This document shows, one piece after another, positions 1 to 31,803 of a stretch of 31,803 nt of DNA. This DNA comes from a virus, in the IMG/VR virus record IMGVR_UViG_3300025127_000135, positions 1-31,803 of that record; one strand, given 5' to 3'. Each line of letters starts with the position of its first letter. Position 1 is the stretch's first letter. Both the position numbers and the translations under genes were made by a program. The notes below the pieces were generated by a model, which had not been told where the DNA came from, ran no database searches, and worked only from the letters and a program-made list of their open reading frames with translations.

Positions 1-10
1 AAATGTCCAT
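1..10 (-). CDS. Possible start of the next gene (partial)
   Basis: On the minus strand the sequence downstream of the cupin gene reads GGAG, nine bases, then ATG GAC ATT running off the window edge at base 1. This is a plausible ribosome binding site and start codon for the next gene in the same direction. Only three codons are visible, so nothing can be said about the product. Confidence 0.3.
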
Positions 11-40
11 TTATTTTAACTCCAACACTATAAATAGTTG

Positions 41-373
41 TTATCTTTTATAATCGTCTGCTAACCTAACTACATCGTTTAGGTGTGGAGTTGACACCTC
101 CATAAGTCTTACCATCTCCTTGCCTGCACCAAACCTATGAATCTGATTTGGCTTAACATGTAAAGTGTGACCGGTCTTTATTTTTTGCGGGGGGCTGTCT
201 TCATCTGTCCAGTTTAGAAGAGTTCCTTCGAGAACATAAACTGTCTCTTCTTTAATCTCATGGTACTGTAGCGACAATCTTTGTTTAGGTTCTATGTGCA
301 GCATTTTAGCTACATAATCATCAGTTTCAGCCCATATATATTCAAATCCCCAAGGCTTTTCTACAACTCTCAT
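41..373 (-). CDS. Cupin-fold sugar isomerase-type protein
   Basis: A 110-residue single-domain cupin resembling the C-terminal domain of bifunctional mannose-6-phosphate isomerase/mannose-1-phosphate guanylyltransferase. Visible hallmarks are the KPWGFEY opening, the LSLQYHEIKEE segment with candidate metal ligands His and Glu, and the later KPNQIHRF His. Its family often acts on nucleotide-sugar or sugar-phosphate precursors, which would fit glycan modification, but the substrate cannot be read from the sequence. A longer frame begins at 400, but the ATG at 373 has a strong GGAGG four bases upstream and starts exactly where the family motif begins, so I chose 373. The SD overlaps the stop codon of the upstream membrane-protein gene, implying translational coupling. 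Confidence 0.75.
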   Translation of the reverse strand: MRVVEKPWGFEYIWAETDDYVAKMLHIEPKQRLSLQYHEIKEETVYVLEGTLLNWTDEDSPPQKIKTGHTLHVKPNQIHRFGAGKEMVRLMEVSTPHLNDVVRLADDYKR

Positions 374-374
374 T

Positions 375-719
375 TTACCTCCAAAATAGCTGCACACCAA
401 CTATAATAAATGATAACACGACACAAATCATTGTTTTAGCAGTAAACATGCTTTCATTTAAAAAATACCAAGTTAGTACAGGAAATGTCAAGTATGACAT
501 TGTAAAAATTAAAAATCTCGGACCCCATACCTCTCCCCATTCTTCGTAACATAATTTAATGCCATACCAAAAACAAATTCCTGTTGGTACGGAAAATAAA
601 ACGGCCGCAAGTAAAGGCTTATCCTTCCACCAGTTCCAAACGAATTGTGAGTTTAACTGAAACCAACCAAGGGTTTGCCCCAATGCAAACAGCGCACATG
701 CTAAAATTATCTTACTCAT
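375..719 (-). CDS. Small integral membrane protein
   Basis: A 114-residue hydrophobic protein with about four predicted membrane helices (roughly residues 3-20, 34-52, 66-85 and 93-112) joined by short loops, one of them rich in Trp, Glu and Tyr. The size and helix pattern recall small half-size members of the drug/metabolite transporter (EamA-like) type, but no diagnostic motif is present, so the function stays unknown. Its ATG overlaps the stop of the upstream gene as ATGA, and its own stop sits inside the ribosome binding site of the cupin gene. This places it in one translationally coupled string with both. It could instead be a membrane-remodelling or superinfection-exclusion protein. 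Confidence 0.7.
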   Translation of the reverse strand: MSKIILACALFALGQTLGWFQLNSQFVWNWWKDKPLLAAVLFSVPTGICFWYGIKLCYEEWGEVWGPRFLIFTMSYLTFPVLTWYFLNESMFTAKTMICVVLSFIIVGVQLFWR

Positions 720-1489
720 AGATCAAAATTGTTAAAAACAATCTCCTCCGCTACTTTTTTATTACTTGTTACTTTGCCACTTTTATCAATATAAATTTTA
801 TTGTTGTGCATCTGATCAACATAATCGTTATATTTGTAAATTGCAAGTATTTTTTTATCGGATTCTTTCAAGATATTAAAAATTCTTTCATGATTAAAAT
901 ATACTTCCTCTTGATTAGGAACGTAGTTTCTTTTTAGAACTTTATATTCATATTTGTTCGCTGGTATCAAGTAAATATTATCACCCTCAAGAGCATCGAT
1001 AAAATCACATAAGTCATCATGATTGTGGTATCTAATATCTGTTGATTTTATTAATGGGGCTAACGTATCTAACTGCCTTAAATTAAGTGGTGAAAAATTA
1101 GTTTTATTAATTGCATTTCTAGAAAATATACCGCTCGTGGAATATCTATTAAGTAAATAAAACATTGCTGCCCTTAAATCGCTTTCTTTATAAATGTCAT
1201 ACCATCTATCTTTGAGTAGAATTAAATCACGATTTTCTAAACTATTATGAAGAAATTTTACATCACTGATAAACATTTCTGGATTTGTTTTTAAATTTTG
1301 CCAAAACTCCCACACGAATATTTTATTAGTAAAAAAAGTAATATCGTAACCATCATTAAATAGACTTAATTCAAGTTGACCAGATGCAAACCCAAAGGAA
1401 TCAATTTTAAAATCTTTAGGAATTATATTTTTTAACGCCTCAGCACAAATAAAATTATTCGGTGACTTCAGTGGTGTCACTATCGACAT
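716..1489 (-). CDS. Degenerate D12-class adenine methyltransferase-like protein
   Basis: A 257-residue protein that aligns by eye along its length with the intact D12-class DNA adenine methyltransferase at 25880-26677 in this same window. Shared landmarks are the TPLK.P N-terminus (TPLRYPGG in the intact protein), an FGFASG segment at residues 32-37 where FFGGG belongs, a RAAMFYLLNR helix matching RAAKYYAINR, and an NHERIF segment matching DHERLH. The catalytic DPPY is replaced by IPAN at residues 165-168. The fold is therefore probably kept while methyl transfer is probably lost. The frame is open to 1528, but the ATG at 1489 has GAGG six bases upstream and matches the homologue's N-terminus. 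It overlaps the preceding gene by 35 bases. Confidence 0.7.
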   Translation of the reverse strand: MSIVTPLKSPNNFICAEALKNIIPKDFKIDSFGFASGQLELSLFNDGYDITFFTNKIFVWEFWQNLKTNPEMFISDVKFLHNSLENRDLILLKDRWYDIYKESDLRAAMFYLLNRYSTSGIFSRNAINKTNFSPLNLRQLDTLAPLIKSTDIRYHNHDDLCDFIDALEGDNIYLIPANKYEYKVLKRNYVPNQEEVYFNHERIFNILKESDKKILAIYKYNDYVDQMHNNKIYIDKSGKVTSNKKVAEEIVFNNFDL

Positions 1490-1772
1490 CATCAGCCTCA
1501 TCAGCTTCAAAATTTTCGGTTGATGCAAATTTATATCGCATGTAACTGGAAACTATATGTTCAACGTCTTTTAACGTTGAATCTAATGATACAAGTTGCA
1601 ACCTTGTTCTTTCAATATCAGATAAAATTTCAGATGAAAGCACGTTGGTCTCGGTTGAATCAGATAGTTCAATGCAGTCAACAATAGCTTGTGCTTTTTT
1701 ATATATTCTGTGTACTTCGGAGCCAAGATCATCAAGCTCAATAGAATATTGTATGTTTACTCTTTCTGACAT
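1455..1772 (-). CDS. Hypothetical acidic helical protein
   Basis: A 105-residue protein that I do not recognise. Residues 10-75 look helical, with heptad-like hydrophobic spacing suggesting a coiled coil or helical hairpin. The last 20 residues are strongly acidic (many Asp, Glu and Thr). There is no signal peptide or membrane segment and no cysteine cluster. The C-terminal coding end overlaps the start of the degenerate methyltransferase gene, and its start lies two bases beyond the stop of the upstream FlbD-like gene. Strand, spacing and overlap support a real gene, but there is no basis for a function. Confidence 0.65.
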   Translation of the reverse strand: MSERVNIQYSIELDDLGSEVHRIYKKAQAIVDCIELSDSTETNVLSSEILSDIERTRLQLVSLDSTLKDVEHIVSSYMRYKFASTENFEADEADDVDSDTTEVTE

Positions 1773-1773
1773 T

Positions 1774-2067
1774 TTAACCTCTTATAAGTCCATGATTTTG
1801 TTGTAGTTTTTTCTCTACAATGTGTGGAGCACCAACAACAACTATTTCAGTTCCTGTCTGTCCGCGATTGATTGTAAGTTTTGTGAAACGGTGATCGTTG
1901 TCCATGCCGGGCAGCAACGAACGATCTTCATTTAGCTTAGCGAGTCTTGCATCTTCACGAATCATTACAACATGCTCAGGATTAATAAAAATATCTTGTA
2001 AATCAAATTCCTGCTTCGAGGTTGTAAGATTGTTTTTCTGCCTAACCTCTGTAAGTTTAACTAGCAT
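1774..2067 (-). CDS. Small FlbD-like protein of unknown function
   Basis: A 97-residue protein. It opens with MLVKLTEV and then has a segment reading IFINPEHVVMIRED, followed by a beta-rich ITIN...GTEIVVVGAPHIVEKKL tail. This pattern (short beta strands, INPEHI, then an IVV...eVI ending) resembles the small FlbD family first seen in flagellar operons and common in phages with no assigned role. A longer frame reaches 2109, but the ATG at 2067 has GGAGG just upstream and begins the conserved region. It overlaps the preceding small gene by seven bases. The function is unknown; it may be a small adaptor or regulatory protein. Confidence 0.65.
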   Translation of the reverse strand: MLVKLTEVRQKNNLTTSKQEFDLQDIFINPEHVVMIREDARLAKLNEDRSLLPGMDNDHRFTKLTINRGQTGTEIVVVGAPHIVEKKLQQNHGLIRG

Positions 2068-2267
2068 GTCGCCTCCATGGGGTATACATCTCTTCTTTTG
2101 AGATTCCATTCATGACCATTAGCATAGACGCGATAAACGTACTGACTCTTTGTGCTCAAATAAACACCAACGGTTGGTCTTTCTGTTTCTCGTAATCTCA
2201 TTCCTTTATCAGTTTCGCACCACAACTCTACACCTTGTGGGATATGGATTAAATCACCCTGATTCAT
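2061..2267 (-). CDS. Small hypothetical beta-rich protein
   Basis: A 68-residue protein made mostly of short predicted beta strands, opening with a GDLIHIPQGVELW segment and containing RETERPTVGVYL and a W-L-K-R-R-D-V tail. The pattern suggests a small SH3-like barrel. The start ATG has TTAGGAG six bases upstream, inside the last codons of groEL, which it overlaps by 14 bases. Translation is therefore probably coupled to groEL. I cannot assign a function; given its place directly behind groEL, a chaperone-linked role is possible but only a guess. Confidence 0.65.
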   Translation of the reverse strand: MNQGDLIHIPQGVELWCETDKGMRLRETERPTVGVYLSTKSQYVYRVYANGHEWNLKRRDVYPMEATC

Positions 2268-3849
2268 TTTTATCTCCTAATTGTATAATACCGTAATTTG
2301 TTGTGATTAAAGTCCCAGCACAACTTGCTGCATTCTGTAGGGCTGTTTTAGTGACTTTCACAGGATCGATAATTCCTTTTTCAATCATATTAACTAGACT
2401 CGAAGTTCTAAAATCCCAACCAGATTCTGTGGAGGATTCTCTTACTTTCTCAACTATAATATCAGGTGATTCACCGGCGTTTGATGCCATCTGTCTAATT
2501 GGGGATTCACATGCTTTTAATACAATAGATATTCCAAGTTGTTGATCAGGATGTGGATTTTCTGATGCAACAGCCAAACTTTTTGTTGCTCTTAATAGCG
2601 CTGTGCCTCCACCAGTTACAATACCACCTTCCTGTGCTGATCTCACAGCCTCAAGGGCATCTTCAACTCTGTGTTTCTTTTCGGTCATCTCAACTTGTGT
2701 TGAGCCACCAACACGAATTACAGCAACACCTGACGATAATCTAGTAATACGACCTTGGATAATCTCAGCAAGAGACATATCATCACAATTTTCAACATCA
2801 CTCTTGAGAGTTTCAATCTTGCGCTCAAGAAGTTCATAGTCGGCATTACCGCCAACAATGGTAGTTGAAAACTTTGAACTTTCAATTTGCTTAGCGGAAC
2901 CAAGATCTTTTAGTTTTACATCTGATAATTTGATGCCAGAATCGCGTGATACAAAAGTGGCTCCGGTAGAATGACTCAAGTCTTCAAGCATATCACGACG
3001 CTCAGCACCATAAAAGGGAGCCTTGATAGCTGCTACTTTTAGTGTGCCACGCATGGCATTCATGATAAGGGCAGCCAAAGCTTGTCCTTCAATTTCTTCA
3101 GCAATAATAATTAACGGCCGACTTTCTCTCGCGACCATCTCAAGCACTGGTAGAATCATCTCAACAGCATCAATCTTGTAGTCGGTAATTAAAAGTAATG
3201 GTTCATTATAAGACATAAGCGATCTCCGCTCATCATTAATAAATGCACCTGCAGCCACACCAGAAGGTACTTTAAAGCCCTCTTCAATATCGATCGATGT
3301 TTCTAGTGATCTTGACTCTTCAATGGTCACAGAGCCATCCTGACCCACTTTATCAATAGCCATGGCAATAAGCTCACCAATTGTTGAGTCATTGTTGGCA
3401 GAGATAGTCGCGATATGCTTGATATCGTCAACACTTGTAATTGGCAAACTTAGTTCATCTAAGTTAGAACATATTTGTCTAACCGTGTCACTAATCCCAC
3501 GTTGCAACTCGATTGGAGCAGCACCAGCAGCGATATGCTTTTGTGATTCATTAAGAATGGCTCTTGCTAAAACAGTAGATGTGGTTGTGCCATCACCAGC
3601 CATTTCATTTGTTTCAATAGCTGCTTGTCTAATAACTTGGACAGCAGCATTTTCAATAGGGTCTTCAAGCGCAACGAAATGTGCAACAGTCACTCCGTCT
3701 TTAGTAATAAATGGCGCCTTGCCCTTCTCCTGTAAGAGAACGTTTCTACCTCTTGGTCCAAGAGTGGAAGCCACATTGTCAGCTAGTACGTTCGCTCCTG
3801 TAATAATTTTTTGTTGCAATGATTGATTGTCGTCATATGCTCGACTCAT
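2254..3849 (-). CDS. groEL: Chaperonin GroEL (phage-encoded, 60 kDa subunit)
   Basis: A 531-residue group I chaperonin that folds proteins inside an ATP-driven ring. The ATP site is intact: TLGPRGRNV near residue 30, KDGVTV with Asp51, GDGTTT at residues 85-90, and Asp397 in RVEDAL, equal to E. coli Asp52, Asp87 and Asp398. The VTGGGTALLR loop follows at 411. Two points differ from E. coli. The Gly-Gly-Met tail is missing, and the apical substrate/GroES-binding segment reads GVAAGAFIN, replacing both tyrosines of GYLSPYFIN. That suggests altered client or co-chaperonin preference. It has its own near-perfect sigma70 promoter and a GAGGTG ribosome binding site. A GroES-like partner lies about 15 kb away at 18842-19108. 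Confidence 0.97.
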   Translation of the reverse strand: MSRAYDDNQSLQQKIITGANVLADNVASTLGPRGRNVLLQEKGKAPFITKDGVTVAHFVALEDPIENAAVQVIRQAAIETNEMAGDGTTTSTVLARAILNESQKHIAAGAAPIELQRGISDTVRQICSNLDELSLPITSVDDIKHIATISANNDSTIGELIAMAIDKVGQDGSVTIEESRSLETSIDIEEGFKVPSGVAAGAFINDERRSLMSYNEPLLLITDYKIDAVEMILPVLEMVARESRPLIIIAEEIEGQALAALIMNAMRGTLKVAAIKAPFYGAERRDMLEDLSHSTGATFVSRDSGIKLSDVKLKDLGSAKQIESSKFSTTIVGGNADYELLERKIETLKSDVENCDDMSLAEIIQGRITRLSSGVAVIRVGGSTQVEMTEKKHRVEDALEAVRSAQEGGIVTGGGTALLRATKSLAVASENPHPDQQLGISIVLKACESPIRQMASNAGESPDIIVEKVRESSTESGWDFRTSSLVNMIEKGIIDPVKVTKTALQNAASCAGTLITTNYGIIQLGDKNESG

Positions 3850-3870
3850 TTACACCTCTGAGTTGTGTTT

Positions 3871-3899
3871 ATTATAATAAATTATTAACAAAATGTCAA
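3871..3899 (-). promoter_or_regulatory. Consensus sigma70 promoter for groEL
   Basis: On the minus strand a perfect -35 TTGACA (3899-3894) is followed by a 17-bp spacer and a perfect -10 TATAAT (3876-3871), then the groEL ribosome binding site and ATG at 3849. The -35 box overlaps the TGA stop codon of the preceding gene. Both hexamers match consensus, so strong expression by host RNA polymerase is expected. Confidence 0.9.
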
Positions 3900-5224
3900 G
3901 GATTTTCTTCTTCACTATCTGTTTTTTGAAGTTGTGCTTGAAGAGATTGCTGAATCTCAATTGAATCTTGAATGGCTTGCTCGCCAGAGTTAATGGCACT
4001 GCTACGCTTTTCAACTAAAAAGTAACGATTAATATTTTCTGACAAATCTTGGGTCGCGCTAAAAAGCTGCATAATTTCTTCATTAAGTTTATCCATGTGC
4101 ATACGAGCTACGTTGAGTATAGCTGCCTCTGTGTATGGCAATTCACCCAATTCTTCGTATTCTACAAAATCAAAACTTATTAACTGCTGCGGGCTAATGT
4201 GCCACTGTGTGCCACCTACTTTTTCAAGCAATAGGCTCCACTCTTCTTTGATAGCCTCATGCAATTCGCCTTCTGCGGCGAGTTGAGCCTTCATTGCTTC
4301 TTCAGAATCAGGGTTTTCTTGGGCTTGTTGATCTGTTTGTCTGGCTAGTTCTCTCTTTTTTCTAATTCTGTCAGAGTATCCAGCGGTGTATTGCAGGAGA
4401 TCATATTTTTCTGGCCAACTATCGGCTGCTTTTAAAATAGCAATTGATTGTTCAGGAGTCTTATCAGGAAGTTGAAACAAATTAATTCCTTTAGTGGCGC
4501 CGCCTCTAGCAGAGGTTGAAAGTGCATCAATAAAATTATTTTGATCAAATCTAAATTTTTCGATTGAAATTCCACCAGCTTCAGAATCTTTACGTGCGAC
4601 GATGTAAACCATTTCATTAAACTCATCGAGACCATCAACTAAGTTAGTATAACTGCCCTCAATGTTAGTAGTTTTATTTAAAAGCTTCAAGCTAATAGGA
4701 ACTGGATTATCACTTTCTGAAAAGGCTATCAAATCTTGGATGGGCAAGTTACCCTTAGCTGAAACCTCAGCTTCTTGAGTTCCCTGCAAGAGCGCAGAGA
4801 GAAAGCCCTCGAAAACAAAACCGGCACTTGATGCATTAAAACTAGTAATAACAGCTTTTAAACACTCTAAAATGATTATAGAAGAAATGATGCGTCGGGG
4901 GGAAGTAATTCTGGTATTTGGTTCTGTAATCCTTTGAAGAAATTTAAGCTTGCCCTGAATCGAACGACCTCCGCCGATGGCGTTAAACAATTTCGTTATC
5001 TGCTGCCTCTCAATGCTCTCGGGATTACCCCAAGCCTCAGTGGGTGTAAATTTTGGAAGTGACATTACAAACTCTCTAGCTTTATCTGCAGCCATTTCAG
5101 TTACAACTTGTGGCTTGGCGGCGTTCATAAAAACTTCGTAAATTAAATCTAACGTGTCATCAGTATTATCAGCCTCTTTATTTTCTCTAACATCAATAAA
5201 CATTTCCTTCATATAATCTGACAC
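3896..5224 (-). CDS. Hypothetical protein, possible PD-(D/E)XK-like core
   Basis: A 442-residue protein not recognised by name. Its middle has the layout of a restriction-endonuclease-like fold: a helix with GFVFEG (Glu139), then PIQDLIAF (Asp164), then a strand PISLKLL (Lys180), followed by a Ser/Asn-rich segment. The C-terminal third (about residues 290-442) is rich in Gln, Glu and Lys and looks helical. A longer TTG frame reaches 5254, but the GTG at 5224 has AAGGAG six bases upstream, so I chose it. It lies directly behind a ClpP gene and before groEL. The nuclease reading is inference; a structural or assembly protein associated with the neighbouring ClpP is an equal possibility. A similar Glu...Asp...SLK pattern occurs at 24738-25880. 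Confidence 0.65.
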   Translation of the reverse strand: MSDYMKEMFIDVRENKEADNTDDTLDLIYEVFMNAAKPQVVTEMAADKAREFVMSLPKFTPTEAWGNPESIERQQITKLFNAIGGGRSIQGKLKFLQRITEPNTRITSPRRIISSIIILECLKAVITSFNASSAGFVFEGFLSALLQGTQEAEVSAKGNLPIQDLIAFSESDNPVPISLKLLNKTTNIEGSYTNLVDGLDEFNEMVYIVARKDSEAGGISIEKFRFDQNNFIDALSTSARGGATKGINLFQLPDKTPEQSIAILKAADSWPEKYDLLQYTAGYSDRIRKKRELARQTDQQAQENPDSEEAMKAQLAAEGELHEAIKEEWSLLLEKVGGTQWHISPQQLISFDFVEYEELGELPYTEAAILNVARMHMDKLNEEIMQLFSATQDLSENINRYFLVEKRSSAINSGEQAIQDSIEIQQSLQAQLQKTDSEEENP

Positions 5225-5234
5225 ATTAATCTCC

Positions 5235-5876
5235 TTAAATAATAATATCTGCAATACCTAATTCAACCGCCTCTTCTGCAGATAAGTAGACATTTACTTT
5301 TCGTTCAAGAAGCTTCTTCAGATCTTTTTTAGACATCGAAGTCTCTTCAACTAGCGCATCGATGTAGTCTTTTTGAATTTGCTGCATCGCTTCCATTTCA
5401 TTAGCTAAATTGGGAAGAGAGCCATGGCTACCACCGATGACTGAATGAATCATAACACGACAATACTTACCAATCTTGCGTTTTCCTTTCGTGCCGGAAG
5501 CCAACAAAAGAACACCGGCCGACATAACTTTACCAAGACCAATGGTGTGAATCTCTGTCGATTCCCTTATCTGTCGCATCACGTCGTAAAGAGCAAACAT
5601 GTCGTCGGCGGAACCACCATATGTCGAAAGATAAAATTCAATCGGCTTATCCTGTTTTTTTACTCTGTTGATTTCATTTAAATATAGTAATGCGTGAACT
5701 AACTCGGCGATTTTCTCATCCACTACATCAGAAAATAATCCTATTACTCTAAGTTCAGGATCTTGAGATGGAGCACCACCTAATAATTGTTCAATTAATT
5801 CTTCTTCACTAATTGCTATGGGTTGATTTTCGTTGCTTGACAAAGTTTCAAGCAATTGTTTAATTTTATCTATCAT
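5235..5876 (-). CDS. clpP: ClpP-family serine protease (catalytic Asp replaced by Asn)
   Basis: A 213-residue ClpP-family protein. The fold signatures are clear: FYLSTYGGSADD, the nucleophile elbow GKVMSAG (Ser119) and VMIHSV (His134), and the closing LSAEEAVELGIAD. The third triad residue should be Asp three residues before LSA; here the segment reads KVNVYLSA, so Asn185 stands in its place. Activity may be reduced or depend on another acid. In phages such proteins commonly serve as prohead or maturation proteases, and the flanking acidic scaffold-like protein at 6336-6971 fits that, though this is inference. A longer frame starts at 5909; I favour the ATG at 5876, which overlaps the upstream gene less. 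The SD is weak at either start. Confidence 0.9.
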   Translation of the reverse strand: MIDKIKQLLETLSSNENQPIAISEEELIEQLLGGAPSQDPELRVIGLFSDVVDEKIAELVHALLYLNEINRVKKQDKPIEFYLSTYGGSADDMFALYDVMRQIRESTEIHTIGLGKVMSAGVLLLASGTKGKRKIGKYCRVMIHSVIGGSHGSLPNLANEMEAMQQIQKDYIDALVEETSMSKKDLKKLLERKVNVYLSAEEAVELGIADIII

Positions 5877-6273
5877 ATTTTTTCCAAAATTCAAATACAG
5901 TCTCTTCATTTTCTTTAAGATACTTCATTGACGAAACCCAATCATCGAATTTTAAAGCATCTCTATAAAATTTAGGGTGCATATTAATTAGGTACTCAAT
6001 TGAATTGTCCTTCAGTAGCTGTAACTGATTGTTAATATTTTCTGATACAGTATCGTAAATTTTACTGTCAATATGTCCCTGTTTCTTTAGAAGTCTCGCA
6101 CGTTCACGTAGTAAAACATAATTCTCAGATACTTTTAATATTGTTGATAAAAAAATTATGTGCGACAACTTTATAAGTGACAAACTAATTCTACTCGCGC
6201 GCAAAAAATAAAATGTTTTGCAGGTTACATAACCAAATATGAAAACTAAAATATATAAAAGTGTTTGCTCCAT
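5866..6273 (-). CDS. Hypothetical membrane-anchored protein
   Basis: A 135-residue protein with one N-terminal hydrophobic segment (about residues 4-24, LLYILVFIFGYVTCKTFYF) followed by basic residues and a mainly helical, charged body. The topology suggests a single membrane anchor with the bulk in the cytoplasm. No family is recognised. It is the first gene behind the promoter at 6307-6335 and its stop overlaps the start region of clpP, so the two are co-expressed. The ATG has AGGTAGG immediately upstream. Function unknown. Confidence 0.65.
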   Translation of the reverse strand: MEQTLLYILVFIFGYVTCKTFYFLRASRISLSLIKLSHIIFLSTILKVSENYVLLRERARLLKKQGHIDSKIYDTVSENINNQLQLLKDNSIEYLINMHPKFYRDALKFDDWVSSMKYLKENEETVFEFWKKYDR

Positions 6274-6281
6274 ACCTACCT

Positions 6282-6311
6282 AAAAAAATAACCACTAGCA
6301 GTGGTTATTTT
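6282..6311 (-). terminator. Rho-independent terminator after the acidic-protein gene
   Basis: A perfect 12-bp stem (6300-6311 pairing with 6285-6296) with a 3-base loop is followed on the minus strand by a run of T. Counting the stem end, seven T precede the next A. It lies 25 bases behind the stop codon of the acidic-protein gene at 6336. The stem is only moderately GC-rich (core CCACT/AGTGG), so strength may be intermediate. The -10 box of the next promoter overlaps its first arm. Confidence 0.85.
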
Positions 6312-6335
6312 AACACATTAATTAACTGGTGTCAA
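6307..6335 (-). promoter_or_regulatory. Sigma70 promoter for the 6273-to-3896 gene string
   Basis: TTGACA (6335-6330) begins on the base after the TAA stop of the acidic-protein gene. A 17-bp spacer leads to TAAAAT (6312-6307). Transcription would start near 6300, inside the terminator hairpin, so the new transcript would lack most of the first stem arm. It would drive 5866-6273, clpP and the 3896-5224 gene. Confidence 0.8.
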
Positions 6336-6971
6336 TTATTTTTGTGTGAGACGAGCCATGATTCTTTCAGCAAGGTCATTAACCATGTTCTCTTTGTCAT
6401 TTTTTTCTTGAAGACGGGCGGCAACTCGTCTAGCGACTTCATTAACAATTTCTTCCTCGTCAACTCTGTCGTCATCATCGTGATCTTCGCCTTCATCAAG
6501 ATCTTCTTCATCATCGCCTTCCATCATGGGCTCATCATCGTCCATAGGGTCGGGGGCGTCCATATCATCCATTGCATCGTCTTCAGCATCCATATCAACA
6601 TCAACTTCATCTCCCAAAACATCTTCGAGAGCGCGCTCAAGAGCACCCATAAAGTCATCAACAGAAACCATTTTTTCTCCGCCGGCGGCGTCCATATCCA
6701 TTTCAGCATCGTCCATGTCATCGGCGGCATCTTCCATGTCATCAGGCGCGCCCATTTCCATGTCCATTTCCATTTCAGAAACATCCTCTGCCTCTTCCAT
6801 AGCTGGTGAATCATCTCTCATGCCGGGTTCTTCGTCATCGTCATCATCACGAATGCCGGGCTTGGGCGAATGGTACATCTCTTGAACCTTGGCATCACCT
6901 ACCGGTCCAATGTTAGCGAGTTTAAGAAACTGACGAACCTCAGATTCTGTAAGTAAAGTTTTACGGGACAT
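6336..6971 (-). CDS. Highly acidic protein, scaffold/prohead-core-like
   Basis: A 211-residue protein dominated by Asp, Glu and Met. A short N-terminal helix (about 1-30, TLLTESEVRQFLKLANI) and a helical C-terminus (about 165-211, with EEEIVNEVARRVAARLQEK) flank a low-complexity centre of repeated D-D-M, M-D-M and D-D-D runs. Such acidic, helical-ended proteins are typical of phage prohead core or scaffolding components; that role is inferred from composition and from the ClpP-type protease two genes downstream. It sits alone between a 56-base gap and a clear terminator, so it is probably transcribed as a single-gene unit or as the end of a longer one. The start ATG has AAGGAG upstream with slightly long spacing. 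Confidence 0.75.
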   Translation of the reverse strand: MSRKTLLTESEVRQFLKLANIGPVGDAKVQEMYHSPKPGIRDDDDDEEPGMRDDSPAMEEAEDVSEMEMDMEMGAPDDMEDAADDMDDAEMDMDAAGGEKMVSVDDFMGALERALEDVLGDEVDVDMDAEDDAMDDMDAPDPMDDDEPMMEGDDEEDLDEGEDHDDDDRVDEEEIVNEVARRVAARLQEKNDKENMVNDLAERIMARLTQK

Positions 6972-7017
6972 TTAAATTTCTCTCCTTAATAAATGAAATT
7001 CTAGAATAAATAGTCAT

Positions 7018-7032
7018 AATAATCGTATTATT
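7018..7032. repeat. Short palindrome behind the sigma-like gene
   Basis: AATAAT-CGT-ATTATT is a perfect 6-bp inverted repeat with a 3-base centre, overlapping the stop codon of the 7028-7291 gene. It is too AT-rich to be a good terminator. It could be an operator-like site for the acidic-protein gene downstream. The rest of the 56-base gap holds only the ribosome binding site and AT-rich DNA with no convincing sigma70 promoter. Confidence 0.35.
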
Positions 7033-7291
7033 CCATATCTTTAAAATAAATTAAATCAGTATTTTTGATTTTTTGAAGCGCCTTAGCTTCTATCTGCTTA
7101 ACACGGGCGAAAGAAATACCTAATCTATCGCCAATTTCTCTGAGTGTCATTCTTCCGTTTTCATAAATAGAAACCAAAGTACAATTGTACTCATCCTCGT
7201 ACTCAATAAAGTATTTACACTCACTTTTTGTACAAGATTTTTGCTCATTCATGCATTTTCTGCTACATTTTAATAATCCATCCACAATCAT
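7028..7291 (-). CDS. Small sigma-70 region-4-like DNA-binding protein with Cys cluster
   Basis: An 87-residue protein in two parts. Residues 1-40 carry five cysteines (9, 13, 20, 25, 37) that could bind a metal. Residues 48-77 read MTLREIGDRLGISFARVKQIEAKALQKI across the helix-turn-helix, a close match to the sigma-70 region 4.2 signature that binds the -35 element. Regions 1-3 of a sigma factor are absent, so it is not a complete sigma factor. It may act as a promoter-specific activator, an anti-sigma-like competitor or an appropriation factor on RNA polymerase. Its ATG overlaps the upstream stop (ATGA), at the end of the nucleotide-metabolism operon. The DNA-binding domain is well supported; the regulatory role is inference. 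Confidence 0.85.
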   Translation of the reverse strand: MIVDGLLKCSRKCMNEQKSCTKSECKYFIEYEDEYNCTLVSIYENGRMTLREIGDRLGISFARVKQIEAKALQKIKNTDLIYFKDME

Positions 7292-7614
7292 AACTCAGGA
7301 TGCTCCTCAGCAATAAGATCAAACAAATCATCGAGTTGCTCATCGGAAAGACCTAAGTCGCTCATAGTTTGCTTGCCCTTATTATAAAGTTTAATGCTTC
7401 TTTTCTTTCTTTTGTTGGAAAGCTTACTATTTTCAATTACAAATTGTTTTATCCTTTCATCGTCGTTTAAGTATCCAGATATAATACAACGGAAAAACTT
7501 TGATTTTGTCATGCCATCGTTCTTTAATTTTAATACTAGCTGTGCATGGCGATGATCAGTATCGGTAAATATTATTCTCTTTTCGTTTTTTCCGTAGTCG
7601 TTTGTATCAGACAT
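7288..7614 (-). CDS. Hypothetical basic/helical protein
   Basis: A 108-residue protein I cannot name. The N-terminal part (DTDHRHAQLVLKLKNDGMTKSKFFRC) looks like a strand followed by helices and could be a ribbon-helix-helix-like DNA-binding unit. The middle is very basic (NKRKKRSIKLYNKGK) and the C-terminus is acidic and helical (LGLSDEQLDDLFDLIAEEHPEL). Its stop overlaps the start of the sigma-region-4-like gene, and it starts one base after the GuaB-like gene. Coupling to the sigma-like gene suggests a joint regulatory role, which is inference only. Confidence 0.65.
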   Translation of the reverse strand: MSDTNDYGKNEKRIIFTDTDHRHAQLVLKLKNDGMTKSKFFRCIISGYLNDDERIKQFVIENSKLSNKRKKRSIKLYNKGKQTMSDLGLSDEQLDDLFDLIAEEHPEL

Positions 7615-7615
7615 T

Positions 7616-8632
7616 TTACCAACTTTTACTTAAAATATGAGTTCTGCTTTCGGATAGCCCAGCCGTAGTTTGTGCAATAAACTCTGCTTTACTAGTTAAC
7701 TCAGAGATCGTGCGGGCACCACTATAAGATAAGCCCGAACGTATTCCTCTTTCCAAATCTGATAGAATATCTACCACACTACCTCTAAACGGAACGCGCG
7801 TTGATACACCCTCATATGACGAGTAATTACCTTTCCAGCTTATTTGAGCCTCTTTAGAAGCCATGCCGCGATATACTTTCCACTTTTTACCACTTGATTC
7901 TTCAAAAACTTCCCCCGGCGACTCTAGTGTGCCTGCGAAAAGTGAACCGCACATAACTGCATCAGCACCGGCCGCAAAAGCTTTTACAATGTCACCAGAG
8001 TTTTTGATTCCACCATCAGCAATAATCTTGACATCTCTATCAGTTTTAGCACAATCAAAGATAGTTTCTAAGCCGGGTACTCCGTGACCCGTTTGAATTC
8101 TTGTTGAACAGATTGAGCCGCCACCAATATTACAGCGCACAGAGTCAGCACCCCAGTCGGCTAAATCATTGATACCCTGTAACGTGGCTACATTACCAGC
8201 CATGATGTGAATGTGATCTCCAAATTCTCTGCGTAGTTGCTCAAGCGTACTCTTCATCTTGATATGATGACCATGTGCCACATCAACGCATAAGAATGTG
8301 GCTCCCGCGTTGAGAACTGCAGCGGCACGGTCTAGATTATCACCGGATATCCCTATGGCAGCACCCACCGCGTTTCGGCTTTCAACGCTCTCAATTATTT
8401 CACACTGTTGTTCAATAGTGTTGTAGCGATGAACAATACCACCAGCACCCTGATTGTTCATGGCGGTAACCATCGAAGCCTCACTAATTGTATCCATCGG
8501 TGAAGAGATAATTGGCAGGGAAAACAATAAACCGTTACCCATGTCGGTTGTTAAATCAATCTCTGTTCTACTTTCAATATCAGAATATTGAGGCACAAGC
8601 AGAACATCATCGTAAGACAAAGAATTTTTCAC
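7616..8632 (-). CDS. IMP dehydrogenase / GMP reductase family protein
   Basis: A 338-residue TIM-barrel enzyme of purine interconversion. Landmarks are [12 protein letters not shown] at residues 6-17, the GGGSICSTR active-site loop with Cys175, [24 protein letters not shown], and a C-terminal GLSESRTHI. The CBS pair of most bacterial IMP dehydrogenases is absent, and the length is that of GMP reductase (about 345). The VPFRGSV segment and GLSESRTH tail look more like IMP dehydrogenase, so IMP oxidation and GMP reduction cannot be separated by eye. It would adjust guanine nucleotide pools during infection. It overlaps the thioredoxin-like gene by ATGA and lies in the operon with dUTPase. Confidence 0.93.
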
Positions 8633-9003
8633 ATAGCCTCCCTATCAATAAAATTGCAAATGTCGCTTGAGCGATACCATGTATGCTCATTTGGATTTTC
8701 AGGCTCTGGTAGTAACACAATCTTTGGCGGCCTGTTACCAATGTTAGTGTGTACGATGAAAACAGTGGGAACACCTTTAAACTTCAGCTTTTTCTCAAGC
8801 TCAGGGTAATCATCGATATTATAAGCGAAGAAGTTTAAATCTTTATACTTCTCTTTATTAGATATGTCAACAAAATAATCTTTCAAGTTGTGACATAGAT
8901 GGCAACCGTTTGAGTAAAACTTTAACACAAATGTAGAATTTTCTTTAACAGTGCCTTTCATTATATTATCTAACGCATCACGGGATATTCTGGTTACTGC
9001 CAT
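8629..9003 (-). CDS. Thioredoxin-like protein
   Basis: A 124-residue thioredoxin-fold protein with a redox site CHLC (Cys34, Cys37) in FYSNGCHLCHNL and the cis-proline loop GVPTVFIV around residue 77. It would shuttle electrons through dithiol-disulfide exchange in the cytoplasm. A natural partner in this window is the class II ribonucleotide reductase at 19117-21084, whose C-terminal Cys pair needs re-reduction; this pairing is inference. The ATG has a strong AAGGAGGT upstream and overlaps the upstream Zn-ribbon gene by 26 bases. A disulfide oxidoreductase for another client is the main alternative. Confidence 0.85.
   Translation of the reverse strand: MAVTRISRDALDNIMKGTVKENSTFVLKFYSNGCHLCHNLKDYFVDISNKEKYKDLNFFAYNIDDYPELEKKLKFKGVPTVFIVHTNIGNRPPKIVLLPEPENPNEHTWYRSSDICNFIDREAM
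8842..8870 (-). promoter_or_regulatory. Possible internal promoter ahead of the GuaB-like gene
   Basis: Inside the thioredoxin-like gene, TTGACA (8870-8865), a 17-bp spacer and TATAAA (8847-8842) are correctly placed on the minus strand, about 210 bases before the IMPDH/GMPR start. It is wholly within coding sequence, so chance is a real possibility. Confidence 0.35.
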
Positions 9004-9235
9004 CTATTACCTCCTTGGCTTTATCCATGCAGTCAGGGCAAAAAAGCCTAACAATCTCTTGTTTAACAACAACAGACCATGATTTTACCATTTCTTTATC
9101 TTTCTTGTCAAATGGTTCTGAACAAACATCACAAGACTCTGGTAATTTACCAAATTGTGCAACCTGATTAGAAAGTTTTTCATTAGCGTCTTTGCTAATG
9201 TTTTTCTTCATTGCTCTTCGTGTTGCTCTGTTCAT
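8978..9235 (-). CDS. Small zinc-ribbon-like protein
   Basis: An 85-residue protein with two CxxC pairs: CDVC near residue 35 and CPDC near residue 67, spaced as in zinc ribbons. The first 20 residues are basic (RATRRAMKK), which could contact nucleic acid. No enzyme motif is visible. Its ATG overlaps the upstream stop as ATGA, and its 3' end contains the ribosome binding site of the thioredoxin-like gene. Function is unknown; it may be a small nucleic-acid-binding or regulatory protein. Confidence 0.7.
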   Translation of the reverse strand: MNRATRRAMKKNISKDANEKLSNQVAQFGKLPESCDVCSEPFDKKDKEMVKSWSVVVKQEIVRLFCPDCMDKAKEVIDGSNQNIP

Positions 9236-9633
9236 TTCTTTTTAACAGCCTTCGGTCTATCTTGTGACTTTCTATAAGTTGCAGACCTTTCCATAAGCTC
9301 CTTATGACCTACAGGCGCGGCTTTCTTCTTGGTAGTTCGTCTTTTCCTTTTTGTCGGTTCTGGTTCAGGCTCGTCATCAAGTTCCTGCTCTTCCTCAACT
9401 TCTGGAGCATTGGAGATTGCTTCGTCCACAGTTTGTCTGGCAAGCGCACCTGAATACTGCTGCAAAGTAATCATCGCACCCTCAAGTTGCGCTAGTGCAA
9501 TCGCATGTTGAACAATTTGATCAGCAGTTTCACTGGTCGCCGGTCGATGATATAGATCTTTAATGATTCCAAATCTTTCAGTGGCTTTTGCTTTTAATTG
9601 TAAAATCGCAGAATTTAAAATTTCTTCAGTCAT
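9232..9633 (-). CDS. Hypothetical protein with helical head and basic tail
   Basis: A 133-residue protein. Residues 1-70 form amphipathic helices (LNSAILQLKAKATERFGIIK...). A Glu/Pro-rich linker (about 78-92) follows, then a strongly basic tail with KRKRRTTKKKAA and a final KAVKKK. The layout suggests a helical oligomerisation part joined to a nucleic-acid-binding tail. I do not recognise the family. It overlaps both neighbours by ATGA, so it is translated in step with the Dam and Zn-ribbon genes. Confidence 0.65.
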   Translation of the reverse strand: MTEEILNSAILQLKAKATERFGIIKDLYHRPATSETADQIVQHAIALAQLEGAMITLQQYSGALARQTVDEAISNAPEVEEEQELDDEPEPEPTKRKRRTTKKKAAPVGHKELMERSATYRKSQDRPKAVKKK

Positions 9634-10103
9634 CGGTTCATTCCTCCAAATATTTGTTGTTGATTGCCGCCATCAAATACCACAACCGCAGATGGAAATG
9701 GTGCTGAATTTTCACTATCACCAAATTTAAGTCTTCCTTTGACAAAGTACACTTCATCCGCTTGCATGACATATTGATGCCAATACTTCGTATCGGTTCT
9801 CGCTGGGATAAGCATTACTACCTTAGTATTATTCTTGCGTGATTCTTCAAATGCTTTTCTAATCCACTTGTCAATACCCCTACCGTATGGAGGGTTAACA
9901 AAACTTGTGAAGCCCTCCCAGCTTTCCGACAGTCCATTATCAGACTCAGTGAAGTATTTTGTACATTTAGAGTTATCGCTGTCGGCACATGGATCTAAAG
10001 TAAAGGGACCAAAGCGCCAATTAAGCTTATTAAAAAAGTCTTGGGGTGTTGCCCAGTTGCCAGTTTTAGAACTAAACAATACCAATTGTGTTTCTTTATT
10101 CAT
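9630..10103 (-). CDS. dam: Phage N-6-adenine DNA methyltransferase (Dam type)
   Basis: A 157-residue protein of the phage Dam methylase family (the PF05869 type). It opens with GNWATPQDFFNKL, has TLDPCA and a catalytic NPPY at residues 70-73 followed by GRGIDKW, and ends with a strand-turn segment containing FPSAVVVF. It transfers a methyl group from S-adenosylmethionine to adenine N6, usually to protect phage DNA against restriction or to time DNA transactions. Length and motifs are complete. It follows dUTPase, with which it overlaps by eight bases; GGGAG precedes the ATG. A separate D12-class methylase lies at 25880-26677, so the phage probably marks two different sequences. Confidence 0.93.
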   Translation of the reverse strand: MNKETQLVLFSSKTGNWATPQDFFNKLNWRFGPFTLDPCADSDNSKCTKYFTESDNGLSESWEGFTSFVNPPYGRGIDKWIRKAFEESRKNNTKVVMLIPARTDTKYWHQYVMQADEVYFVKGRLKFGDSENSAPFPSAVVVFDGGNQQQIFGGMNR

Positions 10104-10554
10104 TTGTGCTCCCTAAAGCTCCATCACCACGTTCACTGATGGTAATTGAATTTTTATATAAATCTCCAGTTGGGCTCTGCACCGCTCGGAAATTTACAAC
10201 TGGAATCATAACAACTTGTGCAATCTTATCGCCCGGTTTAATAAATTGTGGACTTTTCCCAACATTGTGCAAGTTGATAAAAACTTCACCATCGTATCCA
10301 GAATCAACCACGCAAGCACCCACAAGTAACGATCGCTTGGCTGCTACCGAACTTCGATTCTTCACCTCCAACATATATCCATGCGGAATGCCAAATCGCA
10401 GACCTGTTGGTACGATCCTACTTTCACCGGGGTTAACTGAAACGGCTTGCCCCTCATGTTCTGGTGAGTAGAAAACATCTAATCCAGCATCGGATGGATT
10501 TGCCCTTTGTGGGTCATGTGCATCCGGCCGTGTACGAGCGAACTCAATGATCAT
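10096..10554 (-). CDS. dut: dUTP diphosphatase (trimeric dUTPase)
   Basis: A 152-residue trimeric-type dUTPase, hydrolysing dUTP to dUMP and pyrophosphate, which keeps uracil out of DNA and feeds dTTP synthesis. The five motifs can be followed: SDAGLDVF near the N-terminus, NRSSVA, VVDSGYDGE, GDKIAQVV and the C-terminal RGDGALGST. The last is a variant of the usual RGxxGFGSTG arm. A longer frame begins with GTG at 10566, but the ATG at 10554 has GGAGG five bases upstream and starts the conserved part. It lies between the GapR-like small gene and dam in one coupled operon. Confidence 0.95.
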   Translation of the reverse strand: MIIEFARTRPDAHDPQRANPSDAGLDVFYSPEHEGQAVSVNPGESRIVPTGLRFGIPHGYMLEVKNRSSVAAKRSLLVGACVVDSGYDGEVFINLHNVGKSPQFIKPGDKIAQVVMIPVVNFRAVQSPTGDLYKNSITISERGDGALGSTNE

Positions 10555-10795
10555 TCGTGCCTCCACTAAACATATTAAAGTTTTCTACAACTTCATCAAT
10601 GTTAACATTATCCTTAAACAAGCGATAAGCTTTTACCGCTGCGCGGATTTCATCCGTATTTAGCCACCCGTTCTCTTTGAACTCCATACGAAGCTCACGC
10701 TTTTGTTCCTTATATGGTTCCATCGCCTCCTCGATAGCAACGAGAGAGCGAATATATTCTTTAACATATTGTTTACGTTTGTCTTCAGTAGACAC
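10544..10795 (-). CDS. Small helical protein, faintly GapR-like
   Basis: An 83-residue, all-helical charged protein with a segment EPYKEQKRELRMEFKENGWL-NTDEIRAAVKAYRLFK. The spacing of basic and hydrophobic positions recalls the small DNA-binding GapR/DUF2312 proteins (coiled-coil helix, then a short helical pair), but the match is weak. It uses a GTG start directly after AAGGAGGTAAT and is the first gene behind the promoter at 10819-10847. It is therefore probably the leading gene of the operon that continues to dut, dam and the IMPDH/GMPR gene. Confidence 0.65.
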   Translation of the reverse strand: MSTEDKRKQYVKEYIRSLVAIEEAMEPYKEQKRELRMEFKENGWLNTDEIRAAVKAYRLFKDNVNIDEVVENFNMFSGGTNDH

Positions 10796-10818
10796 ATTAC
10801 CTCCTTATTGGTGTTAAT

Positions 10819-10847
10819 AGTATAATAAGTTAAACCTTGATAGTCAA
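10819..10847 (-). promoter_or_regulatory. Sigma70 promoter for the nucleotide-metabolism operon
   Basis: TTGACT (10847-10842), a 17-bp spacer and TATACT (10824-10819), one mismatch each. It starts one base behind the TAA of the J-domain gene. A 5-bp perfect dyad CTTGA-CTA-TCAAG (10836-10848) covers the -35 box and could be an operator. It would drive the genes from 10795 down to about 7028. Confidence 0.85.
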
Positions 10848-10848
10848 G

Positions 10849-11562
10849 TTATTTTTGTGGTTTAAATCTAAAAAGGTGCCAAAGAAATTTTTCAACTATC
10901 GCATCTCTTTGTTCATCACTTTCACATTCAGCAAATGAATAATTGTAAGTTCCTTTAACTTTATTAATTTCATTAACCATTTTATCTCTATCTTTTTTAA
11001 ACCATCTTAATTGTAAAGAATATCTTTCAGGTATCATAACATTATGTTTTTTCGCTATTTGAATTAAGCGAAAGTATTCTTTTGTTTCATAACTCTTTTT
11101 AGCATCTGAAAAATCCCAAGCTAATGTTTGTTTATAATCAGGGTCGGATATCCAGTTCTCGATTCTATCAGGGTGTAGTTTCATGGCTAATTTTCTAAAC
11201 AGCTTGTGAAAATCCTGATGCAAGTCTTTGTAAGTTCCTAAATCATCTGGCTCTTCAATGTCTTCATTACTAGTTTCTGCACTATCCACGGGCACTAAAG
11301 CTGTGCTACCAGAATATTCACTAATTGGAATTTCTTCGCCCTGTTCCGGCTTTTTAGTTCCGTAAAGCTCACTTAGCCTTTCAGCGTTTTCTCTGTTAAG
11401 TTTGTCGATGTCAATATTATTACGAGCACAGTAAGCTCGATAGTAATGCTCAAAATCAATATTCATCTCATTGCAGATGTCATTAGCTAAATCTAATTCT
11501 TCATACAAAAATTCTAATTCATTCAGGAGACGTTTCCACTTAATTTTTTGAGTTTTGAGCAT
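10849..11562 (-). CDS. J-domain (DnaJ-like) protein
   Basis: A 237-residue protein with a J-domain-like unit at about residues 108-175: helix II reading DFHKLFRKLAMKLHPDR with the HPD tripeptide at 130-132, then a helix III segment TLAWDFSDAKKSYETKEYF. HPD is the signature by which J proteins stimulate the ATPase of DnaK. The N-terminal 70 residues are helical and charged, residues 75-105 form an acidic low-complexity linker, and the C-terminus is basic. Other DnaJ domains (Gly/Phe, Zn finger) are missing, so it probably recruits host DnaK to a particular phage target. It lies in one string with clpP2 and dnaE. Identification rests on HPD and helix pattern. Confidence 0.8.
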   Translation of the reverse strand: MLKTQKIKWKRLLNELEFLYEELDLANDICNEMNIDFEHYYRAYCARNNIDIDKLNRENAERLSELYGTKKPEQGEEIPISEYSGSTALVPVDSAETSNEDIEEPDDLGTYKDLHQDFHKLFRKLAMKLHPDRIENWISDPDYKQTLAWDFSDAKKSYETKEYFRLIQIAKKHNVMIPERYSLQLRWFKKDRDKMVNEINKVKGTYNYSFAECESDEQRDAIVEKFLWHLFRFKPQK

Positions 11563-11577
11563 ATACTTTAAGTAGTA

Positions 11578-12183
11578 TTACTTAAAGGTGATCTTAACCG
11601 ACGTATCTATTTTAAGGTCTGGCACGCGCAAATGATTAGCTAATTTATGCTTCTTGCACTCTTTTGCGTCCAAAAACCAATCGGCGTGTCCTTTATCGTG
11701 AACAATATCCAAGAAGTAATTTTCATCCTGCCCACAGTTCTCAGCCATCATGTGATAAATTTTCTGGTTTAATCGATCGGTCTCTTCGGCACTAACTTTA
11801 ACCTCTTCTACTTTACCCCAACTCATGGAGCTAACATCGTGAATCATTAGCGTTGCATCAGGATCGATGTATCTTTTGCCTTGCGCGCCGAAACTAAAAA
11901 GTATGGCTCCACAGGACATTGCTTTGCCTTGCACGATTGTAGCGACAGGAATGGTGGAATGCTGAATGTCTGAAATCATTGACATCAGACTATAAACTTG
12001 TCCGCCATAGCTATCAATAATAACTGGTACAACCGGCTGACCAGTGCTCTGTGCTTTAGACATTGATTCAGAGAAAGTCTTTGCTGCTGCTTCATCAAAT
12101 TTGTTAACCCTGATAATAACAGGGAGTTCATCTCTAAGCTTCGCCTCTTTTAATAGAGGACTAAATGTTTTAATTATATTCAT
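11578..12183 (-). CDS. clpP: ClpP-family serine protease (intact triad)
   Basis: A 201-residue ClpP-family protein, distinct from the one at 5235-5876. The triad is complete: Ser90 in GKAMSCG, His115 in LMIHDV and Asp168 in HADWFLD. The usual IDSYGGQVYS oxyanion loop (near residue 57) and the helix SAEETDRLNQKIY are present. It would degrade unfolded proteins only with an unfoldase partner such as host ClpX or ClpA, or act alone as a peptide-cleaving or maturation protease. No Clp ATPase is in the window. It is squeezed between dnaE (two-base gap) and the J-domain gene, so expression with replication genes is likely. Having two diverged ClpP genes is unusual for a phage. Confidence 0.93.
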   Translation of the reverse strand: MNIIKTFSPLLKEAKLRDELPVIIRVNKFDEAAAKTFSESMSKAQSTGQPVVPVIIDSYGGQVYSLMSMISDIQHSTIPVATIVQGKAMSCGAILFSFGAQGKRYIDPDATLMIHDVSSMSWGKVEEVKVSAEETDRLNQKIYHMMAENCGQDENYFLDIVHDKGHADWFLDAKECKKHKLANHLRVPDLKIDTSVKITFK

Positions 12184-12185
12184 GT

Positions 12186-15100
12186 TTATCCTAATAGTTT
12201 GAATGTTCTGCCGACTGCGTAAGTTGAGAAACCCCAGTTTTGATCATACTTCAGTCGAGCCATGTATGGTCGATTCAATCGAATCTTATCTTTTTGGGGC
12301 TTGATGCCCCAGCATCTAATTCTGGTAAGCTCATTATTGGAATCAATAACTTCCACGATCCAATATGTTTTACCTTTCTTAGTTTGTTTAATCGTGATCT
12401 TGCGTGGAATAAACCAGCACACTTGCAAATCCTCATCGAATTCAGAGATGGGGGGAATATACTTTTCGTGAAGCCGTTCGATAGTTTCATTACTGATCAC
12501 AAGGTTCATTGGGAAGATACCCGTCAGATCAGTTTTAAACTGAATTATCTCTTCTTCACTGAAGTCGCCTTCTGGTCGAAATGTCTCAATGTTCTCACTA
12601 AACTTCTTCAGATTTTTCGGCCGTTCGACGACACAAGCAGACCAGAAGTGCTTACGACCAGAGAAACGATCATCTACGATATTATCCAAAGCACCGCCCC
12701 TACAAAGCGCGTCAAGGGCTTTTTTATTCAGCTTGCTATATGATATGTCATCTCGAAACAAAAGGTCTTCAGCGTTCATAAACGGGCGATTCTCAAGCAC
12801 TTGTTCAATCGCTGCCATACCAAGACCTTTGATTGATGTTAGTGGTTGAATGAGAGTTTTCCCATCATCGCTAATCTCCCATACGGTTCCTGATTTATTA
12901 ACGTCTAGTGGTGCGATATCAAAACCAAATTTCTTGGCGATGTTAATTGCTTTTTCTTTGCGTGTCTCCGGTTCTTTGTCTAGAAAGGCTGCCATCCACT
13001 CTGCTGGATAGTAGTTGAACAGCCATGCACATTGAAAAGAGATTATAGAGTAAGAAACTGCATGTGACTTGTTAAAACCATACCCTGAGAAGAATTCAAA
13101 TTTATCCCAGAGGGATTGGGCTTCATCATGGCTAATGTTTTTGGCGACACAACCTTTAATAAATTTGTCATGCAGCATGCCTTTTACAGAACCCTTGCCT
13201 GTTCCTTTCTTGGTCAGCACCTTGCGAAGCATATTGCCCTCATCTAGCGTAAGTCCGCCAAGCTTATGAGCCAACAACGCAATTTGCTCTTGAAAGATTA
13301 GGAAACCAAATGTTTCTTCTGTAATATCTCTTGCTTCGTCAGAGAGATACTGAATCCTTTGTGGGTGCTCTTTGGCTTCCACATAGTCGTTATCAACACC
13401 TGCAGATAGTGGACCGGGACGGAAGATAGAGGTGATGGCAGACAAATCAATGATATTATTTGGCTTTACACGTTTACAAAAGCTTTGGGCACCATTTTCG
13501 GTAAACTGGAAGATACCAGCCCACTTACCCTTGTGGAAAATATTCTGATAAACTTCTGGATCGTTCAAGTCCACAACTTCTGGGTGTAGATTTTTTTCGT
13601 AGTATTCTCGCACATCTGAAAAGGTTGGCTCCTCAATACCATGATGGCGGCGCAAAATATGATATATCGCACCCTCCATCATTTTAAGTGTGGAGAGTCC
13701 AAGAAGATCGAACTTAATAAAGCCCATAGGCTCAAGGTGCCGGACGTTTTGCCCCTCTGCCCATGGAGCTTGACGAACACCGCCCGAATTGATCAGTGGC
13801 ATATTTTTATCAAGATTCTCCGCGATAACGACACCACCTGCATGGCGAGAACAAGAACGAACTTGACCAACAAGACCTTCGACGTGTGTCTTGACAGCAG
13901 GATATTTTGCCAAATATGTTTGAAGTGCTGGAGAAAATTCGATAACTTCTTCCCATGTTGGGTTATAGATTCCCGCTTTGATACCGTGCTTTTGTTTTGC
14001 TAGAGGAGTAGCTTCCCGTATCATGATTGATGTAACTGTATTGACTTCAGTGAATGGAATATTATAGAGCTTGGAAATATCCTTAATCAACGATTTAAGC
14101 TGTAGTGTATTCCAGTTAGAGATTGGCGCAACACAATCAGCACCCCACATTTCAACTAGCTTTTCTTTAAGCGTCATACTGTCAGATACATCATAATCAA
14201 TATCTGGATAGTCTGTGGCATCTGCTCTCAAGAATCGAGAAAAGAGTAGACCGTGCTTAATTGGATCAACCTGTGTGATATTCAGTGCATATGCCACCAG
14301 TGAGCCCGCCGCAGAGCCGCGGCCGGGTCCAGTAAGCATCATACTAGTAGCGACATCGACAATGGATTTCATTGTCAAGAAATATTTAGAGAAGCCACGG
14401 TCATCAATAACGTGTAGCTCTTTTCGCAAACGGTCAGTGTACTCTTTATTTGTATGTAAGCCTTTATCTTTTAGACCCTCAAGTGCATAATTTACCAGTG
14501 CCTGAGTGGCTGTAAATCCTGCCGGCACAACAAATTCAGGCAATCGCACTGTATTATCTGGCATGAACTTTTCAATTCTGTCAAAGGCAATGCGATATGT
14601 CTCTTCAATACTTTGCATAACCAAATCATCGTCATATTCAAAGCCCTGTTCGTCGGAGTATTGCTTGTAGCTCTCCCACATTTGATCACCATTCTTTGGA
14701 TATAGTTCATATCCAATCTCCTCAACGCCCTCTGGTAGTTCTGATTCCTCGTCAGCCCATGATGGGCGACCCTTACCAAGCCAACCAAGACGCTTGTAAA
14801 GCTCTCTGTCCTTCCAAGCGTCAGGGTTGGGGTAATGGCTGTCGGCTGTAGAAACCAGTCCAACGCCAAACTCTTTAGCAACTTGAATTACATATTTGTT
14901 AAGTTCATGTTGCTCTTTAATATTGTTCCACTGGATTTCGGCATACCAGCGATCACCGAAAATATCGACCATACATCGAGTTGTCTCTCGCATTGCTTCC
15001 AACACTGCCTCATCGCCATCCTCTCGGTTCTCCCAGTAGTTACCGGCATACACCCCACCAAGACAAGCAGAAGAAGCAATAATACCCTCGTTATACTTCT

Positions 15101-15617
15101 TGAGCAGTGCATAGTCGATTCGTGGGTAGCGATAGAAGTTCTCCGGCTGGTATGACTCGGATACCAACTTAAATAGATTGTTTAACCCGGTTTGATTCTG
15201 CGCGAGGAGAACAAGGTGACGGCGACGGCGGAGAATATCCTGAACCTGCTTGCTGTTTCCCTCATCCTCAACGGTAGCACCAGACTGTGCATCTTTCTTA
15301 ATGGCACGGGCGCGCTTCTTGTCAGCCATGGCTTGCTCGTAGGCGTCTCGCCATTCAGCAATAGACGGTGTAAAGTAAGCCTCGCAACCAAAGATGGGCT
15401 TGAATTCCTTACCAGCCTCTTGCATTTTCTTAGCATGCAAAACTTGATATGCCAAACCATTCATATTTCCATGATCTGTCAAAGCTAAGGCTTCACAACC
15501 ATTTTCATATGCAAAGTCCATATGTGCCTGTGGATATCCAATGGCGTCAAATATAGAGCCTGCGACACTGTGTGCGTGCAAGCCAACAAACTTAATCTTA
15601 GAATTCTTTCGATTCAT
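12186..15617 (-). CDS. dnaE: DNA polymerase III alpha subunit (DnaE type)
   Basis: A 1143-residue family C polymerase. The N-terminal PHP domain keeps a full set of metal ligands by eye: His14/His16, Asp24, His49, Glu79, His134, Cys185, and Asp259/His261 in TADSHY. It could therefore have intrinsic 3'-5' proofreading as in Thermus DnaE. The palm has GPGRGSAAGSL near 430, PDIDYD at 471-476 and the third acid Asp637 in KFDLLGLSTL. A fingers region (FSGYGFNKSHAVSY) follows, and the last 90 residues look like an OB fold. No separate DnaQ is seen. A promoter lies inside the upstream gene's end, and AGGAG precedes the ATG. A family A polymerase is also present at 30052-31254. Confidence 0.97.
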   Translation of the reverse strand: MNRKNSKIKFVGLHAHSVAGSIFDAIGYPQAHMDFAYENGCEALALTDHGNMNGLAYQVLHAKKMQEAGKEFKPIFGCEAYFTPSIAEWRDAYEQAMADKKRARAIKKDAQSGATVEDEGNSKQVQDILRRRRHLVLLAQNQTGLNNLFKLVSESYQPENFYRYPRIDYALLKKYNEGIIASSACLGGVYAGNYWENREDGDEAVLEAMRETTRCMVDIFGDRWYAEIQWNNIKEQHELNKYVIQVAKEFGVGLVSTADSHYPNPDAWKDRELYKRLGWLGKGRPSWADEESELPEGVEEIGYELYPKNGDQMWESYKQYSDEQGFEYDDDLVMQSIEETYRIAFDRIEKFMPDNTVRLPEFVVPAGFTATQALVNYALEGLKDKGLHTNKEYTDRLRKELHVIDDRGFSKYFLTMKSIVDVATSMMLTGPGRGSAAGSLVAYALNITQVDPIKHGLLFSRFLRADATDYPDIDYDVSDSMTLKEKLVEMWGADCVAPISNWNTLQLKSLIKDISKLYNIPFTEVNTVTSIMIREATPLAKQKHGIKAGIYNPTWEEVIEFSPALQTYLAKYPAVKTHVEGLVGQVRSCSRHAGGVVIAENLDKNMPLINSGGVRQAPWAEGQNVRHLEPMGFIKFDLLGLSTLKMMEGAIYHILRRHHGIEEPTFSDVREYYEKNLHPEVVDLNDPEVYQNIFHKGKWAGIFQFTENGAQSFCKRVKPNNIIDLSAITSIFRPGPLSAGVDNDYVEAKEHPQRIQYLSDEARDITEETFGFLIFQEQIALLAHKLGGLTLDEGNMLRKVLTKKGTGKGSVKGMLHDKFIKGCVAKNISHDEAQSLWDKFEFFSGYGFNKSHAVSYSIISFQCAWLFNYYPAEWMAAFLDKEPETRKEKAINIAKKFGFDIAPLDVNKSGTVWEISDDGKTLIQPLTSIKGLGMAAIEQVLENRPFMNAEDLLFRDDISYSKLNKKALDALCRGGALDNIVDDRFSGRKHFWSACVVERPKNLKKFSENIETFRPEGDFSEEEIIQFKTDLTGIFPMNLVISNETIERLHEKYIPPISEFDEDLQVCWFIPRKITIKQTKKGKTYWIVEVIDSNNELTRIRCWGIKPQKDKIRLNRPYMARLKYDQNWGFSTYAVGRTFKLLG

Positions 15618-16493
15618 TTACTCTCCTAGTGTATATGGTATTTTAACGTGTTTGTGGGGCTTTGTCAATGCATCAAATGGCTTATTTATAATATTACCTG
15701 ATCTTAAATAATTAATATAGCCATTCCAAGAAGATACGTCATAATACCAATCTAGTTCTAGGATATTGCTTTTTTGCTCTTCTAGTGGTTGGAAGATATC
15801 ATACAAACTGAAGAATCGTGCCGACCACCTCTGATGAGTTGGTAGACGCTTGGTTGGGTACTTTTCGCTTGGTAAAGGGGGTAAAAACTCCCTTGTTGTC
15901 TTTTTGTTCACGTTTCTTCGACATTTTATAAAATCTTCTCCTGTTAGTGTAAATGGCAGATAATCGTTTGATAATAAACTTTTTTCGTCATGCGTAAAAA
16001 ATAAGTTTTTCTTTTTATCCTTGATTAACTTACGATTTTGTCGTATTACATCAGTATCAAAAACTCCAAAAGGAAATGAAACGAAATACTTTTCTGGTAA
16101 AAGCCATTTTGAAATCTTGTATGCTGTCATGTATGATGCATGCATACCCTCTAAAATTGACCAACCGTAACTATCTCTCCTTTTCATATCCTTTGGCTTG
16201 ATACCGACGTAATATATAGGTATTTCTCTTCTTAAGTGTGAATAAAATTTACTTTCTAAATCTCTTTTGTAGTAAACAGGGTCATAAACCCACTCTCCAA
16301 CGACTTTTCTTATTATCGGAGCCATGTCGTCATTGGCTACAATCCATATTGTGTTACAGCCCGCTGCAGCACACTCGTATACCGATTTCTGTATCAAATT
16401 GAATTCTTCATCCACCAATGTCAAAAGCTCTGGGTAATGAGTTTTCAGTTCTACTTCGTAATTGGCTATTGGTATGATTCCGCTAAGGTGCAT
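15618..16493 (-). CDS. Putative nucleotidyltransferase-like (GT-A fold) protein
   Basis: A 291-residue protein. The N-terminus has a strand-helix pattern resembling sugar-phosphate nucleotidyltransferases: SGIIPIANY, then CAAAGCNTIWIVANDDMAP near residue 52, IPIYYVGIKPKD, RRDSYGWSILEGM and KYFVSFPFGVFD. The classical GxGxR nucleotide loop is not seen, so the assignment is fold-level only. The C-terminal half is basic. It overlaps the preceding gene by eleven bases, and its 3' end contains the dnaE promoter. It could act with the cupin at 41-373 in sugar activation, but an unrelated DNA- or nucleotide-linked role is equally possible. Confidence 0.6.
   Translation of the reverse strand: MHLSGIIPIANYEVELKTHYPELLTLVDEEFNLIQKSVYECAAAGCNTIWIVANDDMAPIIRKVVGEWVYDPVYYKRDLESKFYSHLRREIPIYYVGIKPKDMKRRDSYGWSILEGMHASYMTAYKISKWLLPEKYFVSFPFGVFDTDVIRQNRKLIKDKKKNLFFTHDEKSLLSNDYLPFTLTGEDFIKCRRNVNKKTTREFLPPLPSEKYPTKRLPTHQRWSARFFSLYDIFQPLEEQKSNILELDWYYDVSSWNGYINYLRSGNIINKPFDALTKPHKHVKIPYTLGE
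15640..15668 (-). promoter_or_regulatory. Sigma70 promoter for dnaE
   Basis: TTGACA (15668-15663), a 17-bp spacer and TAAAAT (15645-15640) on the minus strand, inside the last codons of the upstream gene and about 25 bases before the dnaE ATG. Its position just ahead of a major gene makes chance unlikely. It would drive dnaE, clpP2 and the J-domain gene. Confidence 0.8.
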
Positions 16494-17370
16494 CTTTTCG
16501 CAGTTTTGTTAAAAAAGAATCTTTAATATTTAAACAATGATTCAAAATCTTATAAACATCATCGTCTACAATTTTAATATTTCTGTATTTTGATTTAATA
16601 TTTCCCGGCAGTTTTCTTGTTGTTCTTCTAACACTGGTTGTTTTGAAATTATAATACATTGGTACACCATTTTTAGAATACCCGTTAAACTGACCTCTAA
16701 TTCCATTTTCTTTTAAAAGACTACTAATTTTAAATGAAGCCATTGTTTCAGAAAAATTGAAATCCTGTAGTTGGCTCTCAGTTAGTGTTGATAGCGCAAC
16801 AGCATCTCTAATAGAATTATTTCCAAGAAGACGGCTGGTAATATGAAAGTAAATCTCGCTAACAAACTCATCGTCACCATTGATAAACTCGATATCATGT
16901 TTCCCACCTTTATTAAATGCAATTTCATCATAACATAAATAGTTGCTTTCGTCCAATAAATTATCGACTGCAAAGTTAAAACAGTTTGGTGAATCGAAGT
17001 AAAAACATTTATTAAATTCAAATTCTGCAATTTTCGAGTATTCATTATAGCATGATATTCTTCCTTCACTGTGTCTAACTGTTGAACATAGATTAGACAG
17101 TGGCAGTAATCCATTTAATGACAATAGAAAATAAAGCCTTTCCCATAAAATAACTTTTTTGATGCCGACCTTCTTAGTTTTAGAATTACAGCTTAGTGTT
17201 TTAGCCTGTTCTGGAATACCACAAAATTCTAAATTAGTCTCTGGACTAAAGAACTCATAGTCAAAAGGCTTTTGCCATCTTGCGAAAATGATAGGGTATG
17301 AGTTTATATAAGCAAACAGTAAAGCTCTTAAATCACCACCAACAACCACTTTATCATAATTAAAAATCAC
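16483..17370 (-). CDS. Hypothetical protein with Rossmann-like N-terminus
   Basis: A 295-residue protein of unknown function. It begins with a beta-alpha unit, YDKVVVGGDLRALLFAY, similar in outline to the dinucleotide-binding start of FAD/NAD enzymes (strand, GG turn, helix), though a full GxGxxG is missing. The rest contains several Cys residues and a basic patch SVRRTTRKLPGNIKSK near residue 250. The only in-frame start near the motif is a GTG at 17370, with no ribosome binding site but with an extended -10 box exactly upstream. Its stop overlaps the next gene by eleven bases, so the pair probably works together. The cofactor reading is inference. Confidence 0.6.
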   Translation of the reverse strand: MIFNYDKVVVGGDLRALLFAYINSYPIIFARWQKPFDYEFFSPETNLEFCGIPEQAKTLSCNSKTKKVGIKKVILWERLYFLLSLNGLLPLSNLCSTVRHSEGRISCYNEYSKIAEFEFNKCFYFDSPNCFNFAVDNLLDESNYLCYDEIAFNKGGKHDIEFINGDDEFVSEIYFHITSRLLGNNSIRDAVALSTLTESQLQDFNFSETMASFKISSLLKENGIRGQFNGYSKNGVPMYYNFKTTSVRRTTRKLPGNIKSKYRNIKIVDDDVYKILNHCLNIKDSFLTKLRKDAP

Positions 17371-17376
17371 GATAAT

Positions 17377-17385
17377 ATTATATCA
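17377..17385 (-). promoter_or_regulatory. Extended -10 element before a GTG start
   Basis: TGA TATAAT (17385-17377) on the minus strand fits an extended -10 (TGnTATAAT), with no good -35. Six bases follow and then the GTG at 17370, so a transcript beginning at the usual distance would start at or next to the start codon (leaderless). It directly follows the TAG of the metalloprotease gene. Confidence 0.5.
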
Positions 17386-17907
17386 CTAATCAACGTAATT
17401 TTTGTAAAATTGTTTAAGATGCAAACCTTTTGAATTGTGACCACCGGTATGCCAATTAGCGTTCATTATGTGATAAGGTATATTAATATGTGGCCACCCT
17501 AAAGCGTGACCCAATTCATGTTCCAGCACTCTTTCTTTGTTGGCAGTTTTAGGAAACAAAAATATTTTAGCTTTAACAATCTCTCTTGTTTTATTAGAAA
17601 TAGTGATCCTTGTTGATGCCATATGATCACTAAAATTAAATTCTTGGTCTGGAATGGTTAAGATAATTTCACCAAATCTAGGTTCACCACAAGATATGGT
17701 GTCATCGTAGCGAATGTAATCAAATCTATACCCAAGCTTTTCCCAGTATTTAATAGCTTGTGAGACTCTGAAACTTTGAACTCCTGTGTGACTACAAACG
17801 GTAACACCCGGCTTCATTTGCCACTCATGATTTCGTTTCTTTACTAGCTCGGAGTAGTAACTAACATTCAAGCCCATCATCAACAATATAAAATTCATAA
17901 ACATCAA
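17386..17907 (-). CDS. Matrixin-like zinc metalloprotease
   Basis: A 173-residue protein with the full metzincin zinc site HELGHALGWPH at residues 130-140 (ligands His130, His134, His140; catalytic Glu131) and a likely Met-turn at Met148 in YHIMN. This is the pattern of matrixin-type (M10) peptidases. The first 15 residues are hydrophobic (MMFMNFILLMMG), consistent with a signal peptide or anchor, so it may act in the periplasm or on released virions. No propeptide Cys switch is obvious; the body is nearly the minimal catalytic size. Its start overlaps the endolysin stop, suggesting a role in lysis or envelope breakdown. Cleavage of a host surface or virion protein are alternatives. Confidence 0.85.
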   Translation of the reverse strand: MMFMNFILLMMGLNVSYYSELVKKRNHEWQMKPGVTVCSHTGVQSFRVSQAIKYWEKLGYRFDYIRYDDTISCGEPRFGEIILTIPDQEFNFSDHMASTRITISNKTREIVKAKIFLFPKTANKERVLEHELGHALGWPHINIPYHIMNANWHTGGHNSKGLHLKQFYKNYVD

Positions 17908-18824
17908 TCATCTAACACCTTGTCAGAAACATATATTCCATCAAGCAAAGATTTAATATCTAATCCAGCGCAATCTATCTTTCTTTTGCTAACGTGATAG
18001 TGACTAACAAACCCAGAAAACTTTCCGTATGCAACATCTTGTTCATATTTTGTAGAGGTATTGCCAAATTGATTTGTTGGCGTCTCGAATGGAATACCAG
18101 TTGCATGATGGATAGAAACCCAAAGTGATTTTAGTGCTTCTATTTGCTCTGGATAGAATCCTGTAAATGAGTCTAGTTTTTCTCCATGAACCCAAGCATC
18201 ATCAATTATGGGTCTCTCTCCAAAGCCATGTTTTTTATACCAACTTTGATATTTTGGGTAATAAGCGTTTGATATCTCCACACCGATTGACGGCCGATTT
18301 GTTCTTTCGGAGCCGGCATGCCATGCAGCGTGCTGGAGATCCATGGTTTGATAAATTGTACCATCATTATCAATTAAAAAGTGAACCGAAGCACCCCTCC
18401 TGTTAAGCACATTTTGACATGAGGTAGAATTTAAACACACGTCCCAATGGTTTATAAAATACCGTATTTGTCTTTTAGGTCTTCCAGAATAGTCATAGTA
18501 GTTTCCATGTGGTGTTTCAAGACCACCTTTCTCTGACCATAAAACAAATTTATCCCAATCAATAGGATGAAATTCACCATTGTAAACAATATAATTTGAA
18601 AAGTGTTTACTACGGGGCTTAAAATTGTCAATCTCTGCTTGGCGCTCGGTCCAAAGTCTTCTAAAAGTTGTAGGTCCACATAAACCATCCGCAGTTAATT
18701 TACGCGAACGTTGCCATTTTTTTATAGCTCTTACAAGCTTATCGTCAAAAAATCTTTCTTTAAACCAAGAAGGCTCCCAGCCAAGTTTTTTGGCTGAAGC
18801 CTCGTTGTAGAAATTCTTATCCAT
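17904..18824 (-). CDS. Endolysin: N-acetylmuramoyl-L-alanine amidase with peptidoglycan-binding domain
   Basis: A 306-residue lysin. Residues about 20-60 form a peptidoglycan-binding domain (LVRAIKKWQRSRKLTADGLCGPTTFRRLW). Residues about 118-280 form an Amidase_2 domain that cuts the amide bond between muramic acid and the peptide stem. Zinc ligands are likely His126 in FINHWDV, His265 or His267 in SHYHVS and Cys275, as in T7-type lysozymes; SVHFLI and AAWHAGS are also typical. There is no signal peptide, so a holin or the neighbouring membrane proteins would be needed for access. The ATG follows GAGGT. It is translationally joined to the metalloprotease behind it. Confidence 0.92.
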   Translation of the reverse strand: MDKNFYNEASAKKLGWEPSWFKERFFDDKLVRAIKKWQRSRKLTADGLCGPTTFRRLWTERQAEIDNFKPRSKHFSNYIVYNGEFHPIDWDKFVLWSEKGGLETPHGNYYDYSGRPKRQIRYFINHWDVCLNSTSCQNVLNRRGASVHFLIDNDGTIYQTMDLQHAAWHAGSERTNRPSIGVEISNAYYPKYQSWYKKHGFGERPIIDDAWVHGEKLDSFTGFYPEQIEALKSLWVSIHHATGIPFETPTNQFGNTSTKYEQDVAYGKFSGFVSHYHVSKRKIDCAGLDIKSLLDGIYVSDKVLDD

Positions 18825-18841
18825 TAATTTTACCTCAAGGG

Positions 18842-19108
18842 CTACAGCACCCCCACAACATAATTCTCTAATATTATATTATAAGTAGTGTTATTAATGA
18901 CTATTTCTTCGATCATAGACGAATCTACGACAATTTTGCTACCAATAACAAGATCAAACTTAACATCATCAGACTTATTCAAAACCTGCACAACTGAATG
19001 TTTTTGCTGTTCAGGCTTATAATCTTCTGGTAGCATAATTAATGATTTTTGCTCGTCGGTTCTTTGATCAAGATCAATCAAGATATGTCGATTTACTGGT
19101 TTAAACAT
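18842..19108 (-). CDS. groES: GroES-like co-chaperonin
   Basis: An 88-residue protein that follows the GroES plan: an opening FKPVNRHILIDLD strand (like IRPLHDRVIVK), a mobile-loop region ending in the hydrophobic SLIMLPEDY, a central strand VVQVLN, then KFDLVIGSKIVVDSS and a final IILENYVVGVL, equal to the GroES end ESDILAIV. It is shorter than E. coli GroES (97) and its sequence is diverged. It would cap the phage GroEL ring (2254-3849) or replace host GroES, as T4 gp31 does. Unlike bacterial operons it is not next to groEL but between ribonucleotide reductase and endolysin. AAGGAG precedes the ATG. Confidence 0.85.
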   Translation of the reverse strand: MFKPVNRHILIDLDQRTDEQKSLIMLPEDYKPEQQKHSVVQVLNKSDDVKFDLVIGSKIVVDSSMIEEIVINNTTYNIILENYVVGVL

Positions 19109-19116
19109 TTTTCTCC

Positions 19117-21084
19117 TTAAATTTCACAAGTATCGTTACTACAAAATTTAGTGCCTACTCCGCCTTTATCGTCTTCAATTTTGATAATTGGCTGTACTTT
19201 TTTGCTCATCTCTTCATACTTTTCTTTAGTAATAGATTCGTAGGGTGCTTGTTCATATCCAGTTTCTTCATACTTAAGAAATGATACTGCTTTTAATCTA
19301 GTTTCATACATCTCTAAGGCGTTAAGAATCTGATCTGATTCAGAGTCTTTAAACGAGATCGTAACAGACACGGCGTTATCTGCCCAATAATTCTGATACT
19401 GGGCTGCAATTTCAAGTTGTTCCCACATAGAAACATCTCGCTTTCCTTTTGTAAAGTATGGCTCCTTGACAGGAAACTCGACAACAGAAGTATTCGGAGA
19501 GTATTTATCATCTTCAATATTATAACCTGCTTTTTCTAATGTTTTAAGAATTTGTGATGACTTAGAAAATCTGATACGGCGAATGTAGTATTCATCCTCT
19601 GGGAAATGGATGCCGGGGGTAGAGCCATTCAGCAACGAAACGGTACCGGAAGGCTTAATCGATGTCATCTTAATCGATTTAGGAACACATAACCAGTTAG
19701 AGTATTCTCTGTCAAGTTCATTAATCTGTGTATACGCATTGTCACACCACTCAAGCATTTCGCGGCGTCCATGCTTATTAAAAGCTTGCACGATGCCAGA
19801 TTGTGACAACCCAATGCGACGGTTTTTAAGCATCTTAGCGTTTGTTTCTGGCCAGTGTGTATTAACAAGAGTAACGGTCTTGCCATACAAATAAGCGCAC
19901 TTTAATGTTTTAAGATAGTCTTCATAATCATCATGTTTAGCAGGAAACGTTTCTACTAGACAACACATCTCAGCGTTATGTAAGCTTTGCTCCACACAAG
20001 GATTAAATCCCATGACCTCGATATCGTCATAATTTTCACCATCTTTCATTCTTCCGTATGCTCTCGCATTTTCAAGCCAGATATAACCGGGCTCGCCATT
20101 AGTTTGCGATTGCTTAGCATGCCAACTGTAGTCCATGCCGACTTCAGCATCAAATGAATTGTTAGACCCCCAACGGTGGTGATAAAGCTTTTCTTGATCA
20201 TTCTTCATCTCAAGATACCTAAAGTCACTAGAATCTCCAATCGCCAACGCAGCAGAACGCCTTACATTACCAGCGACCACGCAACGACCAATTAGATTTT
20301 CAACATCAACAATATCAACCGATGTAATTTGTTCACCAATTTTATCTGAAAAAAGTTCTTTCAAGTTATCATGTAGCTCAATTAATGGTCCGGCTCCAGA
20401 CGAGGTGCCGCCGAATCCAAGAATTGGGGCTCCTTCAGGTCTGATTGCTGAATAATCAAACTTTGGTACTTTTCCTCCGAGAAAAAAGCCGTCAAGCAGC
20501 AAGTGTACCGAATCAACCCAACCCTCGCGCGAGTCATCAATAAGCAGCGTATCATTAGTGTACACTGGCTCTTTAATGTTAAGGGTACCGGCGCCCTTAG
20601 TATCAAATCCGACACCAACACCAACCATCAACGCATCCATAATCCAAGCAAAAATGTAGCCACCTTTACTGGATAGATCTTGTGTGGAACGGAAAGCACA
20701 ATTGAATAAAGCAGCGCCGGTTCTTTCCTCAACAAATTTGGTACCCATCATCCAAAGACCACGGCCGGGAGGTGTCCACTTCAAGTTAAACAAACGATCA
20801 AAAGCATCTTTCGCAGTTTTCTGTGCCTTATTATCATTCCACTCTAATCCAAGACGAACAACATGTTCTTTTTGAATATGGAACATACCCTCGATGACAC
20901 GACGGCATGTTTGCCACCATTCTTCTGTGCCAGTAGCGTTAGGATCGAATTCGCTCAACCTTCTAGCATAAGTGCGCTTGAAGGTAACATACCCAAGCGG
21001 ACCCCATGGTACTTCGGCTGTTGTGTAAGGCTCAATAAACGAGTCAGATAATCTGAACTTGCGGATGTTTTCAATAGTTTTCAT
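19117..21084 (-). CDS. nrdJ: Class II (adenosylcobalamin) ribonucleotide reductase, monomeric
   Basis: A 655-residue enzyme converting ribonucleoside triphosphates to dNTPs with adenosylcobalamin, resembling the monomeric Lactobacillus leichmannii type (739 residues). Catalytic residues are in register: Cys129 in FNCAFR, Cys363 and Glu365 in NPCVEQ, and Cys374, matching C119, C408, E410 and C419 with the same 11-residue gap. The C-terminal shuttle pair is Cys648/Cys653 in FCSNDTCEI, same spacing as C731/C736. The enzyme works with or without oxygen but needs B12 from the host. Reduction may come from the thioredoxin-like protein at 8629-9003. It overlaps dnaB by ATGA, tying dNTP supply to replication. 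Confidence 0.96.
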   Translation of the reverse strand: MKTIENIRKFRLSDSFIEPYTTAEVPWGPLGYVTFKRTYARRLSEFDPNATGTEEWWQTCRRVIEGMFHIQKEHVVRLGLEWNDNKAQKTAKDAFDRLFNLKWTPPGRGLWMMGTKFVEERTGAALFNCAFRSTQDLSSKGGYIFAWIMDALMVGVGVGFDTKGAGTLNIKEPVYTNDTLLIDDSREGWVDSVHLLLDGFFLGGKVPKFDYSAIRPEGAPILGFGGTSSGAGPLIELHDNLKELFSDKIGEQITSVDIVDVENLIGRCVVAGNVRRSAALAIGDSSDFRYLEMKNDQEKLYHHRWGSNNSFDAEVGMDYSWHAKQSQTNGEPGYIWLENARAYGRMKDGENYDDIEVMGFNPCVEQSLHNAEMCCLVETFPAKHDDYEDYLKTLKCAYLYGKTVTLVNTHWPETNAKMLKNRRIGLSQSGIVQAFNKHGRREMLEWCDNAYTQINELDREYSNWLCVPKSIKMTSIKPSGTVSLLNGSTPGIHFPEDEYYIRRIRFSKSSQILKTLEKAGYNIEDDKYSPNTSVVEFPVKEPYFTKGKRDVSMWEQLEIAAQYQNYWADNAVSVTISFKDSESDQILNALEMYETRLKAVSFLKYEETGYEQAPYESITKEKYEEMSKKVQPIIKIEDDKGGVGTKFCSNDTCEI

Positions 21085-22457
21085 TTTGTTTTGTTCCTTC
21101 TAAATTTTTGATACTTTGAATGTAAATGCTCTTTCTGCATTTTTGGTGTTAACTGCACAGGTGACGTAACCACGCCATTATTTATAATTTGTGTTTTAGG
21201 TAAAACTCTAATATTGACATTTGACGTATCCATAAATATGTCATAGACCATGCCATCGGGACCATTTCTGTTTTTTGCGATGAATATTTTACCTTTATTA
21301 TTTTGCTTATCTTCGATTGTTCGTGAGACGGAGAAGATGAAATCAGCCACGAAACATTTATTAAAAGCTTCAGAAATTTGCTCCATTGTGATCACCTCAG
21401 CATTCAAACCTGATCGGTTGGTTTGTGAAGCAGTCCAGATTGGACAATTGTATTCTGTGGATATCGCGCGAAGTTCTTCGTATATTGATTCAAGCTCATT
21501 TCTTTTTTCTTTTCTAATGACCATCGGACGCAACAAATCAGCATAATCAACTATGATCATACCGGGCTCAATTCCCCTTTTGATTAGTTTATTGAGATGG
21601 TTCTTTATTGTACCAGTTGTTGCTGATTTTGTAGGATATTCTTTAACAATTAAGTGTCCTTCTAAGTCTTTAATTTGTTCGTATACATCATCTTTAAAAG
21701 ACGTTAACTCTGAAAGTGGATAACTTGTAATGCAGCTATCATATCGCTTACCAATAACAGTTTCTTGAAGCTCTAAAGTGTAATGGATGACAGTTTTGCC
21801 CTCTTTAATTGCTTGTGCCCCAAGATGCACCAAAACCATAGATTTACCAGCGCCGGTGGGCGCTACAACAACTCCCAGTTCAGATTTGCCAAGACCGCTA
21901 CCACAAATGTCATCGATCTCTTTCCAACCAGTAGTAACTGGGTTTCTAAACTTAGGCAAGTATCTTTCTTCAAAGTCAGCAAGGTAGTCATAGCCAAAAT
22001 TATTTTCAGAACCAAGCTTCAGGGAGTCGTTGATAATTTTGGAGATTTCATCAAACGAACAAGATTGCAGAAGGTCAACTGATTTGAGCATCGCTTCCTT
22101 AAGATTTTGCTTTCTACAAAAATCTAGTGACTGCTCTTTGATATATTCAGAACCCTCAACTTCAGTAGACGAGACCTTACTAAAATATTCCTTAATTTGC
22201 TCAGATACTACTTTATCTTCTTTAGATAATTCTGTGTTCAGTATAGAGTCAACAATAGTATGCGATGGATGTTTAGAATATTTTTGACGGTATTCAACGA
22301 TCTTGTTTGTGAACAAACGCAAATATTCAAGCTCCAAAAAGTTAACATCCAATACTTCTAAAATCTGGTCCGCAAACGGACGATCATTAAGTATTAGATG
22401 CACCAAATCTTCTTGGAAACTTTTTCCATAATTGCTGAAAGATGGCTTAGTTGACAA
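21081..22457 (-). CDS. dnaB: Replicative DNA helicase, DnaB family
   Basis: A 458-residue hexameric 5'-3' helicase that unwinds DNA at the fork. The N-terminal 150 residues are helical (DnaB-N type). The RecA-like motor starts near residue 165 with TGWKEIDDICGSGL and has Walker A APTGAGKS at 199-206, Walker B MIIVDYADLLRP and the WTASQTNRSG sensor segment. T4 gp41 is the functional parallel. The start is a TTG six bases after GAGG; no ATG is available nearby. It has its own promoter at 22475-22502 and leads the dnaB-nrdJ-groES group. No helicase loader is recognised in the window. Confidence 0.95.
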   Translation of the reverse strand: MSTKPSFSNYGKSFQEDLVHLILNDRPFADQILEVLDVNFLELEYLRLFTNKIVEYRQKYSKHPSHTIVDSILNTELSKEDKVVSEQIKEYFSKVSSTEVEGSEYIKEQSLDFCRKQNLKEAMLKSVDLLQSCSFDEISKIINDSLKLGSENNFGYDYLADFEERYLPKFRNPVTTGWKEIDDICGSGLGKSELGVVVAPTGAGKSMVLVHLGAQAIKEGKTVIHYTLELQETVIGKRYDSCITSYPLSELTSFKDDVYEQIKDLEGHLIVKEYPTKSATTGTIKNHLNKLIKRGIEPGMIIVDYADLLRPMVIRKEKRNELESIYEELRAISTEYNCPIWTASQTNRSGLNAEVITMEQISEAFNKCFVADFIFSVSRTIEDKQNNKGKIFIAKNRNGPDGMVYDIFMDTSNVNIRVLPKTQIINNGVVTSPVQLTPKMQKEHLHSKYQKFRRNKTK

Positions 22458-22504
22458 ATTAACCTCGTGGTTGTATTATAAATTGTTTCGTGAAATTGTC
22501 AACT
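22449..22504. repeat. 9-bp inverted repeat linking the dnaB -35 box and start codon
   Basis: On the minus strand AGTTGACAA (22504-22496), containing the -35 box, is the exact reverse complement of TTGTCAACT (22457-22449), which contains the TTG start codon. The arms are 38 bases apart. Only transcripts reading through from the exonuclease gene would contain both arms. Confidence 0.5.
22475..22502 (-). promoter_or_regulatory. Consensus sigma70 promoter for dnaB
   Basis: A perfect TTGACA (22502-22497), a 16-bp spacer and a perfect TATAAT (22480-22475), beginning on the base after the TAG stop of the exonuclease gene. It would drive dnaB, nrdJ and the GroES-like gene. Confidence 0.88.
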
Positions 22505-23471
22505 AGCAATTTAATAAAATTCTATTTAGATTTGCTCTCAAATCTTCCCAGTTTAATTCACCAAAACCATCCTCTCTCATTAGAGATAAAATTTCTGTTT
22601 TGTTGAAGGTACACTGGAAGTTTTCAATCGATTCAGAGATAAACTGCTTTGATTGAAATGATAACAACGGTGCGTACAGTTGCATCATTTTATAATTATG
22701 AGAAATAACTTCTTTTCCCTCGATGATATTCGTAAAAAATTTCAATTTACTATCTGCTTTTTCACAAAAATCTACTAACTCATTGATAGTGTAGTCTTTT
22801 TCCGATGCAAGAAAAGATAATCTTTTTTTGACTGAAATCAAACCCGCACCTTTGATACCGATCAGGTTATCTGAAGCATCACCAACTATGGCTCGTGCGA
22901 GTGCCATGTTGTTTGGGTGGACTCCATATTCTTCAATAACTCGGTTTTTATTTACGAGTTGATTACTGGTTGGTCGATATACAACTGTCGAATCATTACA
23001 CAATTGCAAGAAGTCTTTATCATTTGAAATAATAACTTTTTGCCAACCATCATACTTTTCTAGTTTTGTAACTTGTGAAATAACATCATCAGCTTCGACC
23101 TCTGGAATAATAATTTGTATAATCGGCATTTCATTAAAATAAGACATCACTCTAGTTTGTTGCCATATTTTATTATGAACCACTTCGTTATCTGTGAGAT
23201 TATGTACGGCTCTGTTCAGGCGTAACGGCTTACGACCTTCTTTGTAGTTCTTATCAATGCTTTTTCTTTTCAATGAGCCATTGGGTCCATCCCAAACCAT
23301 CACGATTTCGTCTGGCTCAGTCATGCGAACCAGCTTTTGTAAGATCTTGATAGTTCCTTTAATACCTCCAATTGGCTGACCATTTGTAGATAAAGATGGA
23401 TCAACAATATAGGCACGGATGAACATGTTGAGGGCATCAATAACAATAACCCTTTTTTTCTGCTCTGACAT
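22503..23471 (-). CDS. 5'-3' exonuclease / flap endonuclease (T4 RNase H-like)
   Basis: A 322-residue structure-specific nuclease of the PIN/FEN superfamily. Acidic metal ligands are in the usual places: VIVIDALNMF near the N-terminus, VWDGPNG, EVEADDVISQV, IISNDKDFLQL, and the helix-hairpin-helix entry VGDASDNLIGIKGAG. It would remove RNA primers and flaps on the lagging strand, complementing the family A polymerase of this phage, which lacks any exonuclease domain. A longer frame reaches 23513, but the ATG at 23471 has GGAGG seven bases upstream and begins the conserved region. That SD lies in one arm of the hairpin at 23472-23510, so translation may be controlled by transcript origin. Confidence 0.92.
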   Translation of the reverse strand: MSEQKKRVIVIDALNMFIRAYIVDPSLSTNGQPIGGIKGTIKILQKLVRMTEPDEIVMVWDGPNGSLKRKSIDKNYKEGRKPLRLNRAVHNLTDNEVVHNKIWQQTRVMSYFNEMPIIQIIIPEVEADDVISQVTKLEKYDGWQKVIISNDKDFLQLCNDSTVVYRPTSNQLVNKNRVIEEYGVHPNNMALARAIVGDASDNLIGIKGAGLISVKKRLSFLASEKDYTINELVDFCEKADSKLKFFTNIIEGKEVISHNYKMMQLYAPLLSFQSKQFISESIENFQCTFNKTEILSLMREDGFGELNWEDLRANLNRILLNC

Positions 23472-23510
23472 AAAAAACCTCCGACAGTCATAGAATAACT
23501 CATCGGAGGT
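23472..23510 (-). terminator. Hairpin masking the exonuclease SD, with T-run (terminator-like)
   Basis: ACCTCCGA (23510-23503) pairs perfectly with TCGGAGGT (23484-23477) over an 18-base loop and is followed by six T (23477-23472 region) and the ATG. In RNA reading through from recA this would hide the GGAGG ribosome binding site and could also terminate transcription. The promoter at 23492-23520 starts RNA after the first arm, leaving the SD free. Confidence 0.7.
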
Positions 23511-23520
23511 CAATAGTCAA
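23492..23520 (-). promoter_or_regulatory. Sigma70-like promoter overlapping the hairpin
   Basis: TTGACT (23520-23515), a 17-bp spacer and TATTCT (23497-23492). The -10 has two mismatches, so it is weaker than its neighbours. The predicted start, near 23485, lies between the hairpin arms. It follows the recA stop by eight bases. Confidence 0.65.
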
Positions 23521-23528
23521 GTAATATT

Positions 23529-24677
23529 TTACTCTTTTATTGGAACTGATATGTCCTCTGGATCTTCGTAGTACGTGCTAGCATCCCCTTGGCGTTTATC
23601 AAACTTCTGCACGATTTCTTCGTCCATGATACTGATAACTCTGCTTTTAAATTCTTCATCAGACATTACAAGTTCAGTCCACTTTGAAGGCTGAAACTTT
23701 TTAACATATCCGTCAGGCATTGACAGTGTATACCACGCACCAGCGGATGATAGATGTTCGGAGCCCTTAATGGCATCAAACCAAGATTCCTCATCTCGAA
23801 TACCAACATCATCGGTGCCCCACATGATGCGGAATGCACAGGAGCGACCTTGAGTACCAAAGCGGGACTTTTCAAGTTTTACTTTAACTTCAGAGCCAAT
23901 ACGGAAACCTCGTTCGTCTTCGATGAATGCGGACTTTGCTTTACGGCCGGTGAGCCAAATCCGAAGCGAGTATGCATAATGCATCGCTTTACCACCGGGA
24001 GTGATATAGGGCGTTGTCATTGCAATTTGTCTAGCTAGCGGACCCTGCGGGATATTGGTTTTAAGCTGGTTAAGGACGATAAACGTTGCCTTCTTGTCCG
24101 CAATAGGAATAACAAGCTTTGACATACCCTTAGCAAGAATACGAGCCTTGACTGCCATTGATGATTGTGGGTTGAAGTCACCTTGAACATCAGAGATTGA
24201 TGGCGTAAATGCTAGTGAGTCCCAGATAAAAACCATCTGTTCATCAGTTGCACCAAGTAACTCTTCGATAGTCTCAAGCACAAACTCGACAGAGGATGCT
24301 TGAACGTACATTAATCGCTCTAGATCGCATCCTGCTCGCTCCAAGAACATTGGGTCGATAGCAGACTCAGAATCGAAATAAACGACCATCTTACCCGCTT
24401 TCTGGGCGTTTGCGGCAATCTGTGTTGCCATGTATGATTTACCAGTTGCTTCAAGACCTGCAATCTCTGTAATCTTACCCACTGGAATACCAGCGATTTG
24501 ACCCTTAGCAATGATAGAGTCTAGCCAGCGTGAGCCGGTTGGAATCCATTCTTTGACAGACGTAGGGTTATCGCCCGTAAGATCGTGAGCAACGTTTTGA
24601 CCTGCTTTTTTATTTACAAGTTTCATAAGGTCTTGTAAATTTACACGCCCGGCCTTGGCGGTAGTTTTCTTAGGCAT
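23529..24677 (-). CDS. recA: RecA/UvsX-family recombinase
   Basis: A 382-residue strand-exchange ATPase that forms filaments on single-stranded DNA for recombination-dependent replication and repair. The motor has Walker A GLEATGKS at residues 74-81, a YFDSESA segment with the catalytic Glu, Walker B MVFIWDSLAF and the VLNQLKTN segment that leads to the DNA-binding L2 loop. Length is close to T4 UvsX (391) and longer than most bacterial RecA. The C-terminus is acidic. It is in its own short transcription unit behind a promoter at 24702-24730; GGAGGG precedes the ATG. Neighbouring SSB, helicase and exonuclease genes fit a T4-like replication-recombination module. Confidence 0.95.
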   Translation of the reverse strand: MPKKTTAKAGRVNLQDLMKLVNKKAGQNVAHDLTGDNPTSVKEWIPTGSRWLDSIIAKGQIAGIPVGKITEIAGLEATGKSYMATQIAANAQKAGKMVVYFDSESAIDPMFLERAGCDLERLMYVQASSVEFVLETIEELLGATDEQMVFIWDSLAFTPSISDVQGDFNPQSSMAVKARILAKGMSKLVIPIADKKATFIVLNQLKTNIPQGPLARQIAMTTPYITPGGKAMHYAYSLRIWLTGRKAKSAFIEDERGFRIGSEVKVKLEKSRFGTQGRSCAFRIMWGTDDVGIRDEESWFDAIKGSEHLSSAGAWYTLSMPDGYVKKFQPSKWTELVMSDEEFKSRVISIMDEEIVQKFDKRQGDASTYYEDPEDISVPIKE

Positions 24678-24701
24678 TAGCCCTCCTGTTAATTATAATA
24701 T

Positions 24702-24730
24702 AAGATAACACCATCAATTAATGATGTCAA
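24702..24730 (-). promoter_or_regulatory. Sigma70-like promoter for recA with internal dyad
   Basis: TTGACA (24730-24725), a 17-bp spacer and TATCTT (24707-24702). The spacer carries a dyad CATCA-TTAAT-TGATG, just where a repressor would block polymerase. It follows the stop of the 24738 gene by seven bases. The dyad as an operator is inference. Confidence 0.7.
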
Positions 24731-24737
24731 ATGTTAT

Positions 24738-25880
24738 TTACACACCAGCTAATTTATATAACGCTGGACCTGTTTCAAGATAGTTTCTCATTAGAACACC
24801 ATACTTTTTAGTCCCACCAGACTTTCCTGAAGCTCTTTCTACTTTTGCTCTCATTTGCACAAGAACGCTTTTATTTCCTGCAGCATCCTCGTAAATAATT
24901 TGAATTTTTGGATAAGAACCAGAAGTATTAATAATAGGATATAAATTTGCTTTTTCCATCTCAGTGTAAAACTTTTTACCGAATCTAGCTCTTTTGAAAC
25001 CGCCGGGTAAAATTTTCACCAACTCAATAAACTCAGACTCTGGTCCAACAGCACCAGTTTTAATGTAATCAGCCAACAATTTAACAAACTCAGCTTCAAA
25101 TCTATCATTCTGTAGCTTAGACTCTAAAACTTTATATGCTTGCTGGTATATTAAGCTTGTTGCATCAGAAGCCAGCTTTAAAAAGCCTCCGGCATCAATC
25201 TCATCACGAGAGGAAAATGGCTTACCATCTGGTATATTGCTAACAATTCTATTGTACACCTGCTCGGCACTTGACACATCAATACCAAGAGGCTCCCAAA
25301 AAGCTTTTTGAACATCAAAAGCTTTTCCGGTTTTTTGTGCAAATTGTTCGCCACCTTTTACTTTTAGTGATAATTGATTCCTTAATTTATTGCCGTCTAC
25401 AATTATTGATATATCAACCTTTGTACCCTTTTGATCCTCTGTGCCAGCCGCTTTTACTAATATATCATTTGATTTTCTATTTGACGCAAGTCTTGTTGCA
25501 AACTTGTGCATCGGGGGGCTATTTACGTAGCTAACCGCACCTTCATATTCGCCCTGTAAGCAAGTTAAAATATTTCTATCAAGTAGAGCCTCAAACGGAC
25601 GCTTGGGCATTGAAATAGAAAAACTAACTTTGTCCTCATATTCACTACTAAAGTCAGGAACAACATTGCTAACTACAGCGTTCATTTGTTTAATATTGGC
25701 AACTTGAGCTATAACATCGGATGCATCGACCATTCCTATTTTTCCATCTATTCTCTTAGAAAGTTTAGCAGCGATAGCAGCAGCAACAATACCTTCAGCA
25801 ATATCTCCTCGGTTTGGGAGCTTACATTTTTGTTCCATTAGATAAAAGTCCCAACTTTCGATTATCTTTTTCATACTCAT
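24738..25880 (-). CDS. Hypothetical protein, possible PD-(D/E)XK-like nuclease core
   Basis: A 380-residue protein without a recognised name. A possible nuclease-fold core runs from a helix with GDIAEGIVAAAIAAK (Glu29) through GTKVDISIIVDG (Asp146) to NQLSLKVKGGEQF (Lys163). The order Glu, Asp, then SLK on a strand is that of divergent restriction-endonuclease folds, followed here by a Gln/Phe pair often seen after such a lysine. The C-terminus is basic (KVERASGKSGGTKK). It is coupled by TAATG to the D12 methyltransferase and DUF262 genes, which makes a modification or anti-host-DNA function attractive but unproven. Compare the 3896-5224 protein, which shows a similar pattern. Confidence 0.65.
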   Translation of the reverse strand: MSMKKIIESWDFYLMEQKCKLPNRGDIAEGIVAAAIAAKLSKRIDGKIGMVDASDVIAQVANIKQMNAVVSNVVPDFSSEYEDKVSFSISMPKRPFEALLDRNILTCLQGEYEGAVSYVNSPPMHKFATRLASNRKSNDILVKAAGTEDQKGTKVDISIIVDGNKLRNQLSLKVKGGEQFAQKTGKAFDVQKAFWEPLGIDVSSAEQVYNRIVSNIPDGKPFSSRDEIDAGGFLKLASDATSLIYQQAYKVLESKLQNDRFEAEFVKLLADYIKTGAVGPESEFIELVKILPGGFKRARFGKKFYTEMEKANLYPIINTSGSYPKIQIIYEDAAGNKSVLVQMRAKVERASGKSGGTKKYGVLMRNYLETGPALYKLAGV

Positions 25881-26677
25881 TACCCTTTAATTAGTATCTC
25901 AGATGACTGTTTGCTCTTATTCATGCCATAGGTCCATTCAGCTTCAATTATTTCGTAGTCGTCATACATTTCTCTGATAGTCTTGCAATCGTTGTAAGAC
26001 ATCAGCCAGCCAGTGCGGTTGGTCAGTAATCCATGTAGTCTCTCATGATCAAACGAACTGTGAAGATTACCATCGATACCATATAGAGAGTTCTGTGACC
26101 CATTAAGCATGTATGGCGGATCAAGGTACAAAAAAGCCTTTGGATGATAATTGATTGCATCTTCAAAATCAGCGTAATCTACTCTAAAGTTTTTGGCTTT
26201 AAAGTCTCGCAAGCGCTTAACAGAGGAGTCAGTAAAGCGTGCATATGACGCGCGTTCCGACCATCCACCACTAAACGTAGCACCAGAAAAACTAGCGCGA
26301 TTAATGGCATAGTATTTCGCTGCTCTCTCGTAAGAAAACATGAATGAATCTGTCTTGAGGTCTTCGCGATACTGGTGAAAGGAGTCTTTACTACAGCCTG
26401 TCACTTTCTCACCACTGCGGGTATCATATTCCTCTCGCAGCTTTTGCACCTCATCGGCCAATTGATTATTATCGCCGCACAGCGCCATCCAAAACCACAC
26501 AAGCTGTTTCATCTTGTCATAACCAAACACTTGAGTTCCACGATTTGCCAAAGCAAGCTCAATAGAACCACCCCCGAAGAATGGCGAACACACTCGTTCG
26601 ACACCTTCGGGGATGTGAGGTAAGATATGCTTAACGGCGCGTGATTTACCGCCGGGATATCTCAAAGGCGTTTTCAC
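25880..26677 (-). CDS. D12-class DNA adenine N6-methyltransferase
   Basis: A 265-residue alpha-type (D12/Dam superfamily) methyltransferase with all core motifs: TPLRYPGGKSR at residues 3-13, the S-adenosylmethionine loop FFGGG at 33-37, RAAKYYAINR and the catalytic DPPY at 186-189. It would methylate adenine N6 in a short site, often to protect phage DNA from host enzymes. The target cannot be predicted. It overlaps the DUF262-type gene by ATGA and the next gene by TAATG, so the three are made together. A catalytically dead-looking relative lies at 716-1489, and an unrelated phage-type Dam at 9630-10103. Confidence 0.95.
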   Translation of the reverse strand: MKTPLRYPGGKSRAVKHILPHIPEGVERVCSPFFGGGSIELALANRGTQVFGYDKMKQLVWFWMALCGDNNQLADEVQKLREEYDTRSGEKVTGCSKDSFHQYREDLKTDSFMFSYERAAKYYAINRASFSGATFSGGWSERASYARFTDSSVKRLRDFKAKNFRVDYADFEDAINYHPKAFLYLDPPYMLNGSQNSLYGIDGNLHSSFDHERLHGLLTNRTGWLMSYNDCKTIREMYDDYEIIEAEWTYGMNKSKQSSEILIKG

Positions 26678-27936
26678 TTACTAGCCAGCGCAACTGGTGC
26701 ATTGATAGATGTGAATTTTCCGCTACTAATAGCTTTTTTCACTTCTGCTATTAACGTATCTTTTCGGGTGTCGCGACGGGTTGGATTAACCATGCGGCGA
26801 CACTGGTACCAGTAGTAATCACTATCTGGAGCCATGGCACTGATGTCAGCATCATCCAAGTGTGGATTATTAGCTCTGGCTAACTTCAAGTCACTTGATT
26901 GGTCATGCTTTGAATCGTTAACCAAGCGAGCATCAATAGAATGCACATCTCGATAAAACTGATCATAGCTATGAATCACGTATTTGCCATTACAATCATA
27001 GAAATACTCAGCAACAAACAACATAGCCCAAAAAGTTCTCTGCGGGATGGTCTTAGAGGCAGGGACTGCCTGCTGTTGCTCTACAGTGTTCTTAATGGTC
27101 TCCATGATAGAGATAAATTTGCGCTGTTCAGCATCATCATATTCAGGAACTTTAGACATCGCTCGGTTTTCACCAATTTGATAAAACCAATCCATATCTG
27201 CATCTCGAAAAAAGCGCGACTTTGTGTGTTCATTAATTGACATAAACGCTTGAGTAAACCACTCAATATCTCTCATACGCAATATTGATTGCTCTGAGCA
27301 GCCACTGAATCTTGACCAGATGTTAGAAAAAGTGCCCTCGCAATACTTTCGGATCCAACTAGAAATATCAGTTTGATATGATTGTCGATTTTCAGTTCTA
27401 TTAAGAGGATCGCCAGCATTTAAATCACGAAAAATCGATGGCAACTCTTTAAATGGTGCGTTTTTAACAGTAACAATAATCACGGTGCTGTGCAAAAACG
27501 CTTGTTGAAAGCTCACTGGTAGCTTTTCAAACTTTATGTTAGTAAACTGTTGGGGGTGATAGTTCAAATCATAAAGCGTTCCGGTGAATGTAGTTTCATT
27601 ATTAACAAAACCCATTAGACCTTTACGTAAACGATTTTGACCATCTTCGTTGACAGTCAGCTTACCTTCACTTTTTAGTTTTCGGTATCTCTCGGCACCT
27701 CTGATATCACTGTGAGCGTCAGAGGCTTCAATACCGCTTTCAATATCAGCAACAATGATACCCGAAACGGCGGTACCCTTACTAACTGATTCAATGTATT
27801 TATTGGCAGTGTCACGTTGCCAAACTACTCGTCTTTGGAAATCTTTAACGATTGCCATTTTTTTATCGTTGTAATCACTTACAACATCTTGTACAGACAC
27901 GTTTTGTGCTGTTTTAGTAATTTTTCTAATTGTCAT
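26674..27936 (-). CDS. DUF262-type (ParB/GmrS-N-like) protein
   Basis: A 420-residue protein with features of DUF262, the ParB/sulfiredoxin-like domain of GmrSD-type modification-dependent nucleases. FQRRVVWQ at residues 33-40 matches the usual fxRxxVW, EDGQNR at 97-102 matches DGQQR, and FRDLNAGDPLNRTE matches the FxxLNxxGxPLs segment. DUF262 proteins use NTP and can be nucleases or DNA-interacting regulators. No C-terminal HNH (DUF1524) pair is visible, so it is not a whole GmrSD system. It starts a three-gene group with the D12 methylase; AAAGGAG precedes the ATG. I see no clear promoter in the gap upstream, so it may be read from the SSB unit. Confidence 0.85.
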   Translation of the reverse strand: MTIRKITKTAQNVSVQDVVSDYNDKKMAIVKDFQRRVVWQRDTANKYIESVSKGTAVSGIIVADIESGIEASDAHSDIRGAERYRKLKSEGKLTVNEDGQNRLRKGLMGFVNNETTFTGTLYDLNYHPQQFTNIKFEKLPVSFQQAFLHSTVIIVTVKNAPFKELPSIFRDLNAGDPLNRTENRQSYQTDISSWIRKYCEGTFSNIWSRFSGCSEQSILRMRDIEWFTQAFMSINEHTKSRFFRDADMDWFYQIGENRAMSKVPEYDDAEQRKFISIMETIKNTVEQQQAVPASKTIPQRTFWAMLFVAEYFYDCNGKYVIHSYDQFYRDVHSIDARLVNDSKHDQSSDLKLARANNPHLDDADISAMAPDSDYYWYQCRRMVNPTRRDTRKDTLIAEVKKAISSGKFTSINAPVALASK

Positions 27937-28000
27937 ATCTTTTCTCCTTTGTTAGATTGCATCGTCTTTACAAATCAGTTAGTAAAAACTTTGCGATTAG

Positions 28001-28040
28001 AAAACGGCAGACTTTACACCGGTCTGCCAGCGGCTGCAGC
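28001..28040 (-). repeat. GC-rich hairpin repeat, copy B
   Basis: A 7-bp stem (28022-28028 with 28006-28012) and a 9-base loop, followed on the minus strand by GTTTTC, terminator-like. Just before the stem it shares AGCCGCT-R-GCAGACCGG with copy A at 28318-28352. The hairpin lies directly behind the stop of the 28040-28297 gene. The rest of the gap to 27936 holds only AT-rich DNA and the next ribosome binding site. Confidence 0.75.
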
Positions 28041-28297
28041 TATTCCGTTTCAGTAGCTTCTGTAGTGGTTGTTTCTGTGCTTGTAGCCTCGGCAGGCGCT
28101 TCAACATCAACAGTTTCAGATGTGGAAACCTCAACCGAAGGAGGCTCAACAACAGTTTCAGTTGTAACCTCACTTACTTCTTCAGCAACTTCTGGGGAAA
28201 CAGTGCATGTTCCGTATGCTGTTGCGACAACTAGTGCCCCAGCAACAAAACTAACTTGCACTCTCCAACGTTGCAATGTACTTCTCAACCATTCCAT
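28040..28297 (-). CDS. Small Thr/Glu-rich membrane-anchored protein
   Basis: An 85-residue protein. A basic N-terminus (residues 1-12) precedes one hydrophobic segment (about 14-30, VSFVAGALVVATAYGTC), and the remaining 50 residues are low-complexity Thr, Glu, Val, Ser and Pro. The topology suggests an inner-membrane anchor with an acidic tail outside, or an uncleaved signal. A true lipobox is not present (YGTC has Thr before Cys). Unit spanins or holin-like accessory proteins can look like this, but there is no specific motif. AAGGAG precedes the ATG. It is flanked on both sides by copies of the same hairpin repeat, so the gene and repeats may have spread or be regulated together. Confidence 0.65.
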   Translation of the reverse strand: MEWLRSTLQRWRVQVSFVAGALVVATAYGTCTVSPEVAEEVSEVTTETVVEPPSVEVSTSETVDVEAPAEATSTETTTTEATETE

Positions 28298-28317
28298 AAT
28301 ATACTCCTTTTTATGGT

Positions 28318-28352
28318 AAACGGGCAGACTATAGCCGGTCTGCTAGCGGCTC
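28318..28352 (-). repeat. GC-rich hairpin repeat, copy A
   Basis: A 6-bp stem GCAGAC/GTCTGC (28343-28338 with 28329-28324) with an 8-base loop, followed by CCGTTTACC. The block from AGCCGCT to the end of the second arm matches copy B at 28001-28040 with a few differences, one of them a one-base gap in the loop. It lies between the SSB stop and the small membrane-protein gene. Confidence 0.75.
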
Positions 28353-28362
28353 CGATAACAAA

Positions 28363-29136
28363 CTATTTATTTGCCATTAGTTCATCAAATGCAGCATCAA
28401 CTGGGTTGACTGAAGCGTCAGTGTTGTATTTGCTGGACTCGTTGGAACGAGACTCAGCACTTGCATCACCGGATAATTGCTCGTCAAGGATCGCATCGAT
28501 TTCTTCGGGACTAAGGCGCTCAAACAATGACTCAATATCGGGCATGCTGTCTAGGAGGGCAGGGATTGCCTCAGTGTCTTCCAGCAATGGCGACGAACTT
28601 CTACGCATTTTCAAGTTTGTTTGTGGATAAGCTCCGGGTGACGTTGGCTTTGTATAAGTCAACGCAATATCGGTGCCAGAGTGTGTATCGGTAATGTCAC
28701 CGTACTCTGGGTCTAAAATGTAGCCAAGAAGGTTTTCGTATGCTCGCTTACCATATCCGTAAACCTTAATACCTTCTCCTTCGTGACCACGCCAAATAAC
28801 GGGAGAGAAGTAGCGTGCTCGCACGAATAGTGACTTTGCAAGCTTCTTGCTTTCCTCATCATTGGTCTCACTTCCTTCTCTCCAAAGAGAGGAAGCAAAA
28901 TCGCAAATTGGACATCGTTCACCAAAGTTTCGCTTTGGGCACATGATGCCGCGCTTGTGTTCACCTACATTATAATGAAAGTAAACTTCTTTAAGTGGAT
29001 CGCCATCAGGTGTTGGAACAATCCTGATATCTTGCTCTCCTTCTTGTGGCTTAAACCAAACAGAATCCTGTTTGTCCCCGCCTTCGCCGCGCAAAGAAGC
29101 AAGCTTCTTACGCATAAGTTCCATGTTAATTGACAT
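28363..29136 (-). CDS. Single-stranded DNA-binding protein, T4 gp32-like
   Basis: A 257-residue protein with the plan of T4 gp32: a basic N-terminal arm (MRKKLASLR), a core with a zinc site His60-Cys66-Cys75-Cys78 (the CPIC motif), an aromatic-rich OB-fold segment (FVRARYFSPVIW, YGYGKRAYENLLGYI), and a long acidic, Ser-rich C-terminal tail ending in DAAFDELMANK. It would coat single-stranded DNA at forks and recruit polymerase, helicase and recombinase through the tail. A promoter lies at 29186-29214, with a CTGTG-N5-CACAG dyad in the leader, and AGGAG precedes the ATG. In T4 the SSB regulates its own mRNA; the leader hairpin here could serve similarly, which is inference. Confidence 0.9.
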   Translation of the reverse strand: MSINMELMRKKLASLRGEGGDKQDSVWFKPQEGEQDIRIVPTPDGDPLKEVYFHYNVGEHKRGIMCPKRNFGERCPICDFASSLWREGSETNDEESKKLAKSLFVRARYFSPVIWRGHEGEGIKVYGYGKRAYENLLGYILDPEYGDITDTHSGTDIALTYTKPTSPGAYPQTNLKMRRSSSPLLEDTEAIPALLDSMPDIESLFERLSPEEIDAILDEQLSGDASAESRSNESSKYNTDASVNPVDAAFDELMANK

Positions 29137-29185
29137 TAGTATTTTCTCCTATTTGTTAAAGTATACTGTGCTTGCCACAGCATCT

Positions 29186-29214
29186 AATGTATCACCCTTG
29201 TTCTAGCTTGTCAA
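29186..29214 (-). promoter_or_regulatory. Sigma70-like promoter for the SSB gene
   Basis: TTGACA (29214-29209), a 17-bp spacer and TACATT (29191-29186). The -35 lies in the last codons of the FtsZ-like gene and the -10 directly follows its TGA. CCCTTG-N11-CAAGGG brackets the -35 as an inverted repeat. The leader contains a further dyad CTGTG-N5-CACAG. Confidence 0.75.
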
Positions 29215-30055
29215 GGGTATTTTGTTGTTGTATTGCGTTAGTGTGGGCAACGCAGAACCCAAAGTCATTTAAGTGTGTGCCCCATATACCATAAGAAATT
29301 TTCTTATAAGCATTGCGGGGCTTGTCTTTTAAAATGCTTACAAGTTTACGGTGTAAACCAACTTCTTTCTCCAGTTTTTCTTCATTAATACAAATATAAT
29401 AATATGTTTCACGAGTCATGTCAAGTGGAAAAAACCATTTTTCTTTCAAAGTTTTTGAATCCAGCATACCGATGCTTTTAATACGATTTATTTTAGACGG
29501 CCGGGACATAATACCAATTTCTGGTTCTGTGTGATTGAAAAAGTTCATATAATGCATGCACGAGAAAATTGTTTCATTTATTTTATCATAATAATTCTTA
29601 ATTGATAAGTCTTGTATACCTTTTTCTAGCTCAAGATTAGAAATAATAGTAAGTGACTGAAAAAGACCAGAACGCGCATATTCCTGTAATACACCAAACA
29701 TCATGTTTTCTAATAGCTTAGGAACACCGGTGAGCAGTTCAATATCTGGTTTGACATAGAACACATTAATATTTTTTTCTTTAATCTGCTCAAGAATACC
29801 GAGTGCGTAGTTGGAGCTTAGAGAAGCACCAACAATGATAACTTGAACGTCATCGGTGATGTCACTAAAAAACTTTTTAAGATCAGGAATATTGTTTTCA
29901 TAATCCTCTGGATTTTCAAAACGCTCAAGCTTACGTGTAAACTTAGTGTTTTTACAATCGGAACTAAGTTGATAAATCTTATAATTGTTTTTCTGAGTTT
30001 TAAAGTTCTCGGCAATTTTCGACGCGGCGTTGCCAATTCCAACAATAGAGATCAT
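29192..30055 (-). CDS. FtsZ/tubulin-superfamily-like protein
   Basis: A 287-residue protein that tracks the FtsZ/tubulin fold from end to end. It starts with a Rossmann strand-loop ISIVGIGNAASKIAENF, has VQVIIVGASLSSNYALGILE at 71-90 where FtsZ has the GGGTGTG loop, then NVFYVKP (FtsZ AVVTKP), SLTIISN (SLITIPN) near 125, a long helix, and a second domain with YYYICINEEKLEKEV and GIWGTHLNDFGFCVAHTNA like the end of the FtsZ core (FGAVID...VTVIATGF). The phosphate loop is degenerate (GASLSSN), so GTP turnover may be altered or lost. It could organise phage DNA or the host cell, as TubZ and PhuZ do, or block division. It overlaps the polymerase gene by ATGA. Confidence 0.7.
   Translation of the reverse strand: MISIVGIGNAASKIAENFKTQKNNYKIYQLSSDCKNTKFTRKLERFENPEDYENNIPDLKKFFSDITDDVQVIIVGASLSSNYALGILEQIKEKNINVFYVKPDIELLTGVPKLLENMMFGVLQEYARSGLFQSLTIISNLELEKGIQDLSIKNYYDKINETIFSCMHYMNFFNHTEPEIGIMSRPSKINRIKSIGMLDSKTLKEKWFFPLDMTRETYYYICINEEKLEKEVGLHRKLVSILKDKPRNAYKKISYGIWGTHLNDFGFCVAHTNAIQQQNTLDKLEQG
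29396..29424 (-). promoter_or_regulatory. Possible internal promoter in the FtsZ-like gene
   Basis: TTGACA (29424-29419), a 17-bp spacer and TATTAT (29401-29396) on the minus strand, inside coding sequence about 260 bases before the SSB start. It fits the promoter pattern of the window but may be chance in AT-rich DNA. Confidence 0.3.
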
Positions 30056-31254
30056 AAATTTAAAACTCCAATGTCATAGTAGTCCTTACCAGCGCGCAAG
30101 TTTGTTTTAAATTCTGCAAGGGAGTTTTGGGAAAATATTTTTTTGATTTCAGGAATCAAGTATCTCTCACTATTTGGCATATCCAGCACCACTTCATCGT
30201 GAACAATGTGCGAAATAAATGTTTTTTTATCGCTCAAAAACTTGTCCAGCGCCACTGCGCGTTCATTGACAAGATCTGCTGTAGTGCTCTGTATTAAATA
30301 GTTTACTGACTTATAATCGTTCACAAATATTTCACGTCCAAATGGTGTGCAAACATATCCATTATGGTAGTATCGCTCATTTAGAAGTTCGCGATTATAT
30401 ATCGTATTTTCGATCTTTTTTGACTCTGGGTTGTAAAGCCAAGAAAAGAAGAATGTCTTAGCTTTTTCGCGGTCAATGATACCCTTTTTCTTTAGAATAT
30501 TTTGAATGTTCCAATTGTGAACATCACCAAGTGGCTGTTCAACATCTAATAAAGCCAACACAGTGCGAACTTCGGCGCCGTTATAATCAAGTGAGATAAA
30601 CCAATCATTATGAGGCTTGATCAACGCTCGGGTTTCTTTTCTCATTGTTAAAATTGGAAACGATTTAAAGTATGTTGACAATCGACCAGTGCGGGTGCCG
30701 AAAATATTATAATCAATTCTCTTGCTACTCTTAAGAATTTTTTGTACTTCACCTCTAGACATAGAACTCATAAAAAGCCCTCTGCAGTTATCGTTGTTTA
30801 TGTTTAAGTTTTGATATCGAATTTTATACAAAAGCTTTTCAACGCTAACAAGATGGTCATAATATTCTTGCTTGTCAAAAATATCGAACACATGTTTAGT
30901 AATACCATTTTTGATTTCTAAAAACTCACACAAAAAATCATGAGGCACAAGGTCAAAAAAACAATGATTATTAAAATTAATCTTAGCAAGCTCAAAAGAC
31001 TTTTTGAAAGCGTGCATTTTTCTATTTACTTTCTTGAACGATTCTTCAAGTTCTTTAGGACACATGCGCTCAAGTGAAGCGCCTTCGGAAAGAATCCAGC
31101 CGTAATCAATTGAATCATCATTTAGAAAACCTGAGTATCGCCACGTCTTTGAATCTTTAAAAGATTCTGGAAACTTTGATTCATCAAATATAAGATTTCC
31201 ATCATGGTAAATTCCAACACATGTTTTTTTATCATCTAATGCCTGAAAATACAC
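30052..31254 (-). CDS. Family A DNA polymerase, polymerase domain only
   Basis: A 400-residue PolA-type polymerase. Motif A is SLDYNGAEVR with Asp223 and Glu228 (DYSQIELR in E. coli). The O-helix keeps Arg262, Lys266, Phe270 and Tyr274, equal to R754, K758, F762 and Y766. Motif C is VHDE at 351-354. The 5' nuclease and 3' exonuclease domains are absent, and the N-terminal 130 residues do not match them. Gap filling or primer replacement next to the DnaE-type polymerase is a likely role, with the exonuclease at 22503-23471 as partner, but it could also be the main replicase. The GTG start overlaps the upstream TAG as TAGTG, with GAGG upstream. Phe270 predicts poor use of dideoxynucleotides. 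Confidence 0.93.
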   Translation of the reverse strand: MYFQALDDKKTCVGIYHDGNLIFDESKFPESFKDSKTWRYSGFLNDDSIDYGWILSEGASLERMCPKELEESFKKVNRKMHAFKKSFELAKINFNNHCFFDLVPHDFLCEFLEIKNGITKHVFDIFDKQEYYDHLVSVEKLLYKIRYQNLNINNDNCRGLFMSSMSRGEVQKILKSSKRIDYNIFGTRTGRLSTYFKSFPILTMRKETRALIKPHNDWFISLDYNGAEVRTVLALLDVEQPLGDVHNWNIQNILKKKGIIDREKAKTFFFSWLYNPESKKIENTIYNRELLNERYYHNGYVCTPFGREIFVNDYKSVNYLIQSTTADLVNERAVALDKFLSDKKTFISHIVHDEVVLDMPNSERYLIPEIKKIFSQNSLAEFKTNLRAGKDYYDIGVLNL

Positions 31255-31803
31255 TAAAGCCTCAAGTTCTTTTGTCTTTGCGTAATATAACTTAATGAGC
31301 CCGAATAGTCAAATGTCTTATTAAGGATACTTTCAAATATATCAATTGCAGCAGGTAAATTAATTTTTGCTATCCCCACAGATTCAGTAATAAGGCTATT
31401 TTTTTCATATTCACTAAATTGGCTCTCTTCTTCCATGAATCTTATTTTAGCATATAATTCAAAAAAATACAAATCACCAAATTGAGTTTGAAAATTTTCA
31501 AAAGTGTATGATATTGTTTTTTCGATTGTTATCTTATCGCCATCATTAAGATTTTCTGTAAGCGTCACAACTTTTGGCTTTTTTGATTCGTTGTAAATAT
31601 TATAAAGAAAGAATTTAAAATTTTGAAAGTATTTAGCGCCCACGGGTTCATAAGATAAATTTAAGAATGCGTCAGTGGTGCCAATACCATTATTAAACAA
31701 TCTCATATTCTGCGTCATTACGGCAGAACCTATATCAGCAACCAATCTTTGTGGATTATTAGCATCAACCATAAATCCATAAGTGTTACATGCATTTAAG
31801 TAA
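31254..31803 (-). CDS. Hypothetical protein, 5' end outside the window
   Basis: The frame is open to the right edge: ten further codons upstream of the first ATG (31772) read through without a stop, and their translation (YLNACNTYGF) continues naturally into MVDANNPQRLVADIG. The visible part is therefore probably the C-terminal 182 or so residues of a longer protein. It is a mixed alpha/beta sequence with an aromatic-rich segment (KYFQNFKFFLYNIY) and no motif I can assign. A virion structural role is possible given short segments like those in T4-like phage proteins, but this is a weak impression. Its 3' end holds the promoter and the ribosome binding site of the polymerase gene. Confidence 0.7.
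   Translation of the reverse strand, partial: YLNACNTYGFMVDANNPQRLVADIGSAVMTQNMRLFNNGIGTTDAFLNLSYEPVGAKYFQNFKFFLYNIYNESKKPKVVTLTENLNDGDKITIEKTISYTFENFQTQFGDLYFFELYAKIRFMEEESQFSEYEKNSLITESVGIAKINLPAAIDIFESILNKTFDYSGSLSYITQRQKNLRL
31284..31312 (-). promoter_or_regulatory. Sigma70-like promoter for the family A polymerase
   Basis: TTGACT (31312-31307), a 17-bp spacer and TATATT (31289-31284), one mismatch each, in the 3' end of the upstream gene and 30 bases before the polymerase GTG. It would drive the polymerase and the FtsZ-like gene. Confidence 0.75.

Follow-up and report, generated by a model that had tools for sequence, protein, structure and literature searches.

A predicted tubulin-fold protein without the canonical GTP loop is encoded in step with a DNA polymerase in uncultured ocean phages

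The tubB gene and its replication operon

The window analyzed here is the whole 31,803-nucleotide stretch of viral DNA (IMG/VR record IMGVR_UViG_3300025127_000135, positions 1 to 31,803). The initial annotation placed an open reading frame at 29192-30055, which our analysis reproduced exactly, on the minus strand. We call this gene tubB and its product TubB. The gene lies among phage replication genes, directly after a short DNA polymerase gene (polA).

31254-31772, minus strand: conserved 172-aa gene upstream of polA, seen in related loci
30052-31254, minus strand: polA, mini family-A DNA polymerase, 400 aa (PF00476, E 1.9e-12; phrog_17, E 2.6e-19)
30052-30055, minus strand: 4-nt overlap (ATGA) between the stop codon of polA and the start codon of tubB, the same in 155 of 155 loci
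29192-30055, minus strand: tubB, tubulin/FtsZ-fold protein (by prediction) without canonical GTP loop, 287 aa, ATG start
29810-29830, minus strand: TubB residues 76-82, GASLSSN, at the T4 (G-box) position; family consensus G[SA]SxSSNY
29513-29536, minus strand: TubB residues 174-181, NHTEPEIG, at the T7 position, from the model and the family alignment
28363-29136, minus strand: gp32-like single-strand DNA binding protein (PF08804, E 1.7e-14)
23529-24677, minus strand: UvsX/RecA-like recombinase
22503-23513, minus strand: 5'-3' exonuclease
21081-22457, minus strand: DnaB-like replicative helicase
19117-21084, minus strand: class II (B12-dependent) ribonucleotide reductase (RNR)
12186-15617, minus strand: DnaE-type DNA polymerase III alpha, a second polymerase

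The fetched loci share the gene order 172-aa gene, polA, tubB, gp32, variable genes, UvsX, exonuclease, DnaB and class II RNR. The polA-tubB junction is -4 nt in every one of the 155 loci, while a -4 junction is found before polA in 44 of 131 and after tubB in 21 of 155, and polA-tubB is the sole invariant junction among those measured. The early proposal that tubB is translated in step with a family A polymerase is thus supported, and the 4-nt overlap extends to the whole set of loci. Because a full DnaE-type polymerase III alpha is encoded in the window too, the mini-PolA probably serves as an accessory second polymerase. The phage accordingly carries two DNA polymerases, and the 400-aa family-A one has no obvious exonuclease domain.

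tubB is a real gene under purifying selection, with pN/pS of 0.22-0.27 against six relatives (synonymous sites near saturation). The relatives aligned from fetched loci comprise 117 distinct, full-length sequences, all intact, with a lowest pairwise identity of 52%. Searching IMG/VR with the window protein gave at least 583 confirmed stretches, and a second, divergent query gave 482. A tblastn search of 50,697 phage records gave no match to TubB, and the second tubulin described below (TubA) was likewise unmatched in these records. Searching genome_contigs, in which 84,980 bacterial and archaeal species are represented by one genome each, also revealed neither protein. The lineage carrying TubB is a common, uncultured ocean phage group. 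For the C-terminal tail TLDKLEQ, a partner-binding function was entertained and then dropped because the large 279-aa subgroup of TubB lacks the tail.

Predicted fold and nucleotide-site loops of TubB

According to structure prediction, TubB almost certainly has the two-domain FtsZ/tubulin fold. The AlphaFold2 model shows a mean pLDDT of 88.4 and a pTM of 0.87 (85.9-88.4 across the five models), and it meets the definition of the tubulin/FtsZ superfamily by fold, namely an N-terminal nucleotide-binding domain, the central helix H7 and a C-terminal domain, arranged as in tubulin. A Foldseek search of the PDB returned 654 matches at E <= 0.001, and the best 50 of these 654 were all FtsZ, with the top match at E 7.2e-13, probability 1.00 and TM 0.70 over the whole protein. 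In VIA comparisons, 265-282 residues covering both domains were aligned, with Z scores of 23.6 for CetZ, 22.3 for TubZ, 21.6 for FtsZ and 21.6 for tubulin. Since these gaps are too small, the nearest family cannot be named. Against a viral structure library, the top matches came from an uncultured Caudovirales phage (an FtsZ-like GTPase) and from a Myoviridae assembly (a 'cell division protein'), and a protein of Vibrio phage 2 TSL-2019 ranked fifth. The initial annotation had held that FtsZ or TubZ as the top structural match would support its assignment, which is what we obtained, and that an unrelated Rossmann enzyme without the tubulin second domain would refute it, which was not seen.

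At the sequence level, searches of Pfam, PHROGs and PDB profiles with TubB gave nothing significant and no tubulin family, no tubulin PHROG was among its PHROG matches, and hhalign found no significant link between TubB and TubA. PF00091 matched neither the window TubB, nor ten aligned members, nor the records with tubB and without tubA. We place TubB, by its predicted fold, in the superfamily and not in the PF00091 GTPase family. The missing sequence match to any tubulin family, the modest alignment under the model (45 family sequences, Neff 2.1) and the best Pfam hint, a Rossmann NAD domain at E 0.04, would all suit a modeling artefact concealing an unrelated Rossmann enzyme. However, all five models are confident, both domains align with Z above 20, and the many PDB matches are headed by FtsZ alone, so that we regard an artefact as scarcely credible. 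TubB escapes both Pfam and PHROGs, so further proteins of this kind may come to light when searches are based on structure.

The order of elements in TubB follows that of FtsZ, as the initial annotation had suggested: GIGNAAS, GASLSSN, KPD and SN follow strands 1, 4, 5 and 6, respectively, and VAHTN lies in the last strand, with secondary-structure positions that match the model. The degenerate GTP loop that it had noted, GASLSSN in place of GGGTGTG, is a feature of the whole family. GGGTG[ST]G occurs in none of the 117 members, whereas G[SAGT][SAT]xSS[NIS]Y occurs in 116. Since the substitute loop is kept across the family, the T4 loop is rewired rather than decaying. Among the 117 sequences, G76, S80, S81, Y83, P103, D104, K153, Y155 and N160 are invariant or nearly so, and N140 is conserved in 96%. 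N140, the aromatic residue 156 and N160 fall where we take tubulins to hold guanine, a position inferred without superposition. At the T7 position, residue 177 is acidic (Glu or Asp) in 99%, residue 179 is Glu in 85% and G181 is invariant. The spacing of these acidic residues differs from that of tubulin T7, and no helix H8 follows in the model, where residues 176-191 are mostly coil. As a group, the nucleotide-site loops show no extra constraint relative to the rest of the protein (p = 0.42). From these features we infer that TubB is very probably not a canonical GTPase, although hydrolysis has not been assayed. It possibly binds a nucleotide or another ligand.

TubB shares its predicted two-domain fold with FtsZ, the bacterial and archaeal division GTPase, but differs in its 8-14% identity, in the absence of GGGTG[ST]G and, in the model, of H8, and in its place in a phage replication operon. 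TubZ and PhuZ are likewise phage- or plasmid-encoded proteins of the tubulin fold (VIA Z 22 between TubB and TubZ); TubB, however, matches none of them by sequence and has no G-box, and its gene adjoins polA. The phages with TubB are, moreover, T4-like and not phiKZ-like. FtsZl-1 and FtsZl-2 are divergent cellular members of the FtsZ-tubulin superfamily that were found through their kept GTP loop (Makarova and Koonin 2010, PMC2875224). TubB is divergent as they are, but it is viral and has no GTP loop.

A second tubulin, TubA, and the phage lineage

Among the tubB records retrieved initially, the three longest (189,712, 135,976 and 92,524 bp) each encode one PF00091 protein above the cut-off, which we call TubA. 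This second tubulin lies outside the window and was thus invisible to the first, sequence-only reading. TubA has 379-383 aa with an N-terminal extension of ~65 residues, and its loop G156-S164, GGGGGTGSS, is invariant. Its PF00091 matches above the cut-off (E 6e-9 and 2e-10) together with the intact G-box identify TubA, by sequence, as a member of the tubulin/FtsZ GTPase family. A phmmer comparison with FtsZ structures gave E 3e-12, and a weak match to the PhuZ PHROG was also found. The TubA model was poor (pLDDT 48), and a fold search was therefore not made, so that the identity of TubA depends on its sequence. At least 171 IMG/VR loci encode TubA.

Among 22 records selected by TubA, tubB is present in 8, and each of the remaining 14 stops 5-33 kb downstream of tubA. 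Where both genes occur (11 records), tubA lies upstream of tubB on the same strand at a spacing of 38-44 kb. Since the 14 records without tubB stop short of this spacing, all 11 testable records (11/11) encode both genes. In one 195-kb record the spacing is visible only across the record ends, consistent with circular permutation of a genome of ~195 kb. The window is too short to contain tubA, and the presence of TubA in the window's own phage is therefore inferred. In the 190-kb record (G001), tubA lies at 94545-95696, which corresponds to L166:14545-15693; the gene was also located in L184 and L185. In G001 and a second record, G002, the gene directly before tubA encodes an SbcCD-like nuclease fusion. 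A strict link between these two genes was considered and rejected, as it is not conserved.

The 190-kb record encodes a terminase as well as portal and tail-sheath proteins. The terminase has its closest relatives in Immutovirus and Microcystis phage Mel-JY01, two phage groups with T4-like capsid modules, followed by the T4-like cyanophages; among cultured phages, the nearest one found is that of Flavobacterium phage immuto (46.8% identity). The lineage is that of a T4-like myovirus of ~190-196 kb without a close cultured relative. In immuto, Mel-JY01 and an uncultured 484-kb record, the nearest by terminase, no tubulin was found above the cut-off and TubB had no match, the latter being weak evidence since the same search had no positive control. 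The immuto operon has the same order as that of the window lineage (polA, gp32, recombinase, exonuclease, DnaB, RNR), but its polA-gp32 slot holds two unrelated small genes where the marine lineage has tubB. TubB was therefore either gained by the marine lineage or lost elsewhere. Inspection by eye indicates that the immuto mini-PolA (MW353175.1, 1-1326) has YDA at motif C where the window polymerase has HDE, and its activity may differ.

Possible roles of TubB

The initial annotation had proposed a role in replication or in perturbing host FtsZ. The former fits the operon context, and the latter found no support, although it is not excluded. We infer, with some confidence, that TubB acts in phage DNA replication or its spatial organization. 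The likeliest single reading, which we hold to be slightly short of probable, is that TubB is a non-hydrolyzing pseudo-tubulin that works together with filaments of TubA and with the replication machinery of the phage. TubB itself would not hydrolyze GTP and would serve as a pseudo-subunit of TubA filaments, as a cap, a nucleator or an alternating partner. Produced alongside mini-PolA on this reading, it would let phage replication forks or new genomes be attached to, or positioned by, TubA filaments. That TubB works directly with TubA is only a tentative inference. More tentative still is the full two-component system, a replisome-anchored phage cytoskeleton in which an active GTPase, TubA, would be capped, nucleated or alternated with by the degenerate TubB and tied to replication via the coupled mini-PolA. 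Alpha/beta tubulin and BtubA/BtubB likewise place two tubulin-fold proteins in one genome, one of them possibly non-hydrolyzing. TubA and TubB differ from these pairs in their extreme divergence, in the 38-44 kb between their genes and in that contact is unproven.

Several observations weigh against a partnership with TubA. There is no physical or functional evidence that TubB contacts TubA or PolA, tubA and tubB lie in separate modules, and the two may occur together simply because they belong to the genome of a single phage lineage. Since the TubB model has no H8, which is part of the normal filament interface, incorporation into filaments may be impaired. The lack of extra conservation in the nucleotide-site loops also counts against it.

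An alternative is TubB as a monomeric accessory subunit of mini-PolA, in which the tubulin fold is re-used as a scaffold or regulator without filaments. The invariant -4 nt coupling is with polA only, a helper subunit is plausible for a polymerase that is short (400 aa) and second beside DnaE, and the loss of the G-box and H8 also speaks for it. However, immuto has mini-PolA and the same operon without TubB, so this polymerase type does not require it, and the constant presence of an intact-loop tubulin in the same phages would be a coincidence. We therefore consider the accessory subunit unlikely, yet worth retaining. A TubB that binds nucleotide via its Ser-rich loop and forms filaments of its own, with unusual or no hydrolysis, seems to us improbable to a greater degree. 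The invariant G76, S80 and S81 at the phosphate loop (S80 and S81 being small hydroxyl residues), the residues at the inferred guanine-holding positions and the nearly constant acidic residue 177 speak for it, but no family member has GGGTG[ST]G and the model is without H8. Least plausible of the functional alternatives is that TubB inhibits host FtsZ, capping its filaments and halting division. FtsZ is the nearest fold to TubB in Foldseek, and other phages are generally known to block FtsZ through small proteins. One such case, T7 Gp0.4 and FtsZ, is treated in PMC13423816. Against this, a replication operon in which tubB is locked to polA is an odd site for a gene of host takeover, a tubulin encoded by the phage itself is a nearer target, and the phage host is unknown.

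For the pseudo-tubulin reading, PhuZ offers a point of comparison, since catalytically dead PhuZ forms stable filaments and phage DNA is then mis-positioned (PMC4244570). An unidentified organizing factor has been postulated for PhuZ in the same work (PMC4244570), and by analogy TubB would be a candidate, in another lineage, for a factor of this kind. The phage tubulins in the literature that we found appear to be single, active GTPases, mainly of jumbo phages. Our literature searches, confined to open-licence papers, found no account of a phage protein with the tubulin fold whose gene is coupled to that of a DNA polymerase, nor of a pair of active and degenerate tubulins in one phage. The presence of a second, intact-loop tubulin in the same phages as TubB is new and suggests a previously unrecognized two-tubulin system linked to virus DNA replication. 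On this reading, the locking of TubB to a polymerase gene, together with TubA, would form a novel link between phage replication and a cytoskeleton, and tubulin pseudo-subunits would have evolved in viruses.

Other genes of the window were also noted. A phage chaperonin (Cpn60/GroEL; PF00118, E 6e-67) is encoded at 2254-3849; in jumbo phages, tubulin is reported to occur together with HSP60 chaperones (PMC7824862). Two purine genes were identified, one for IMP dehydrogenase/GMP reductase at 7616-8632 of the window and one for adenylosuccinate synthetase (327 aa) in the 190-kb relative (G001:158769-159752). Between gp32 and UvsX, a protein with a weak GmrSD-N (DUF262-like) match (26674-27936) adjoins a D12-class adenine DNA methyltransferase (25880-26677). 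This pair is present in only some related loci and is possibly a mobile modification or anti-phage cassette. Two separate genes of the Clp-protease family lie at 5235-5909 and 11578-12183.
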